From the NCBI RefSeq assembly GCF_004342265.1, contig NZ_SMCS01000001.1, positions 682,001 to 746,000 on the forward strand: DNA of 64,000 nucleotides, in the 5' to 3' direction. Under the pieces are notes generated by a model that saw only the letters and a program-made list of their open reading frames with translations, was not told the origin of the DNA and ran no database searches. Below are positions 1 to 64,000 of this stretch, piece by piece. Within the stretch, counting starts at the first letter, position 1. Every line of letters begins with the position of its first letter. Source of the stretch: Luteibacter rhizovicinus (GTDB lineage Bacteria; Pseudomonadota; Gammaproteobacteria; Xanthomonadales; Rhodanobacteraceae). The position numbers were made by a program, and so were the translations under genes.

Positions 1-1087
1 CCTGCGCGGCGAACAGGTTGAGGTAATAGAACGCTACGGCCAGCCGTACCGGCAGCCAGCGGGCGAGACGGGGACGCAGGCGTCCGGCGAGTACCAGGCC
101 GGCGGCGCATACGATGCCGAAGAACATCAGTGCATAGACCGCGTGGCGCGTAGCCAGCGCGGCGCTCGACAGCGTGAGGACGACGAGCATCCACGGCGCC
201 AGCAGACGCAGCAGCTTGTGACTGACGAAACGGAACCACAGCGGATTGCTCGCGGGCCAGATCAGCCAAGGCGCAAGCTGGACCAGCTGGTAGTTACCCG
301 CCAGCGTCCGGATCTTCCGTTTGCGTTCGGCGTCGGGATGCTGCGAAGGCTTGTCCCATGCGAGCGCGCGCGGCTCGAAAATCACGCGTTGCCCGGCGGC
401 CGCCACACGCATGGGAACGAGTACGTCGTCGAGTACCGTGCCCGCGGGCAGCGGGCTGTAAAGCTCGCGCCGCATCGCATACAGCGCACCGCTGACACCC
501 ACGGTGGACCCGGATTGGCTTTCCGCCTGCCGGATGATTTTTTCGTAGCGCCAGTATGCATCGACACCCTGCGCGAATCCGGTCAGCACGTTTTCCATAT
601 GCAGCTCGCCGCTGACGGCACCGACCGTGGGATCGGCCAGGTTCGCGACCAGTTCGCGCAGCGCGCCGGGCGACAGCTTCTGGCGAAGGTCGGTGAAGAG
701 CAGCACGTCGCCATGCGCGATCGCCACGGCGTCGTTGAGACAGGCGGCCTTACCGCGACGTGCGGGGTTGTCCAGTACGCGCACACGGAGGTCGCCGCAG
801 GTACGCGCAAGCGCGGCGGTCGCATCGCGGCAGCCGTCGCACGAAATGACGATGTCGATCAGTTCGGCGGGATAGTCGAGCGCGCGCAGATTGGAGAGCT
901 TCGCGCGTATCTGGCGCCCGCCGTCGTGGACGGCGATGACGACGGTCACGCTCGGCGTAATCGGTGCGCGCCGCACGGGCCGGGGCGATACCTTCGCCAG
1001 CGCCCACATCATCGCGGGATACCCTACGAAAACGTGGACGAGCAACGCCACGCAGCCCCAGCATGCCATGTGGGCCAGGAATGTCAT
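1..1087 (-). CDS. Family 2 glycosyltransferase, membrane-anchored (3' end outside window)
   Basis: This frame is open from an ATG at 1087 to the window edge, so the C-terminus is missing. An N-terminal hydrophobic helix (about residues 3-30) is followed by a GT-A fold: a TVVIAVHDGG strand near residue 47, a SCDGCRDAT segment, a TDLRQ motif where family 2 enzymes have the metal-binding DxD, and a TVLDDVLVP segment near residue 220. C-terminal hydrophobic helices begin near residue 300. A family 2 enzyme would transfer a sugar from a nucleotide sugar at the inner membrane; donor and acceptor cannot be read. A GGGGGG stretch 6 nt upstream can serve as ribosome binding site. It lies 31 bp downstream of the NRPS gene on the same strand, so it may glycosylate that product or belong to an adjacent polysaccharide locus. 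Confidence 0.82.
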   Translation of the reverse strand, partial: MTFLAHMACWGCVALLVHVFVGYPAMMWALAKVSPRPVRRAPITPSVTVVIAVHDGGRQIRAKLSNLRALDYPAELIDIVISCDGCRDATAALARTCGDLRVRVLDNPARRGKAACLNDAVAIAHGDVLLFTDLRQKLSPGALRELVANLADPTVGAVSGELHMENVLTGFAQGVDAYWRYEKIIRQAESQSGSTVGVSGALYAMRRELYSPLPAGTVLDDVLVPMRVAAAGQRVIFEPRALAWDKPSQHPDAERKRKIRTLAGNYQLVQLAPWLIWPASNPLWFRFVSHKLLRLLAPWMLVVLTLSSAALATRHAVYALMFFGIVCAAGLVLAGRLRPRLARWLPVRLAVAFYYLNLFAAQ

Positions 1088-1118
1088 TCGGTTCCCCCCG
1101 GACCGATACGGTTCATGT

Positions 1119-4100
1119 CTATCGCCACCCGAAGAGTTTGCGCAAACCCGACTTCGGCTTGCGTGCCACTTGTTCGTCCGCTTTCGCCAGCTCCGCGGCG
1201 AGCGTTCCGAGCGTGCCGTTGGCTATGTCCAGCAGATTCAGCTGCACGCCGGTGGCCTGGCGGACGCGTCCGGCCATATCCACCGCCATCAGCGAATGAC
1301 CGCCCAGGTCGAAGAAGTTGTCGCCGGGATGGACGTCGCAGACGTCGAGCAGTTCTTCCCAAAGCTTCGCGAGCAGGGCTTCCGAGGGTGTGCGCGCGGC
1401 ACTGCGTGCCGTGGTCGCCATCGCCAGGTCGGCCACGGGTGTCCGGATTTCCATGGGGCGCATGACGCCATCGGCCAGTTCGCGCAGCGAGGCGACGCTC
1501 TGGGCCGGATCGCGTCCGACGCTGGCCAGCATCGACAGGTAACGGTCGCGCATCGCCGCCGCGGTTTCGGCGCGGAGAATATCGGCGTTATAGGTGACGC
1601 CACCGACCATACCCCGGGTGTTTTCGAGGAACCACAGTCCGAGATCTTCGGTGGCGCCGCTTTGGAACAGCAGGATCTGTTCGTGGTTCAGACCGCCCCA
1701 GTCGACGATGCGCTGGCGTGCGTCCTGGAATGAGAACAGCGCCTGGTACAACACCGTACCGCTGCCGTGGTGCACTTTCAGTTCGCGTTGCAGGTACTCC
1801 ATCGGCACGTCCGGATGACCGAAGCCTTCGAGCGCGGTCCGTTTCACGTAATGGACGAAGTCGACGAACGACATGTCCGGGTCGACGGTCACATGCAGCG
1901 GCAGGAGATTATTGAAATAGCCCATGACCGATTCGACTTCGGTCTGGTTGCGGCCGCGCACGGGCGTACCGATCACCAGATCGTCCTGCCGCGCCACGCC
2001 GCTCAGCAATATGTAGTAGAGGGCAAGCAGCGTCATGTTGAGCGTGGCATCGGCGGTGCGGGCCACTTCGTGCATCAGCTCCGTCAGCTCTTTCGAAACG
2101 CGGATCCATTCGGTCGCGCCCTTGCCGGACATACCTGGGCGGCGCGGCATATCGCTTGGCAACGCGCGTACGCTGCCGCAGCTGCTCAGGCGCTCGCGCC
2201 AGAAACTCAGCTGATCCTGGAACTGGGGACCTTGCAACCATTCGGCGTGCCATACGGCGAAATCGCCGTAGGTGACGGGAAGCGGCGGCAACGGCGAAGG
2301 CAGGTTTTGTGCGAACGCGCGGTACAGCGCGGACAGTTCGGCATACAGGATGTCGAACGACCAGCCGTCCCAGACAATGTGATGGGGCATGAAGAAGAAC
2401 GCGTGATCGTCGTCCGACAGACGGAACATCCGCGCGCTGAACAGCGGCGCGCGGGTCAGGTCGAACGGCGTGTCGGTCAGTTCCTGCAAGCGCTTCATCA
2501 GCGTCCGTTCGCGCTCGTGAGGTGCGAGCGCGGAGAGGTCTTCGGCGGGGAATAGCGCCGTGGCGAGCAGGGGTTCGACCACTTGCTCGATATCCTCGCC
2601 CTTGCGCCGGAACGCCGTACGCATGATGGGTTGCCGCGACACCAGAGCCGCAAAGGCCCGGTCGAACGCGTCTTCGTCGAGCGGCCCTCTCAGGCGATGG
2701 GCCGATGGCGCGTTATAGGTGACGCGGCCGGGTTGCATTTCTTCCAGAGCGAACAGACGGGCCTGCATCAGCGAGGCCGGTGCCTGGTCCTGATGGGGAC
2801 GACGGAGAATCGGCGGAGTTTCCTGCGCGCCGCCGATCTTCAGCAGGGCGATGGCGGCGGCGAGTTCCGCGATGGTGGGTGCGTCGAACAGCGTGCGGAA
2901 AGAAAGCGTGACGCCGAATTCGCGATTGAGGCGGGCGGTCAACTGCGCCGCCAGCAACGAATGACCGCCGAGCGCGAAGAAGTTGTCCCGTACGTCGAGG
3001 TCCGGTAGCGCGAGTATGGTTTCCATCGCCGCGGCGACCCGGCGTTCGTCGTCGTTGCGCGGCGCGGTCCGTTCGGCGTTCGCGGCGACGGACTGCACGG
3101 GCGGTGCGGGCAGCGATTTTCGATCGGTCTTGCCATTCGGCAGCAGCGGAATCGCAGGCAGCTGCATCAGGTGCTGCGGCAGCATGTAATCGGGTAGCCG
3201 CGTTTTCAGTTCGGTACGCAGGACACTTTCGTCGAACAGTGCCCCTTCGCTGGCGACCACATAGGCGACCAGCCGCACGTCGCCAGGACGATCTTCGCGA
3301 GCGAGCACGACAGCTCGGGCGACGTCGGAAAGATCGGCGAGCACGGATTCGATTTCGCCCAGTTCGATGCGATAACCACGCACTTTGACCTGGAAGTCGA
3401 GACGGCCCAGGTGTTCGAGTAACCCATTGGCCAGCCAGCGGCCACGGTCGCCGGTGCGATACATGCGTGCATCCGGATCGCCGGCGAACGGATCGCGCCC
3501 GAAGCGTTCGGCGTCGAGTTCGGGGCGGTCGAGATAGCCGAGCGAAACGCCGGCGCCGCCGATATAAATTTCACCCGGTACACCCAGCGGACAGGCCGAA
3601 CCGGCCTCGTCGAGGATGTGTACGGTGGTGTTGGCGATCGGCTTGCCGATGTAGATGCCTTCGCGAGGTGCCGACACTCTCCAGTAGGTGGAATAGACGG
3701 TGGTCTCGGTGGGACCGTATCCGTTCCATACCTCGCCGCAACGTTCGAGTAGCGCTTCGGCCAGATCGAGCGGCAGCGGTTCGCCGCCGGACACGGCGCG
3801 GAAGTTCGCATGTCCCACCCAGCCCGATTCGACCAGAATGCGCCAGCCAGCGGGCGTGGCCTGCATCATCGTGGCGTTGCTGCGTTCCACCAGATGGCGC
3901 AGTGCCGTGCCGTCGCGCACATCGTCGTGGTCGGCGATGACGATTTCGGCGCCGACGCACAGCGGCAACATCAACTCCATGAACGCGATATCGAACGACA
4001 GCGTCGTGACGGCGACCAGCCGGTCGTCCTCGGCGATGCCCGGTACGCGCTGCATGCTGGTAAGAAAGTTGGACGTGGCCCGGTGCGGCACGCGCACGCC

Positions 4101-6032
4101 TTTCGGCCTGCCGGTCGAACCCGAAGTAAAGATCAGGTAGGCGACCGACTCGGGCATGGCCGTCATACCGTCGCGCGACAGGCGGGTCTTCGGCAAGGAT
4201 TCGATCTCGACCTGATCGCGGGTCAACGAAAGGATGGCCCGGGTGGGGAATGGGAACGCCGTCGGCGCTTCGTCGTCGACGATCAGCGCGGCAAGCGCGG
4301 CGTCTTCCACCATGAAGGCCAGACGTTCGGCGGGGAACGACGGATCCAGCGGTACGTAGCCGGCACCCGCTTTGAGGACGCCGAGCACGGCGGCGACCAT
4401 GTCGGCTCCGCGCGGCAGCGACAGCCCGACGAGCGAGCCGCGACCCACGCCGCGCACGCGCAGGCCATGGGCGATCTGGTTCGCGCGCTGTTCCAGGTCG
4501 GCATAGTTCAGCCGTTCGGAACCGTGCCGCACGGCGGCGCGCGCGGGCGCACGGTCGGTCTGTGCCTCGAAGTATTCGTGGGCCAGCCGATCGGCCGGGA
4601 ACGGCGTCGGCACGGGCTGAAGGCCAGCCAGCGCTTCGCATGCGATTTCCGAAATCATGCCGAGCGAGCGCGCGGCGCTATCCGGAGCGGCGATGGCCGC
4701 ACGCAGGAGGGCTTCATAGGCGTCCAGCCACGCGGCGATCGTGGGCGCGCGGAACAGGTCGCGGTTGTACTGGCATTCCAGACGGATACCGCCGTCGACC
4801 TGCACGGCGTTGACGAACAGTTCGAAGTTTTCGTAGCGGCGTGCGTTGGCCGAGAACGTGAAACTGAGATCGGCGAAAGCGACCGTCGATTCGTCCAGCG
4901 CCTGATCGAGATTGAACAGGACGCTGACCAGGGGCAGGCGACCCGGGTCGCGCGGCAGGGAAAGACGCGCGAGCAGGCTGCCTATCGTGTATTGCTGATG
5001 ATCGAAGGCATTGAGCAGTCCGCCGCGAACCTGTTCGATCGCTTCGCTGAACGAACGCTCCGGATCGACGGCAGTACGCAGCGGCAGCACGTTCACGCAA
5101 TGACCGACCAGTGCGTCGTGGCCGCCTTCGGCCTGACCCGCGCAGGGAATGCCGATCACCAGATCCTGCTGTCCGGTCAGGCGTTCCAGCAGTACGGAGA
5201 ATCCGGCAAGCAAGGTCGCGTACAGGCTCGCGCCGTGTTTCGCGCCCATGCGCTTGATGCCCGCTACCAGGGTGGGGTCGAGCATCCGGTCTTCGCGATG
5301 CGAAGCGAACGTACGGTGGCGCGGACGGGCACGGTCGGTCGGCAGATCGAGGACGGGAGCCTGTCCCGAGAACTGGCCGACCCAGTATCTTTCGGCATCG
5401 TACGCGTCGTCGGTCATCTGTCGCGCGGCTTCTTCCAGCGCGAACCCGGCGAACGAATCGGCGGGCGCCGGGGCGAAGCCGTCCGCGACGCGTTCGCCAT
5501 ACATCGTGGCGAGATCGTTAATCAGCACACCGAACGACCAGCCGTCGCAGACGATGTGATGCGCGGTGAAGATGAGCAGGTGATCGGTCGACCCCAGACG
5601 CAGCAGTTCGGCCCGCACCAGCGGACCGTGTTCGAGGTCGAACGGCGTCGTGACCGCCTGGTCGAGTGCCGTGGCGATCGCTGCCTCGCGGACAGCCAGG
5701 CTCGCCCCGGAAAGATCGGTCAACGGGCAGGGCAGGTCGCGCTGTGCGGCGATGCACAGTTCTTCGCCGTCGGCGCCGATCGTCGAGCGAAGCGCTTCAT
5801 GGCGATCAAGCAGGCCTTGCAACGCGGCAAGCAGTGCGGCGACATCGAGCGAGCCGGCCAGGTGCAGCGACACCGATTCGTTATACGAGAGAGAGGCCTC
5901 GCACGACAGCGTCGATGCCAGCCAGATCTCGCGCTGCGGCGCGGTCGTGGGAACGACGCGCGCGAGCGCAGCGTCGGCGAAAGGATCGTAGTCGACGGCC
6001 AGACCGGCCGCCATCACCTCGTTCGAACTCAT
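1119..6032 (-). CDS. Non-ribosomal peptide synthetase, C-A-PCP-C-PCP, no thioesterase
   Basis: The protein has 1637 aa. In order: condensation domain with HHIVCDGWS near residue 159; adenylation domain with FTSGSTGRPKG near 637, GYGPTETT and a PNGKTDRKSL lysine motif; carrier domain with LGGHSLL near 1022; second condensation domain with intact HHIVWDGWS near 1217; second carrier with LGGHSLM near 1579. The second module has no adenylation domain and there is no terminal thioesterase. Reading the specificity pocket against PheA gives roughly D-I-M-Q-V-G-G-V-Y, loosely nearest to glycine-type codes; this assignment is weak. The ATG at 6032 overlaps the upstream hybrid gene's TGA by 4 nt (ATGA), so the two are translationally coupled. 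C1 should accept the chain from the aminotransferase end of that hybrid. Product release must come from elsewhere. Confidence 0.95.
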   Translation of the reverse strand: MSSNEVMAAGLAVDYDPFADAALARVVPTTAPQREIWLASTLSCEASLSYNESVSLHLAGSLDVAALLAALQGLLDRHEALRSTIGADGEELCIAAQRDLPCPLTDLSGASLAVREAAIATALDQAVTTPFDLEHGPLVRAELLRLGSTDHLLIFTAHHIVCDGWSFGVLINDLATMYGERVADGFAPAPADSFAGFALEEAARQMTDDAYDAERYWVGQFSGQAPVLDLPTDRARPRHRTFASHREDRMLDPTLVAGIKRMGAKHGASLYATLLAGFSVLLERLTGQQDLVIGIPCAGQAEGGHDALVGHCVNVLPLRTAVDPERSFSEAIEQVRGGLLNAFDHQQYTIGSLLARLSLPRDPGRLPLVSVLFNLDQALDESTVAFADLSFTFSANARRYENFELFVNAVQVDGGIRLECQYNRDLFRAPTIAAWLDAYEALLRAAIAAPDSAARSLGMISEIACEALAGLQPVPTPFPADRLAHEYFEAQTDRAPARAAVRHGSERLNYADLEQRANQIAHGLRVRGVGRGSLVGLSLPRGADMVAAVLGVLKAGAGYVPLDPSFPAERLAFMVEDAALAALIVDDEAPTAFPFPTRAILSLTRDQVEIESLPKTRLSRDGMTAMPESVAYLIFTSGSTGRPKGVRVPHRATSNFLTSMQRVPGIAEDDRLVAVTTLSFDIAFMELMLPLCVGAEIVIADHDDVRDGTALRHLVERSNATMMQATPAGWRILVESGWVGHANFRAVSGGEPLPLDLAEALLERCGEVWNGYGPTETTVYSTYWRVSAPREGIYIGKPIANTTVHILDEAGSACPLGVPGEIYIGGAGVSLGYLDRPELDAERFGRDPFAGDPDARMYRTGDRGRWLANGLLEHLGRLDFQVKVRGYRIELGEIESVLADLSDVARAVVLAREDRPGDVRLVAYVVASEGALFDESVLRTELKTRLPDYMLPQHLMQLPAIPLLPNGKTDRKSLPAPPVQSVAANAERTAPRNDDERRVAAAMETILALPDLDVRDNFFALGGHSLLAAQLTARLNREFGVTLSFRTLFDAPTIAELAAAIALLKIGGAQETPPILRRPHQDQAPASLMQARLFALEEMQPGRVTYNAPSAHRLRGPLDEDAFDRAFAALVSRQPIMRTAFRRKGEDIEQVVEPLLATALFPAEDLSALAPHERERTLMKRLQELTDTPFDLTRAPLFSARMFRLSDDDHAFFFMPHHIVWDGWSFDILYAELSALYRAFAQNLPSPLPPLPVTYGDFAVWHAEWLQGPQFQDQLSFWRERLSSCGSVRALPSDMPRRPGMSGKGATEWIRVSKELTELMHEVARTADATLNMTLLALYYILLSGVARQDDLVIGTPVRGRNQTEVESVMGYFNNLLPLHVTVDPDMSFVDFVHYVKRTALEGFGHPDVPMEYLQRELKVHHGSGTVLYQALFSFQDARQRIVDWGGLNHEQILLFQSGATEDLGLWFLENTRGMVGGVTYNADILRAETAAAMRDRYLSMLASVGRDPAQSVASLRELADGVMRPMEIRTPVADLAMATTARSAARTPSEALLAKLWEELLDVCDVHPGDNFFDLGGHSLMAVDMAGRVRQATGVQLNLLDIANGTLGTLAAELAKADEQVARKPKSGLRKLFGWR

Positions 6033-9000
6033 GCGCTGACCCTCATGAACTTGCCCGGGACATCGGGATTGGGAACGAACCACGCCGGGCTTCCGTCGGC
6101 ATCGCGCCCGAGGCGCGCACCCGCGACTGGCGGGTTGTCGGCGTCGAGCGCACGCGCGTCTATCCGGCGCCTGGGCAGGAATTCGGCTTCCTGCAATTCG
6201 AGTACGGCGTCCTTGAAGGCTTTGGCGATGGCGGCAAAGTCCGCCTCGCTGTGTGCCGTGGTGAAGAAACAGGGAAAGTTGTCCAGGATGTGGATGCCGC
6301 GGCTGCGCATCATCGCGAACAGCAAGTCCTGCAGGGGGTGGTCTTCGAGGAAGCTGGTCTTCCACACGGAGGTGTAATGCACGACCTTGATCGGCGCGCC
6401 GACACCGGTGCAGAACATGTTCAGCTCGTCGACGAAACGTGCCGTCCGAGCGTTAAGGCCTTCCTGCAAGGCACCGCCTTCCGTCGCGAGGTGTTCGAGC
6501 ACCGCATGCGCGGCAGCCAGCGCGAGCGGGTGCCGCACGAACGTCCCGGCGAAGTAGGTGACGCCGACGGTGGGAATGGAATCGTCGCCGAACTGCCAGT
6601 GACCGCCATCCAGCGCGTCCATGAAGCGCCGTTTGCCGGCGATGACGCCGATGGGAAAACCGCCGCCCACGACCTTGCCATACGACGCCAGGTCCGCATC
6701 GATACCGAGCATCGCCTGCGCACCGCGCGGATGGGTGCGGAAGCCGGTCACCACTTCGTCGAAGATCAGCAGGGCGCCGGCGTCTTCCGTAATCGCGCGC
6801 AGTTCCTGCAGGAATTCGCGCGGCTGGAAATCGGGCCGGCGGCTCTGCACCGGTTCGACCAGCACGGCGGCGATGGTGGAGGCGCGCTCGCGGATGATGG
6901 CCAGCGATTCGGGTGTGCCGTAATCGAGGACCAGGACGTGTTCGGACGTGTTGCGCAGGATGCCTGGCGCGGCCGGCACCGAACGGAGCTTCTTCGTACC
7001 GCGTACGATCACTTCGTCGAAGATGCCGTGATAGGAACCGGTGAAGATCACCAGCGTGTCGCGGCCGGTCACGGTACGTGCGATGCGTACCGTACCCATC
7101 ACCGCTTCGGAACCGGTATTGCACAATGCCGCCCGGTCGAAGCCGGTCAGGTCGCATATCTGCCGGGCTACTATGCCGGCCAGCGGATGCTGCGGGCCGA
7201 TTTCGTAGCCGAGTTCAAGCTGACGGCGCACGGCGTCGATGACGAAATCGGGCTGCCAGCCGAACAGGTTCATGCCGAAGCCGTTCAGTGCGTCGACGTA
7301 TTCGTTGCCATCCAGATCCCAGACTTTCGATCCGCGCGAACGCTCGACGACGATCTGGTAGATCATTTCCTTCAGCAGCGGACGGAAACCGTTTACCACG
7401 CGCGGGTCGGCCAGGTGCGGACGGTGTTCCTCGGTGTATTCCTTCGAGCGGCGCGTGCGCGCGATATAACGCTTCATGAAAGCATCGAGGCGGGCGCGCT
7501 GCCGGGTCGTCAGCTCGGTCGACGTCGAATGGATGCGCGCGATGGCACCGAAAGCTTTCTTTACGTCGTACGTCGTATGCGCCAGTGCGACTTCTTCGGT
7601 GTCGGCCGCGGGCTCGGGTGCGTTCGGGACAGCGGCCATGGCGACGGGTGCCACCGTGGCAGGCGCCGACGTCATACGCACTGGCACGCTGGCCGGTGTT
7701 CCGGCGAGCAGCGCCAATTGCTGCTGCATGATCTGCATCTGCTGCTGGATGACATCCTGCACGAGATTGCCGCTGGCGGCGATGGGCGCCATGGAAGCGA
7801 CGGTGGCGGCAACGGGCGTTGCGATCACGGCGACCGGCGCGGCGACGACGGCTTCCGCTTCCGGGGGCAACAGGCGATCGATATGCGCGGCGAGTCGTCC
7901 GAACGACGAGCATGCTTCCATCAGTTCGCGGAACGTGATCTTCAGTGCGTAGGTCTTTTGCAGTTGCAACGCCACCTGGGTCAGCGCGAGGGAGTCGAGC
8001 CCCAGTTCGACGAAATTCGCGTCGATCGACGCGCCGTCGAACTCGGTGCCGGATACGTCTTCGAATAAGGCGGTCAGTTCGGCGACCAAACGCACCGGGC
8101 GGGTGCTGGCGGCGGAAGGATGGGCGGCCATGGATGGCTCCGGCAGGGATGGGGCGGAAAGGATGGAATGTGCGGTGGCTGGCAGCGGCAGCGCGACGAC
8201 GTTCGAACCGTCCGGGCTACCGGCGACGCGCGCGGGAGCGTCGATCCAGTGCCGGCGGCGCTCGAACGGATACGTGGGCAGGCGCACGCGGAAACGACGT
8301 TCGCGACGGTCGAGCGAGGCCACGTCGACATCGACGCCGGCACTCCAGAGTTGACCGATGGCGTCGAGCCAGGCGCTGCGTTCCAGCGCCGGTGAGTCGG
8401 CCAGCGACGCGAGCGCAAGGCGCCCACGCGCACGGGTGTGCTGACGCGTAAGCAGGCTCAGTGTCGCGCGCGGCCCCACTTCGAGGAAGATGCGTCCCTC
8501 GTCGTCGAGCTGGGTATCAAGCGCCCCGGAAAAGCGAACCGTGCCGCGCAGATGGCGCGTCCAGTAATCGGCGGACATCGCCTCGTTGTCGGTCAGGGTC
8601 ATACCGGTCAGCGTGGATACGATCGGTATGTCCGGGGCATTCAGTACGATCGCCGCTACGTAGTCCCGGAACGGCGCAAGCGCCGGTTCCATCATGGCCG
8701 AATGGAAAGCGTGCGACGTATGCAGTATCCGGCAGGCGATGCCGGCGGCTTCGAGTTCGTTGCGGAACGCGTCGACCCGGGCGGTTTCGCCCGAGACCAC
8801 GCATGCCGTGGGTGCGTTCTGGGCGGCCAGCGACAGGCCGTCGGGCAGTCGCGCGAGGAGCGTGTCGGCATCGAGCCGTACCGACAGCATCGATCCGGCA
8901 GGCAACGCCTGCATCAACCGGCCGCGCCGTGCGACCAGTCGTGCGCCGTCTTCGAGCGACATCACACCGGCCAGCACGGCGGCGACGAATTCGCCGACGC

Positions 9001-12000
9001 TGTGACCGATCATGGCATCGGGTTGGACGCCAATGCTCATCCAGAGTTTCGCCATGGCGTATTCGAGCGCGAACGTCGCCGGTTGCGTGAGGCTGGTGGC
9101 GCGTAAGGCATCGGCGTCGTCGGCGAACATGCGCTCGCGCAGATCGAAGCCGAGTTCGTCGTTCAGACAGGTGGCGCACGCGTCGAGCGCGTCGCGGAAG
9201 GCAGGCTCGCTCGCATAGAGTTCGCGTCCCATGCCGGGGTATTGGGCACCTTGCCCGGGGAAGAGGAATACGATCGGTGCCGCGCTGCTCTGTGCGGCGC
9301 GGATCGGTGGCGCCGTATTCGTATCCGCCAGGCGGCGGGCAGTGTCGGTTATGTCATTGGCAACGATCCAGCTGCGCTGTGCGAAGAGCTTGCGGCCGGT
9401 GGCCAGCGTGAGGGCCACATCGGCGAGATTGGCCTCCGGCGTGTCGGCCAGATGGGCACCCAGCGCGATCCATGCTTTTCCGACAGCCGCTTCGCTACGC
9501 GCTGATATCAGTAATAGTTGAGGGCCTTGCGCCGCATCGGAGGGCTCGCGATGCGGTGCTTCTTCCATGACCACGTGCGCATTGGTACCGCCCACGCCGA
9601 ACGAACTGACGCCCGCGCGACGCGGACCGTCGCCGTGCTCCCAGGGCCGCAACGTGGCGTTGACGACGAAGGGCGAGCGATCGAGACCGAGTTTCGGATT
9701 GGCGGTGCGGAAATGCAGGGACGGCGGCAGCTGGCGTTCGGCGAGCGACAGCGCGGTCTTGATGACGCCCGTTGCGCCGGCAGCCATGACCAGATGGCCG
9801 ACGTTGCTCTTTACCGACCCGATGGCGCAGAAACCCTGGTCGTCGGTTTCGCGCCGGAATGCCTTGATAAGCCCTTCGATTTCGATGGGGTCGCCGAGCG
9901 GGGTCGCGGTGCCATGGGTTTCGACGTAGGAAATCGAGCGGGCTTCGACGCCCGCGACATCCAGCGCCGCGGCAATGACCGCCGCCTGGCCCGCGCTGCT
10001 CGGTGCGGTGAAGCTCGCCTTGAGCCCGCCGTCATTATTGATCGCCGCACCGCGCAGCACCGCATAAACCGGATCGCCGTCCCGCAACGCATCGGACAGG
10101 CGCTTGAGCAGAACCACCGCCGCGCCGTCGCTGAATACCGTGCCGCGCGCGTCCTCGTCGAAGCTGCGCGTATGGCCATCGGGCGACAGCATCGAACCTT
10201 CCTGTGCGACATAACCGCTACGCGACGGGCAGGTAATGGACGAGCCGCCGGCGAGCGCCATGTCGCAATGGCCCGCGCGCAACGCATCGAACGCCTGCGC
10301 GATGGCTACCAGCGACGTGGAGCACGCCGTGTTCATGCTGATGGCCGGACCAGTGAGGTTGAGCTTGTGCGCGACGCGGGTGGTCAGGTAATCCTTTTCG
10401 TTGCCCAGCATCACCTGGAACGCGCCGAGTTTGGCGATGAGGTCGGGCCGCGTACTGATGTGGCGCTGGAAGTAAGTGGCGTTGTGCATGCCGCCGAACA
10501 CGCCTACCGGGATCTTCTGCGCATCGGGTACATAACCGCCGCGCTCCATGCATTCCCAGCACAGCTCCAGGAATACGCGCTGCTGCGGATCGGTCAGCTC
10601 GGCCTCGCGTGGCGACATGCCGAAGAACGCCGCGTCGAAGTCTTCGACGCCATCGACGACGCCACGTGCCGCGACGTAGTACGGATCGTTGCGCTCGTCG
10701 GGCGGGATGCCCGGATCGAGGCCGTCTTCGCCGAAGAAGGTGATGGATTCGCGTCCGGCGACGAGGTTGTCCCAGAAGGCCTCGACGCTGGATGCGCCGG
10801 GGAAGCGGCCGGCCATGGCAATAATCGCGACAGGCTCGGCCTCCGTGTGCCGTGCGCGGCGCGGTGCAGGCGCCATAGGTTCCACGCCGCGTTCGATACC
10901 TGCGGCGATGGCGGCCGGGGTCGGCTCGCCGAAGAAACTCGCGATAGTCGGTTTTGTCGATACCGCGGCGTGGATGCGTGCGACAGCGGCGGTCGCCAGT
11001 AGCGAGCTTCCGCCGAGTTCGAAGAAATGATCGTGACGGCCGATCTCGTCGATACCGAGGATGTCGGCGAATATCTCGCAGAGCGCGCGTTCGTTGTCGC
11101 CCTGGGCGGGGACGTACGCACCCGCCAGTTCGGGACGCCGTGCGTCCGGTGCCGGCAGCGCGCGCCGGTCCAGCTTGCCGTTGGCGGTGATCGGCAACGT
11201 GTCGAGCCGGATATAGACCGTCGGAACCATGAATTCCGGAAGTGCTTTGTACAGACGATCGCGCAGCATGCGCGCCGTGAGTGTGTCTTCGTCGGCGACG
11301 TAGTAGGCGACGAGGCGTTTCTGCCCGGGGCGATCCTCGCGTGCTAGCACCGCCGCCGCGCGTACGGATGGCGTAGCCTGCAACGCACTTTCGACTTCGC
11401 CCAGCTCGATGCGGTAACCGCGGATCTTGACCTGCCCGTCGCGACGCCCGACGAAGTCGATGCTGCCGTCGGCGCGCCAGCGGACGAGGTCGCCCGTGCG
11501 GTACAGGCGATCGCCTTCGTTACCGAAGACATCGGGAAGAAAGCGCTCGGCGTTCAGTTCGGGACGGGCGAGATAGCCGCGCGCGACACCGGCACCGCCG
11601 ATATAGAGTTCGCCGGTGACACCGACGGGTACCGGTTCGCCCCGCGCATTCAGTACATACAGCGTGGTGTCGGCGATGGGGCAGCCCACGGGTATGGCGC
11701 GCGCGTCGACGTCCAGTTCGCGCGGAATCGGCCAGGTCGTGGCGAAGGTCGTGCATTCGGTGGGACCGTAGCCGTTGGTGATGAGGGTATCGGGCAACGC
11801 GGCAAGCGCCTTGCGGATATGTGGCACGGACAGCGCTTCGCCGCCGGTCAGCACATGTTTCAGGCCGGCGAGCTTGCGTGCGTTGTCGTCGACGATGGCG
11901 TTGAACAGGGCCGCAGTCAGCCAAGCGATCTGCGCACCGTGTTGCCCGATCGTGTCTTCGAGGCCGCAACCCGTGGGTATCTTCTCGTGGTGTACGACGC

Positions 12001-13291
12001 AGGTACCGCCATTGAGCAACGGCGCCCAGATTTCGAATGTCGCGGCGTCGAAGCCAAGGGGTGCGGCATGCAGCACGCGGGAATGCGTGCGCAGATCGAC
12101 GTAGTCGACATCGCGGACGAGACGGATGATCGAGCGATGTTCGATCTGCGCGCCTTTCGGCGTGCCGGTCGAGCCGGAGGTGTACATCACGTAGGCCAGT
12201 GCGTGGCCGTTCCGTGCAAGGGATACAGGCGATGTCTCGTGTTCGAGATCGTCGAGTGCCAGCACCGTCGCGGGCAGTCCCTCGGGCGCCGGCATGCCGC
12301 ATACGACGACATGCGTCGCGGACGCATCGGACAGCACGAAGGCGAGACGATCGGCGGGATAGGTGGGGTCCAGCGGCAGATAAGCAGCGCCTGCCTTGAG
12401 CATGCCGAGCATCGCGACGATGGCTTCGGGCGAACGCTCCGCCAGCAGGCCGACAGGTGTGCCGGGCGGGATGCCGGCCGCGACGAGGCCAGCTGCGACG
12501 CATCCGGCGCGCCGGTCGAGTTCGGCGTACGTCATCGATCCGCCCGCCCATGCAACGGCCACGGCATCGGGATGCGCGGCGGCGACGTCGGCGAACAGGC
12601 CGTGGACGGAATCGTCGTCGCGGCGGGGTTTCGCCGTGGCGTTCCATTCGACCAGCATGCGTGTGCGTTCGTGGGCGTCGAAGACGTCGACGTCGCGTAG
12701 CGGCCGGTCGGCGGCAGTGCACAGGGAATCGATCACTTGCACGACGCAGCCGGCCATCAGGTCGATCGCCGCATCGGTAAAGGGTGCGGGAAAGTCGACC
12801 TGCAGACGCGCGGGCATCGCGGTCAGCAGACGCCAGCGGCTACCGCACTGCGGGTCGTTGGCGGATTGGGCCTTGTCGCAGGGCGGACGCGTGTCGGTAT
12901 CGACGACCGTCCACGGCGCGGGGCCCGATGCGCAGGCGGCGGCGTTCTGTATGGCACGCAGACTGGCACCCAGCCATGTATCGCGCGAGCCGTTGTCGGG
13001 TACGTCCAGCGTGGCGGTGTACGAGGTGCCGGCGCATGCGCGCCACGCAGCGACGGCGGCCGCGCCGGTCAGGCGCGATTCGACCAGCGCCAGTACCGCG
13101 CAGAACACGACGTCGGACGTGACGCCATAAGCGAGCGCGCAGCGTTCCATGCCGTCGACCGTGGCTTCGTCGAGTGCGTACTCGTAGTGCTTCCAGCGCG
13201 CGGTGACCTCGTCGGCGTGACAGGGCAATACGTCGACTAAGGCTGGAATGGCTTCGTCGTCGGTCCGGTTGGCGATCATGAACGCGTTCAT
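6029..13291 (-). CDS. Hybrid NRPS-PKS with internal aminotransferase (partial C, A, PCP, KS, AT, ACP, AMT)
   Basis: The protein has 2420 aa. Residues about 1-220 look like the C-terminal lobe of a condensation domain without HHxxxDG. The adenylation domain follows (YTSGSTGTPKG near 367, NGYGPTE, ANGKLDRRAL); its pocket reads D-A-F-W-L-G-G-T-F, the valine-type code. Next are a PCP (ELGGSSLL, ~760), a ketosynthase (TACSTS ~989, ETHGTATPLGD, NVGHL), an acyltransferase (GHSVGE ~1432; HAFH ~1525, the malonyl-type signature), an ACP (LGLDSLAL ~1762), a Gln/Ala-rich linker, and a class III aminotransferase like the AMT of mycosubtilin/iturin synthetases (SYGKVVGGG lysine ~2205). No ketoreductase is present, which leaves a beta-keto group for transamination. 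A GGAGAGAG site precedes the ATG; another in-frame ATG lies five codons on. Confidence 0.95.
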   Translation of the reverse strand: MNAFMIANRTDDEAIPALVDVLPCHADEVTARWKHYEYALDEATVDGMERCALAYGVTSDVVFCAVLALVESRLTGAAAVAAWRACAGTSYTATLDVPDNGSRDTWLGASLRAIQNAAACASGPAPWTVVDTDTRPPCDKAQSANDPQCGSRWRLLTAMPARLQVDFPAPFTDAAIDLMAGCVVQVIDSLCTAADRPLRDVDVFDAHERTRMLVEWNATAKPRRDDDSVHGLFADVAAAHPDAVAVAWAGGSMTYAELDRRAGCVAAGLVAAGIPPGTPVGLLAERSPEAIVAMLGMLKAGAAYLPLDPTYPADRLAFVLSDASATHVVVCGMPAPEGLPATVLALDDLEHETSPVSLARNGHALAYVMYTSGSTGTPKGAQIEHRSIIRLVRDVDYVDLRTHSRVLHAAPLGFDAATFEIWAPLLNGGTCVVHHEKIPTGCGLEDTIGQHGAQIAWLTAALFNAIVDDNARKLAGLKHVLTGGEALSVPHIRKALAALPDTLITNGYGPTECTTFATTWPIPRELDVDARAIPVGCPIADTTLYVLNARGEPVPVGVTGELYIGGAGVARGYLARPELNAERFLPDVFGNEGDRLYRTGDLVRWRADGSIDFVGRRDGQVKIRGYRIELGEVESALQATPSVRAAAVLAREDRPGQKRLVAYYVADEDTLTARMLRDRLYKALPEFMVPTVYIRLDTLPITANGKLDRRALPAPDARRPELAGAYVPAQGDNERALCEIFADILGIDEIGRHDHFFELGGSSLLATAAVARIHAAVSTKPTIASFFGEPTPAAIAAGIERGVEPMAPAPRRARHTEAEPVAIIAMAGRFPGASSVEAFWDNLVAGRESITFFGEDGLDPGIPPDERNDPYYVAARGVVDGVEDFDAAFFGMSPREAELTDPQQRVFLELCWECMERGGYVPDAQKIPVGVFGGMHNATYFQRHISTRPDLIAKLGAFQVMLGNEKDYLTTRVAHKLNLTGPAISMNTACSTSLVAIAQAFDALRAGHCDMALAGGSSITCPSRSGYVAQEGSMLSPDGHTRSFDEDARGTVFSDGAAVVLLKRLSDALRDGDPVYAVLRGAAINNDGGLKASFTAPSSAGQAAVIAAALDVAGVEARSISYVETHGTATPLGDPIEIEGLIKAFRRETDDQGFCAIGSVKSNVGHLVMAAGATGVIKTALSLAERQLPPSLHFRTANPKLGLDRSPFVVNATLRPWEHGDGPRRAGVSSFGVGGTNAHVVMEEAPHREPSDAAQGPQLLLISARSEAAVGKAWIALGAHLADTPEANLADVALTLATGRKLFAQRSWIVANDITDTARRLADTNTAPPIRAAQSSAAPIVFLFPGQGAQYPGMGRELYASEPAFRDALDACATCLNDELGFDLRERMFADDADALRATSLTQPATFALEYAMAKLWMSIGVQPDAMIGHSVGEFVAAVLAGVMSLEDGARLVARRGRLMQALPAGSMLSVRLDADTLLARLPDGLSLAAQNAPTACVVSGETARVDAFRNELEAAGIACRILHTSHAFHSAMMEPALAPFRDYVAAIVLNAPDIPIVSTLTGMTLTDNEAMSADYWTRHLRGTVRFSGALDTQLDDEGRIFLEVGPRATLSLLTRQHTRARGRLALASLADSPALERSAWLDAIGQLWSAGVDVDVASLDRRERRFRVRLPTYPFERRRHWIDAPARVAGSPDGSNVVALPLPATAHSILSAPSLPEPSMAAHPSAASTRPVRLVAELTALFEDVSGTEFDGASIDANFVELGLDSLALTQVALQLQKTYALKITFRELMEACSSFGRLAAHIDRLLPPEAEAVVAAPVAVIATPVAATVASMAPIAASGNLVQDVIQQQMQIMQQQLALLAGTPASVPVRMTSAPATVAPVAMAAVPNAPEPAADTEEVALAHTTYDVKKAFGAIARIHSTSTELTTRQRARLDAFMKRYIARTRRSKEYTEEHRPHLADPRVVNGFRPLLKEMIYQIVVERSRGSKVWDLDGNEYVDALNGFGMNLFGWQPDFVIDAVRRQLELGYEIGPQHPLAGIVARQICDLTGFDRAALCNTGSEAVMGTVRIARTVTGRDTLVIFTGSYHGIFDEVIVRGTKKLRSVPAAPGILRNTSEHVLVLDYGTPESLAIIRERASTIAAVLVEPVQSRRPDFQPREFLQELRAITEDAGALLIFDEVVTGFRTHPRGAQAMLGIDADLASYGKVVGGGFPIGVIAGKRRFMDALDGGHWQFGDDSIPTVGVTYFAGTFVRHPLALAAAHAVLEHLATEGGALQEGLNARTARFVDELNMFCTGVGAPIKVVHYTSVWKTSFLEDHPLQDLLFAMMRSRGIHILDNFPCFFTTAHSEADFAAIAKAFKDAVLELQEAEFLPRRRIDARALDADNPPVAGARLGRDADGSPAWFVPNPDVPGKFMRVSA

Positions 13292-13503
13292 CGGGCTTTC
13301 GCTCTCTCCACGCTTCGAAGCAGGTGTGTTGTGTCGGCGGTGTATCCGCCTCATGGCAATCGGGGGGTTCCCCAGATGCCTTCCCCGTTGCTTTCCCCTC
13401 GTGGCTATGGTCGAGCCAAAGACACGGTGCGTGGAATACGGCATACGGGTTACGCATGAGGCCGGTCGGACCGGTCGTGTCGTGACGGAGCAGGCGTATC
13501 CGT

Positions 13504-14454
13504 CTAGGCCGTTTGGTCTATGCCGTGGCGATGGAAGGCTTCGAGACGTCGATGCATGCCCTGACCGAGTCGCGCTATGCCGCATTTTGTGCGGTCGACC
13601 AGTGCATTCGCACCGATTGGACGGGGATGCAGGCCCAGGCCGCGCATGCGCGCGTTGAAGCGATGCGCATCGGTCCACATGTCCGAGCGCCGCGTGCGGA
13701 ACGTGAGCGCGAGGGACACGGAAAGCTCCGACGCGGTATGCACGCGATGCGGCGCGATGAAGGGATGATGGACGCCCAGCCCGGGCGTGAGTTCGTAGGT
13801 CATCGCGCGCGCCTCGATCCCGGCGCTGTAGCGCGGACGTCCGCCGATATGGGCCAGCAGATTGTCTTTTTCCTCGGACGTCATGATGGCGTCGTCGGTA
13901 GGGTCCCACAGGTGCACGGTCTTGCGACCCTGCAACTGCAGGAGGAAATTCATTTCCCGGTCCATGTGATACGGCGTGACCGAATCGCGGGTGGAAATGA
14001 AAATATAGGTCGAATACCAGCTGATCCCCGGATCGAGCGGATCGATCCGCGCGGCGACTTCGCCGATCAGTCCTTCGATCACCGGCGCGAATTCCTCGTC
14101 GCATTCGGGATTGTTGATGCAGATGTACGCGTGGTTGTCCTCGAAACGATCCAGGACCTGTTCCAGCGTGAGATTCGCCTTGTAGCGGTCGTACGACGTA
14201 TCGAGGTCGGCATCGCCGGGAATATGGCCGGTGCGGTACAGGATGCTTTCGCGCGGCATGCGCCGGCACAGCGCGAACAGATGCGCGAGCGAGAACAGCG
14301 GATGCGTAGTGAGGCGATGTCCGATCAGGAAGGGCTCGCGGTTGTACGAGGCAGTCACGACCTCGTCGTCGAAGGCGAGCAGAGGGGACGGTTCCGCGCG
14401 GCCCCGCGCCACGAGTTCCTCGTAACGCTTCATCGGCAGGAAGCTACCCAACAT
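13504..14454 (-). CDS. JmjC/cupin-like Fe(II)/2-oxoglutarate-dependent oxygenase
   Basis: The protein has 316 aa. A double-stranded beta-helix core contains the facial-triad HxD in PYHMDREMNF (about residues 160-170) and a distal histidine in APHRVHTASE (about 233-243), preceded by a WYSTYIFISTRDSVTPYH strand typical of cupin-like/JmjC hydroxylases. Such enzymes hydroxylate amino-acid side chains on proteins or carrier-bound peptides. It is first in the minus-strand run into the hybrid NRPS-PKS gene, 212 bp upstream of it, so a tailoring role (for example beta-hydroxylation of an aminoacyl or peptidyl carrier) is a reasonable inference. GAGGATCG precedes the ATG. Family membership is fairly secure, the substrate is not. 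Confidence 0.8.
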   Translation of the reverse strand: MLGSFLPMKRYEELVARGRAEPSPLLAFDDEVVTASYNREPFLIGHRLTTHPLFSLAHLFALCRRMPRESILYRTGHIPGDADLDTSYDRYKANLTLEQVLDRFEDNHAYICINNPECDEEFAPVIEGLIGEVAARIDPLDPGISWYSTYIFISTRDSVTPYHMDREMNFLLQLQGRKTVHLWDPTDDAIMTSEEKDNLLAHIGGRPRYSAGIEARAMTYELTPGLGVHHPFIAPHRVHTASELSVSLALTFRTRRSDMWTDAHRFNARMRGLGLHPRPIGANALVDRTKCGIARLGQGMHRRLEAFHRHGIDQTA

Positions 14455-14544
14455 GGTTCGATCCTCGCGCCATCGATGCCGGCGTATCAGGTGACGCTCC
14501 GTGAGTGCGTGGGTTGAAACGGTCCCGGTTACCGGCTTCTGGTG

Positions 14545-15270
14545 TCAGCGGGACTGGAAGGCGAACAGGAAAAGCATGGCGCCCTGGACCGGCGCGGCCG
14601 TCCAGGTGACGTGGTACGTACCCGGCCCATCGACCTCGCGGGACGCTACGGCAACCTGCACGCCGCTTTCGTCGGGAAGGTCGGTGAAGCGATCGATCGT
14701 GGCGAATCCATCGCCCGGTTCGGCGGTCATGCGTTTGACCCCGCCATCGCCCCACCAGACGGCGACCAGCGTGGCCGGTCCGGTGGTGGTGACGTTCCCG
14801 CTGACGACTTCGAGCGCGGGGTCGGCATAGGTCTTCGCGACGTCCCTGAGCACCGTGGCGTTGCGTACTTCGACAAAGGGAATGGATATTTCGCCTGGCG
14901 CATTGCCGCGCTTGTCGATACGCACCGTATGACTCGCACCGCCGCGCGCCGCCGTGACGACATAGGCCTTCACATCGAAACGGTCGCCATAGCCATTGCC
15001 ATAGGGCATGCCACCAACGGATTTCCAGCGATTGGCGTAGCTGTCGACTGGCGTCGCATCATTCGCGGAATAGCCGCCGTAAAGCACCAGCAGCGAGCTT
15101 CCGGAGGGCTGCGTCGCGATGGCTTGCGTGACGGCAGGCGTGACGCCAAGCCCTTCGCCCACACCGAGCAGCGTGTGCGCGCCGAGCGTCGGGCGCGCGG
15201 CGTCTCCGCCGGGCACGGCCATGGGCAGCGCGAACGCGAGGGTGGTGAGCAGGGCAAGGACGCTATTCAC
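14545..15270 (-). CDS. Secreted protein of unknown function
   Basis: I do not recognise the family. A GTG start at 15270 gives 241 aa beginning with a typical signal peptide (hydrophobic VLALLTTLAFALPMAV, then a small-residue cleavage region). The mature part is rich in beta-strand, Gly, Thr and Val, has no cysteine pattern, and ends in FAFQSR. An upstream ATG at 15342 keeps the frame, but it would place an unusual polar extension before the signal and overlap the divergent J-domain gene, so the GTG was preferred; neither start has a strong ribosome site. It ends 90 bp before the oxygenase gene on the same strand. The sequence does not show whether it belongs to the biosynthetic locus. Confidence 0.6.
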   Translation of the reverse strand: MNSVLALLTTLAFALPMAVPGGDAARPTLGAHTLLGVGEGLGVTPAVTQAIATQPSGSSLLVLYGGYSANDATPVDSYANRWKSVGGMPYGNGYGDRFDVKAYVVTAARGGASHTVRIDKRGNAPGEISIPFVEVRNATVLRDVAKTYADPALEVVSGNVTTTGPATLVAVWWGDGGVKRMTAEPGDGFATIDRFTDLPDESGVQVAVASREVDGPGTYHVTWTAAPVQGAMLFLFAFQSR

Positions 15271-15356
15271 GAGTCGGTACCCGTGAGAAAGATTCCGCTT
15301 GCTGTCGGCGTGCGCGTGAGCGACGCTTGCCGCGCGATCCATCCCGGGGGAATGGC

Positions 15357-15989
15357 TTGTCCAGCGAGACCGACTTTCTCGACCTCTACCAGAAACTGGG
15401 CGTCAGTCCGGGTTGCGACGTGGCTGAGTTCAAACAGGCGTATCGCCGGCACATCGCGCAATTGCATCCCGATCGCGCGGGAAATGCGTCCGTCGACGCG
15501 GGCGAGCTGCAACGGGTGATCGCGCAGTACGGGGCCGCCATGGACTTTCTGCGTCGTCATGGACGGCTCCCCGGCGCGGCTCCCAGCCGCGGCGGCGCGG
15601 CGAACGAGCCTGTCGTTCCGCAACGCGTCTCGGAACCCAGGACGGCGCCGCCGCGCTTCCGCGCGAGACTGGTACTCATCGGCATCGTGCTCGTCGTGGG
15701 CATCGTTCTGTGGCAGCTCGATCCGCTGGCGCCAGCGGGCGACAGTGGCACCGGTACCGCTCCGGAAGACGTGGAGAGCAAACCCGCCAGCCATACCAAC
15801 GTGTCCACCATCGCACTGGGCATGTCGCAGGATGAAGTGCGCGCCATCGAAGGCGAGCCGATGATCATGCATGACGATCAATGGGACTACGGTCCGTCGT
15901 GGATCCGTTTCGAGCATGGCAAAGTGGTGGACTGGTACAGCTCGCCCATGCATACGCTGTCCACGCCCAGCGCGCGTCCGAGCAGGTGA
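15357..15989 (+). CDS. Membrane-anchored J-domain protein with SmpA/BamE-like C-terminus
   Basis: The protein has 210 aa. Residues about 5-65 form a J domain (DFLDLYQKLGVSPG, then the HPD of QLHPDRAG), which stimulates a DnaK/HscA-type ATPase. A single membrane helix follows near residues 107-125 (VLIGIVLVVGIVLW). The C-terminal ~60 residues (ALGMSQDEVRAIEGEP ... WDYG ... IRFEHGKVVDW) match the pattern of short SmpA/OmlA-like beta domains. The J domain would be cytoplasmic and the tail periplasmic. The start is a TTG with CGGGGGAA about 6 nt upstream; no in-frame ATG gives a complete J domain. It is divergent from the secreted protein on its left. Confidence 0.78.
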   Translation: MSSETDFLDLYQKLGVSPGCDVAEFKQAYRRHIAQLHPDRAGNASVDAGELQRVIAQYGAAMDFLRRHGRLPGAAPSRGGAANEPVVPQRVSEPRTAPPRFRARLVLIGIVLVVGIVLWQLDPLAPAGDSGTGTAPEDVESKPASHTNVSTIALGMSQDEVRAIEGEPMIMHDDQWDYGPSWIRFEHGKVVDWYSSPMHTLSTPSARPSR

Positions 15990-16012
15990 ATCGCCGGTGC
16001 GCGGCATGATCA

Positions 16013-17413
16013 TTACCGTGCGCCACGACCGAACAGAATGACTTCCACGGTCTCGATCAGGATCACCATGTCGAGCAGGAGGTTGTGGTTCTTCACGTAG
16101 AACAGGTCGTACTTGAGCTTTTCCGCCGCGTCTTCTTCCGACGCGCCGTACGGGTAACTGAGTTGCGCCCAACCCGCCAGGCCCGGTTTGAGGCAATGGC
16201 GAAGGCTGTAATAACGGATCTTCGTCGCAAGGTCGGCCACGAACTGCGGACGTTCCGGGCGCGGTCCGACGATGCTCATTTCGCCTTTGAGCACGTTCCA
16301 TAGCTGCGGCAGTTCGTCGAAACGCAGCTTGCGGCAGATACGGCCCACTCGCGTCACGCGGTTGTCGCTCTGGCAGGCCCAGCGCGCGACACCATCGCAT
16401 TCGGCATCGGTGCGCATGCTGCGGAATTTGTACAGCCAGAATGTCTTGCCGTGCTCGCCGACGCGTTCCTGCAGATAGAGGACCGGCTGGCCGCGACCGG
16501 ATTCGAGCCGTATCGCCAGCGCCACGGCCAGCATCAGCGGCCAGAAAAGCACGAGCATCGTGCCTGCGGCCAGCAGGTCGAAGCAGCGCTTGCCCAGCAG
16601 ATGGATCGGCGTGGCGTTGAAGCCTCGCGAGAAAACCAGCCACGAAGGATCGAGCATCGACAGCTGCAAGCGTCCGGATTCGCGCTCGAAAAAGGTAGTG
16701 AGGTCGGTGATCGTGACGCCCGCCTGCCGGCATTCGAGCAGCGCATCCATGGGAAGCCGGCCGCGCCGGTCGTCGACACCCACCACGATTTCGTCGACCT
16801 GGTAGCGCGCGGCGATCAGGTGCAGCGGCATATCGGACGTCAGTACCAGTTGCTCGGGCACGACGACCGGATCGTTCGGGCAGCGCAGGTAACCGACGAC
16901 GGTGAAGCCGCGACGATCGGAGCGCCGCCGCATGCGGTTGTGGATCTGCGCGGCGCGATCGCCGGCGCCAAGGATGAGTACGCGACGCTTCAGTGCCTCG
17001 ATTTCCACCAGTCGCATGAAAGCGATGCGAAAGATGGCGACCGTGAGGAAACCGAGCACCAGCGCCATCGACAGCACGCCGCGCCCGACATAAGCCTGCG
17101 GAATGGCGTAATACACGACCACCAGCCCGATACCGCCCAGCACAAAAGCGACCGCCTGCCGCGCGACGATGCCGAGCCAGTTGGTGCGCAGATGCGTGCG
17201 GTACTCGCCAAGCGCGAGCATGCCCAGGAAGATGACGATGGCGAATACCGCCGAACGCTGCGGCAGGTGTCGCGTGAATTCGGCGAGGTCGTCCGGGTAC
17301 AGGAAGAAGCGCAGGTACATCGCGACATTCAGCGATCCCGCCAACAGGAGTAGTTCGCACAGAGCGAGCAGTAATAGCCAGCGCACGATGCGCAGCCGCA
17401 GAATCCGAAGCAT
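16013..17413 (-). CDS. Undecaprenyl-phosphate sugar-1-phosphate transferase, exopolysaccharide type
   Basis: The protein has 466 aa. Four to five N-terminal membrane helices lead into a CoA-binding-like Rossmann segment (RRVLILGAGDRAAQI), one further helix near residue 275, and the conserved bacterial sugar transferase domain: KRCFDLLAAG, LYLQERVGEHGKTFWLYKFRSM, LRFDELPQLWNVLKGEMSIVGPRPERP and KPGLAGWAQL. This polyprenyl-phosphate hexose-1-P transferase family loads the first sugar on undecaprenyl phosphate at the inner membrane; the layout resembles the TIGR03013/EpsH-linked and WcaJ-like enzymes. The ATG at 17413 has AAAGGGG upstream. The flanking genes are not a full polysaccharide cluster, although sugar-nucleotide genes lie at 19.9-22.2 kb. 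Confidence 0.92.
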   Translation of the reverse strand: MLRILRLRIVRWLLLLALCELLLLAGSLNVAMYLRFFLYPDDLAEFTRHLPQRSAVFAIVIFLGMLALGEYRTHLRTNWLGIVARQAVAFVLGGIGLVVVYYAIPQAYVGRGVLSMALVLGFLTVAIFRIAFMRLVEIEALKRRVLILGAGDRAAQIHNRMRRRSDRRGFTVVGYLRCPNDPVVVPEQLVLTSDMPLHLIAARYQVDEIVVGVDDRRGRLPMDALLECRQAGVTITDLTTFFERESGRLQLSMLDPSWLVFSRGFNATPIHLLGKRCFDLLAAGTMLVLFWPLMLAVALAIRLESGRGQPVLYLQERVGEHGKTFWLYKFRSMRTDAECDGVARWACQSDNRVTRVGRICRKLRFDELPQLWNVLKGEMSIVGPRPERPQFVADLATKIRYYSLRHCLKPGLAGWAQLSYPYGASEEDAAEKLKYDLFYVKNHNLLLDMVILIETVEVILFGRGAR

Positions 17414-17614
17414 CCCGTTACCCCTTTGCCGTTGATTTCGCCGCCTCCCCCAAGGCATGCACGACGTTAGTCCGTGGAAGGGGCGGGCGCTATGTCACGA
17501 ACGGTCATGACGGGTAGGCCGGATGGTCAGGTCGTTTGGAATGGCTGGTGTGTGCGGACTGTGTGTGTGGGCGGCTCGGCTTCGCCATCGCTTTCGCGCT
17601 CGGACGCTTCGGGG

Positions 17615-17855
17615 AGAGCCGTCGGCCACCACCCTCGACGCTCCGGCTTCACCGTCGCTCGGGAAGGGAGAGCCGCTGCGCGGCTTTTGTTCTATGGCTG
17701 CGCCCCGTCGCGCCCGCGCTGCGGGCGGGGGTTTTTGATTCGGCATCCCTGCCTCAGCAAAAACGGCGGACCGTCCAGGTCCGCCCCCTGCGGGCCTGGT
17801 CCGCCCGCCGCGCTCGGTTCCGCAAGTCGCGTCGAGGGTGGTGGCCGACGGCTCT
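17615..17855. repeat. Perfect 26-nt inverted repeat enclosing 189 bp
   Basis: Bases 17615-17640 (beginning agagccgtcggcc) are the exact reverse complement of 17830-17855. The enclosed segment contains several smaller dyads, including 17711-17727 and the complementary 8-mers ggcggacc/ggtccgcc near 17765-17785. Length and symmetry suggest a small non-coding mobile or palindromic element of the REP/MITE class; no transposase is present. Confidence 0.75.
17711..17736 (+). terminator. Possible hairpin followed by a T run
   Basis: An 8-bp G+C-rich stem (arms cgcccgc/gcgggcg, triplet loop) at 17711-17727 is followed by GGGG and TTTTT. The four G residues between stem and T run weaken it as a classical terminator, and no gene on the plus strand ends here; it may simply be part of the repeat. 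Confidence 0.25.
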
Positions 17856-17870
17856 TCCGGATGCGGCGGT

Positions 17871-18203
17871 CACGTGGGGGAAAGCATGGCGTCGACGCAT
17901 GGACAGGTGACCGCATGCCAGTCCCGTCCCATCACGTGCTCGGCTCGCGCTCTGCCCACAGCCAACCGCAACCGACGGTGCCGTGGCCGGGTTGGCCCTT
18001 GGGGCCGCCTTAGCCGAGGGCCGCGATGACCGGTTACGGAGCGAAGTGGCGCTACGGCCCGCTCCCGAAGGGACGGCGCCGAAGGCCCCAAGGGCCAACC
18101 CGGTCGCGGCTCCCGCGACGCACGAGCGTGAGGCGCCGAAGCCGCTAGTGACATGAGCCACGCAGCGGCTGTCCTCGACCGAAGAGCGGTAAGACGTGTG
18201 AGG
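17871..18203. repeat. Dispersed intergenic element, copy A (with internal insertion)
   Basis: The left part (17871-17966) matches 49157-49254 with scattered mismatches, starting cacgtgggggaaagcat. The right part (about 18119-18203: cacgagcgtga, gcggctgtcct, gaccgaaga) matches about 49275-49326. Copy A is longer because of the segment bounded by the inverted repeat at 17987-18103. The far right end acgtgtgagg (18194-18203) is the reverse complement of copy B's left end (49152-49161), which suggests imperfect terminal inverted repeats. Confidence 0.75.
17987..18103. repeat. Perfect 20-nt inverted repeat inside copy A
   Basis: Bases 17987-18006 (ccgggttggcccttggggcc) are the exact reverse complement of 18084-18103. 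This block is absent from copy B of the surrounding element, so it looks like an insertion of a second palindromic unit into the first. Confidence 0.75.
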
Positions 18204-18213
18204 TCGCCCGCCT

Positions 18214-19872
18214 CTAAACCACCACCAGCAACTCCCGCAAATGCTCCGCCAGCCGCAAACTCAGCGCGACGATCGTAAACGTGGGAAATGCCCAGCCACC
18301 GGTAGGAAAGACCGAACTGCCGGCAACGTGAAGATTCGCCACCCCATGCACGCGACAGTTGGAATCGACGACGCCCTTCGTGGGATCGGTCGACATGCGC
18401 GTCGTGCCGATATGGTGCGCGGTACCGTGTACGCGCGGCGGTGCATCGTCGTCGGCGAGCCAGGGAGCCAGTTCGAAGCGGCCGCCGCAGGCGCTGGCCA
18501 GCTCGTCGCCGAACAGTGTCGCGGAGGTGCGGTAGGTATGCCGGTCCAGCGGCGTCAGGCGCCAGTCGATGCGCACCTTGCGCAGACCCAGCGCATCCAC
18601 CTCGTCGCCGAGCGTAATCCGGCTGTCGGGATTGGGGGCCTGTTCGAAGTAACCCACGAGCTCGACATGATTGCTGCGGACGGTCGGCTTTCCGGTGAGC
18701 TTATGTACGAAGGCCTGGGCGATGTCGCCCATGCCCAGGCCTAGCCGCAACGTCAGCTTCGCAAGCCCATCGACAGGCACGACGGTATCGTCGCCGGGCG
18801 AGGGGCCGTTTTTCATCGCGGCGCATAGTCTGGCTTCCAGCACCGCGTTTTCGTCCAGTTTGCGCGATCGAAGCATCGCGCGCAGTTCGCGCAGGGCACG
18901 CAGTCCCTTGGGTACGGCGCTTTCGACGGCGAACGGATGCACGCGTCCGCTCAACAGCCGATGGGTATGTTGTGCCTGCACGGACAGGCCTATTTCGGGG
19001 AAGGACGGTGCGGGACCTTTTCCCAGATTGCGGTCGTACGGCTGGGTCAGTCGCTCGGGCGTATCCGTGTGCACGGTGCCCAGACTGCCGCTGGGATGAT
19101 CCATGAAGAACCGGCCGACCAGGTCGTGGTCGTTGCCGAGCCCGTTTTTCGCCACCGAATCGGAAAGCAGCAGGAGCCGCGCATTTTCGATACCGCCCGA
19201 CGCCAGGACATAGTGACGCGCACGCACGGTGCCGCGCCGGCCGTCGAGGGTGCCGATGGCGGCCTCGTTTATCGATGCGGCGCCTTCGTCGCTCTTCAGT
19301 TCGAGCAGGTTCGCATGTAGCAACACCGTGATATTGGTCGCGCGTTCCAGTTCTTCGCGGTATGCATTGCCGAACAGGATCGGGCTGCGCGCGAATACCT
19401 GGTTTACGAGTTTGTCCGCATCGAAGGCAATGGGCTGGTGGGCAAGCGGTGCGAGGAATGAACCGTCCGCGAATTCGTGCGGGTCGATGCGGCAGTAGTC
19501 GCGCGCGCGTACATAGAACGGTTCGAGTTCGGCGTACGACAGCGGCCAGCCGCTATGCGGCACCCAGTCGCGTGCGTGCATGTCCTGCTGGCCCAGCGGT
19601 ATGCAGCCGCCGCCCCACAGGTTGCAGCTGCCGCCGAAGACGCGCATGCGCGAACTGGCCGGATCGAAGGCCTGGCTGCCGATGGAGGTGCCTGCATAAA
19701 GCTCCTGCGTACGCTCTTCGCCAGCGAGCCCGCCACTTTCCACCACGCATACCGTGATGCCCGATCCGATGAACGATCGCGCGATGGCGATGCCCGCGGC
19801 ACCGGCGCCGATAACGCACAGGTCGACGTCGAAAACGGTCGGACCCGCTTCTTCCAGATAATCGACGATCAC
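18214..19872 (-). CDS. GMC-family FAD-dependent oxidoreductase
   Basis: The protein has 552 aa. The N-terminal FAD-binding motif is VIGAGAAGIAIA (about residues 20-31), followed by RVFGGSCNLWGG and LASGGIENARLLL typical of GMC oxidoreductases. The C-terminal GMC domain has VHGTAHHIGTTRM with the catalytic His and SSVFPTGGWAFPTFTIVAL. It oxidises an alcohol or sugar hydroxyl with FAD; the substrate is unknown. The start is GTG with GGGAGG 6 nt upstream, which is stronger than any nearby ATG. It lies 32 bp downstream of the UDP-glucuronate epimerase gene and probably forms an operon with it and the nucleotide-sugar dehydrogenase, pointing to sugar or polysaccharide modification. Confidence 0.88.
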   Translation of the reverse strand: MIVDYLEEAGPTVFDVDLCVIGAGAAGIAIARSFIGSGITVCVVESGGLAGEERTQELYAGTSIGSQAFDPASSRMRVFGGSCNLWGGGCIPLGQQDMHARDWVPHSGWPLSYAELEPFYVRARDYCRIDPHEFADGSFLAPLAHQPIAFDADKLVNQVFARSPILFGNAYREELERATNITVLLHANLLELKSDEGAASINEAAIGTLDGRRGTVRARHYVLASGGIENARLLLLSDSVAKNGLGNDHDLVGRFFMDHPSGSLGTVHTDTPERLTQPYDRNLGKGPAPSFPEIGLSVQAQHTHRLLSGRVHPFAVESAVPKGLRALRELRAMLRSRKLDENAVLEARLCAAMKNGPSPGDDTVVPVDGLAKLTLRLGLGMGDIAQAFVHKLTGKPTVRSNHVELVGYFEQAPNPDSRITLGDEVDALGLRKVRIDWRLTPLDRHTYRTSATLFGDELASACGGRFELAPWLADDDAPPRVHGTAHHIGTTRMSTDPTKGVVDSNCRVHGVANLHVAGSSVFPTGGWAFPTFTIVALSLRLAEHLRELLVVV

Positions 19873-19904
19873 GAGGCCTCCCAGATGACTAAGCAGTGCG
19901 GGGC

Positions 19905-20915
19905 CTAGGCCCGGTAATAGTCGCGATACCAGCGTACGAATTCCTTCACGCCGGTTTCTACTGACACCTTCGGTCTATATCCAACGGCCGACACCAGTTC
20001 GGAAACGTCGGCTTCGGTATCCGGTACGTCGCCTGGCTGGAGGGGCAGCATGTTCAGGCGGGCGCGCCGGCCGAGGCATGCCTCCAGCACTTCGATGTAA
20101 TGCATGAGTTCCACCGGCTTTTCGTTGCCGATGTTGTAGATGCGGTAGGGCGCGACGCCGCTGCTGGCCGGATCGGGCGCTTTGCCGTCCCAGCCGGCAT
20201 TGGTCTGGGGCAGGTGATCGAGCGAGCGCACGACGCCTTCGGCGATGTCGTCGACATAGGTAAAGCTGCGCTTGTGGTGTCCATGATTGAAGACGGGAAT
20301 CGGCTCGTCCGCGAGGATCGCGCGGGTGAACAGGAACAGTGCCATGTCGGGTCGGCCCCAGGGGCCATAGACGGTGAAGAAACGCAGACCCGTACAGCGC
20401 AGGCCGTACAGGTGGGCGTAGCTGTGCGCCATCTGTTCGTTCGCTTTTTTCGACGCGGCATATAGCGTGAGCGGATGTTCGGTCGGTTCGTGCTCGGAGA
20501 ACGGAAGCAGCGTATTGGCGCCGTAGACCGAACTGGTGGAGGCGAAAACCAGATGCTCCACATCGTGGTGGCGGCAGCCTTCGAGGATGTGCAGAAAGCC
20601 GGTGATGTTGCTCGATACATAGACGTGCGGGTTTTCGGCGGCATAGCGCACGCCGGCCTGAGCGGCGAGGTGCACCACCCGTTGCGGCTTATGCGTGTCG
20701 AACGCCGCCTCCATGGCCGTGCGATCGGACAGATCGGCATGGATATGCGTATAGGCCGGATGTTCCGCGAACTGCGCCAGACGCGCTTTTTTCAGCGTGA
20801 CGTCGTAGTAATCGTTGAGATTGTCCAGGCCGATGACCTCGTCGCCGCGCGCCAGCAACCGCTGCGCCACATACGAGCCGATGAATCCGGCCGTACCGGT
20901 GACCAGGACTTTCAT
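19905..20915 (-). CDS. UDP-glucuronate 4-epimerase-like NAD-dependent epimerase
   Basis: The protein has 336 aa. It is an extended short-chain dehydrogenase with [14 protein letters not shown] at the N-terminus for NAD, the [12 protein letters not shown] segment characteristic of UDP-glucuronate epimerases, active-site SSSVYG and YAASK, and [15 protein letters not shown]. It interconverts UDP-glucuronate and UDP-galacturonate (or the N-acetyl equivalents) in the cytoplasm for surface polysaccharide synthesis. It starts 15 bp after the dehydrogenase gene, which supplies the uronate substrate. Confidence 0.9.
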
Positions 20916-20930
20916 GACCGGCCGACTCGT

Positions 20931-22208
20931 TTATAAACGTCCATCGACGGCATCCCGTGGAAGCACGTACTTCACGTCGTAGATCACCGATTCCGGCTTG
21001 CCGAACGCACGGATACCGACCGCGCCCAGCTCGACGAATTCCCGGTGGCCCACCGCGACGATCACTGCGTCGTATTGTCCCGTACGCGGTTCCACGATCG
21101 GGTCGATGCCATATTCGTGACGCGCCTCGGCGCCGTTCACCCACGGATCGTGGATGTCGACCTGGGCGTTGTAACTCTGCAAGGCGTGCAGGATGTCCAC
21201 GACACGCGTATTGCGCAGGTCGGGACAGTTTTCCTTGAAGGCCAGGCCAAGCACCAATACCCGTGCACGTACGGGATTGATGCCTTTATGCACCATCAGA
21301 CGAATGACTTCGTTGGCGATGTACGGCCCCATGCCGTCATTGGTGCGCCGTCCCGCCAGGATGACATCGGGGTGGTGACCGACTTCGGCCGCCTTGTGCG
21401 TCAGGTAATAGGGATCGACGCCAATGCAGTGACCGCCTACCAGACCGGGCCGGAATGGCAGGAAATTCCATTTCGTTCCAGCGGCCTGCAGTACTTCCAG
21501 CGTGTCGATGCCGAGTTTGTTGAACAGGATGGCCAGATCGTTGACCAGGGCGATATTGAGGTCGCGCTGCGTGTTCTCGATCACCTTGGCGGCCTCGGCC
21601 ACCTTCAGGCAACTAGCCTTGTGCGTACCCGCGGTAATTACGGAGGCATACAGGCTATCGACGAAGTCCGCCGCTTCGGGCGTGGAACCGGAGGTGACCT
21701 TGAGAATGCTGGTCACCCGGTGCGCCTTGTCGCCGGGATTGATTCGTTCGGGGCTGTAGCCGGCGAAGAAATCGCGATTGAAGGTGAGTCCCGATGACTT
21801 TTCCAGGATCGGCACGCAGACTTCTTCCGTGCAGCCCGGATACACCGTCGACTCATAAATCACGACGTCGCCGGGCTTCAGTACGTGACCGATCAGTTCG
21901 CTGGCGCGGATCAGCGGCGTCAGGTCCGGCCGCTTCGCGCTGTCGATGGGCGTGGGTACCGTGACGATGAATACGTTGCACTCGTGAATGTCGTCCAGTT
22001 CCGCCGAAAACTTCAGGCGATGGGCTTCGCCCAGTTCGTGGGCGTCGACTTCCAGCGTATTGTCGACGCCGGCACGGAGTTCCGCGATGCGCGTGGCGTT
22101 GATGTCGAATCCGACGGTGTCATAACGCTTGCCGAACTCCACGGCCAGAGGCAGGCCGACATAGCCCAGACCGACGACGGCAAGCCGCGTGCTTTCCAGA
22201 TTCCGCAT
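20931..22208 (-). CDS. Nucleotide-sugar dehydrogenase (UDP-glucose/UDP-HexNAc 6-dehydrogenase, TviB/WbpA-like)
   Basis: The protein has 425 aa. The N-terminal NAD-binding VVGLGYVGLPLAVEFG, VTVPTPID, YESTVYPGCTEE, the FFAGYSPERINPGD segment, lysine-containing HKASCLKVAEAAKVIENTQRD and the active-site cysteine in GLVGGHCIGVDPYYLTHKA are all present. It makes four-electron oxidation of a UDP-sugar to the uronic acid. The wording of these motifs is closer to the UDP-N-acetylhexosamine (TviB/WbpO) branch than to the UDP-glucose Ugd branch, but substrate cannot be fixed. AGGA precedes the ATG at 22208; longer N-terminal readings lack a ribosome site. Confidence 0.9.
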   Translation of the reverse strand: MRNLESTRLAVVGLGYVGLPLAVEFGKRYDTVGFDINATRIAELRAGVDNTLEVDAHELGEAHRLKFSAELDDIHECNVFIVTVPTPIDSAKRPDLTPLIRASELIGHVLKPGDVVIYESTVYPGCTEEVCVPILEKSSGLTFNRDFFAGYSPERINPGDKAHRVTSILKVTSGSTPEAADFVDSLYASVITAGTHKASCLKVAEAAKVIENTQRDLNIALVNDLAILFNKLGIDTLEVLQAAGTKWNFLPFRPGLVGGHCIGVDPYYLTHKAAEVGHHPDVILAGRRTNDGMGPYIANEVIRLMVHKGINPVRARVLVLGLAFKENCPDLRNTRVVDILHALQSYNAQVDIHDPWVNGAEARHEYGIDPIVEPRTGQYDAVIVAVGHREFVELGAVGIRAFGKPESVIYDVKYVLPRDAVDGRL

Positions 22209-22405
22209 ACGATGATCCTGTCCGCTTGGGTGGCGTCCGGGTTCACTGCGCGTGACCGGCGTCCGCGAATACCGACTGCCGCCAGGTGGGGCATTCGACG
22301 AGTCTCGAACGTACGATGGCGACATGCCGTGATTCCCCGATAGCCGGCGAAAACAGCCTAACAGGACACCGGGTGCTTGCCCCTCTAGCCAGAAGGACGA
22401 TGCCG

Positions 22406-23134
22406 TTAGCTGGGTGGACAGGATGCCGCGAGCGTCGTGAAGTCATACAGGCGTGGTCCGGCGACGCTGGAAGCGTCGGTCAGCCATGCGATGGCAACGG
22501 TATGACCGGTGGCGGGACGTTCGCGCCAGAAACGCCACGCGCGCCGGTCGTCGGCCGGGCCCTGGAAAACGATGTCCTCGCCGTCGACCGCAAAGGAAAA
22601 GCCGGCGAGTGGAACGGACAGGCCTTCGCCACGCCCCTTCACATAGGCCTCCTTCAGCGTCCACAGGTCGATGAAGCGGGCGGTACGCCCGGCTTCCGGC
22701 ACGCGGCGCAGGCTCTCTATTTCGGCGGCCGAGAAGTGGGCGTTCGCGAGGTCCATGCTGTCCATGACCCGCGCGGGCGCTTCGACGTCGACCCCCAGCC
22801 GGCCGCTTTCTGCGACGGCGAGGACGATCAGACCGTCGGTATGCGACAGATTGAATGCCAGCGGGCGAGGCGGGTCGAGCAGCGAAGGTTTGCCGAATTT
22901 GTTCGTGCCGAATCGTAGTGTTCCGGGGTCGACGTTCAGGTAACCGGCCAGCACGGTACGCAGCATGCCGTGGGCGATGAGGTATTGATGGCGGTGTCGT
23001 GCCTGGACGAAGCGTTGCTGTTTGGCCGCCTCGTCGGCGTCGAGCATCGCGCGAAAACGATCGAGAACGGGCTCGCCGACGATGCGTTCATCGTCGGCGA
23101 GCCAGAGGTCGACGCATCCGGGCAGGGTGTCCAT
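22406..23134 (-). CDS. 4'-phosphopantetheinyl transferase, Sfp type
   Basis: The protein has 242 aa, the usual size for the Sfp/EntD class. Motifs visible are NLSHTDGLIVLAVA, the Mg-binding GVDVEAP (near residue 115) and LWTLKEAYVKGRGEGL (near 158). It transfers phosphopantetheine from CoA to serines of carrier domains, and so would activate the five carriers in the NRPS and hybrid proteins at 1.1-13.3 kb. It stands alone, about 9 kb from that locus. Confidence 0.93.
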   Translation of the reverse strand: MDTLPGCVDLWLADDERIVGEPVLDRFRAMLDADEAAKQQRFVQARHRHQYLIAHGMLRTVLAGYLNVDPGTLRFGTNKFGKPSLLDPPRPLAFNLSHTDGLIVLAVAESGRLGVDVEAPARVMDSMDLANAHFSAAEIESLRRVPEAGRTARFIDLWTLKEAYVKGRGEGLSVPLAGFSFAVDGEDIVFQGPADDRRAWRFWRERPATGHTVAIAWLTDASSVAGPRLYDFTTLAASCPPS

Positions 23135-23170
23135 GGGGGGAAGCGTACCCTACCGGCGACGGCAGGATGC

Positions 23171-24742
23171 TCAGCGATGCAGGGTGCGGATCGCGTCGAC
23201 AATGACCCTGGGGCTGTGTAGCCCCTTGTAGACCGCCGGCGGTTTCTTATCCAGTTTCAGCAAGGTGTAAACCGCACTCATCGCACTGCGCACGGAATAC
23301 TCCACCGTAAACACCACGTCATCGGGTTGCTCGGCGTACTGACCCATGAACGCGAGGTTGGTCGATCCCTGCGGAACGACTTCGGGCCGGTCGCCGGCCT
23401 TGCGCACCATGAACTGACTGGTGATATAGGGCATGGTGCAGGGGATGCAGTTGGAACTGGCGAGGATGGCGTCCTTGTCCTGCTGACTGAAGTGCAGATG
23501 CCCCAGCACTTCCTGCAGGATTTCAGCACCGTTGCACTCGGCCATGGGCTTTTTGACGTAGTCGCCGGGACGGTCGTGGAACAGACCGTAGCCCCACCAG
23601 ACAAACGTGCCTTCCGGCTGGTTCGGGAAGAATGGCTGGTGATAGATGGAAATCGTGATCAGCCAGTTTGAATCTTTGAAGGTAATCAGTCCGCCGGTAC
23701 CGGGTTTGCTTCCGCTGAATTTTTCCATCAGCTCGAAGAACAGCGGGTCCTTGACGGTGACGGTGTACGAAATCCAGGACGATTCGGCGATGTTGCCGTT
23801 GAACGCCGCAGGGTTGCCGAAATGCGGCCGGCCTTCGGCCAGCGTTTCCCACAGACGCCACGCACCCGCTTTGTTGCCGCGGTCCATGACCGGCGCTTGC
23901 GTCATCGATCCGAACACTTTGTCGGCCGTCATCGATCCGTTGGTGACGAACACCTTGTCGCCATCGCCAATATCGATATGTCCGGCGGCACCCTGTTCCC
24001 GGTATTCGATGCCGGTAACGGTGATCGCGTCCGTTCCCGATTTGAAATGCAGATCCTCGACGCGCACGCCATAACGAAAAGCCACCTGCCGATCCTTCAG
24101 CCAGCGCACCAGCGGTACGGCGAAGCTGTCGTACTGGTTGTACAGGCTGCGGTAGATGTTTTCCTGTGTATCGATGGTGGAGAAGTGATGCACGAATCGT
24201 TGCAGATAGCGCTTGAACTCGATCGCGCTGTGCCAGCGCTCGAAGGCGAACAGGGTGCACCATTCGAACCAGAAGTTGGTCTGGAAGAAGTGCTCTTCGA
24301 AGCAGTCGGCGATGCGTTTTGAATCGAGCATTCCCTCCGGCTCGGCCATGATCCTGACCAGGTCTATCCGGTCCTTCTCGGTAAAACCCATGCTGTGGAA
24401 ATCTGGAATCTTGCCATCGCGGTCCACGAGGCGTGCCTTGTTGTACCAGGGTGTCGCCTTATTGGAGAGATCGGTTTCTTCCTTGATCGAAATGTTGGGA
24501 TTGCTCACAGAAGGAATCGATGCCAGCAGGTCGAACGTACACTGGTACATCGCTTCGAACATCCGGCTTCCACTCATGTAGTAACCGGTATCGGCATTGC
24601 CGTGCGCGTCGAACGCACCACCGAACTCGTGCGATTCTTCAAGAATCACGATGTCCTTGCCTGAAACGCCGCCATCGCGGATCAGAACCGCCGCCCCGGC
24701 CAGTGATGCGATGCCGCTTCCTACGAAATAGTATTTGCCCAT
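23171..24742 (-). CDS. ohyA: Oleate hydratase (MCRA family)
   Basis: The protein has 523 aa. The N-terminal FAD site is FVGSGIASLAGA, then EESHEFGGAFD and SGSRMFEAMYQC. Further family signatures are WFEWCTLFAFERWHSAIEF, QPFFPNQPEGTFVWWGYGLF and IPCTMPYITSQFM. The enzyme adds water to cis-9 double bonds of free fatty acids to give 10-hydroxy acids, using FAD structurally, and helps detoxify unsaturated fatty acids. It ends 36 bp upstream of the PPTase start, but the two functions are unrelated. Confidence 0.93.
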   Translation of the reverse strand: MGKYYFVGSGIASLAGAAVLIRDGGVSGKDIVILEESHEFGGAFDAHGNADTGYYMSGSRMFEAMYQCTFDLLASIPSVSNPNISIKEETDLSNKATPWYNKARLVDRDGKIPDFHSMGFTEKDRIDLVRIMAEPEGMLDSKRIADCFEEHFFQTNFWFEWCTLFAFERWHSAIEFKRYLQRFVHHFSTIDTQENIYRSLYNQYDSFAVPLVRWLKDRQVAFRYGVRVEDLHFKSGTDAITVTGIEYREQGAAGHIDIGDGDKVFVTNGSMTADKVFGSMTQAPVMDRGNKAGAWRLWETLAEGRPHFGNPAAFNGNIAESSWISYTVTVKDPLFFELMEKFSGSKPGTGGLITFKDSNWLITISIYHQPFFPNQPEGTFVWWGYGLFHDRPGDYVKKPMAECNGAEILQEVLGHLHFSQQDKDAILASSNCIPCTMPYITSQFMVRKAGDRPEVVPQGSTNLAFMGQYAEQPDDVVFTVEYSVRSAMSAVYTLLKLDKKPPAVYKGLHSPRVIVDAIRTLHR

Positions 24743-24843
24743 GGACTACCTGCCTGGTGAGAAATGCATGGAGGTGCTTGCGAAAGGCAACTTCATCCGC
24801 AAACAGGCGTGAAGGCTATGTGTAGATTGTCGGAGCATCGACG

Positions 24844-25290
24844 CTACGAGCGGGTGAAGCGAAACTGCGTCACTCCGTATGCAAAGACCAGAAACATCGG
24901 AGCTTCCACATGGCTCATGTGTTTTGGGAAAGCATGCACCCACGCTGTGCTCCACAAGATCACCGAGCGCACGTGGATTGGGATGCTGACCGTGATCATA
25001 AGCAGCGCAATCCAGTAGAACACGCGAATAAATCCGTGGCTTGTCAGGTGCTTGAGTGACATCCAACCGGTCACCGCGCCCACGATCATCATCAGCGCAA
25101 AAATACCGTCCACGCCAGGCGAGAAAACTTCGGCGAGGAAACGGTCGGGGCCAATAACGACGTTGAGCGGGTGAAGCGTGGCGCCCATCAAGAAGATTGC
25201 TATCGCAGTAATTTTGTAGACGCCGGGAGCCCAAAGCCCCACCTTGGGCGGATCGATTTCGCTGGGCCTCGTTGAAGGCGCATTTCGCAT
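24844..25290 (-). CDS. Small four-helix membrane protein of unknown function
   Basis: The protein has 148 aa; the ATG at 25290 is preceded by AAGGAGAA. About four hydrophobic helices are visible (KITAIAIFLMGATLHPLNVVI; GIFALMMIVGAVTGW; VFYWIALLMITVSIPIHV; PMFLVFAYGVTQF) with conserved-looking His residues at membrane edges. I do not recognise a named family. It is 101 bp upstream of the oleate hydratase on the same strand, so it may be co-transcribed. Confidence 0.7.
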   Translation of the reverse strand: MRNAPSTRPSEIDPPKVGLWAPGVYKITAIAIFLMGATLHPLNVVIGPDRFLAEVFSPGVDGIFALMMIVGAVTGWMSLKHLTSHGFIRVFYWIALLMITVSIPIHVRSVILWSTAWVHAFPKHMSHVEAPMFLVFAYGVTQFRFTRS

Positions 25291-25934
25291 CGGGGTTCTC
25301 CTTCTCGTTTCATCGCATGGGTGCTTCGCGCATCCGCACAATTGGCACCTCCCCTCATCGTCCGATACTTAGTGTCGCGGTTGCATGACTATTGATGTGT
25401 CATGTCGCGCCGGGTTGGTAGCGTCGAGTAGCTAGCGTTGGCAGCGGAAGCACCGTTATCTGAGCGAGGCGAAGCGCGGTTTGGACGATCGTGCGCTCGC
25501 GTGCCGGAATGGCTGCGGTTTACGGGGTGGCTGTTGCAAGGCTGCTCGGTTGCGAGCACTAAGTGCCGCGGCTAGCAGGGAGTCCTGTTCGTAATAACTT
25601 GCTGGTTGACGTTGAATTGTTGCTTATGCAGCAATAGCTACAGCCCGAGCAATTCGGGCAACAGACAGGGGATCAGCGTGTTGGTCAGAGTCGCCGCTTT
25701 ATGCGGCACAGGGATCGTTCAACTCACGATTTCAATAGGCCATTTTTCTTTGAAAGGCTTAGGTTGGCCAATGCTTTTGGGTAGATGACGCGTCATTCTC
25801 CTGCCTGAAAACGAATGCTCAGGGAACTATACCGAGCTGCTACGAGAAGCGCGGCGGTCGCCGTGCGCTTCGTTGGCTTCGAAACGGTGGGCATCGTTAC
25901 CGACAATTTTATGGATTTTTGTGAGCAGAAAACG
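25291..25934. other. Intergenic stretch, left edge of an accessory insert
   Basis: There is no convincing gene. A 60-codon frame at 25606-25788 has no family resemblance. The stretch holds the left copy of a 35-nt direct repeat (25394-25428). Base composition becomes noticeably A+T-richer to the right of about 25580. Confidence 0.6.
25394..25428. repeat. 35-nt direct repeat, left copy (possible attachment/duplication site)
   Basis: It matches 28543-28577 at 32 of 35 positions, including the exact 17-mer gggttggtagcgtcgag. The two copies enclose about 3.1 kb carrying three lower-G+C genes. Confidence 0.7.
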
Positions 25935-26789
25935 ATGACCCCAGATGAAAAGTTTCGAAGCGACGAAAGGCGCTCTATCGGATTTCGTCACTTTGCGCGA
26001 GGCACATTGCTTGCGCTAGGCATTGCATTCGCAACGACCGCTGCTGCAAGAGTGGCTACCATCCATGTGCACCAAAATGACGATCGGGAGCTCTGCGCTG
26101 CCTTCCTCAATATGGTCAAGGCCGCCGGTATTCAAAAAATGGGCGACGAGGATCTTTGCGATTTTCGTTTTGTGAGGCTGTCTGCGGACAAAACTACAGG
26201 GTTTACCTTTCCTCGATGGGAGCCGTTAGCTGTCAACGATGCCGCATCCATGTACCTTCGATTGCTCGAGGGGAATCGGGGCCGCCTAACGCAGCCCGGT
26301 CAGTCGCAATGGAATAATTTACTAGCGGCCATTCGTGTTGCAGATGCGGAAGGCAATGTTGAGTTTTCCAGTGCCCGTCTGACTATCGAAGGCGCTGAAA
26401 GACCACTGACGTTCGCGCAGATGGACATAAAACACTGCTCAATGTCGAAATTCGATGAAGTGTCCCGTGCTGATGGAAGCATCTCGAAAGAGGCATATCT
26501 CAACTCTGTGGGTGTGCCGTTCTTCGGTGCATTCATGGATCGCGCGATGAGCGAAGCGTTACCGGTGTCTTCACCGCCTTATGTCGGCGGACAGATCGCA
26601 CTTTGGAAGAGAACGATACCCGTACAGCTCCAGGTAGGGCACAAATGGCTCGCGATTGGATCTGATCCTCCCGTTCAGATTGTTTCCTTGCTGAAGTTCA
26701 GAATTATGCCTGCAAGTGATACCCCATATGGGCACGTCAATGCATCGCTCATGTCCTATGACGCTTGCGATCTAACTATTCGAAAGTAG
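25935..26789 (+). CDS. Exported protein of unknown function, next to lysozyme-like gene
   Basis: The family is not recognised. From the ATG at 25935 it has 284 aa with an N-terminal signal-like segment (RHFARGTLLALGIAFATTAAA). The mature part contains a CDFRFVRLSADK region and a FPRWEPLAV segment, with cysteines scattered rather than paired. The frame stays open upstream to 25815 with other possible starts (25815, 25911), none with a good ribosome site. G+C is visibly lower than in flanking genes. It precedes the lysozyme-like gene by 71 bp; a periplasmic partner or immunity role is possible but not shown. Confidence 0.6.
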   Translation: MTPDEKFRSDERRSIGFRHFARGTLLALGIAFATTAAARVATIHVHQNDDRELCAAFLNMVKAAGIQKMGDEDLCDFRFVRLSADKTTGFTFPRWEPLAVNDAASMYLRLLEGNRGRLTQPGQSQWNNLLAAIRVADAEGNVEFSSARLTIEGAERPLTFAQMDIKHCSMSKFDEVSRADGSISKEAYLNSVGVPFFGAFMDRAMSEALPVSSPPYVGGQIALWKRTIPVQLQVGHKWLAIGSDPPVQIVSLLKFRIMPASDTPYGHVNASLMSYDACDLTIRK

Positions 26790-26860
26790 CGCTGGCGATG
26801 GAATAATAAACTGGGATTGCCGTTGACGAGCGTCTCATATACAAAGAATAAGAGTTCACT

Positions 26861-27439
26861 ATGAGTATGAGTCTGTCTGGATTAAACGGTGCGTCGCTTT
26901 CCGACATTGTTCGGAAGTTTCTTAGCATGGACGGTGTCGAAGGGGCAGTCTCTGTCCCGTATATCGACAGTAAAGGTATAGCTACTGTCAGCGTGGGAAT
27001 TAATCTATCGATCAAAAGATTCGCCGCGTCTTATTTGCAACTGATTGGCATTACTAAGGCCAATCGTGTACTGGCATTGGAGAAAATATTCTCTGGCACT
27101 TTTACTTCAAAAAACGATCTCATACAGAAGATAAAGCAAGCCAATGGAGGGGCGAGCTACCTCTCCGGTTTGAGTAAAAATCTCTTTCTGAAAGATGTTT
27201 TTCCACGTGCACGACTGATCCATTTCTGCGAGTTCTACTATCACACTAACGGACAAGACTTCAGTTTCGATCCCGAATTTCCTAATACAGTCGATGACGT
27301 CTTGCGGTTGCGGGTGCGTAATTTCCTCCACCTCATGGCGATGGAGCAGGCGGATGCAGGTATTGCGCCTACACACTGGCAAAGAAGTCGTTTCCCTGAG
27401 AGCTACCAATCAAAGTGGGATGTGAGGCATGCGCGGTGA
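26861..27439 (+). CDS. T4-lysozyme-like muramidase without signal peptide (candidate antibacterial toxin)
   Basis: The protein has 192 aa. Residues 24-49 read DGVEG, PYIDSKGIATVSVGINL: Glu27, Asp36 and Thr42 have the same 9- and 6-residue spacing as Glu11, Asp20 and Thr26 of T4 lysozyme. This class cleaves the glycan of peptidoglycan. There is no signal peptide and no transmembrane helix, so delivery to a periplasm would need a phage-type lysis system or a toxin secretion system; no holin, endolysin partner or other phage gene is nearby. No XVIPCD-like tail is visible. Exported proteins lie on both sides. Composition is A+T-rich compared with the chromosome. The enzymatic call is good, the biological role is inferred. 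Confidence 0.65.
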   Translation: MSMSLSGLNGASLSDIVRKFLSMDGVEGAVSVPYIDSKGIATVSVGINLSIKRFAASYLQLIGITKANRVLALEKIFSGTFTSKNDLIQKIKQANGGASYLSGLSKNLFLKDVFPRARLIHFCEFYYHTNGQDFSFDPEFPNTVDDVLRLRVRNFLHLMAMEQADAGIAPTHWQRSRFPESYQSKWDVRHAR

Positions 27440-27645
27440 CCGCCGTACGCTTTGCCAGCCCCGAATGGTGAGCATCATTCTCGCTAATGTCTATTTAGGG
27501 GCATTTATGGGCAAAGAAAATAGCCGCCATCGTCACAAGTGGCATGGTGGTGCAATCGATGGGGCACGAGGTGGTTGCTTAGAGACAGGTTACGACCTAA
27601 GTGTGAAGTTCAGACGGGGCCAGAAAACTGAACAAGGGACAAAAC

Positions 27646-28533
27646 ATGACTATATGTAGGGAGCTCGCGACATTATTAGTACGCGCAACGAGCCACGTGG
27701 TTCGTATGCCTAGAATTTACCTTTTCCAAAAGCAGGCACTGAGCTTTTGGATGTTTATCCTTATCGCCTCTCTCCTTAACTTTTTTTCTGCGGGGCGTGC
27801 TGACGCCGCCTGCGTCGACTTTGCAACAAAAGTTGGGAAGCCGTTAATGCCAGTGGTTTACGTAGGTGAGCTCGGAAGCCGTCAAGTTCGAGTTGCCCTC
27901 TGGGCTGATGATTCCACCCACGTGAGTGGGTTCTACGGTTATAACGACAAAGAGGGAACGCTCGCGCTTCGGGGTACTTTGGATGCTTTGAAAAATGGGG
28001 TTGAGCTTGACGAGTACGACGAGTCGGACAACCGCACAGGTCATTTCGACTTGAGGTTCGAGGTCCCTGCAGGGACATTCCCCGGCGTAAAAGATCTTTC
28101 TCCCTATGATTGCGAGTACCTGATAGGTGTGCGGGCAGTCGGTCCGGCAAGTACGCCTGAGCAGGTCGTGCTAGGTCGCGATTTGTGGCTCGATCGTAGG
28201 TATGACGAAGAGCGGCAACAGAATGAGCTGACGGCATTTCACCTTCAGCGTGCAATCTTGAAAGGGGATGCCAAAGAAGTTGCGGCGCTACTGGCTTATC
28301 CATTCGATACTCAAGACGAGCATGGAGTGATTTCCGAGTGGGCAACTAGCGATGAGGTTCTGAAAAACTACAGGACTACTGTGGGGCGCAGAGCTGCTGA
28401 TATACGAAGCGCCGTGCCGCACGCACTCCCCACCACTTCGTACGGCAGCACTTTCTCGGATCGTTCTATCTGCCTTTCAAAAGGGAAGGTGACTCAGATA
28501 TGCCGGTCGGGATGCAAGGATGGATGCCCTTAG
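27646..28533 (+). CDS. Exported protein, candidate periplasmic lysozyme-immunity partner
   Basis: The protein has 295 aa from the ATG at 27646 (AAGGGA upstream); an in-frame ATG at 27706 would start nearer the signal segment (ALSFWMFILIASLLNFFSAGRADA). The mature protein has a beta-rich pattern GFYGYNDKEGTLALRG ... DESDNRTGHFDLRF resembling modules of periplasmic lysozyme inhibitors, then an alpha/beta stretch (ILKGDAKEVAALLAYPF) like NTF2-type tails. Several cysteines cluster at the C-terminus. It lies 206 bp downstream of the lysozyme-like gene in the same low-G+C block. Immunity function is an inference from position, export and pattern only. Confidence 0.6.
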   Translation: MTICRELATLLVRATSHVVRMPRIYLFQKQALSFWMFILIASLLNFFSAGRADAACVDFATKVGKPLMPVVYVGELGSRQVRVALWADDSTHVSGFYGYNDKEGTLALRGTLDALKNGVELDEYDESDNRTGHFDLRFEVPAGTFPGVKDLSPYDCEYLIGVRAVGPASTPEQVVLGRDLWLDRRYDEERQQNELTAFHLQRAILKGDAKEVAALLAYPFDTQDEHGVISEWATSDEVLKNYRTTVGRRAADIRSAVPHALPTTSYGSTFSDRSICLSKGKVTQICRSGCKDGCP

Positions 28534-28542
28534 TCCTTTGCA

Positions 28543-28577
28543 GATGTGTGATGTCGTGCAGGGTTGGTAGCGTCGAG
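28543..28577. repeat. 35-nt direct repeat, right copy
   Basis: It matches 25394-25428 with three mismatches and marks the right end of the lower-G+C insert, only 10 bp after the stop of the exported protein gene. Confidence 0.7.
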
Positions 28578-28645
28578 CACTACGACCTCAAGCGCCGGTC
28601 AGTGGCTGACCTTGATAGCGTCGTTGCGAGCATATCCAGGTCTTT

Positions 28646-29293
28646 TCATTCTTTCCGTTGCGCGACGCGTTGATACGCCCGCGCGACCAGCGGCTGGGCC
28701 CACGCAGGCGTCCGCGCGATATCGTCCGCGGTTCGCGGGAAAGAGACCGCGCCTTCGTGCAATGCGAGGACCAGCCATGGGGCAGGGACGTGACCTGTCT
28801 TCGGATCGGCATCGACACTGTTGTCGTATGCCAGCAGCGTATGCAGCCGGGGAATGAGGCGCGCGAGATTCTGGCGGCTGGCGTTGTATCTCTGCCGTAC
28901 TTTTTCTTCGGGGATGTCGTGACCGCCGGCGCCTACGCGACTGCGGATACGTTCCAGATGTCTCTCGGGACTGTCGAGGCCGCAGTACCAGAGGTTGACC
29001 TCGAATCCCGCGTCGGCGGCTTCGAGCAGCAGGCCGGTAACGGTGGAGCCGCCCAGCGTGGTTTCGAAGACATAGTCCTTGCGGGTCGCGATCGCATCTT
29101 CAAGACGACGCACGCTTTCCTGCCAGGCGAGCGCATTGGCTTCGCCCTGTTCCATGCCGGGGTGGGCTTCGAGAATGGCGCGCGTCTGTTCGTCGGGGTT
29201 GAAGTATTCGCCGCCCTCTTCACGAAGCATGGCGCCGGCGATGCTGCTTTTGCCGGCGCCGTTGGTGCCGGCCAGCACCGTGATGCGTGGCAT
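28646..29293 (-). CDS. Zeta-toxin-family P-loop kinase
   Basis: The protein has 215 aa. VLAGTNGAGKSSIAGAM is a Walker A motif at the N-terminus, followed by YFNPDEQTRAI and YVFETTLGGSTVTGLLLEA, the arrangement seen in zeta toxins that phosphorylate UDP-N-acetylglucosamine and block wall synthesis; chromosomal relatives may act on other targets. HDIPEEKVRQRYNAS is the usual downstream motif. The ATG at 29293 shares its A with the TGA of the upstream antitoxin gene (TGATG), so translation is coupled. Confidence 0.85.
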   Translation of the reverse strand: MPRITVLAGTNGAGKSSIAGAMLREEGGEYFNPDEQTRAILEAHPGMEQGEANALAWQESVRRLEDAIATRKDYVFETTLGGSTVTGLLLEAADAGFEVNLWYCGLDSPERHLERIRSRVGAGGHDIPEEKVRQRYNASRQNLARLIPRLHTLLAYDNSVDADPKTGHVPAPWLVLALHEGAVSFPRTADDIARTPAWAQPLVARAYQRVAQRKE

Positions 29294-29652
29294 CAATGCT
29301 TGCCTTTACCTGCCGCGCGAGCCGCTGCGGCTCCGAGTTGTTCCGTTGTGGCGCCGAACAGCGCATCCACGCTGGCCTGTGCACGGAGTGTACGCATGCC
29401 GGCTACCAGGCGATCGAAATCGGCCTGCAAGGGGGCGAGGGGATCGGGAGCGGCCTGGACCAGCCGCGCGTATTCTTCGACCGACAACATCACCGCCGCT
29501 GGCCGTGCGTTGCGTGTAATCACGACCGGCCGGGCACTGCGCGTTACGCGTTCGAGCAACTGCGCGAAGCCGTTCTTGGCTTCGGTGCTGGGGAGCGATT
29601 CGAGGTTCGCGGTCTGGCCGTGGAGGCCGGGAAGCGCAATGGTCTGGGACAT
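29293..29652 (-). CDS. Phd/YefM-type antitoxin
   Basis: The protein has 119 aa. An N-terminal Phd fold is visible: STEAKNGFAQLLERVTRSARPVVITRNARPAAVMLSVEEYARL. A C-terminal Ala-rich tail ends in basic residues. Phd proteins bind their own promoter and neutralise a toxin through the C-terminus. It directly precedes and overlaps the zeta-type kinase gene, an unusual partner because classical zeta toxins pair with epsilon antitoxins. Confidence 0.85.
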   Translation of the reverse strand: MSQTIALPGLHGQTANLESLPSTEAKNGFAQLLERVTRSARPVVITRNARPAAVMLSVEEYARLVQAAPDPLAPLQADFDRLVAGMRTLRAQASVDALFGATTEQLGAAAARAAGKGKH

Positions 29653-29771
29653 GAGAGCACCTTACATGTGCCCGGGTGCCGGATCCTTGGGAGCGACGCC
29701 GGGCGGCGAACCGGCCTGGGCATCCGTCCAGGCTCTGGAGGCGAGATTACGCCAAAACGCTCTTTTTATCC

Positions 29772-29787
29772 AATATGGTTAATATGG
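29772..29787. promoter_or_regulatory. Tandem heptamer upstream of the antitoxin gene, possible operator
   Basis: The heptamer aatatgg occurs at 29772-29778 and 29781-29787 in an A+T-rich patch about 120 bp upstream of the antitoxin start. Phd-family autoregulators bind short repeats, but nothing else supports this site. Confidence 0.25.
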
Positions 29788-29866
29788 CCATTCAGATCCG
29801 TAAACCAGACTGTCAGATGGCTTCCTTCTGAGTCGGAACGGATCGCATGGACGAGGGGATGCCGAG

Positions 29867-32008
29867 ATGAATCTGAGTTTTTCAGGGGTATTAACGGGCG
29901 TTATGGCCGCCGCCATGGTCACGTGGGGGCCCGTCGCGCCCGCACAGGATGCGGCGCCGGTGAGTTCGGCATGGAAAACGGTTCCCGCGGCCAGCGTTTC
30001 CGACCCCGATCTGGTGGCGGTGAACCTGAAGGACCGGATCGTCGTATGGAACGACGCCCGATCCACGGAAGCTGCCACCGAGGCCTGGCTGCTTGCCGAC
30101 GTGCCTTTCGATAAAGCCCGGAAAGCGGTAGATACGGCACTGAAGGGTTTTGGCGATTTCGACGTCAGTACCGAAAACAGGTCGCTGGCGGATCTGCCCG
30201 ATGCCTGGGACGAGGTATTGCTGTCCCGGCGTGCCGACTTGCGCGATGCGCTGGCAAAACGTTCCGATCTGCCGAAGCTCACACTGGCGCTAAAAGAAGG
30301 CGTACTCACCGCCGAAGAAGTCGAGCGGCGTATGGACGCGGCGCGTGCCGTGACGACATCCGCGCCGCAGTATCGTCAATCAGTCGATGCTTATCGCGTG
30401 ACCTATCCGGAATATTACGCAACGCAGGATCGCAGCTACGGCTTGCTACGCAGAAGCGGCAGCGAACTGGTCGTCCATGTCTTCGACGTCTCCGCTATCT
30501 TCGGGCATGCCGCCACCGTGGTGCGGATATCTCGCGCGGATACCTTCCCGAATCCCGATTACGCCAAACAGCAGGCGCAGCGCACTGTGCTGAGTTCACC
30601 GGTGCAGGGCAAGGTGACCTATGGCGTCGTGCCGGCTCCACTCTTCGAGGCCGTGCATGCCGTACTTGCGTCGGCGAATCCGGGGGCGGCTGTACAGGTG
30701 GCGTCGAGGCCGTCGTTCTGGATGGTTCCCGTCAAGACGAAGTCCGGCGTCCCCACAATGACGCTTGTTCCTCCGCAGGCGGGACGGCTGCCGATCGAAG
30801 CGGAATCCATACCCTGGGCAGCCATCGCGAATGCGCAGTCGAGTGCCATCAGTTATGCGCAGGACCTGATTGCACTACCCGGTGGCGATCTCTTGCTAAG
30901 CGTCGAAGTGCTGGGCGGCGGCGTTTTCTCGTCGGGAGTGTGGCGACTGTATTGGCAGGATGGGCAGTGGAAGGAAACTCTCGTCTGGCAGAACAAAGAT
31001 ATTCCGAGACAGCTCGTGCTAAGCGCGGATGGGCATACCGTGTGGTTCTCCAGTTCGCCGGCGAACACCGGCGACTTCACGTTCTATGCTTACGACGTCG
31101 CTTCACAGAAGGTCAGCACGTATAAAGTGAATCAGGTCGGTGCGCGCGACGCGATCAAATATCAGCCCTGGGAACTTAGCGACGGACAGTGGCCCGTTTA
31201 CTTCGATCACAGCTATGCGACGAAGGACGCCGGCCCTCTGGGCTATCAGCGATTCGAAGCATTCCAGCCCACCGGAAAGCCGCCGGCCGATGGCGGTGCG
31301 TGGTCGTTCCAGCCCACGCTCAAATCCGCCCGCCAGGTCATGATGGACGTACCGATGAAGGGCAATACGCAAATCGCGCCCGTGCGGTGGCGCGGTCAGA
31401 CATCGTTCTGGACCGAAGACGCGTCGGGCATCGCCGAACTGGGTGCAAGCAACGGGCATGTGCTTCGCGCATTCCAGGTACCTCAGCGTTTCGGTACGCC
31501 CGATAGCAACGATGCGACGGGTGGGGCCAGTTGGGTACCGAGGGCGCTGGGTTCGCCGGAGGCCGGCTGGATCGCGACAGGCTTCGTGCTGTCGCTGACC
31601 GACGACGGCAGCATGCCGCCGAAGATCGAGGGCAAGCCGGACCGTAGCGATCGCTTTGTCGGCATGCATGTCGTCAACGTAAAAGACGGCAGCGTGCGGC
31701 TGTCCGCGTTGCTAGGCCGGGCCGATACGTTGAAGGCTGCCGCGCGTTCGGCGAATGGACGGCTACTTGCGCTGGGTTCCAATGGTGTCCGGGCGGGCCC
31801 GAAGGTCGCCCTTTGGGACATGGCGAAGTCGCAGACATCGTTGCAGCTCACGGCGCCGGGCCGCGGAGAGTTGCATGCACTGGCTTTTTCGTGGAATGGT
31901 GCCGACCTCTGGGCGCTCACCACGTCCGGCATCCTTCACTGGCGCATCCCCGATGCGCTTATAGACGCGGCCAGTCATGGGAGCTTTCCGGACCAGTCGC
32001 GCGACTAA
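29867..32008 (+). CDS. Secreted protein with propeller-like C-terminal region, unknown function
   Basis: The protein has 713 aa. It starts with a signal peptide (GVLTGVMAAAMVTWGPVAPAQ). The first ~200 residues are alpha/beta with no recognisable motif. From about residue 330 there are repeated strands with spacing like WD40/TolB propellers (LVLSADGHTVWFSS, ARSANGRLLALGSNG, ALAFSWNGADLWALTTSG). GAGGGGAT precedes the ATG. It is 71 bp upstream of the TPR-like gene. No enzymatic residues are identified. Confidence 0.7.
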   Translation: MNLSFSGVLTGVMAAAMVTWGPVAPAQDAAPVSSAWKTVPAASVSDPDLVAVNLKDRIVVWNDARSTEAATEAWLLADVPFDKARKAVDTALKGFGDFDVSTENRSLADLPDAWDEVLLSRRADLRDALAKRSDLPKLTLALKEGVLTAEEVERRMDAARAVTTSAPQYRQSVDAYRVTYPEYYATQDRSYGLLRRSGSELVVHVFDVSAIFGHAATVVRISRADTFPNPDYAKQQAQRTVLSSPVQGKVTYGVVPAPLFEAVHAVLASANPGAAVQVASRPSFWMVPVKTKSGVPTMTLVPPQAGRLPIEAESIPWAAIANAQSSAISYAQDLIALPGGDLLLSVEVLGGGVFSSGVWRLYWQDGQWKETLVWQNKDIPRQLVLSADGHTVWFSSSPANTGDFTFYAYDVASQKVSTYKVNQVGARDAIKYQPWELSDGQWPVYFDHSYATKDAGPLGYQRFEAFQPTGKPPADGGAWSFQPTLKSARQVMMDVPMKGNTQIAPVRWRGQTSFWTEDASGIAELGASNGHVLRAFQVPQRFGTPDSNDATGGASWVPRALGSPEAGWIATGFVLSLTDDGSMPPKIEGKPDRSDRFVGMHVVNVKDGSVRLSALLGRADTLKAAARSANGRLLALGSNGVRAGPKVALWDMAKSQTSLQLTAPGRGELHALAFSWNGADLWALTTSGILHWRIPDALIDAASHGSFPDQSRD

Positions 32009-32078
32009 CTGTCGCTAACCAGTTGCCTGAGATACTTCCGCATCACTCCCGAAACTTCATCGTGGAACAGATACATCA

Positions 32079-32927
32079 ATGAAAATCTTGCTGGTTATTG
32101 CAGTTGTGCTTGTCGTGTACCTCACGGGTCGTATCGGTTTCGGCCTGGCCGTGCTGGCGGGGCTCGGCTTCGTGGTCGCTGCCGTTCTTGTCCTGATCCT
32201 GATAACCCGGTTGAGCGGTAAGAAAGAGACGGGCGCCGACGCGGCGGTGCCGGAGGAAACGAAGTCACCGGGTGCTTCCATCGAGAGCTCCGAACCCGTC
32301 GAACTTGCTCCCGCTATCGAGGCATTGCAGTCCGGAAATTTCCAGAAGGCGATCGACCTTGCCGAACCGTACGTGCGGGATGTTCGCGACGAAATCCGCA
32401 TCGATGCCATGCGTCTGACGGGGTTCGGGCATGCAGGGCTTGGACAGCATGCGCAGGCTTACCCTTGCTGGGTAGCGGTGACCGAAGCCGAGCCGTCCTC
32501 GCAGAACTATCTGAACGTTGCGTCGACTGCCGCGGTGATCGAACATTTCGACGAAGCGGAAGCGGCATACCTGACATGCCAGCGGATCTATACGCAGGAA
32601 CGCGGTGCGGACCCCGTCGAGGGTTTGATTTTCAACGGCCAGTATCAGGCCAACTTCCTGTCATCGCTGGATAAGGCGGGCCGTTCCGATCTGGCGTTCA
32701 AGTACCTCGAACCGCTGGCGGGTTTCTATCGAAGCCTGCACATCACGGATTCGACGTTCCTGCACTTGCGGCAAATGCCGTTCTTCGAAGTGTTCCTGGA
32801 ACAGTCGTTGCCGCTGGTGCGCCGCGTGCTGGACGAGGACGCGCTGACGGCGTGGTACCGCACGACCTACGATGCGGTCGACGAGCCGGGGCAGGCGATG
32901 TTCGCGCGGTATCACGTGCCGCATTGA
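32079..32927 (+). CDS. Membrane protein with TPR-like repeat region
   Basis: The protein has 282 aa. Two N-terminal membrane helices are merged in residues 3-46 (ILLVIAVVLVVYLTG; VLAGLGFVVAAVLVLILITRL). After a Glu/Pro-rich linker, residues about 75-250 are helical with TPR-like pairs (AIEALQSGNFQKAIDLAEPYV; AAVIEHFDEAEAAYLTCQRIY). It probably scaffolds protein contacts on the cytoplasmic face. Partner unknown; likely co-transcribed with the secreted propeller-like protein. Confidence 0.65.
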   Translation: MKILLVIAVVLVVYLTGRIGFGLAVLAGLGFVVAAVLVLILITRLSGKKETGADAAVPEETKSPGASIESSEPVELAPAIEALQSGNFQKAIDLAEPYVRDVRDEIRIDAMRLTGFGHAGLGQHAQAYPCWVAVTEAEPSSQNYLNVASTAAVIEHFDEAEAAYLTCQRIYTQERGADPVEGLIFNGQYQANFLSSLDKAGRSDLAFKYLEPLAGFYRSLHITDSTFLHLRQMPFFEVFLEQSLPLVRRVLDEDALTAWYRTTYDAVDEPGQAMFARYHVPH

Positions 32928-33013
32928 ATCGACGGCGCAACTTTAATTACTCGCGTTTTTTCAGATTTGTCTCGTAGTTCCGGGGCACCGCCCTGACGAC
33001 ACTCTCCGCTTAC

Positions 33014-33050
33014 CTCACCGCAAGCTGGCTGGTTGCCTACTTGCGGTGAG
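33014..33050. repeat. 11-bp perfect inverted repeat, possible attenuator or terminator stem
   Basis: Arms ctcaccgcaag (33014-33024) and cttgcggtgag (33040-33050) enclose 15 nt. It is in the 221-bp gap before the VirB6-like gene. No T run follows, so operator or mRNA stem are as likely as termination. Confidence 0.4.
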
Positions 33051-33148
33051 TACGTGTGTCCGCTTTGAAGGCCGCGCCAAGGCTGCAACGCTGGACGATC
33101 ACATCCAAGGACGCGTGCCGGACAGGTCACACGGAAGCAGGGGAACGC

Positions 33149-34273
33149 ATGGATGCACTAACAGACTTGCTCACAGGGTTTCACGTACCGACGGGTGCCA
33201 TTGCTTTCGCCGATCCGGCGAACCTCGGCGACTTCCTGTTCTTCGAGTTGATCTACAACTACCTGAACTACCAGATCGCCACGACCGGCATGGACCTGAT
33301 GCGCCGGACCATGACCTGGGTCAGCAGCATCGCCCTGGTCCAGACCACCCTGTGGGTCATGCTCCTCGGCTACCGCATGACGACCGGCCAGCTACGCGAG
33401 CCCCTCGCCCATGTCGTCGAGCGGATGGCGCGCACGGCCTTCATCGTCACCGCCGCCACGACCATGGGGATCTTCGGCGAAAACCTGCACGAATTCCTGA
33501 CCGTCGATGTGGGCAAGGAAATCAACTACCTGTTCACGGGCGATTACGAGGAATCCTCCAAAGCCATCGACCAGAATCTGGCTTACACGCAGGTCGCGCT
33601 CGCGGCTATCGATGCGGTGCAAATCCCTCAGGGCGACGACGAAAACCGCGTACAGAAGGCTCACGCCATGCTGTTCGCCGGCTTCGGCACCGCCAGTCCG
33701 CCTATGGCGGCCGGTGTGATGTTGCTTCTCTATCAGTTCACCCTCGCGATCTTTATCGGGCTGGCACCGCCATTTATCCTCTGCCTGATCTTCGACCAGA
33801 CCAAGGACTTGTTCCGTCGCTGGCTGATGTACGGCATCGGTACGCTGTTCTCGATGGCCGCATTGAACATGGTCAGCGCCATGGTGCTGAGCCTGTCTCT
33901 TCGCGTTGCCGGGGCGATGTGGGGATCGAAGTTCGTCAACGATACGATCTACGGTTCGGACCCCGAAGGTCTGTCCAGTCAGGCGCTGCAACAAGGCGGG
34001 GTCGGTCTGCTACTGACGGTACTGATCATTTCGGTTCCACCGCTGGCGGCGGTGTTCTTTCAGGGCACGGCCGGCCATTTCCTGTCGTACTCCGCGCTCG
34101 ATCCGAAGAACCGGCCCGGGCCGCAGGGGCAGCCAGTGGGGTCTTATACGCCGCCTCAGCCAAGTTCAGTTTCAGAGCGAGAAACCGGGGGCAGAGGCTT
34201 CAGTCATAGTCCAGTTTCGGTAAACCAAATGGAATCGAAACAAGCCGACGTCATCAAAAGGTTTGCCGAATGA
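33149..34273 (+). CDS. VirB6/TrbL-like type IV secretion inner-membrane protein
   Basis: The protein has 374 aa; the ATG at 33149 has AGGGGAA upstream. About six hydrophobic helices are visible, with a cluster near residues 190-270 (AGVMLLLYQFTLAIFIGLAPPFILCLIF; LFSMAALNMVSAMVLSLSL) and near 285-310. FDQTKDLFRRWLMYG after the paired helices is the usual VirB6 signature. The C-terminus is Pro/Gln-rich and soluble. VirB6 forms part of the inner-membrane translocation channel. No other T4SS core genes are in the window. Its stop overlaps the next start (ATGA), making it first of a four-gene operon ending in a secretion effector. Confidence 0.85.
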   Translation: MDALTDLLTGFHVPTGAIAFADPANLGDFLFFELIYNYLNYQIATTGMDLMRRTMTWVSSIALVQTTLWVMLLGYRMTTGQLREPLAHVVERMARTAFIVTAATTMGIFGENLHEFLTVDVGKEINYLFTGDYEESSKAIDQNLAYTQVALAAIDAVQIPQGDDENRVQKAHAMLFAGFGTASPPMAAGVMLLLYQFTLAIFIGLAPPFILCLIFDQTKDLFRRWLMYGIGTLFSMAALNMVSAMVLSLSLRVAGAMWGSKFVNDTIYGSDPEGLSSQALQQGGVGLLLTVLIISVPPLAAVFFQGTAGHFLSYSALDPKNRPGPQGQPVGSYTPPQPSSVSERETGGRGFSHSPVSVNQMESKQADVIKRFAE

Positions 34274-34791
34274 AATCATTACTTTTCGGGACGAAATTCG
34301 CGACGCTTCTTTACCTATTCCTTGGTGCGACTTGCCTGGGCGGATCGGTAAAGGCAGAGGGAGGTTGTGCGCCGGGGTTCTACCCCATGCCAGCGCCGTC
34401 AGGACAGGGAATCGTCGGGTGTGCACCGATTCCGGGCTATGGCGCTGGACCCGCTACGCCGCCCCCGCCGCGATGGGTCTCTCGATGGGGCGCCATTGCT
34501 ACCGATGAAACGACGGCCAGCTTGGGTTCTGTCACGGGCGAATCCAGTAAAGAGCGTGCAATCCAAGCAGCGCTTGCGCATTGCAAGATCAACGGCGGGA
34601 CCAAGTGCAAGCTGGCAATCGCGTATGACAACCAGTGTGCAGCGATGACCGTGGGTGAAAACTCATTCAACATAACTAACGAAGCGACCCTGGATAAGGC
34701 CGTCGATTCTGTACTCGCCTACTGTAAGGCGACCGATACCAATTGCCGCGTGTACCACACCACATGCAGCTTCCCCGAGCAAATACCATGA
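34270..34791 (+). CDS. DUF4189-domain exported protein
   Basis: The protein has 173 aa. A signal peptide (ATLLYLFLGATCLGGSVKA) precedes a Pro/Gly-rich stretch, then a DUF4189 domain: RWGAIATDETTASLGSVTG, then AALAHCKINGGTKCKLAIAYDNQCAAM with regularly spaced cysteines that probably form disulfides. DUF4189 proteins are small periplasmic or secreted proteins of unknown activity, often found beside Xanthomonadales T4SS effectors. It overlaps both neighbours by ATGA, so it is tightly coupled to the VirB6-like and immunity-like genes. Confidence 0.8.
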   Translation: MKSLLFGTKFATLLYLFLGATCLGGSVKAEGGCAPGFYPMPAPSGQGIVGCAPIPGYGAGPATPPPPRWVSRWGAIATDETTASLGSVTGESSKERAIQAALAHCKINGGTKCKLAIAYDNQCAAMTVGENSFNITNEATLDKAVDSVLAYCKATDTNCRVYHTTCSFPEQIP

Positions 34792-35387
34792 GAACGATGC
34801 TGATCAAATCGCTCGCCGTTGCGTTGCTTATTTATTTCGTCGTCAGCGACCTATTAACGACGACACCGGACGTCAAACAAAATCCGAACCCGAAGATGCG
34901 TTATGAGATTACGCTGACTGTGAACGATGCGCCCGGGTCATTTGATGCCGTTACCGGACTCGCGGATTACGAAGTGAAAGACTTGTCATGTGTACCTGTC
35001 ACAGGTGCCCCTTTGAACGCCATGCGTATGCCCCCGGAAACAAAGCGCATCGCGATCAATTTCAGACGCATAGCCAATGACGTATATCGAGGGGACGTAT
35101 ATCTCGATGGCGTTATCGATGAGGACTATTTTGGCCTAGGGGTCTGTCATTGGTCCCTCGATACCGTCATTACATTTGTTCGAACGAATAATCTGACTCT
35201 GTCTCCGCGCATCCCTCGTGAAGAATTTTCCATTAAAAAGGGGAGGCTCACATACTTTGATCGCGAAAATTACAAACGCAACCAAGTGGAAGAAACTGAA
35301 TATGGCTGGCTGCATCACTCGCAGATAGCACCTAATCGTCAAGACCATCTCTTTTCTATCACGCTATCGGCCAAGGAGGCCTTCTAA
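34788..35387 (+). CDS. Membrane-anchored periplasmic protein, putative immunity protein for the downstream lipase effector
   Basis: The protein has 199 aa. One N-terminal hydrophobic helix (LIKSLAVALLIYFVV) has no lipobox cysteine, so it is an uncleaved anchor or signal. The periplasmic part is beta-rich without a known domain; it contains a single TLTVNDAPGSFDAVTG segment. The ATG overlaps the DUF4189 stop (ATGA), and the gene ends 2 bp before the effector start. Cognate immunity proteins of X-T4SS effectors are typically encoded immediately upstream and are periplasmic, which is the basis for the call. G+C is very low for this genome (38 % in 35221-35280 by my count). Confidence 0.6.
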   Translation: MRTMLIKSLAVALLIYFVVSDLLTTTPDVKQNPNPKMRYEITLTVNDAPGSFDAVTGLADYEVKDLSCVPVTGAPLNAMRMPPETKRIAINFRRIANDVYRGDVYLDGVIDEDYFGLGVCHWSLDTVITFVRTNNLTLSPRIPREEFSIKKGRLTYFDRENYKRNQVEETEYGWLHHSQIAPNRQDHLFSITLSAKEAF

Positions 35388-35389
35388 CC

Positions 35390-37510
35390 ATGAGCGAGAA
35401 AACATTCACGTATGCCGCTTTGAGCAAGGATGGATACAACGATAATGAGAAAGACAAAGGTCCTCAAATTAAAGGATCTCGCTATGTGGTCATCGCCACA
35501 AAGCAAGAGTCTCTGACCGGCTACCAAGGGACGGCATATCAAAAAGAAGGTACTAACGAAATCGTCATCGCTCATCGAGGTACCGAAACCTCGATGAGGG
35601 GTGTCGTCAAGGATGCCTTGGTCGACTTAGGCATGGTCGTCACCGGCCATAACGCGCAGTTGGACGAAGCCCGTGTATTCACAAACCTTGTTCTGAATCA
35701 TGCGAAGGAGAAAGCTGGCGACCTTTTTGACCGCGCCAACATCACCGTCACCGGCCACTCCCTCGGCGGCGCCCTTGCCGAAGCCACCGCCTACGAATTC
35801 GGCCTGCGCGGCGAGACCTTCAACGGCTACGGTGCCGTCGATCTACAGCACGGCATTCCCGAAGGCGGCGATCAGGTCATCAACCATGTCCGCGTTACCG
35901 ATGTGGTCAGTGCGGCCAGTCGTCATTTCGGCTCCGTGCGTTACTACGCGACCGATAGCGATATCCAGCGGCTGACCGATGCGGGTTACCACGACCAGGC
36001 GACCGCGACGAGTATCCGCAATCCGTTCACCCCGATCAGCTTCGCCGCGCACACGATTACCAACTTCGCGCCCAGTGCGCCCGATAGCACGCTCTCGGAC
36101 CTGTCCGAGGCCAACGAGCAGAATGCACGCGATCACGCCCGCGCCATCGGCCTGTTTCGTGCCGACATCCATGCCCTGCGCGGAAACACGTTCTCGTCGC
36201 TTTGGGAAACCGCCCATAAAGCGCAGACCCTGCATGGCATGGTCGGCAAAGTGACTTCGGACCTGTGGAAGGGCGACGTCGATGGCGCCATGCACACCGT
36301 CGAGGCAATCAGGCAACGTGGCGGCATGACCCTCGGTCGCGCCCAAGCCACTATCACCCAAACCATGAGGCTAAGTGCGTCGTTGGCCGAGCACGCCTAT
36401 CAGCGCACCACCGACACCATCGGGCAAAGCCTCGATAAGGCGCATCACGCCATGCTTCACACCGTATCGGCGGTCGGGCAGCGCGTCGAACACGCCGCCG
36501 ACACGGTCGCCCGAACCGCCAGCGATGGCGCACAGTACGTCGGCCGCGAGCTGTCGCAAGGTATCGATGTTGCCCAGCAGGCCGCACAGCGAACGGTTCA
36601 CGCCGTCGCCGAGCAGGTGGAGCGGGGTGTCCATGCGACAGTTCACGGCGCGCAGTACGTCGGTCGTGAAATGGCACACGGCATCGATGCCACTTGCGAC
36701 ACGATACAGCGTACCGCCGAGGTCGCGGTGCAGCAGGCCGACCGTACCGTCGAGAAGACGTTGAACGATGCGCGCCATCTGGGTCATGAATTCGGCGAAG
36801 GTATCGAGGTGGCCCAGCATGCCGTACAGCGCGGCGCGCAACACATCGGCCGCGAGGTCACGCAAGGCATCGACATGGCGCAGCAAGGCGTCCATCGTGC
36901 CGCGGATGCCGTGGCGGATCGGGTCGACCGAAGCGTCGATGCCACGGTCCACACCGCACAGGACATCGGCCGACGGATCGGTCACGGAGTCGATACCGTT
37001 CATGACGATATCGAGGCGCCGTTTCGTGCGTTGCATAAGTCGATGGATGACACGTTGGCGCAGCTACGCAACGATGAGTCGGCCCGACTCACCCCGCGCT
37101 CCGCGATCCGTCTCGACCACCCGGCCCATCCCGATCATGCGATGTACCAGCAGGCTCGCCGTGGCATGACGACTATCGACGCCACCCAGGATCGCCCCGC
37201 CGACGAACGCAGCGACCATATCGCCGCCGCCCTTGTCCTCGCCGCGCGTCGCGGGGGGCTGCAACAAATCGATCAGGTGTTCCTCAGCACCGATGCCTCC
37301 CGCGTGTTTGCCTCTCAGGGCAGTCCCCACGCAGCGATTCGCCAGCGCGCCCATGTGGAGGTGGCCGAGGCGGTCAGTCAGTCCGTCGAACAAAGCAGTG
37401 CCCAGTGGGGTGAGTCGATGCAGCAATTCCAGCGACTTCAGATGGAACAGCGGCAGGTGCTGGAGCAAAGCCTCAGCATGCGCCGCTCCGGTCCGTCGAT
37501 GTCCATGTAA
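35390..37510 (+). CDS. X-T4SS effector: class 3 lipase domain, repeat spacer, C-terminal XVIPCD
   Basis: The protein has 706 aa. Residues 1-230 form a class 3 alpha/beta-hydrolase: VTGHSLGGALAEA puts the nucleophile at Ser124, RVTDVVSAA supplies an Asp and FAAHTITNFA a His candidate. Residues about 375-550 hold imperfect ~40-residue repeats (GAQYVGRE, GIDVAQQ, GVHATVH types). Residues about 567-706 match the XVIPCD pattern that docks effectors on VirD4: LDHPAHPDHAMYQQ, AAALVLAARRGGLQQIDQVFLSTDASRVFASQG and a Gln-rich tail. AAGGAGG is 10 nt upstream. By family it should be a phospholipase injected into rival bacteria. No signal peptide is present, as expected for T4SS cargo. Confidence 0.85.
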   Translation: MSEKTFTYAALSKDGYNDNEKDKGPQIKGSRYVVIATKQESLTGYQGTAYQKEGTNEIVIAHRGTETSMRGVVKDALVDLGMVVTGHNAQLDEARVFTNLVLNHAKEKAGDLFDRANITVTGHSLGGALAEATAYEFGLRGETFNGYGAVDLQHGIPEGGDQVINHVRVTDVVSAASRHFGSVRYYATDSDIQRLTDAGYHDQATATSIRNPFTPISFAAHTITNFAPSAPDSTLSDLSEANEQNARDHARAIGLFRADIHALRGNTFSSLWETAHKAQTLHGMVGKVTSDLWKGDVDGAMHTVEAIRQRGGMTLGRAQATITQTMRLSASLAEHAYQRTTDTIGQSLDKAHHAMLHTVSAVGQRVEHAADTVARTASDGAQYVGRELSQGIDVAQQAAQRTVHAVAEQVERGVHATVHGAQYVGREMAHGIDATCDTIQRTAEVAVQQADRTVEKTLNDARHLGHEFGEGIEVAQHAVQRGAQHIGREVTQGIDMAQQGVHRAADAVADRVDRSVDATVHTAQDIGRRIGHGVDTVHDDIEAPFRALHKSMDDTLAQLRNDESARLTPRSAIRLDHPAHPDHAMYQQARRGMTTIDATQDRPADERSDHIAAALVLAARRGGLQQIDQVFLSTDASRVFASQGSPHAAIRQRAHVEVAEAVSQSVEQSSAQWGESMQQFQRLQMEQRQVLEQSLSMRRSGPSMSM

Positions 37511-37889
37511 TGGGGTACGACGATGAATTCACCCATGGAGAGGTTTTGGCCATACGTATCGCTGGGACGCAAAAAGCATCGCGATGAAACACCGCGAACC
37601 TCTCCACGCATGCTTTGCTATGAAGTGAGGCATGACGTCCGAATACTCAGACTAATCTGAAAATTCGGTCTCTTTATTCCAAACGGTTTGATGCTACGCG
37701 TCATCGCCGCGATTCTCATTGCGTCGCCCTCAAACGACGTCTTCATGCGTTGCGCTACGTTATGCCTTCTTTTTACGGCGAGCGTGCCGGGCGGACTTCG
37801 GTCCGGGCCAGGTTCCTGTTGCACCGGTTTTTCATCCTGGCACCCCTACCACCCACATCAGCGGAACGTGGTATGAAAACAGGCCAGCC
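37511..37889. other. Intergenic stretch with a short dyad
   Basis: There is no credible gene. Arms tggagaggtt (37536-37545) and aacctctcca (37597-37606) form a 10-bp inverted repeat 16 to 96 bp after the effector stop, possibly part of its 3' end. The rest shows no recognised signal. Confidence 0.45.
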
Positions 37890-38639
37890 ATGGATACCGT
37901 CATGAATGCTTCCGGCGATACGCAAATGAAAGTGATCGGTCTGATCGGCGGCATGAGCTGGGAGTCGTCGGCGGAGTATTACCGTCTGATCAACGATGGC
38001 GTCAAAGCCGCGCTGGGCGGTCACAACAATGCCCGCAGCCTGATGATGACCGTCAACTTCCATGACATCGAAACCTTGCAGCACGAAGGGCGTTGGGACG
38101 AGTTGGGGACACATATGGCCGATGCGGCCCGCAGGCTGGCTGCCGGCGGTGCGGATGTCCTCTTGCTGTGCACCAACACCATGCACAAACTCTGGCCCGT
38201 CGTGGAAGATGCGGTCGATATGCCGCTAATCCATATCGCCGATCCGACAGCCGCCGCGATCGGCCGTGCCGGATTTCAAAAGGTTGGACTGCTCGGTACG
38301 CGTTTCACGATGGAGCAGGATTTCTACCGGGGACGACTGGAGACCAGGCACGGACTCGATGTGGTCATTCCCGGCGAGGCCGACCGGACGATCGTCCATT
38401 CGGTCATCTACGACGAACTCTGCCTGGGACGCGTAGTGGAATCGTCGCGGCGCGAGTTGCAGAGAATTGTCCGGGAACTGGGCGAGCAGGGCGCCCAATG
38501 CGTGATCCTCGGCTGCACCGAACTCATGCTTTTGTTATCGGCGGACGATGTGTCGATTCCCGTATTCGATACGACCGCCTTGCATGCGGAAGCGGCAGTA
38601 CGGTTTGCAACGGGTGAGCTGATCTTGCCGGAACGTTGA
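37890..38639 (+). CDS. Aspartate/glutamate racemase family protein
   Basis: The protein has 249 aa from the ATG at 37890; in-frame ATGs at 37902 and 37926 are also possible, the last giving the usual family N-terminus KVIGLIGGMSWESSAEYY. The two catalytic cysteines of the cofactor-independent racemases are in VLLLCTNTMHK and CVILGCTELMLLL. It interconverts L- and D-amino acids (Asp or Glu) in the cytoplasm. It resembles the YgeA branch. It is not obviously linked to its neighbours. Confidence 0.87.
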   Translation: MDTVMNASGDTQMKVIGLIGGMSWESSAEYYRLINDGVKAALGGHNNARSLMMTVNFHDIETLQHEGRWDELGTHMADAARRLAAGGADVLLLCTNTMHKLWPVVEDAVDMPLIHIADPTAAAIGRAGFQKVGLLGTRFTMEQDFYRGRLETRHGLDVVIPGEADRTIVHSVIYDELCLGRVVESSRRELQRIVRELGEQGAQCVILGCTELMLLLSADDVSIPVFDTTALHAEAAVRFATGELILPER

Positions 38640-38695
38640 TGCCCGGATGCCTGCGTGCGCGGTCGACCGTGTCAGCAGACATTAATCTATAGCGG

Positions 38696-38723
38696 TTGAT
38701 TTCTGTACTGATTGGTTTACTAT
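38696..38723 (+). promoter_or_regulatory. Candidate sigma-70 promoter for the MFS exporter gene
   Basis: TTGATT (38696-38701) and TACTAT (38718-38723) are spaced by 16 nt in a locally A+T-rich patch, 76 bp upstream of the ATG at 38799. No operator motif is evident. Confidence 0.4.
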
Positions 38724-38798
38724 ACCCGTCCACGACAAGCAAGCACGTGTGCATCGGCCACGCGCAAGCAGCCTGTCCCAACGCCCGGACACCAACGC

Positions 38799-40010
38799 AT
38801 GACTTCCCGTTTCATGAGAGCGGCGATCGTTCTTGGCCTGCTGTCGGCCATCGGTCCGTTCGCTATCGATATGTATCTTCCGGCGCTGCCCAGCATCGGA
38901 AAGAGCCTTGGTGCCGATGTCGGCACGGTGCAGCTCAGCCTGATGGTCTTCTTCATGTCGATGGGCGTGGGGCAGCTTATCTACGGCCCTCTGTCGGACA
39001 TGATCGGTCGCAAGCGGCCGATCTACATCGGCTTGAGCATATTCGCGCTGGGCAGCATCGGTTGCGCCATGGCGCCGGATATCCACACGCTGATCTTCTT
39101 CCGGTTCGTACAAGGCCTGGGAGCCTGTGCCGGCATGGTGATTCCGCGTGCGATCGTGCGGGACATGCACACCGGTACCGATGCGGCACGACTGATGTCG
39201 CTGTTGATGCTGATCTTCAGCGTATCGCCGGTCCTCGCGCCGTTGACCGGTAGTCTGGTGATCAAGCTGGCCAGCTGGCGTGGCATTTTCTGGGTAGTGA
39301 CCGGCGCTGCGGGCCTGGGCCTGCTGATGGTCGCCACCGTACTCAAGGAAACGCGACCCGCCGAACACCGCCGGGAGAGTGGCATTGCATCGGCGATGGC
39401 GGGCTATCGCACATTGCTGGGCGATCGTCATTTCCTCGGCGTGGTTTTCATCGGCGCTTTCGGTATCGCGAGCTTCTTTGCGTATCTGGCCAATTCGTCG
39501 TTCGTGCTGATCAACCATTACGGACTGACGCCGACGCAATACAGCCTGGCGTTCTCGGTGAACGCGGTGTCGTTCATCGGTGCCTCGCAGTTCACCGCGC
39601 GCTTCGGCGGCCGCTATGGTCTGAAACGCGTGGTGCGGACAGCCGTCATCGGCTATGCGGTCACCATGGTGCTGCTGGCGGCGATCACGGCAAGTGGTGT
39701 CGATCGTCTCGGCGTCATGATGGGTCTGCTGGTGGTCGGTTACGGCTTCCTCGGACTGGTTATCCCCAGCTCCGCCGTGATTGCGCTGGAAGAACACGGC
39801 GCCATCGCAGGCACCGCGTCGGCGCTGATGGGCACTTTGCAGTTCGGTACCGGCGCGCTGGTGATCGCGATACTCGGCCGTTTCATCGACGGTACGTCGT
39901 TGCCGATGGTGATGGGTATCGCCGCGTGCTCCTTGATATCGCTGACGTTTGCGCGCGTTACGCTGCGTACCCGGAAGCCTGTCGTGGAGACTTGCACGGC
40001 GACGGACTGA
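38799..40010 (+). CDS. Bcr/CflA-type multidrug MFS exporter
   Basis: The protein has 403 aa with about 12 membrane helices. IGPFAIDMYLPALPSIGKSLG at the N-terminus, YGPLSDMIGRKRPIYIG (MFS motif A) and FRFVQGLGACAGMVIPRAIVRDM are the Bcr/CflA signatures. It exports drugs such as bicyclomycin or sulfonamides, or amino-acid derivatives, with proton antiport. The ATG at 38799 begins the family's typical N-terminus; the ribosome site is weak. Confidence 0.9.
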   Translation: MTSRFMRAAIVLGLLSAIGPFAIDMYLPALPSIGKSLGADVGTVQLSLMVFFMSMGVGQLIYGPLSDMIGRKRPIYIGLSIFALGSIGCAMAPDIHTLIFFRFVQGLGACAGMVIPRAIVRDMHTGTDAARLMSLLMLIFSVSPVLAPLTGSLVIKLASWRGIFWVVTGAAGLGLLMVATVLKETRPAEHRRESGIASAMAGYRTLLGDRHFLGVVFIGAFGIASFFAYLANSSFVLINHYGLTPTQYSLAFSVNAVSFIGASQFTARFGGRYGLKRVVRTAVIGYAVTMVLLAAITASGVDRLGVMMGLLVVGYGFLGLVIPSSAVIALEEHGAIAGTASALMGTLQFGTGALVIAILGRFIDGTSLPMVMGIAACSLISLTFARVTLRTRKPVVETCTATD

Positions 40011-40128
40011 CGCCGTGCGGCACGACTGAATCCGATCGAATTGAATCAATACCGTGCATTCACACGTAAAAGGCATAGGATCACCGTCTCGGCCGACGTA
40101 ACTCAGGCCTGTAGAAGGCTCAACCTGA

Positions 40129-43100
40129 ATGATTCGCGACGTACTGGCCTGGTTTGGCCTCGATGGGGCGTCGAAAAAACGCCGACGTACGTTGGAGCGT
40201 CGCGCGAAAGGTGAGTCCGAACCCGCTCTTCGTTCCGAACTGTTCAATGCCGATCAGCTGGAAGCGCATGGACAGACGCTGGCGTTGCAGCACGAGCTGG
40301 CCGCGGGTCGTCTGCCGGAGCGGTTGCTGACCCGTCTGGCCGACAACGAACAGGTGCTTCTGGATGCATGCCAGCGACTGACGTCGGCCAGTCGCTTTGG
40401 CCCCGGCATTACGCCCGCGGGCGAATGGTTGCTGGACAATCTGTATCTGATCGAAGAGCAGGTTCGCATCGCGCGACTGGATTTCCCCAAGGGATACAGT
40501 CGCGAGTTGCCACGGCTTGCAAATGGTCCCTCGCAGGGACTGCCGCGCGTTTACGACATCGCGCTCGAAGTCATTTCGCACGGCGACGGACGCATCGATA
40601 TCGGTGGTCTGAATCGCTTCATCGGTTCGTATCAGCGCGTCACGCCACTGAAGCTCGGAGAGCTCTGGGCTATTCCGATCATGCTTCGTCTGGCCTTGAT
40701 CGAGAATCTCAGGCGCGTGGCGGTACGCGTGATGGTCAGCCGTACGCGTCGTCGCCGGGCGGCTCGCTGGGCGGATGCGATGACCGACATGGCGGGGCGC
40801 GATCCGAAGAATGTCGTGCTCGTCGTGGCGGATATGGCCCGCTCCAATCCGGTGATGAGCGCGCCCTTCGTCGCCGAACTGGCGCGACGTCTGCAAGGGC
40901 AGGGACCCGCACTCGCGTTGCCGCTCAGCTGGGTCGAGCAGCGGCTCGCCGAATCGGGGCAGAGTGTCGAGCATCTCGTCCAGGTCGAATCGCAGCAGCA
41001 GGCGGCGGACCAGGTTTCGATCGGCAACAGCATCGGCAGCCTGCGCGCTCTTGCCATGATCGACTGGCGCGATTTCGTGGAGCGCGCGAGCCTCGTGGAG
41101 CAACGTCTGCGTGAAGATCCCGCGACCATTTACATGGCGATGGATTTCGCCACGCGCGATCGCTACCGGCATGTCGTCGAACGTCTGGCGCGACAAGGCA
41201 AACGGAGCGAAGTGGATACCGCACAGGCCGTGCTGGATATGTGCCGGATGGACCGCGATGGAGAGTCGGTGCCGCTGCGACGTCACGTCGGCTATTTCCT
41301 CATGGATGGGGGACGCGTGGCGCTGGAGCGTCAGTTAGGAATACGACCGCGCCTTGCGGACAGCCTTCGTCGTGTATTCGATCAGGCACCGTTGCCAATT
41401 TTTCTCGGCTTGCTGTTCCTGCTTACGGTGGCCTTGACGCGTACCCTGGTCGCGACCGCCGCACTTGTCGACGTTTCCTTGTGGATCATGCTGCCGCTGG
41501 GCCTGGCGGCGTTCGTCGTCGCGAGCCAGCTTGCATTGAGTCTGATCAATTGGGTGGCGACGCTGACCGTCGTGCCCGAACTGCTCCCACGCATGGACTA
41601 TGCGAAAGGCATACCCGCCGATGCGCGAACCATGGTGGCCGTGCCGAGCCTGATCGGCAGCATCCACGATGTGGAAGATCTCGTGGAAGCCCTGGAAGTG
41701 CGTTTTCTGGCCAATCGCGACGATTGTCTGCACTTCGCCCTGCTTACCGACTTTACCGATGCGGATACGCAGGTCGTCGATGGCGACGAGGCGATCCTTC
41801 AGCGCGCACGCTTGCGCATCGACGGCCTGAATGACCGTCATGCGACGCACACGGTCGACCGTTTCTTTCTGTTCCACCGGCCGCGCGAATGGAGCGAAAC
41901 GGAACAGGCGTGGATAGGCCGGGACCGGAAACGCGGCAAGCTCGCCGATCTGAATGCGCTGCTGCGAGGGGAGGGCAGCGAACGTTTCGTGCTTATCGCG
42001 GGGGACGTCGCGGCCCTGCCACATGTCCGCTATGTAATCACGCTGGATACCGACACCCAGTTGCCGCGCGATACGGCGTGCCTGTTCGTCGGTGCGATGG
42101 ACCATCCGCTCAATCGCGCCGTTTACGACGCGAGCCAGGGACGTGTGGTTTCGGGCTACGGCATCCTGCAGCCCAGGGTGGGCATCAGTCTGTCCAGCAG
42201 CGCGCGGTCGCGTTATGCGCACCTGTATGGCGCCGATGCCGGTATCGATCCGTATACGCGTGCGGTTTCTGATGTCTATCAGGATCTGTTCCGCGAAGGA
42301 TCGTTCATCGGCAAGGGCATTTACGATATCGATGCGTTCGAGAGCACCTTGCGCGGACGTCTGCCGAACGAACGGATACTCAGTCACGATCTGATCGAAG
42401 GCTGCTATGCGCGGTCCGGCCTGCTGAGCGATGTACAGCTCTTCGAGGAATATCCAGCCCGATACGCGGTCGATGCGAAGCGCAGGCATCGCTGGATCCG
42501 TGGCGACTGGCAATTGCTTCCCTGGTTGCTGCCATGGGCACCCACCGAGGGCGGCCGCTGGCGGAAGAATGCGCTGACCGCGTTGTCGCGCTGGAAAATT
42601 TTCGACAATCTTCGTCGAAGCGTTGTTCCGCCGGTGGTCGTCGCTCTGCTGGTCGGCGGTTGGCTCGGTATAGCGCCCGTGCTGGCGTGGACGCTTTCCG
42701 TGCTGTCGATGGTATTCATACCCGTGCTGTTGTCCGCGCTTCTGGATGTGGTCCAGAAGCCACGAGGCGTCCAGCTGAACCAGCATCTGCATGCGGCGCT
42801 CCGCAGCGTCGGTCAGCATATCTCCCGTGTCTTGCTTACGATTTCGTGGCTGCCGCACGAAGCTTTCTATGGCGTCGATGCGATGGCGAGGACGCTATGG
42901 CGCATGGGTATCAGCCATCGTCATCTGCTGGAATGGCAGGCGTCGGTCGATGTGGAACGACGCAGCAAGGACGATCGCAACATACCCTGGCGCTCGATGT
43001 GGATTGGCCCGGTCCTGTCTGTTCTTACCTTGCTTGCGCTCGCTGTCACGCGCCCGATGGCGATGACAGTCGCGCTTCCCGTACTGGCTTTGTGGTTCGT

Positions 43101-46100
43101 ATCGCCACCTGTCGCGTGGTGGATGAGTCAGGCGCGTACGACGACGCCGTTCGCTCCCACGACATCGCAACGCAACTTCCTTCGCGCGCTGGCCCGGCGT
43201 ACATGGGCGTTCTTCGATACCCATGTTGGTCCGGCGGACCATTGGCTACCGCCCGATAATCTGCAAATGGTGCCCGACGTCACGGTGGCCCATCGCACGT
43301 CGCCTACCAACATGGGCATGGCGCTGCTGGCGAATCTCGCGGCATGGGATTTCGGCTTTATCGCCACGGAGCGGCTGCTGAAACGCACACAGGCCACGCT
43401 GTCCACGATGCAGGCGCTCGCACGTCATCGCGGGCATTTCTACAACTGGTACGACACGCTGACACTCGAACCGTTGCGGCCGCTGTATGTATCGTCGGTC
43501 GATAGCGGAAACCTGGCCGGTCATCTGCTTACGTTGCAGCCCGGTCTGCTGGCCATACTTCACCGGCCGGTGTTCGAATCCTCGGCGTTGACCGGCTTGC
43601 TGGACACGCTCCACGTGCTGGAGGACTACCTGACCGACGACGGAAAGGTGGCGCTTTCCGAATGGATGCATGCCTTGTCGGTGGCGATCGGATCGCCGCC
43701 GGCCGTGGCGAGCGACGTACTGTCGTTGGCGCGGACGCAGGTGGATCGTCTGGATGCGTTGGGTGTGTCCGTTGGTAGCGACGCATCGGACGATGCCGTT
43801 TTCTGGATGGCACAGCTCTCGGTGCAATGCACCGACATGCTCACCGAAGCCCAGATGTGGAACCTCGATCCCGTGGCCGAGGGCACGACCACGTTCGTCG
43901 GTATCCCCACGACCATGCAGCTGGCGAGAATCGAGCCGCTCTGCTGGCCAGGCGAAGCCAATGCGGAAGCGGTGCGCGAGCGGGCTCATGCCCGCATCGC
44001 GGCACTCGACGCCACGGCCAGCATGGCGGGTGAACTGGCGTCGATGGATTTCCGCTTCCTGTACGACAGTGCGCGACACCTGCTGTCCATCGGTTACGAC
44101 GTGGAACAGCGCCGGCTGGATGGCAGCTTCTACGACTTGCTGGCATCGGAGGCGAGGCTCGCCAGTTTCGTCGCGATCTCGCAAGGCCAGATTCCGCAGG
44201 ACAACTGGTTCTCGCTCGGACGTCTGCTCACGACCAGCGGCGGCGAGCCGGTGCTGCTCTCGTGGACCGGGTCGATGTTCGAGTACCTCATGCCGATGCT
44301 GGTCATGCCCAACTACGAGGGCACCCTGCTGGACCAGACCTGCCGGGCGGCGGTGACGCGACAGATCGAATACGGCAACCAGCTCGGCGTGCCCTGGGGC
44401 GTATCCGAATCGGGATATAACGCGATCGATGCGCAGCAAACCTATCAGTACCGGGCCTTCGGCGTACCGGGGCTGGGTCTGAAACGCGGCCTGGGGGACG
44501 ATCTGGTCGTCGCCCCGTACGCGTGCGCGCTGGCCATGATGGTCGATCCGACGGCGGCTACCGCGAATCTTCAGCGCCTTGCTCTGGCGGGTATGGCCGG
44601 TCGTTTCGGACTGTACGAAGCCGTCGATTACACGCCGGCACGGCTGCCCGTGGGGCAGGACGCGGCCATCGTCAGATCGTTCATGGCACATCATCAGGGC
44701 ATGAGCCTGCTTGCTCTGGGACATGCTTTGCTCGGGCAACCCATGCAGCGGCGTTTCGATTCCGATCCGCGTTTCAGGGCGACGAGTCTGCTGTTGCAGG
44801 AGCGCGTTCCGCGAACGGCGGTGGAATACCTGCATGCCGTCGGATTCCCGGATACCAACGGTCACGCGACTGCTCCCGAGCCGCGCCTGCGACTGTTCAC
44901 GAATCCCGACCGTCCGCGCCCCGCCGTCCAGCTGCTTTCGAACGGGCGTTATCACGTGATGGTCAGCAGCGCGGGCGGCGGTTACAGCCGGCGCCAGGAT
45001 CTGGCGGTGACGCGATGGCGCGAAGACATCACGCGCGATAACTGGGGCATGTTCTGCTACATACGCGATGTCTCGGGCGGCGAGTTCTGGTCGACGGCGT
45101 ATCAGCCGGCGGTGCGCAAGACCGAACTTTACGAGGCGATCTTCTCGGATGCCCGCGCGGAGTTCCGCGTCAGGGAGCGGTCGATCGACGCGCATACCGA
45201 GATCGTCGTTTCTCCGGAAGACGATATCGAACTGCGGCGTACGCGTGTCACCAACTTGGGGCGGACGCGACGTACCGTCGAGCTGACCAGCTACGCGGAA
45301 GTCGTGCTGGCCGATGCGGTCGGCGATGCCATGCATCCGGCTTTCAGCAAGCTGTTCGTGATGACCGAGATCGTCGAATCGCTCCAGGCCATCGTGTGCA
45401 GCCGCCGCCCGCGTTCGAGCGACGAACATACGCCATGGATGTGCCACCTGGTCGCCGTGCACAACGCCGACATCGAAGAGATTTCCTACGAGACCGATCG
45501 CTCCCGCTTCATAGGACGAGGTCGCAATGCCTCCCGTCCGACCGCCATGGATGCGGATTCGGTGCGGCTGTCCGGCAGTCAGGGTTCCGTGCTCGATCCG
45601 GTGGTGGCGATACGGGTACGTCTCACGCTCGAGCCCGAGCAGACGGCGACCTTCGATTTCGTGACCGGGCTTGGCGATAGCCGCGACGCATGCATGCAGC
45701 TCATCGAAAAATACCGCGACCGGCATCTTGCCGACCGCGTCTTCGATCTGGCGTGGACCCACAGTCAGGTGCTGCTGCGCCAGGCTAATGCCACGCTGGC
45801 GGATGCCCAGTTGTACGAACACATGGCGACGGCGATCGTGTATCCGAACGCGGCGATGCGGGCGGCGCCCGAAATCATTGCCGCGAACAAACGCGGTCAA
45901 TCCGGTTTGTGGGGACAGTCCGTCTCCGGTGACCTGCCGATCGTCCTGTTGCGCATCGCCGACCTCGCGCGCATCGACATCGTCCGGCAGATGATCCGTG
46001 CCCATGCGTACTGGCGCATGAAGGGACTCGCCGTCGACCTGGTTATCTGGAATGAGGACAGCGCCGGATACCGGCAGGAGCTGCAGGACGCGATCATGGG

Positions 46101-48771
46101 TATGGTCGCCACGGGAAGCGAAGCGAGCCTGCTCGATCGGCCCGGTGGCGTTTTCGTTCGTGCGGCCCAGCCATTGTCGAACGAAGATCGCATGGTGATG
46201 CAGGCGAGCGCGCGGATCGTGGTGACCGATAGCCTCGGCACACTTTCCGAGCAGATAGAACGCCATCGTTTCGAACCGCGATTCCAGGCACCCGAACCTG
46301 CCCGGTTCCCCGCGCTGGTGGGGCCTTCGCCCAATGCTGCCACCGGTCCTGCGCTTTCGGAGCGCCTGTCGCTGGATATGCCCGGGGGATATGGCGGCTT
46401 CACGGCGGATGGCAGCGAATACGTCGTCGTTCTGAAAGCCGGCGAAACGACGCCCGCTCCGTGGTCCAACGTGCTGGCGAATCCGAATTTCGGTAGCGTG
46501 ATATCGGAGAGCGGCAGCGCGTATACGTGGGCGGAGAACGCACACGAGTGCCGCCTTACGCCATGGCAGAACGATCCGGTCGAAGACGGATGCGGAGAAG
46601 CCATCTATCTGAGGGACGAGTCGACGGGACGCGTCTGGTCGCCGACGCCACTGCCTGCACGGGGAGAGGGCGAGTACATCACCCGGCATGGATTCGGCTA
46701 CAGCGTATTCGAACACATCGAGGACGGCATTCATTCGGAGCTATGGGTTTACGTCGCTCTGGATGCCTCGGTGAAGTTCCACGTACTCAAGCTTCGCAAC
46801 GACAGCAAGACGCCACGGCAACTCTCGGTCACCGGATACGTCGAATGGATTCTCGGCGACCTCCGCGAAAAGACGGCGATGCACGTCGTGACGGAAACCG
46901 ATCCGGTCAGCGGCGCGTTGTTCGCGCGTAACGCCTATAACAGCGAGTTCCCCGGCCGGGTCGCTTTCTTCGATGTGGAAGACCCGGCCAGACGCGTCGG
47001 CGGGGATCGCAGCGATTTCATCGGTCGCAACGGCGATGCCTCGATGCCGTTTGCCATGCAACGGTCGCAATGGTCCAGCCGCGTCGGTGCGGGACTCGAT
47101 CCTTGCGGCGCGCTGCAGCTGAGCGTCGATCTGGCGGTAGGCCAGACGCGCGAGGTCGTGCTTCGACTTGGTATGGGCCGCGACGAGCGCGATGCTAAGG
47201 CGCTGGTGCAGCGCTTTCGCCGCGAAGGTTCCGCCGCCGAAGCGCTCGCGTCGGTGCGCGCACATTGGCAGCGGGTACTCGGCACGGTGCGCGTCGAAAC
47301 ACCCGAACCCGCGCTGGACGTACTGGCGAATGGCTGGTTGCTGTATCAGGCCATTGCCTGTCGTTTCTGGGCGCGCAGCGGTTATTACCAATCGGGTGGT
47401 GCAATCGGCTTCCGCGATCAGCTGCAGGATTCCATGGCGATGATCCATGCCGCACCCGAGCTTGCCCGGGCGCAGCTTCTGGTGTGCGCCGCGCATCAGT
47501 TCGTCGAAGGCGACGTGCAGCACTGGTGGCATCCGCCACTGGATCGGGGCGTAAGAACGCAGTGCTCCGACGACTACCTCTGGCTGCCGCTGGCCACCAG
47601 TCGCTACGTGTTCGCGACGGGAGACACCTCGGTTCTCGATGTGCCGGTGGGTTACATCGAGGGGCGTCCGTTGCATCCGAACGAGGAGTCGTACTACGAC
47701 CTGCCTTTGGCATCGTCGGTCAACGAACCGCTTTATCGCCACTGCGTGCGTGCCATCGAACACAGTCTTCGCCGGGGCGTGCATGGCTTGCCGCTTATGG
47801 GCAGCGGCGACTGGAACGACGGGATGAACAAGGTGGGCGAGCGCGGGCTGGGCGAAAGCGTCTGGCTGGGCTTCTTCTCCTGCAAGGTACTCGAAGCCTT
47901 CGCCGAAACCGCGCGCGGTCACGGCGACAGCGTGTTCGCCGAACGCTGCGAAGCGCAGATCGCGACATTGCGCGACGCGCTGGAGGGACAGGCGTGGGAC
48001 GGGGCATGGTATCGACGCGCTTATTTCGACGATGGCACGCCGCTGGGTTCGGCCAAGAACGACGAGTGCCGCATCGATTCGATCTCGCAAAGCTGGTCGG
48101 TACTTTCCGGCGTCGCCGGCGACGAGCGGCGCAGGAGGGCGATGGAATCGCTCGACGAACACCTCGTACGCCGCGATGCGGACCTGATCCAGCTGCTGGA
48201 CCCGCCCTTCGACCGCTCGTCGATGGACCCGGGCTACATCAAGGGCTACGTTCCGGGCGTGCGCGAAAATGGCGGGCAATACACGCATGCCGCGATCTGG
48301 GCGGCCATGGCCTTTGCCGATCTCGGCGACTCCGCGCGGGCATGGGAACTGACCCGGATGATCAATCCGCTCAGCCATTCGACGGATCGCGACGCGACCG
48401 ACATCTACAAAGTCGAACCTTATGTGATCACCGCGGATGTCTACGCGGTCGATCCGCATATCGGGCGCGGCGGCTGGAGCTGGTACACCGGATCGGCTGG
48501 ATGGATGTATCGCCTGATCCTCGAATCGTTGCTCGGCATTACCCTGGCATCGGGAAGCCTGCGTTTCGCCCCCGTGGTCCCAGGCGACTGGGAATCCTAC
48601 AAAGTGATCTATCGGCACGGCACATCGGTCTACCGCATCGAGCTTCGCCGGTCGGTGCCCGGGAGTGCCCTCACGGTCAGCGTCGATGGCAAAGTCATGG
48701 GAGACGGCGCGGTGGCTCTTCACGACGATGGCGGCGAGTACGTCGTCGAGGTGGCCTATCCACCCTCGTAA
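40129..48771 (+). CDS. ndvB: Cyclic beta-1,2-glucan synthase-like protein
   Basis: The protein has 2880 aa, similar to NdvB/Cgs (~2830). The N-terminal cytoplasmic region leads to membrane helices at ~420-480. The glycosyltransferase core follows, with VITLDTDTQLPRDTA (DxD, ~640) and RRHRWIRGDWQLLPW (~790). More helices lie at ~830-880 and ~960-1000, then a glucoamylase-like domain (~1040-1500), carbohydrate-binding modules and a GH94 phosphorylase domain with GSGDWNDGMNKVG (~2562) that trims chain length. It makes periplasmic cyclic glucan for osmoadaptation and host interaction. The ATG follows the MFS gene by 118 bp. The gene symbol is by family; linkage type is not readable from sequence. 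Confidence 0.93.
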   Translation: MIRDVLAWFGLDGASKKRRRTLERRAKGESEPALRSELFNADQLEAHGQTLALQHELAAGRLPERLLTRLADNEQVLLDACQRLTSASRFGPGITPAGEWLLDNLYLIEEQVRIARLDFPKGYSRELPRLANGPSQGLPRVYDIALEVISHGDGRIDIGGLNRFIGSYQRVTPLKLGELWAIPIMLRLALIENLRRVAVRVMVSRTRRRRAARWADAMTDMAGRDPKNVVLVVADMARSNPVMSAPFVAELARRLQGQGPALALPLSWVEQRLAESGQSVEHLVQVESQQQAADQVSIGNSIGSLRALAMIDWRDFVERASLVEQRLREDPATIYMAMDFATRDRYRHVVERLARQGKRSEVDTAQAVLDMCRMDRDGESVPLRRHVGYFLMDGGRVALERQLGIRPRLADSLRRVFDQAPLPIFLGLLFLLTVALTRTLVATAALVDVSLWIMLPLGLAAFVVASQLALSLINWVATLTVVPELLPRMDYAKGIPADARTMVAVPSLIGSIHDVEDLVEALEVRFLANRDDCLHFALLTDFTDADTQVVDGDEAILQRARLRIDGLNDRHATHTVDRFFLFHRPREWSETEQAWIGRDRKRGKLADLNALLRGEGSERFVLIAGDVAALPHVRYVITLDTDTQLPRDTACLFVGAMDHPLNRAVYDASQGRVVSGYGILQPRVGISLSSSARSRYAHLYGADAGIDPYTRAVSDVYQDLFREGSFIGKGIYDIDAFESTLRGRLPNERILSHDLIEGCYARSGLLSDVQLFEEYPARYAVDAKRRHRWIRGDWQLLPWLLPWAPTEGGRWRKNALTALSRWKIFDNLRRSVVPPVVVALLVGGWLGIAPVLAWTLSVLSMVFIPVLLSALLDVVQKPRGVQLNQHLHAALRSVGQHISRVLLTISWLPHEAFYGVDAMARTLWRMGISHRHLLEWQASVDVERRSKDDRNIPWRSMWIGPVLSVLTLLALAVTRPMAMTVALPVLALWFVSPPVAWWMSQARTTTPFAPTTSQRNFLRALARRTWAFFDTHVGPADHWLPPDNLQMVPDVTVAHRTSPTNMGMALLANLAAWDFGFIATERLLKRTQATLSTMQALARHRGHFYNWYDTLTLEPLRPLYVSSVDSGNLAGHLLTLQPGLLAILHRPVFESSALTGLLDTLHVLEDYLTDDGKVALSEWMHALSVAIGSPPAVASDVLSLARTQVDRLDALGVSVGSDASDDAVFWMAQLSVQCTDMLTEAQMWNLDPVAEGTTTFVGIPTTMQLARIEPLCWPGEANAEAVRERAHARIAALDATASMAGELASMDFRFLYDSARHLLSIGYDVEQRRLDGSFYDLLASEARLASFVAISQGQIPQDNWFSLGRLLTTSGGEPVLLSWTGSMFEYLMPMLVMPNYEGTLLDQTCRAAVTRQIEYGNQLGVPWGVSESGYNAIDAQQTYQYRAFGVPGLGLKRGLGDDLVVAPYACALAMMVDPTAATANLQRLALAGMAGRFGLYEAVDYTPARLPVGQDAAIVRSFMAHHQGMSLLALGHALLGQPMQRRFDSDPRFRATSLLLQERVPRTAVEYLHAVGFPDTNGHATAPEPRLRLFTNPDRPRPAVQLLSNGRYHVMVSSAGGGYSRRQDLAVTRWREDITRDNWGMFCYIRDVSGGEFWSTAYQPAVRKTELYEAIFSDARAEFRVRERSIDAHTEIVVSPEDDIELRRTRVTNLGRTRRTVELTSYAEVVLADAVGDAMHPAFSKLFVMTEIVESLQAIVCSRRPRSSDEHTPWMCHLVAVHNADIEEISYETDRSRFIGRGRNASRPTAMDADSVRLSGSQGSVLDPVVAIRVRLTLEPEQTATFDFVTGLGDSRDACMQLIEKYRDRHLADRVFDLAWTHSQVLLRQANATLADAQLYEHMATAIVYPNAAMRAAPEIIAANKRGQSGLWGQSVSGDLPIVLLRIADLARIDIVRQMIRAHAYWRMKGLAVDLVIWNEDSAGYRQELQDAIMGMVATGSEASLLDRPGGVFVRAAQPLSNEDRMVMQASARIVVTDSLGTLSEQIERHRFEPRFQAPEPARFPALVGPSPNAATGPALSERLSLDMPGGYGGFTADGSEYVVVLKAGETTPAPWSNVLANPNFGSVISESGSAYTWAENAHECRLTPWQNDPVEDGCGEAIYLRDESTGRVWSPTPLPARGEGEYITRHGFGYSVFEHIEDGIHSELWVYVALDASVKFHVLKLRNDSKTPRQLSVTGYVEWILGDLREKTAMHVVTETDPVSGALFARNAYNSEFPGRVAFFDVEDPARRVGGDRSDFIGRNGDASMPFAMQRSQWSSRVGAGLDPCGALQLSVDLAVGQTREVVLRLGMGRDERDAKALVQRFRREGSAAEALASVRAHWQRVLGTVRVETPEPALDVLANGWLLYQAIACRFWARSGYYQSGGAIGFRDQLQDSMAMIHAAPELARAQLLVCAAHQFVEGDVQHWWHPPLDRGVRTQCSDDYLWLPLATSRYVFATGDTSVLDVPVGYIEGRPLHPNEESYYDLPLASSVNEPLYRHCVRAIEHSLRRGVHGLPLMGSGDWNDGMNKVGERGLGESVWLGFFSCKVLEAFAETARGHGDSVFAERCEAQIATLRDALEGQAWDGAWYRRAYFDDGTPLGSAKNDECRIDSISQSWSVLSGVAGDERRRRAMESLDEHLVRRDADLIQLLDPPFDRSSMDPGYIKGYVPGVRENGGQYTHAAIWAAMAFADLGDSARAWELTRMINPLSHSTDRDATDIYKVEPYVITADVYAVDPHIGRGGWSWYTGSAGWMYRLILESLLGITLASGSLRFAPVVPGDWESYKVIYRHGTSVYRIELRRSVPGSALTVSVDGKVMGDGAVALHDDGGEYVVEVAYPPS

Positions 48772-48828
48772 CGCCGCACTAACGGGGCGGGGGAGAAGGT
48801 GGAAAGCGGATATTTCCGGAGCAGCGCC

Positions 48829-49017
48829 ATGGGAAAGAAAACGAAGCGGGGCGATCCGACTTACCTGGAATCGAGGAAAACATTACTGGATGCCTATAAC
48901 GTCGCAGCCGCCACGAACCCGGCCGCCTGCCGGCCTCGTGTGATCGACGAAACCCGGGCGGCGCCGGGCCGTCCATCGTCGACGGTCCAGCACGGCGCCG
49001 TCCGCCGGAAAATATAG
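48829..49017 (+). CDS. Possible small basic protein, doubtful
   Basis: It would encode 62 aa beginning MGKKTKRGDPTYLESRKTLL with CGGAG about 7 nt upstream of the ATG. The first 25 residues look protein-like; the C-terminal half is low-complexity Arg/Pro/Ala. No family is recognised and it may be non-coding. Confidence 0.3.
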   Translation: MGKKTKRGDPTYLESRKTLLDAYNVAAATNPAACRPRVIDETRAAPGRPSSTVQHGAVRRKI

Positions 49018-49151
49018 TCAGACGGGGAGGGTTTCTTCGCGGCGGTCCGCTGTCCCGGCAAACCGAACATGAAAATGTTCACCATGGCCTGATGCAACTG
49101 CATGGGCGACAGGGGTTTGTGGATAAGTGGAATATCGCTTGAAGCCGCTTC

Positions 49152-49326
49152 CCTCACACGTGGGGGAAAGCATCGCGCCGACGCATGCCCAGGGATGACC
49201 GCATGCCGGTCCAGTCCCATCACGTGCCCGGCTCGCGCTCTGCCCACGGCCAACCCGGCCCCGGCCTTCCCGAGGCACGAGCGTGAAGCGGCTGTCCTTG
49301 ACCGAAGATCGACGAGACACGTCAGG
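49152..49326. repeat. Dispersed intergenic element, copy B
   Basis: The short form of the element at 17871-18203. Its left end cctcacacgt (49152-49161) and right end acgtcagg (49319-49326) are imperfect inverted repeats. The core agrees with copy A over cacgtgggggaaagcat, gaccgcatgcc and gctcgcgctctgcccac. Confidence 0.75.
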
Positions 49327-49412
49327 CCGTCCCCGCTAATGCGTGAAGAACCTTTTTTTGGGGAGCAGTGGAGAAACGTCTGACCGACCGCGCACGTCTG
49401 CGATGGACGGCG

Positions 49413-49946
49413 TCAGCGGCGTTTATCCGACGGATCGCGCTTCGGCATCGCGTTGAACCGGCGAAGGCATGCCGTGAACTGTTCCAGATCGACGTGGCTC
49501 CAGCCTTCGATCTTCCGATGGAAGACATCGCCCTTGCGAGCGATCGCCTGGTCGATGTTCCTGCGTCCAAGGTCGGTAAGGTCCAGCACGACACCGCGTC
49601 CGTCGTCGGGATCCGGCCGGGCCTCGACCAATCCCAGTTCGATGAGCCGCGACGTCAACCGGCTTGTCGCACTTCTGTCCATGGCAACGGCTTCCGCTAC
49701 CCGGCTGACTTTCGCCGCGCCGAAGGAGCGGAGCCACTGCGCGATATGGAAGGCTGCGGGGGGCAGGTCGGGATGAAAGGCCGCTCCAGCTTCTGTCGTC
49801 AGGGCACGCGAAGCACTCAACAGCGCGCTGAGTTGTTCGCCCAGTGCGCCGACGAGTTTGTCGCGCTCAGTGCGCGCTTCATCCGTGCTTTTCTTCGCCG
49901 TTGCCGGGGCTTTCGCTGGCTCGGGCATCTTTTTCTTGGTTGGCAT
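49413..49946 (-). CDS. MarR-family transcriptional regulator
   Basis: The protein has 177 aa from the ATG at 49946. A Lys/Ala-rich N-terminal extension precedes the winged helix: AKVSRVAEAVAMDRSATSRLTSRLIELGLVEARPDPDDGRG with the wing at VLDLTDLGRRNI. It probably represses itself and the divergent SDR gene and is released by a small ligand. An in-frame ATG at 49979 would put the operator immediately at the start codon, so the downstream ATG was preferred; neither has a strong ribosome site. Confidence 0.87.
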   Translation of the reverse strand: MPTKKKMPEPAKAPATAKKSTDEARTERDKLVGALGEQLSALLSASRALTTEAGAAFHPDLPPAAFHIAQWLRSFGAAKVSRVAEAVAMDRSATSRLTSRLIELGLVEARPDPDDGRGVVLDLTDLGRRNIDQAIARKGDVFHRKIEGWSHVDLEQFTACLRRFNAMPKRDPSDKRR

Positions 49947-49986
49947 GTGATGTTCGGGGCGTAGCGGACTGCGCGCCATCCGGCCT

Positions 49987-50012
49987 ATATAGTGGATATT
50001 TATCCACTATAT
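49987..50012. promoter_or_regulatory. MarR-type operator between the divergent genes
   Basis: A perfect dyad with 11-bp arms (atatagtggat at 49987-49997, atccactatat at 50002-50012) and a 4-nt spacer lies in the 87-bp gap between the regulator and SDR starts. Position, length and A+T content fit a MarR binding site that would control both promoters. Confidence 0.8.
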
Positions 50013-50033
50013 CTCATCCGCGAGCCCCATGCC

Positions 50034-50918
50034 ATGACCCACGTACCCATCATTGTCGTCACCGGCGCCACAAGCGGTATCGGTCAGCTTGCGGCCATCG
50101 AACTGGCGCGGCGGGGCGCTCACATTGTTTTTATCGCGCGCAATGAAGCCAGGGCCGCCACAACTCGCGCCACTATAGAAGCGGCGGCACCCGGAACGCG
50201 TGTCGACGTCCATTACGCGGACTTCGCGAATCTCGATACCGTCGCCTCGGCTGCCCACGAGATTTCGTCGAGCTACGAACGCATCGACGTACTGATCAAC
50301 AATGCCGGGATACATGCTTTCGAGCAGCGCATCACGACGGACGGTTTTGCGGAGATGATTGCCGTCAACTACGTCGCCCCGTGGTTGCTGACGAATATCC
50401 TGCGAAAGAAGATGATCGAATCGGCCCCGTCGCGGATTGTTACCGTCGCCTCGGAAGCATCGCGGCGTGCCGGCGACTTTGTTCCCCGCCGGGCCATTCT
50501 CGACAGGACACCGTTTACGCGGCTCGGCTCGTCGAAGATGTACGGACAGACGAAGCTGATGAACATCATGTTTTCGCTGGAGCTGGCTCGCCAGCTGCAG
50601 GCCACCGGTGTCGCGGTCAACTGTCTGTGCCCCGGTTTCAATGTCACCGGACTGGGTCGCGAACTGGGCTTCGCCGCGGTTCTCGAACGGGTACTCAGGA
50701 CATTGAACATCGGCAACCCGGAACGAGGCGCGGGCATCATCGTTAAGCTGGCTACCGATCCGGAGTTCGGGCTCGTATCGGGTGGCTATTTTTCAGTCAA
50801 GGACACGAAGCCGCTTGTGCCGATAGCAGCGGGCAACGATATTTCCGCTCGAAAGGAGCTTTGGTCCATCACATCGGCACTCCTCTCCGAGCGCTGGCCG
50901 GTTCCGGCCGCGCCGTGA
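50034..50918 (+). CDS. Short-chain dehydrogenase/reductase
   Basis: The protein has 294 aa. VVTGATSGIGQLAAIELARRG is the NAD(P) site, NNAG is in LINNAGIHAF, and the catalytic residues appear in VASEAS and MYGQTKLMN (YxxxK). It resembles the retinol-dehydrogenase-like SDR group. Substrate unknown. It is divergent from the marR gene, with a shared operator, so it is probably induced by the regulator's ligand. Confidence 0.88.
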   Translation: MTHVPIIVVTGATSGIGQLAAIELARRGAHIVFIARNEARAATTRATIEAAAPGTRVDVHYADFANLDTVASAAHEISSSYERIDVLINNAGIHAFEQRITTDGFAEMIAVNYVAPWLLTNILRKKMIESAPSRIVTVASEASRRAGDFVPRRAILDRTPFTRLGSSKMYGQTKLMNIMFSLELARQLQATGVAVNCLCPGFNVTGLGRELGFAAVLERVLRTLNIGNPERGAGIIVKLATDPEFGLVSGGYFSVKDTKPLVPIAAGNDISARKELWSITSALLSERWPVPAAP

Positions 50919-50942
50919 CCTGACGTTCGAGGTAGCTTTCCG

Positions 50943-51242
50943 TCAGTCCTTTCCGTTGTCGATGGAGTTTTCGAGCACCTTGCCGTCTTTTGCATCGACG
51001 CCGATTTCACGCGTGACGCCATTGGCGGCGATATCGAAGGAGTAGCGAAGTCCGCTGCCGCCTTTTTCCTTCTCCAGCTCTTCCTTTACGATCTTTCCGG
51101 GAAAAGTTTTCAGTGCGATCTCGCGCGCTTCAGGCATTTTGACGTGCGCCTGCGAGGCAAGTTTTTCATCGGTAGCAGCAACGGCGCTGAGTGTCGTGGC
51201 AAGCAGTGCGAAAGCGGATGCAAGCATTAGCGTTTTACGCAT
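50943..51242 (-). CDS. Small secreted PepSY-domain protein
   Basis: The protein has 99 aa: a signal peptide (LMLASAFALLATTLSAVAA) and a single PepSY module (VKMPEAREIALKTFPGKIVKEELEKEKGG ... YSFDIA ... GVTREIGVDAKDGKVLE). PepSY modules are found in periplasmic regulators and peptidase inhibitors. It is convergent with the SDR gene (24 bp apart). Confidence 0.85.
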   Translation of the reverse strand: MRKTLMLASAFALLATTLSAVAATDEKLASQAHVKMPEAREIALKTFPGKIVKEELEKEKGGSGLRYSFDIAANGVTREIGVDAKDGKVLENSIDNGKD

Positions 51243-51359
51243 GACATTCTCCGGTGGATGGAATTCCGCCCATATCGCATATGGGCGGTGCCATCCTGAA
51301 TGCTGCCGCTTAGTTCGCGCTTACGGATATACCGGCTAACCGAAACTCCGCCGAATGCT

Positions 51360-53519
51360 TTACCAGTCGTATGTTGCGCTAAGCATGGCGGTGCGTCCGC
51401 TGCCATACATGCAACGCGTCGCGTCGTAGCAGCCCGCGATGTAGACCTTGTTGGCCAGATTGCTGAGGTTCAGTGCCAGACGCCATTGCGGCAACTGATA
51501 GAAGGCGGTTGCATCGATAAGCGTATAGGCGGGTACGCGCAGGGAGTTATCGGGCGCGCCGAACGACGAACTGACGTAGCGCACGCCGCCGCCGAAACCG
51601 AGACCCGCCAGGTCGCCACCCGATAGCGTGTAGTCGGCCCACAGGGACGCCAGTTCGCGCGGAATGGGAATGGAGACAGGCCACTTATTCAACGTATTGT
51701 CGTTGGCCTTGGTGTTGCGAACATCCTGATAGGTATACGACCCGATCATATTGATGCCGTTGGCGAACGAGGTGCGCGCCTCCAGTTCGACGCCGCGCGA
51801 ACGCACTTCACCGGTTTGCACATAGCCGTTGGGATGGTTGATCTGATCGGGATCGGGCGTGGTGACGTTCTGCTGCCGGATCTGGAACACGGCCGCGGTC
51901 AGCGTGGTCTGCGTTCCCTTTGGCTGGAAGCGCAAACCCGCCTCGTACTGCGTGCCCGTCGTGGGCCGGAACGGCGCGCCGTAGGCGTTCGCGACGGTCT
52001 GTGGATTGAACGATTCGGAATAGCTCAGGTACGGAGCCAGACCGTTGTCCGCTAGATAGACCAGACCCACGCGTCCGGTGAAGGCGTGATCGTTCTGCTT
52101 TGCCTTCGATGCATTGGCGACGGCGTAGTCGATGGATTCGCTACGGCTCCAGTCCTGCCGGCCCGACAGCACCAGTACCCAATGATCGTCGTACTTGATC
52201 TGGTCCTGCGCATAGACGCCCAACTGCTTCTGTCGCTGCTGGAGGTCCTGCGGATAGTTGGCGGCACCCGGCGCGAAGATGGCCGGATCGACTGGCGTGT
52301 AGACCGGGTTGTACAGATCGACCGCGGGTCCGAGCGCGTAGTTTTCCGGATCGGAGGTGCGCTGGCTCTGATAGTCCACGCCCATCAGTACGGTGTGCTG
52401 GAATGCGCCGGTGTTGAAGCGCGCTTCGAGCTGGTTATCCACGGTCAGGCGGCGATAGTCGGGTTTGGCGATGCCTGCATAGCGGTCGATGCTATGACCG
52501 TCCTCGGCCATGCCGATGCCGTAAAGCATGTTGTTGTCGAGCCATGTACGCGAGTAGCGGGCGTTCTGGCGGAAGGTCCAGGCGTCGTCGAAACGGTGTT
52601 CGAAACGATAGCCGGCCGCGTACTCGTGCTTCAGGTATTTGGTGAAATCGGGATCGCCGATAAACGTATGCGGAGAGATACGTCCATAAGGGCTGGGCTG
52701 GATAGTGCCGACCGCCGGCAGGAAGCTGTCGCTGGCGTTGAGTCGATCGCGCAGGTAATTCGCGGTCACCACCAGCGATGTATCGGCCGACGGCTTCCAC
52801 GCGATCGACGGCGCGACCATGACGCGCGAACTGCCGAACGGCGTGTTGGCGATGTCCTGCTTACGCCCCACCGCCACGATACGGTACGACCACTGGCCAT
52901 CCTTGCTGAGGTAATCGCCATAGTCGAACGCCAGCTGCTTGCGGGCGCGATCGCCGATCTGCATCTGCACTTCGTGCACCGGGGGGCCGCCAGCCACCTT
53001 GGACACCATGTCGACCGTACCGCCCGGGTCGCCCTGGCCATAAAGCACGGAGGAGGGGCCATGCAGTACGTCGACGCGCTCCAGTTGATAAGGATCGACG
53101 ATCCAGCTGGCCAGATTCATCGTCACGGGCAACTGCAATCCGTCGAGATAAAGCGACGGCGAGAATCCGCGGATGACCGTGTACCAGTCCGAGCGCAGGT
53201 TCGGACCATAGCCGGCGACACCGGCGGAATAGCCCAGCGCCTGCACGACGCTCTGCGCACCCTGCATCCTGATTTGTTCCTGCGTCACCACGGACACCAT
53301 CTGCGGCGTTTCGATCAGCGGCGTGCGGGTCTTGGTGGCCGACTCGGCCGTGCGGGCGTCCATATCGCTTACCGCCGCCTGGACGTCGATCGCCGATAGC
53401 TTCGCTGCCTGTTCGGGGCGTGCCTTCTGGGGATCCGTTGTGTCGTTATCGGTGGCGTAAGACAGGGTAGGCAGCAAGAAGGTAGCCAGCAATACGCTGG
53501 GCAATCGTTTGATCGTCAT
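51360..53519 (-). CDS. TonB-dependent siderophore receptor (ferrichrome/FhuA-like)
   Basis: The protein has 719 aa with a signal peptide (LPSVLLATFLLPTLSYA). The plug domain has TPLIETPQMVSVVTQEQI, QGAQSVVQALGYSAGV, YTVIRGFSP and GPSSVLYGQGDPGGTVDMVSK. The 22-strand barrel ends with the aromatic LSATYDW. A late cysteine pair (AGCYDATRCMYG) is typical of FhuA-like hydroxamate receptors. It imports ferric siderophore across the outer membrane with TonB energy. A Fur-like palindrome lies about 90 bp upstream of the ATG at 53519, so the gene should be iron-repressed. Confidence 0.92.
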   Translation of the reverse strand: MTIKRLPSVLLATFLLPTLSYATDNDTTDPQKARPEQAAKLSAIDVQAAVSDMDARTAESATKTRTPLIETPQMVSVVTQEQIRMQGAQSVVQALGYSAGVAGYGPNLRSDWYTVIRGFSPSLYLDGLQLPVTMNLASWIVDPYQLERVDVLHGPSSVLYGQGDPGGTVDMVSKVAGGPPVHEVQMQIGDRARKQLAFDYGDYLSKDGQWSYRIVAVGRKQDIANTPFGSSRVMVAPSIAWKPSADTSLVVTANYLRDRLNASDSFLPAVGTIQPSPYGRISPHTFIGDPDFTKYLKHEYAAGYRFEHRFDDAWTFRQNARYSRTWLDNNMLYGIGMAEDGHSIDRYAGIAKPDYRRLTVDNQLEARFNTGAFQHTVLMGVDYQSQRTSDPENYALGPAVDLYNPVYTPVDPAIFAPGAANYPQDLQQRQKQLGVYAQDQIKYDDHWVLVLSGRQDWSRSESIDYAVANASKAKQNDHAFTGRVGLVYLADNGLAPYLSYSESFNPQTVANAYGAPFRPTTGTQYEAGLRFQPKGTQTTLTAAVFQIRQQNVTTPDPDQINHPNGYVQTGEVRSRGVELEARTSFANGINMIGSYTYQDVRNTKANDNTLNKWPVSIPIPRELASLWADYTLSGGDLAGLGFGGGVRYVSSSFGAPDNSLRVPAYTLIDATAFYQLPQWRLALNLSNLANKVYIAGCYDATRCMYGSGRTAMLSATYDW

Positions 53520-53609
53520 ACGGGTGGGGCGCCTTGGGTCCATGCGCACGGCCTGGACCCGGGCGGACGATGTCCACTCAGGAGGGCGGGGCGCGTAGCG
53601 GGAGAGAGA

Positions 53610-53648
53610 TTGCTAAATAAATGATAATGATTCTCATTTATTTAGCAA
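53610..53648 (-). promoter_or_regulatory. Fur box within a 39-nt dyad
   Basis: Perfect 15-bp arms (53610-53624 and 53634-53648) flank taatgattc; the centre aaatgataatgattctcatt resembles the Fur consensus of GATAAT hexamers. It is upstream of the siderophore receptor start at 53519. Confidence 0.85.
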
Positions 53649-53714
53649 GACTTTCCTGCTGGCCACGGTACCTGATACTTCCCCAGGGCCGGTCGTCATA
53701 TGTTGCGCTGTGCC

Positions 53715-56624
53715 TCAGAACGTCACCGTGGCGCGAGCCCAGTAATAGCGGCCCATGACATCGTAGGTAGCCACGTCGGTGTTCGAGTTGGTGACGTTGT
53801 TCTGGTAGAACAACGGCGGCTGTTTGTCGGCGATATTGTCGACGCCAAGATCCACCCGGGTATGCCAGCGTTCAAAGTTATAACCGGCCTGCACGCTGTG
53901 ATAAGTGTAGGCGCCGATCTTACGGACCACGGCTGCCTGATCCGTGTCTGCCGACAACTGTTGCCTTTCGTCGGCGCTGCCGATCTGCGTGCGGCCGATG
54001 TAACGCATGCGCCAGCTCGCGCTCCACGGGCCACTTTTCCAGTTGAGCGTGGCAAGACTGCGCCAGCGGGGGAAGTCGCCATAGGCATAGGTGTACTTGC
54101 CTGCGTTATGGATCGTCACGGATGAGGGGTCGGCCGGATTGGGGTTGATGTCGTAGCGGGCGACATAGGTATTGTTGAGGCTTACGTTGAAGCGGCCGAA
54201 GCGGCTCTCGTCGAAGCGATACGTGATGTTGCTGTCCACACCCTTCGTGGAAAGCGAACCCAGGTTGACCGTCGGCTCGGCGACATAGTTGATCGCGCCG
54301 GTATCGAATCGATGGATGAAGCCGCAGAACGGACTCGACGCGTTCGCATAGCACTGGTTGAGCACGGTCTGTGCCGAGATCGAGGTGATCGTGTCGTTGA
54401 GATTGATGCGCCAAACATCCGCGCTCAGCGATAGCCCATTGATCCACTGCGGGTCGTACACCACGCCGAAGTCGAACGACTTGCCCTGTTCCGGTTTCAG
54501 CTGATAGCCGGCTGCAATGGCGCCGGATGTCTTGGCGCCGATCTGCGGATTGGCCTGCTGGTAGCTGCCGTCGGTGGGTACATTGGCACACGCGGCGGAG
54601 TGACCTCCCGTGTAGAAATTGCACGGATCGTTGACCGTCGGGGAATCGCCACCGATGCCGGAATACAGTTCCTTGATGTTCGGTGCGCGGAACACCTGCG
54701 AGACGGTCCCGCGCAATAGCAGGTTCTCGATCGGTCGCCATTCCAGCGACACCTTGCTGTTGGTGCTGCTGCCGGCGGAACTGTAGTCGGAGAAACGCGA
54801 GCCGACGGTGAGGTTCAGCGAATGGATGAATGGCTTGTCGGTCAGTAACGGAATCAGCGCTTCGGCATAGGCTTCTTTCACGTTGAAGCTTCCCGACAGC
54901 ACCGTGGTGCAGAACTCCACGACGCCGCACAGGCCATCGAGATCGGCAACGGCTAGCGGGTCGGTGGTCGTCGAGGTGGATTCCTTGCGGTAGGACAGAC
55001 CGGCGGCAAGGTTGACCGTTCCCGCCGGCAGATCGAACAGGTCGCCATTGGCGTTGGCCTCGAACTGTTTCACCGTGTAGTTGGTGGTCGTCACCGGATT
55101 GACCTGGATGCCCTTCAGGGCCTTGATGGTGGCCGGGTCGTTGAGGTTGAACAGATTGATGGGCGTGCAATTGGCGATCGGATTGCCCGGTGTGCCGCAG
55201 GTGACCACACCGGTACCCGCATCGCGATAGGACGGGCCGACCGCCTGCTGGAATTTGGCGTAGTCGAGGAATCCATAGTTAACCGACCGCTGTTTCAGCT
55301 TGCCGTAATTGATATCGGCGTCCCATCGCCAGGAACTGTCTCCGAAGCTGCCGCGGATGCCCGGATTGATCTGGGTGTTATCCGTCGTAAAGCTGTAACG
55401 GCGCTTGCCCAGCGTGGCAAGGCGCGTATTGAAGTCGTTGTAGCTTTGGCCGGTACCGCGATCGGTGCCGAAATTGACGCCGAACGGGTTGTAGTAATTG
55501 TCGGCCGAAACGAGATAGTTATCGCCGTTGGCGAAGATCGGTACGGGCGCCAGCAGTGAGTCCGACTTCGTCTTCGTGTAATAGACGTTGGCGTAAGCCT
55601 CGATATCCGGGGTTAGTTTGTACTTGCCAAGCGCGAACAGATTGGTGCGTTCCTGCGGTGTCTGCAGAATGTTGTCGCGCTGATAGTTATAGGAATCGGC
55701 CTTGGAATAGCAGTGATAGTCGGAGGTGCCGGTACGCCCGCTGACACCGCTATTGAGCGATACGCGCGAACCGCAGCCCAGTGCGGCAGCCTGGGCGCTG
55801 GGCAGCGTGATCGATCCGCTGGGAGTAGCGGACGAACCGCTGTAGATGACTTCGCCGCTGGACAGGTTGAGCGCGTCCCGCGAAAAATCGCGATTGGCGG
55901 CCGACACCTCGTCGATAGTGTGGTGGGACACACCGGCAACGATGCTTCCCTTTTCGCCGGTATGTCCGGCGGTCAGCGAGAAATTGCGTCGAAATCCGTC
56001 GCTGTGGGCACTTTCGCCAAAATCCGTACTGAACTGCACGCCGTCGAAACGGTCGCGCAGGATGAAATTGACCACGCCGCCGATGGCGTCGGAGCCGTAG
56101 ACCGCCGACGCACCGTCGCTGAGTACCTCGATGCGGTCGATCATGTTGGCCGGAATGCTGTTGACGTCGTTGTAAGCCAGACGCACACCGTTGACCAGCA
56201 ACAGCGTGCGTCTGTCGCCCAGGCCGCGCAGCGAGATGGTGGCCGCGCCAGTGCCGCCGCCGTTGTTGGTGCTTGCATTGGTCGCATTACCCGCCACCGA
56301 GGGCAGGTCCTGTACGAGGTCGCCGAGGGTGACCTTGCCGGTCGCGGCGATCTGCGCACGATCGATGGTAATGACGGGATTGGCGGTTTCCACATCGACG
56401 CGGCGTATACGCGAGCCGGTGACGGTGATGCCTTCCAGATCCTTGGCTTTCTCCGGCGAATCGGCGGAGTCGACGCTTGCGACGGCGTCCTGTGCATGTA
56501 CGGCCGCGGTGGCCAACAAGCTCATGGTGAGTGCCGCGCAAATGGTGCGGGCGAGCAGGCGCTGATTGCCGCGGATGGCCGATGAACGATGACAGGGTGG
56601 ATGGGCATTCGTGGTCTTGCGCAT
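53715..56624 (-). CDS. TonB-dependent receptor, carbohydrate/peptide type
   Basis: The protein has 969 aa with a long basic N-terminus and signal (LLARTICAALTMSLLATAAVHAQ), then EGITVTGSRIRRVDVETANPVITIDRAQI, the plug (LGDLVQDLPSVAGN ... ISLRGLGDRRTLLLVNGVR ... IDRIEVLSDGASAVYGSDAIGGVVNFIL) and a large barrel ending YYWARATVTF. This is the Xanthomonadales TonB receptor group used for plant polysaccharide or peptide uptake rather than siderophores. GAGGGATA precedes the ATG. It is next to a GH127 and a Tat-exported six-hairpin gene, which suggests arabinose-polymer use. Confidence 0.9.
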   Translation of the reverse strand: MRKTTNAHPPCHRSSAIRGNQRLLARTICAALTMSLLATAAVHAQDAVASVDSADSPEKAKDLEGITVTGSRIRRVDVETANPVITIDRAQIAATGKVTLGDLVQDLPSVAGNATNASTNNGGGTGAATISLRGLGDRRTLLLVNGVRLAYNDVNSIPANMIDRIEVLSDGASAVYGSDAIGGVVNFILRDRFDGVQFSTDFGESAHSDGFRRNFSLTAGHTGEKGSIVAGVSHHTIDEVSAANRDFSRDALNLSSGEVIYSGSSATPSGSITLPSAQAAALGCGSRVSLNSGVSGRTGTSDYHCYSKADSYNYQRDNILQTPQERTNLFALGKYKLTPDIEAYANVYYTKTKSDSLLAPVPIFANGDNYLVSADNYYNPFGVNFGTDRGTGQSYNDFNTRLATLGKRRYSFTTDNTQINPGIRGSFGDSSWRWDADINYGKLKQRSVNYGFLDYAKFQQAVGPSYRDAGTGVVTCGTPGNPIANCTPINLFNLNDPATIKALKGIQVNPVTTTNYTVKQFEANANGDLFDLPAGTVNLAAGLSYRKESTSTTTDPLAVADLDGLCGVVEFCTTVLSGSFNVKEAYAEALIPLLTDKPFIHSLNLTVGSRFSDYSSAGSSTNSKVSLEWRPIENLLLRGTVSQVFRAPNIKELYSGIGGDSPTVNDPCNFYTGGHSAACANVPTDGSYQQANPQIGAKTSGAIAAGYQLKPEQGKSFDFGVVYDPQWINGLSLSADVWRINLNDTITSISAQTVLNQCYANASSPFCGFIHRFDTGAINYVAEPTVNLGSLSTKGVDSNITYRFDESRFGRFNVSLNNTYVARYDINPNPADPSSVTIHNAGKYTYAYGDFPRWRSLATLNWKSGPWSASWRMRYIGRTQIGSADERQQLSADTDQAAVVRKIGAYTYHSVQAGYNFERWHTRVDLGVDNIADKQPPLFYQNNVTNSNTDVATYDVMGRYYWARATVTF

Positions 56625-56700
56625 GGTATCCCTCGTGTGGCTTTAACGGCGTGATTGGCGGTGACGAGATAGCGTGTATCCGGATGCGAACGCGCTCGTG

Positions 56701-56776
56701 GCGCGATAACTCGAGTCGCATCCGTGCAGCACCCGCCGTCGCGTCCCGGTACCGGGACGACGGGCGCGATAACTCG
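56701..56776. promoter_or_regulatory. Two identical 13-mers 63 bp apart upstream of the TonB receptor
   Basis: The 13-mer gcgcgataactcg occurs at 56701-56713 and again at 56764-56776. The 63-bp spacing is about six helical turns. They lie 77 and 140 bp upstream of the receptor start at 56624, in the gap after the GH127 gene. This layout fits a regulator binding two sites, possibly with looping. Confidence 0.5.
56742..56759. repeat. Perfect 18-bp palindrome between the 13-mers
   Basis: cgtcccggt at 56742-56750 is the exact reverse complement of 56751-56759. Its position midway between the 13-mers suggests a shared control region; it could also be a stem in the GH127 3' end. Confidence 0.5.
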
Positions 56777-56900
56777 CGTGGTCGGTCTCTCCGACGGCGC
56801 CGGACGAACCGGCGCATGCCTGCCTATCGATGGCGGAGACGAAACTCGTCCTTTCCATCGGCACCGGTTCCCGCTGCAGCGAGGACCGGCTCGATACGGT

Positions 56901-58871
56901 TCAGCCGTTGCCGGTGGTCACCGCATCCTGATCTGTCTGCCAGTACACCGCGTATCGCTCACCCTTGATCTGGTTGAGCGGAACGACCGCGAGCCTGCCC
57001 TGATGCGTTGTCGCTTCGAAACGCAGCGCATCGGAAGACTGCACTTGCATCCAGCGGTTGTCCTGCGTTGTTGTTGCCGCGATACGTGGCGTCGGCTGTG
57101 CTTTCGGCTCAGGCTTGGGGCCTGCGTCGTAAGCGCCGTACTGCATCGCTCGTGTCAGCCCCTGGTTGCCCAGACGCGCAGCCAGTACCAATGGGCCATA
57201 GAGCATGGCGCGCTGGGTGTCGTCGCCGGGCAGCGCCTCGCTATACAGCCGCATTGGCAGGTCGAGTTCGATGCGATCGCCGTCGCGCCATTCGCGCTGC
57301 AGGCTCAGATAGCTGCCGGGCGAGGCGAATACGTCGAGCATCTCGCCGTTGACGCGCACATGGGCGTTCGGGCCAATCCAGGACGGAATACGCAGATTCA
57401 GCGTCAGTCGCGTCGGTGCCGTCAGTTTCAGGCTCAGTCGTGTGCGCGGCTCGCGCGGGAAAACGGTTTCCTGGCGCAGGGTGAGCTGACGTTCCGTCCA
57501 GTCCAGTTCGGAAGGAATGAACAGGTTGACGTAGAGTTCCTGTCCATCGTGGAAGTAGATGCTGTCGTTGAAGCGGGCGAATTCTTCTGCGCCCGAACCG
57601 GTGCAACACCAGAACGAATCGGTCGGCGTGTTATAGAACTTCGCCGCACCGGGCTGCAGCGGGTAGTAATACAACTTCATACCGTCGTCGTCCTGGGTAC
57701 CCAGGCGTGCGTTGTACAGGGTGCGTTCGTAGTAGTCGAAGATGCGCGGGTCGCCGTTCCAGGCGTAGAGATGCCGGGACAGCTTGAGCAGGTTGTAGGC
57801 CACGCAGCATTCGGCGCTGTAGAGGCCGAGCTGGCCTTTCAGATCGCCGGGACCGGTTTTCCAGAATTCGTCGTTGCTCGAACCGCCCGTAGCGTAACTG
57901 CGATTTTCGGTAACCGTTTCCCAGAAGAATTCAGCGATGCGCCGATAGCGCGGTTCGCCGGTCAGTTCGTAGCGCCGGGCGGCGCCGATGATTTTGGGTA
58001 TCTGCGTATTGCTGTGCAGACCTTGCAGCTCGTCGCGATGACCCGCCAGCGGATCGAACAGGGACACCTGGTCGAAGCGGTGTGCGGCGTCGAGGTAACG
58101 GGCGTTTCCGGTGATCGCGTACAACTCGTACAGCGCGTCGTTCATGCCGCCGTACTCGGTCTTGAGCACGTGGGCGATTTCGTTGTCGGAGAAGCCATTG
58201 AGCCAGCGTACGGTCCAGTTGCCGATCCCGATGGCGGCCTTCAAGGCCTGCTGGTTGCCGGTATGCAGATACATGTCGAGCATGCCGGCAAGAATTTTGT
58301 GGACGGTGTAGAACGGCGCCCATACTTTCTGTCCGCTACCGAGGCGGTCGAAAAAGCTTTCCGGAAAGGCGCTCAGATATCCGTTCGGTTGCTGGCATGC
58401 CGCCAGTGCGGCCACCAACTGGTCGCCACGGGTCTTCAGCAATTCGTCGCCGAGGCTTGCGTATGCCAGCGCTGCGGCCGACAGGTAGTGACCGCCGCTG
58501 AAGTGGCCACGCAGTTCGCAATCGGGTTTTTCCCAGCCGCCCAGTGGCGATGCGCTGGAGGCGATGCCGGCCTGAACTCGAAAACTGTGCGCCAGACGAT
58601 CCACCGGCAATCTGTGCAGATAACGCTGGTTGATCGCAGCGGCGTGGCTGAAATCGCTATCCAGCAGACGCACGCGGTTCAGGGCGAAAGGCTGCATGCG
58701 ACGCACCGGCTGTTCGCGCGATCCCTTTCCCAGCGCCGCGTCGCCCGGTGCGGTGGCCGGTTCCGCCGTGTCGGGGCCGAAGCCGAATGCACGTGGGACC
58801 GTTATCGCGGACACCAGCGCAGTCGCTGCACTTTTGAGAAATCGCCTGCGATAGTCGACGCTTTGCTGCAT
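56901..58871 (-). CDS. GH127 family glycosidase (beta-L-arabinofuranosidase-like), Tat-exported
   Basis: The protein has 656 aa from the ATG at 58871 (GGGGGTGG upstream); an earlier in-frame start lacks a ribosome site. The N-terminus has a Tat motif RRRFLKSAATALVSA. The (alpha/alpha)6 barrel carries YTVHKILAGMLDMYL and QLGLYSAECCVAYNLLKLSRHLY, with EC-C matching the Glu and first Cys of the zinc site. FWCCTGSGAEEF supplies the paired cysteines that include the nucleophile in this family. It releases L-arabinofuranose from hydroxyproline-rich or arabinan substrates outside the cytoplasm. It is co-oriented with the TonB receptor and six-hairpin genes. Confidence 0.9.
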   Translation of the reverse strand: MQQSVDYRRRFLKSAATALVSAITVPRAFGFGPDTAEPATAPGDAALGKGSREQPVRRMQPFALNRVRLLDSDFSHAAAINQRYLHRLPVDRLAHSFRVQAGIASSASPLGGWEKPDCELRGHFSGGHYLSAAALAYASLGDELLKTRGDQLVAALAACQQPNGYLSAFPESFFDRLGSGQKVWAPFYTVHKILAGMLDMYLHTGNQQALKAAIGIGNWTVRWLNGFSDNEIAHVLKTEYGGMNDALYELYAITGNARYLDAAHRFDQVSLFDPLAGHRDELQGLHSNTQIPKIIGAARRYELTGEPRYRRIAEFFWETVTENRSYATGGSSNDEFWKTGPGDLKGQLGLYSAECCVAYNLLKLSRHLYAWNGDPRIFDYYERTLYNARLGTQDDDGMKLYYYPLQPGAAKFYNTPTDSFWCCTGSGAEEFARFNDSIYFHDGQELYVNLFIPSELDWTERQLTLRQETVFPREPRTRLSLKLTAPTRLTLNLRIPSWIGPNAHVRVNGEMLDVFASPGSYLSLQREWRDGDRIELDLPMRLYSEALPGDDTQRAMLYGPLVLAARLGNQGLTRAMQYGAYDAGPKPEPKAQPTPRIAATTTQDNRWMQVQSSDALRFEATTHQGRLAVVPLNQIKGERYAVYWQTDQDAVTTGNG

Positions 58872-59061
58872 GCCACCCCCATGGAACCCGGATACCGGCG
58901 CAGCGGATACTTCCGCCGCCCCGATCGCACATCCCCCGATGCACGCTTTCATCGTGCCGTCACACAACCGTGCCGTCTTGTGTCATTTGCGGTACCTGCA
59001 TGCGGAATTCCGCACAGTTAAAGCCTGGCGTCGCAGAATGACGCGATACACGCGCTTTCGA

Positions 59062-61431
59062 TCAGCGCCCGCCGATTTCGATTCGCTGGCCCGGTTTGCC
59101 GCGCAATCGCACGGTTTCGCCGCGTCGATCGGTGTCCGGCACCGGTTGGCCATCCAGATGAATGTCGGACAGGCGTTTGCCGACGGGCATGCGCAAACTC
59201 AGCCAGACGGCATCGGGCATGGCGTGCTGGGGCAGGGTGACCGTGCCTTCTATGTCGCCATCGGCGGTCGCGCGCAATTGAAAACCGGTGTATCCCCAGC
59301 GCGTGGGAGCCTTATCTATGCCGATCGGCTTCCGGCTTTCCAGCCATGTACGGGGGATCGCACGGCCGAGATGGAGCGTTTGCCCCGCGCTGTCTTCGAA
59401 CACCAGCATCCAGCGCACGAGCAACGGTATGGTCATCTGGGCGGGTATGCAGAATAGCGGCATGCCGCCGCTCAGATCCGTTACTTCGCCGGCGGTCCAG
59501 CTGCCAGGCGTGTGCGCGTGGTAGCGATGCGCATAGAGGAACAGCAGGTATTCGTCGATGCGGTTCAGGCGCAGGAGTTGCTGGGCATAACCGTAGGAGA
59601 TGAAACCCAGAATGTCGCGGCCGTCCGCGCTGGGCGGTGCCACGTTCGCCACCACACCCATGCTGGTAGCACCATGGCCGCGCATGCAGTCGATCACCAG
59701 ATGAGCCAGATCGTCGGGAAGTATGTCGGCCTGCAACAGTTCCGCATACGCGCGATGCGGCCATTGCTGTTCGCTTGGTTTTTCCTGCGTCAACGACTCG
59801 CGGAACGTCAGCTTCGCGCCGGGCAGCGGTCCCACGTACGGCGGGGTGAGGTCGTGTCGTATGTTCGCGCGCAAGCTGCGCTCGACTTGCCCGCGCAACG
59901 TTCCGGCGCGTTCCTGCCATTGCATCGCCGTAGTGTGCGCGTCCGTCGCGCCAAGGTCGGGCCATACGCCGGCAAGGTCGGTCAGACCCCGGACGGCCAA
60001 TGCACTATTGGCGTAATACGGTTTCCACCAGAGCATGGGTTCGGGAAACAGGCACGCGTCCGACTCGTTCCAGCCGTGGATCAGTCCGTGGCCGGGATGG
60101 TCGCGAGGCAGTGCAAGGCTTTCGTCGTGCAGTTCAAGAAGTATCTGCGCAGTGGCTTCGATCTTGCCGCGATGTTTACGCAGCAAGGCATCGTCGCCGG
60201 TGTAGCGCAGATAGCGCGCCATAAGCGACAAGGTAAGGCCGAACTGACCGATTTCCGCGCCGCGCATGTTGATCATGCCGTCCGGTTGTATGAAGTCGTC
60301 GAAGAATTCGTCCAGTACCGCGGCAGCCTGGGCGTAGCGGCCCCATTCCAGGTTCGCATACAGCGAACTGGTGAAAGTGTCCTGAAACCCGTCGTATTCG
60401 TTGCCGTAATAGTCCCGGTCGACAGCGCCGTACTTCGGATAGTCGCCACCCGGGCGTACCACCAGTTCGCGGGCGAAGGCGAAGCGTGCCATCTCGCTCC
60501 AGCCGGGCGCGGGTACGGTCGCTACGCTGGCATCGGCCAGTTCGCGTTGCCAGTAATCGTGGAAGCGCAACAGCGCGCGATAGAACGCTGCCGCATCGGG
60601 CGCCTCGCGTCGCGGTGGGCAGGCCGGGTAGCTGTATCCATAGCGGACCTTGCTGATTCTTCCGTGCTCGACCAGTGCTGTTCGGTGCCATGTCTGCACG
60701 ACGAAGCGGTCATGGGCATCGACATCGGCAAACACCAGTACGTCGTACCAGCGGCCCTCGTCGATGGGCACGACCTTGTGCACGGCCGGCAACCAGCCGC
60801 CCAGCACGCCTTCGCGGCGACGCGCGACGCGTTTGGGGTCGTGCAGGTCGGCGAAAACCTGGTCGGAGTGATAGCCGCGGGTGCTGCCCGACGTATACAC
60901 CGGCATGGTGTCGGCGCACTGCTTCGTGCCGACGAAGGTCGTCCAGGGTAGCCGACCGTAGTAGTTCTCCGGGTTGAGTTGCGAGGCCGGCGGGGGTGCG
61001 GCGCCGCGTACCTCCTGTTCGTCGGGCTCGCCGTGACGCAGCAGACGGTCGGCGAGCAGATCCGCCTCGGCAAGCGCGATATCGGCCAGCTTCATGCCGA
61101 GGTACGGGACACCTTCTTCGGCGTAGGCAGGCTCGGTTCGCTTGTCGAACACGCAGGCCAGGTTTCCGTTATGCAGGATCAGTACGCCGTCGGCATGGCG
61201 CAGATCTTCGACCACGTGCCAGTCGACATCGTCACTGGTAAATCGGGTGACCGGCACATAATCCCGAAGCGGCAGGTCGGCGACCGGTACGCGTACCGGT
61301 GGGAGCGCGGACATGGTCGCCGTGCTGCGCGCGGCAGCCAGAGCCGGTGCGACAGGCGTATAAGTCAGGCCACCCAGGCCGAGACCTGCGCCAGTGACGG
61401 TCAGGCCTTGCAGAAAACGTCGGCGATCCAT
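59062..61431 (-). CDS. Tat-exported six-hairpin glycosidase-like protein
   Basis: The protein has 789 aa with a Tat signal DRRRFLQGLTVTGAGLGLGG; GAGGAA precedes the ATG at 61431. The N-terminal beta-sandwich (residues ~70-330) is followed by an alpha/alpha barrel (~340-700) with GGDYPKYGAVDRDYYGNEYDGFQDTF, HGWNESDACLFPEPMLWW and GHGATSMGVVANV, and a short C-terminal beta domain. It looks like a retaining or inverting hydrolase of the six-hairpin superfamily; I cannot assign the GH family. Context suggests work on the same polymer as the GH127 enzyme. Confidence 0.75.
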   Translation of the reverse strand: MDRRRFLQGLTVTGAGLGLGGLTYTPVAPALAAARSTATMSALPPVRVPVADLPLRDYVPVTRFTSDDVDWHVVEDLRHADGVLILHNGNLACVFDKRTEPAYAEEGVPYLGMKLADIALAEADLLADRLLRHGEPDEQEVRGAAPPPASQLNPENYYGRLPWTTFVGTKQCADTMPVYTSGSTRGYHSDQVFADLHDPKRVARRREGVLGGWLPAVHKVVPIDEGRWYDVLVFADVDAHDRFVVQTWHRTALVEHGRISKVRYGYSYPACPPRREAPDAAAFYRALLRFHDYWQRELADASVATVPAPGWSEMARFAFARELVVRPGGDYPKYGAVDRDYYGNEYDGFQDTFTSSLYANLEWGRYAQAAAVLDEFFDDFIQPDGMINMRGAEIGQFGLTLSLMARYLRYTGDDALLRKHRGKIEATAQILLELHDESLALPRDHPGHGLIHGWNESDACLFPEPMLWWKPYYANSALAVRGLTDLAGVWPDLGATDAHTTAMQWQERAGTLRGQVERSLRANIRHDLTPPYVGPLPGAKLTFRESLTQEKPSEQQWPHRAYAELLQADILPDDLAHLVIDCMRGHGATSMGVVANVAPPSADGRDILGFISYGYAQQLLRLNRIDEYLLFLYAHRYHAHTPGSWTAGEVTDLSGGMPLFCIPAQMTIPLLVRWMLVFEDSAGQTLHLGRAIPRTWLESRKPIGIDKAPTRWGYTGFQLRATADGDIEGTVTLPQHAMPDAVWLSLRMPVGKRLSDIHLDGQPVPDTDRRGETVRLRGKPGQRIEIGGR

Positions 61432-61444
61432 GAATCGGTATTCC

Positions 61445-62848
61445 TCAGTTATGGACGGCCAGACGGCTGTGACGTCGACCATAGGCGAAGTACACGATGC
61501 CACCGAGTACGAGCCATAGTGCGAAGCGTACATAAGTGATGCCTGGCAGACCCCAGATCAGCCAGCAGGAAAAACCCACGCCGATGATCGGCACCAGCGG
61601 GACCAGGGGAGTGCGGAAGGGCCGCTCCAGTTCGGGTCGACGCCAGCGCAGGACAGCCACCGCGCTGCAGATCACGATAAAGGCGCCGAGAACGCCGATG
61701 TTCACCAGTTTGGCCAGTTCGTCCAGCGGGAACAGGCCCGAAGCCACGGCCGTGACCAGGCCAAGCAGAAACGTGGTGCGATGAGGCGTATGCCAGCGCG
61801 GATGGACCTTGGCGAACCAGCCTGGCAGCAGGCCGTCGCGCGCGAGTGCGAACCAGATCCGCGCGCCGGCCATCAGGTTGGCGAAGATCACGCTCGTGAT
61901 GCCGCATACCGAAGCCAGCGAGATCGCCACCATCACCTGCGGCAGGCCGATCGCGGTGAATGCACCGGCCACCGGTGCGGCGTTGTCCAGCGAGGTGTAC
62001 GGCACGATGCCGGTCAGTACCAGACATATCGCGAAGTAAAGCGCCATCGCGATACCCAGCGACAGCAGCACGGCTCGCGGCAGATCGCGCTGCGGATTCT
62101 TCGCTTCCTCGGCGGCGGTGGTCAGCATGTCGTAGCCGAAGACCGCGAAGAACACCACGGCTGCGCCGGTGACCACGCCATGCATACCGAACGGCATGAA
62201 CGGATGCCAGCGCTCCGGTTTTACATAGGCCACGCCGGCGATCACGATCAATGCGGCGGCGGCTATCTTGATCGCTACGATCAGGGTATTGAAGCGGGCA
62301 CCCCATTGCATCCGCATCGCCAGCACGGCGGTGATTGCCAGCGAGATAACAACGGCGGGCAGATTGAACAGGCGTCCCGGTGCGCTGCCGTAGGCACCTT
62401 GTGCCCATACCGGTAACGGTATGCCGGCGGCTTCGAGCAACGCCTGCACATAGCCGGACCAGCCCACCGCCACGACCGCGGCGATGAGCGCGTATTCCAG
62501 CAACAGATCCCAGCCGATGATCCAGCCGACGAACTCGCCCAGCACGGCGTAGCCATAGGTGTAGGCACTACCGGAGACCGGGATCAATCCGGCGAACTCG
62601 GCATAGCACAGCGCGGCGGCGGCACTGGCGATACCGGCGATGAGAAATGAAAGCACCACGGCGGGACCGGCCTGCGTGGCGGCCACGGTACCGGTGAGTA
62701 CGAAGATACCGACACCGATGATTCCGCCCAGTCCGATCGCCGTGAGTTGCCATAGCCCCAGTATCCGGCGCAAACCACTGCGCTCGCCGACTTCGCGCTG
62801 CATCGTCTCGACCGACTTGCGTCGCGTCATGTCCGCCATCAAACCCAT
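61445..62848 (-). CDS. APC-family amino-acid permease (cationic amino-acid transporter-like)
   Basis: The protein has 467 aa with about 12 membrane helices. LTAIGLGGIIGVGIFVLTGTVAATQAGPAVVLSFLIAG in the first helices, CYAEFAGLIPVSGSAYTYGYAVLGEFVGWIIGWDLLLEY and FFAVFGYDMLTTAAEEAKNPQRDLPRAVL are typical of YfnA/CAT-type transporters. It imports amino acids with protons at the inner membrane. GGGGAGAG precedes the ATG. It lies 26 bp downstream of the DUF885 peptidase gene and 13 bp upstream of the six-hairpin gene on the same strand. Confidence 0.92.
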   Translation of the reverse strand: MGLMADMTRRKSVETMQREVGERSGLRRILGLWQLTAIGLGGIIGVGIFVLTGTVAATQAGPAVVLSFLIAGIASAAAALCYAEFAGLIPVSGSAYTYGYAVLGEFVGWIIGWDLLLEYALIAAVVAVGWSGYVQALLEAAGIPLPVWAQGAYGSAPGRLFNLPAVVISLAITAVLAMRMQWGARFNTLIVAIKIAAAALIVIAGVAYVKPERWHPFMPFGMHGVVTGAAVVFFAVFGYDMLTTAAEEAKNPQRDLPRAVLLSLGIAMALYFAICLVLTGIVPYTSLDNAAPVAGAFTAIGLPQVMVAISLASVCGITSVIFANLMAGARIWFALARDGLLPGWFAKVHPRWHTPHRTTFLLGLVTAVASGLFPLDELAKLVNIGVLGAFIVICSAVAVLRWRRPELERPFRTPLVPLVPIIGVGFSCWLIWGLPGITYVRFALWLVLGGIVYFAYGRRHSRLAVHN

Positions 62849-62874
62849 CGTGTCTCTCCCCGGTGACTTGTTCT

Positions 62875-64000
62875 TTATGGCGCGGCTTGGCGTGGCGGAT
62901 AAGGTGTCGCACCACCGTTGGCAATGAAGCGGTCGATACGCCGGTTGAGTACCGGCAGCGGCACCGAGCCTGTGGAAAGCACCGTGTCGTGGAAGGCGCG
63001 GATGTCGAATTTTTCGCCCAGCGCGCGTTCGGCGCGCGCACGGCCATCGCGGATGGCCAGCTCGCCGAGGTAATAGGAAAGCGCCTGACCGGGCCATGCG
63101 ATATAGCGATCCACCTCGGTCTCGATTTCGTGCTCGGCCAGCGCGGTGTTCTCGCGCAGATAGGTCTGCGCCTGCTCGCGTGTCCAGTGCAGATGATGCA
63201 GACCGGTATCGACCACCAGCCGCGCGGCGCGCCAGGCCTGATAACTGAGGTAACCGAAGCGTTCGTACGGTGTGTCGTACATGCCCATTTCGACGCCAAG
63301 GTATTCCGAGTACAGTGCCCAGCCTTCGCCATAGGCCGAGATATAGCTGTAACGACGGAAGTCCGGCAGACCGTCTATCTCGGCGGCGAGCGGCATCTGC
63401 AATGCGTGGCCCGGCGAGGATTCGTGCAAGGTCAGTGCCGGCAGCGAATACAGCGGGCGTGAGGGAAGGTCGTACGTGTTGACCAGGTAGATGCCGGGTC
63501 CGCCTCGACCGCCCGTGTAGACAGGCGCCAGATCCGCGGGTACCGGCTCGATGGCGAAGCGTCGACGCGGCAATCGACCGATGTAGTCGCCCACCTTGCC
63601 ATCGACCCGCTTGGCGATCCAGGCGGCATCCTTGAGCAGCTCGTCGGGAGTCTTTGCGTAGAAGCGCGGATCGCTGCGCAGGAACTGCAGAAACTCGGCG
63701 AAGCTTCCCTTGAATCCGGTCTGCGCGATGGTGTCGAGCATCTGCTGGTGGATGCCAGCCATTTCCTTCAGGCCCAGCGCATGAATCGCATCCGGGTCCA
63801 TGTCGAGCGTGGTGTATTCGCTTATCTGCGCACGATAGAACGCGTTTCCGTCAGGGAGATCGTCGGCGGCAAGCGTGTCGCGCGCCTGTTTCATGTACTC
63901 GTCGCGCATGAAGGACAGCAGCTTTGCATAGGCCGGAATCACGTCGTGGGCAATCGTCGCCAGCGCCTCGGCGCGCAAGCTGGCCTGCTTCGCCGCTGGA
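62875..64000 (-). CDS. DUF885 family protein, putative secreted metallopeptidase (5' end outside window)
   Basis: The frame is open to the right edge, so the N-terminus is missing; 374 codons are visible. LTLHESSPGHALQM contains the HExxxxH-like metal motif with a later GEGWALYSEYLG glutamate, the arrangement in DUF885 proteins of the M32/M3-like peptidase group. The C-terminal half (IDRFIANGGATPYPPRQAAP) is complete. It probably hydrolyses peptides in the periplasm, and the permease 26 bp downstream would take up amino acids, which is a plausible pairing. Confidence 0.83.
   Translation of the reverse strand, partial: PAAKQASLRAEALATIAHDVIPAYAKLLSFMRDEYMKQARDTLAADDLPDGNAFYRAQISEYTTLDMDPDAIHALGLKEMAGIHQQMLDTIAQTGFKGSFAEFLQFLRSDPRFYAKTPDELLKDAAWIAKRVDGKVGDYIGRLPRRRFAIEPVPADLAPVYTGGRGGPGIYLVNTYDLPSRPLYSLPALTLHESSPGHALQMPLAAEIDGLPDFRRYSYISAYGEGWALYSEYLGVEMGMYDTPYERFGYLSYQAWRAARLVVDTGLHHLHWTREQAQTYLRENTALAEHEIETEVDRYIAWPGQALSYYLGELAIRDGRARAERALGEKFDIRAFHDTVLSTGSVPLPVLNRRIDRFIANGGATPYPPRQAAP

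What the first reader, a model, noticed from the sequence alone, without database searches (positions are those of the whole stretch)
6029..13291. Valine-loading NRPS-PKS-aminotransferase hybrid predicted to make a beta,gamma-diamino acid unit
Seen: A domain pocket D-A-F-W-L-G-G-T-F, then PCP, KS, malonyl-type AT, ACP and a class III aminotransferase, with no ketoreductase. Known: the same KS-AT-ACP-AMT order in mycosubtilin/iturin synthetases turns a beta-keto thioester into a beta-amino one. Inference: valine extended by malonyl and transaminated gives a 3,4-diamino-5-methylhexanoyl-type unit, then passed to the downstream NRPS. Here an aminoacyl starter, not a fatty acid, precedes the AMT, which I do not recognise from a known pathway.
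Basis: partly seen in the sequence, partly recalled or inferred. Interest (0 to 1): 0.82.

Follow-up and report, generated by a model that had tools for sequence, protein, structure and literature searches.

The report
Diamino-acid peptide synthetase inside polysaccharide cluster
A soil bacterium carries a well-conserved enzyme assembly line that probably turns valine into an unusual two-amine building block and joins it to one or two small amino acids, and it sits inside a gene cluster for a secreted polysaccharide, which hints at an unknown small peptide linked to the cell surface.

Summary
In detail: window 6029-13291 (-) encodes A-PCP-KS-AT-ACP-aminotransferase, 2420 aa, no ketoreductase. 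The A pocket is DAFWLGGTFK, a printed valine code; the closest solved relative of the aminotransferase is that of mycosubtilin synthase MycA (E 1e-120). A valine-plus-malonyl unit aminated to 3,4-diamino-5-methylhexanoyl is well supported by sequence; the product is unproven. Aminoacyl-starter layouts of this kind were catalogued in 2013, without a product.

Most likely: a conserved diamino-acyl peptide released or transferred by that hydrolase. Linkage to polysaccharide is inferred.

The parts
6029..13291 (-). PKS-AMT gene, 2420 aa: N-terminal remnant, A(Val), PCP, KS, AT(malonyl), ACP, class III aminotransferase
11174..12595 (-). Adenylation domain A1, pocket DAFWLGGTFK (valine type)
9710..10837 (-). 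Ketosynthase domain, C/H/H intact
8438..9271 (-). Acyltransferase domain, malonyl-type motif HAFHS
6170..7516 (-). MycA-type aminotransferase domain, PLP lysine and aspartate intact
1119..6032 (-). NRPS2, 1637 aa: C-A-PCP-C-PCP, no TE; A2 pocket DIMQVGGVYK; terminal module lacks an A domain
13504..14454 (-). Cupin_8/JmjC-type (Fe(II)/2-oxoglutarate oxygenase-like) protein next to the PKS gene; HxD...H triad (H163, D165, H236) invariant in 46 of 46
14545..15270 (-). Conserved protein without a Pfam match (33 of 81 loci incl. own); signal-peptide-like N-terminus by eye only
16013..17413 (-). EpsB_2 polyprenyl glycosylphosphotransferase, TIGR03013 547 bits (cut-off 393)
22406..23134 (-). Sfp-type 4'-phosphopantetheinyl transferase, likely activates the carrier domains
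2..1051 (-). Family 2 glycosyltransferase right after NRPS2 (runs past the window's left end); first of the polysaccharide genes that continue left of the window
18214..22208 (-). GMC oxidoreductase, sugar epimerase and UDP-glucose dehydrogenase genes of the polysaccharide cluster

Best explanation
A conserved NRPS-PKS line. A1 loads valine on PCP1 (predicted); KS-AT-ACP adds malonyl to give a gamma-amino-beta-keto thioester (predicted); the MycA-type AMT converts the beta-ketone to an amine, giving 3,4-diamino-5-methylhexanoyl-ACP (predicted from close homology to a characterised domain). NRPS2 then adds a small residue chosen by A2 (Gly-like pocket in most relatives; the window's own pocket deviates) and, through its second C-PCP, probably a second residue loaded by A2 across modules, because the terminal A domain has been lost (inferred). 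A JmjC-type protein next door probably hydroxylates a carrier-bound intermediate (inferred). The chain has no cis thioesterase; the Cys-type alpha/beta hydrolase encoded about 32 kb away beside the polysaccharide export genes, with its nucleophile-less partner, most likely releases the chain or transfers it (inferred). In Luteibacter and relatives the product serves, or decorates, an exopolysaccharide (inferred from linkage only).
For: Domain order and invariant active sites. Val code printed; of 72 A1 domains 56 Val-type, 9 Pro-type, 3 Thr-type, 4 other. AMT: MycA 6kfm E 1.1e-120, next family 4.6e-49. Conservation: 23 of 23 genus genomes sampled, 43 of 101 genomes incl. own. Terminal A domain of NRPS2 in 80 loci: intact 26, degenerate 17, absent 30, unknown 7 (L106 moved from degenerate to absent on re-reading); all 26 intact ones have DILQ pockets, and in 21 of the 26 the first A domain has one too; at least 12 state changes on a 68-locus tree; decay seen directly. 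Release: a hyd2-type domain is fused after the last PCP in L092 and L094-L096 (185-205 bits to a model of that family); Thioesterase PF00975 ends the line in L106 and L118. hyd1 in 39 of 43 PKS-AMT genomes and 0 of 58 others, Fisher 8e-24; by genus 13 of 15 against 0 of 36, 2e-10. hyd1 Cys82 and His216 in 30 of 30. In 7 of 7 line-bearing genomes whose export operon end was mapped the pair adjoins the outer-membrane protein gene. Purifying selection.
Against: No metabolite, mass or assay. Own A2 pocket DIMQVGGVYK matches no code I could check; in 5 of the 26 loci with two intact A domains the first pocket is not DILQ (L075, L088, L090 Ser-like; L077, L087 DIMQ like the window), so 'same residue twice' is not certain. 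Loading by A2 across modules is untested. hyd1 and hyd2 score below the NCBIfam cut-offs (74 of 168 and 79 of 203 bits), so naming them after XrtA hydrolases is by best match only. Four PKS-AMT genomes lack hyd1 (G045, G049, G056, G060). The line also occurs without this polysaccharide's Wzy (8 of 43 PKS-AMT genomes) and, in L101 and L105, between what look like housekeeping genes (read by eye); 7 of 58 genomes without the line have the Wzy.
Confidence: 0.6

Rival explanations
1. An ordinary secreted small molecule (antibiotic, metal binder or signal) made by a hybrid line whose polysaccharide neighbours are coincidental; the hydrolases are plain thioesterases.
For: In Variovorax, Xenophilus and Luteimonas loci (L101, L105, L107, L094-L096) none of the window's downstream polysaccharide genes is found in the 10-kb flanks. 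Thioesterase domains end the line in L106 and L118, so free release is likely in some relatives. Extra NRPS modules in L079, L081, L091 look like diversification of a metabolite. L065 and L066 have both a deacetylase hit and the hydrolases in their flanks.
Against: 34 of 35 genomes with both have PKS-AMT and Wzy on one contig within 50 kb, 32 within 15 kb; the hydrolase pair adjoins the polysaccharide export genes in 7 of 7 mapped line-bearing genomes and was not found in the fetched stretches of 7 polysaccharide-only genomes; Thiomonas L109 has XrtA chain-length and kinase genes beside the line.
Confidence: 0.45
2. The AMT is bypassed and the beta-keto-gamma-amino chain cyclises to a tetramic acid or passes on as a ketone.
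For: Gamma-amino-beta-keto thioesters are chemically prone to cyclise (recalled).
Against: AMT has the lowest dN of the four domains compared in all four comparisons, with Lys and Asp invariant in 81 of 81.
Confidence: 0.1
3. The starter is not valine but a related or upstream-supplied unit, the N-terminal remnant marking a lost or trans-acting condensation step.
For: The pre-A segment is about 230 residues of no known domain; L103 and L121 keep a full C domain before A.
Against: No C-domain score in the window's segment (0.9 bits); Val-type code in 56 of 72.
Confidence: 0.1

Closest known systems
Mycosubtilin/iturin synthetase MycA (KS-AT-ACP-AMT; AMT structures 6kfm, 6kfr, 6kfu)
   Same: Order KS-AT-ACP-AMT, no KR, AMT of the same subfamily
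   Different: Starter is A-PCP loading an amino acid, not an acyl ligase loading a fatty acid (the MycA layout is recalled and from PMC3870968 passages); the NRPS is a separate gene; no lipid starter seen
Uncharacterised A-CP-KS-AT-CP-PLP1 proteins listed in PMC3870968, Table 2 (Pedobacter heparinus C6XWU5; also within Salinisphaera F7QBN5 and Thiorhodococcus G2E5C9)
   Same: Aminoacyl starter, PKS module and class III AMT
   Different: Listed as domain layouts with predicted monomers; no product, partners or polysaccharide link in the section read
XrtA/PEP-CTERM exopolysaccharide loci (TIGR03007, 03013, 03018, 03027, 03099-03101)
   Same: Export protein, chain-length determinant and glycosylphosphotransferase over cut-off; a two-hydrolase pair
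   Different: No exosortase found in the genome, no TIGR03099 decarboxylase at the threshold used; a full NRPS-PKS line is present, where the 8 XrtA loci read have an A-like AMP ligase and a PLP decarboxylase
One-module NRPS genes overlapping a glycosyltransferase in Xanthomonas and Alcanivorax (PMC3849588, passages seen)
   Same: NRPS next to a glycosyltransferase, with a PPTase beside it in Alcanivorax
   Different: Single C-A-PCP-TE module; no PKS, AMT or polysaccharide operon in the passages seen

Membership tests
MycA-type beta-amino PKS module | KS-AT-ACP-AMT order without ketoreductase | tested here: met
MycA-type beta-amino PKS module | AMT of the MycA subfamily with PLP residues intact | tested here: met
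   6kfm E 1e-120, next family 5e-49; residues 81 of 81
MycA-type beta-amino PKS module | Amination of a beta-ketothioester | not testable with these tools
   needs enzyme assay
Iturin-family lipopeptide synthetase | Fatty-acyl ligase starter and heptapeptide NRPS (features recalled) | tested here: not met
   A-PCP starter with Val pocket and a two-module NRPS
XrtA/PEP-CTERM exopolysaccharide system | Export protein TIGR03027, chain length TIGR03007, EpsB_2 TIGR03013 over cut-off | tested here: met
   205>180, 377>279, 547>393 bits
XrtA/PEP-CTERM exopolysaccharide system | Exosortase | tested here: not met
   no PF09721 match at E<=0.001 in own genome; 27 of 101 genomes have one, most of them weak and partial
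XrtA/PEP-CTERM exopolysaccharide system | Hydrolase 1 and 2 (TIGR03100, TIGR03101) over cut-off | tested here: not met
   best matches but 74<168 and 79<203 bits
XrtA/PEP-CTERM exopolysaccharide system | PLP decarboxylase TIGR03099 | tested here: not met
   no match in own genome at E<=1e-80; 33 of 274 class genomes have one

The most novel reading that the evidence does not exclude
The line is the sugar-decorating arm of a new class of exopolysaccharide: it builds a short cationic peptide (3,4-diamino-5-methylhexanoyl plus one or two small residues) that the Cys-type hydrolase pair passes from the carrier protein onto the polysaccharide or its lipid-linked precursor. Relatives of the pair do the same job for the AMP-ligase/decarboxylase system of XrtA loci, so peptide or amine capping would be a general, unrecognised step of XrtA-like polysaccharide assembly.
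Probability: 0.28. Interest if true: 0.85.

Novelty: new variant of a known kind. Interest (0 to 1): 0.63.

Why it matters
A hybrid assembly line kept by every sampled genome of a genus is less likely to be a dispensable antibiotic cluster. If its product is tied to a surface polysaccharide, it would join modular peptide synthesis to polysaccharide assembly, suggest a function for two hydrolase families that NCBIfam names only by their association with exosortase A, and offer a natural series of A-domain decay (intact, degenerate, deleted) for studying how one A domain can come to serve two modules.

Tried and rejected
Exosortase linkage: tested and rejected; no match in the own genome or the 22 other genus genomes sampled. 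Mutual exclusion of PKS-AMT and TIGR03099 in the class sample: no overlap (8 incl. own, and 33, of 274), but too few to mean anything. Clustering of neighbours on all ORFs was swamped by antisense ORFs and replaced by a codon-scored set. First regex for pockets failed on many rows and was replaced by an alignment. Comparison with linear gramicidin LgrA A domains did not settle specificity. Papers: ten searches listed no paper that I could recognise, from titles and abstract starts, as dealing with this cluster or its product; the words hydrolase, ligase, decarboxylase and nonribosomal do not occur in the held main text of Haft 2006, PMC1569441. Not run: antiSMASH/MIBiG (no such tool).

Mended on re-checking: L106 had been scored 'degenerate' but has only a ~100-residue stub before a PCP and TE, so it now counts as absent; the three-state total on the tree stays 12. 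Three, not four, polysaccharide-only genomes show outer-membrane protein next to epimerase. Both hydrolases are seen in 5 of 8 XrtA loci, not 6.

Rows dropped: 7 of 80 loci had no complete NRPS2 and are 'unknown' in the A-domain count; the tree used 68 of 80 loci; catalytic-residue counts used only domains long enough to align.
Full report
OBSERVATION. The gene at window 6029-13291 (minus) is real and complete: 2420 aa from ATG 13291 to the stop at 6029. Pfam gives A, PCP, KS, AT, ACP and class III aminotransferase in this order, and no KR. The A pocket is DAFWLGGTFK, printed as a valine code for MlcM in PMC9113097 (passage seen). The same table prints DVQYIAHVVK as Pro and DFWNVGMVHK as Thr. 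The best solved relative of the AMT is MycA's aminotransferase (6kfm, 1.1e-120); the next family, glutamate-1-semialdehyde aminomutase, is at 4.6e-49. All catalytic residues checked are invariant among the relatives aligned (KS 71 of 71, AT 72 of 72, AMT 81 of 81). Against four relatives the AMT has the lowest dN of four domains each time; its dN/dS is about 0.07-0.14, the lowest in three of four (KS is slightly lower against L056), with dS near 1.

THE PARTNER GENE. NRPS2 (1119-6032, minus) starts inside the stop of the PKS gene (ATGA overlap) and reads C-A-PCP-C-PCP with no TE. Both C domains keep HHxxxDG. In 80 named relatives (L042-L121) the terminal module's A domain is intact in 26, degenerate in 17 (404-532 residues between C and PCP but core motifs gone), absent in 30 and unknown in 7. 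Sixteen of the 17 degenerate ones give meaningless pocket letters on the alignment and L069 is in fragments. All 26 intact ones have a DILQ pocket; in 21 of these 26 the first A domain of NRPS2 has one too, in 3 it is Ser-like and in 2 DIMQ. Of the first A domains, 48 of 74 loci are DILQ and 16 of 74 DIMQ like the window's own. That DILQ marks glycine, and DVWH serine, is recalled, not read in a call. On a tree of 68 loci the three states need at least 12 changes. Repeated loss of the A domain with C and PCP kept suggests that A2 serves both carriers; the five loci with unlike pockets speak against a simple 'same residue twice'.

DISTRIBUTION. The AMT is found at E<=1e-70 in 43 of 101 genomes (own included), among them 23 of 23 sampled genomes of the own genus at 82-100% identity. 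The genus is Luteibacter by a matching contig (G020 C7 and NZ_JACHYH010000007.1, both 195,028 bases with the match at the same place). Named relatives cover Dyella, Rhodanobacter, Frateuria, Dokdonella, Lysobacter, Luteimonas, Pseudoxanthomonas, Variovorax, Xenophilus, Thiomonas and others. In an even sample of the class 8 of 274 genomes (own included) have it at E<=1e-90.

SURROUNDINGS. Upstream lies a Cupin_8/JmjC-type protein (13504-14454; 28.8 bits, just over the Pfam cut-off of 27.4) with an invariant HxD...H triad (46 of 46), distantly related to JMJD5 and FIH hydroxylases (E 7e-5 and weaker). Members of this family, of two types about 25% identical to each other, lie in 41 of 80 loci plus the window. 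An Sfp-type PPTase is at 22406-23134. The line sits in a polysaccharide cluster that runs from about C1:650,400 to 704,000 of the genome: export protein, chain-length determinant and EpsB_2 are over the NCBIfam XrtA cut-offs; a Wzy-like ligase, glycosyltransferases and deacetylases match Pfam, a PaaK-like ligase is a best match below cut-off, and the Wzx-like protein is named by eye. No exosortase was found. EpsB_2 relatives (over 40% identity) lie in 33 of 80 loci within the 10-kb flanks; Thiomonas L109 has XrtA chain-length and kinase genes beside its line.

THE HYDROLASE PAIR. Two alpha/beta hydrolase genes lie in the flanks of 29 (hyd1) and 24 (hyd2) of 80 loci, mostly right after NRPS2 or its PPTase, upstream in L117. 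In L092 and L094-L096 a hyd2-type domain is fused after the last PCP (185-205 bits to a model of the family), which ties this family to the end of the line. In L106 and L118 a Thioesterase domain ends it (93 and 85 bits). In the window's genome the pair lies about 32 kb away beside the export genes, between the outer-membrane protein and an epimerase gene. hyd1 occurs in 39 of 101 genomes, all with PKS-AMT; 4 of 43 PKS-AMT genomes lack it, and 0 of 58 others have it (Fisher 8e-24; by genus 13 of 15 against 0 of 36, 2e-10). These genomes are related, so the p-values overstate independence. The hyd2 query is less clean: at E<=1e-6 it matches 57 of 101 genomes, weakly in many without the line. 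Distances on one contig vary: 29 of 39 hyd1 genes lie within 50 kb of the AMT, 3 farther, 7 on another contig.

A NATURAL COMPARISON. In six line-bearing genomes (own, G018, G032, G042, G055, G058) the export operon runs outer-membrane protein, hyd2, hyd1, epimerase; in a seventh, G025, the pair adjoins the outer-membrane protein but no epimerase follows. Seven genomes have the polysaccharide's Wzy without PKS-AMT; none has hyd1 at the threshold, and no hyd1 or hyd2 family member was found in their fetched stretches. In three of them (G026, G047, G051) outer-membrane protein and epimerase are direct neighbours; in G089 the epimerase is not beside the outer-membrane protein, and in G064, G073 and G082 the comparison could not be made from the stretches fetched.

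THE HYDROLASES THEMSELVES. hyd1 has a G-x-C elbow with Cys82 and His216 in 30 of 30 aligned; hyd2 has no Ser or Cys nucleophile pattern there. Their solved relatives are general alpha/beta hydrolases and esterases (hyd1 only), which does not tell hydrolysis from transfer. Of 8 XrtA loci chosen by their TIGR03099 decarboxylase, 5 hold relatives of both hydrolases (one as a single frame), 1 holds one at the edge of the stretch, 2 hold none; all 8 have an A-like AMP ligase match. The shared factor that I infer is a carrier-bound amino-acyl chain in a polysaccharide cluster; a carrier protein in those XrtA loci was not looked for.

MECHANISM. Shown: the genes, their order, conservation, selection and co-occurrence. 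Predicted by close homology: valine activation, malonyl extension, beta-amination. Inferred: cross-module loading by A2, hydroxylation by the JmjC-type protein, release or transfer by hyd1, link to polysaccharide. Wzy and PKS-AMT lie on one contig within 50 kb in 34 of 35 genomes that have both, 32 of them within 15 kb. Against the link: the line exists without that Wzy in 8 of 43 genomes, and in L101 (Xenophilus) and L105 (Variovorax) it lies between genes that read, by eye, as housekeeping genes.

NOVELTY. The AMT module is a known kind, and aminoacyl-starter layouts were listed in 2013 (PMC3870968, section 7 read). Ten paper searches listed nothing that I could recognise as naming a product or function for this line; most subscription papers are outside that library. 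What appears new is the conserved two-gene family, the terminal A-domain decay series, and the tie between the line, the hydrolase pair and XrtA-like polysaccharide loci. I file it as a new variant of a known kind.

Noticed in passing
G000:C1:about 950,000-977,671 (outside the window): An open frame of 8898 aa with NRPS- and PKS-like matches near a contig end; another large hybrid system in the same genome.
   Followed up: no
window 35390-37510 (+): Protein with an XVIPCD domain (PF20410), known (recalled) as the secretion tag of X-type IV effectors used between bacteria.
   Followed up: no
window 40129-48771 (+): 2880-aa protein with GH94 and glycoamylase domains, resembling a cyclic beta-glucan synthase (recalled).
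   Followed up: no
window 23171-24742 (-): MCRA family protein (oleate hydratase type, recalled) next to the PPTase, at the edge of the polysaccharide cluster.
   Followed up: no
window 51360-58967 (-): Two TonB-dependent receptors and a GH127 beta-L-arabinofuranosidase in a row, perhaps a sugar-uptake locus.
   Followed up: no
L038 (G091 C77) 1-19900: Two sets of PKS-like hits and two hydrolase pairs in one 20-kb stretch, but only one AMT match in that genome at E<=1e-70: a rearranged or duplicated version of the system in another family.
   Followed up: partly
L073, L085, L093-L096, L103, L106, L108: First A domain carries a proline-type code instead of valine (9 of 72 A1 domains), so related species may make a pyrrolidine analogue.
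   Followed up: partly
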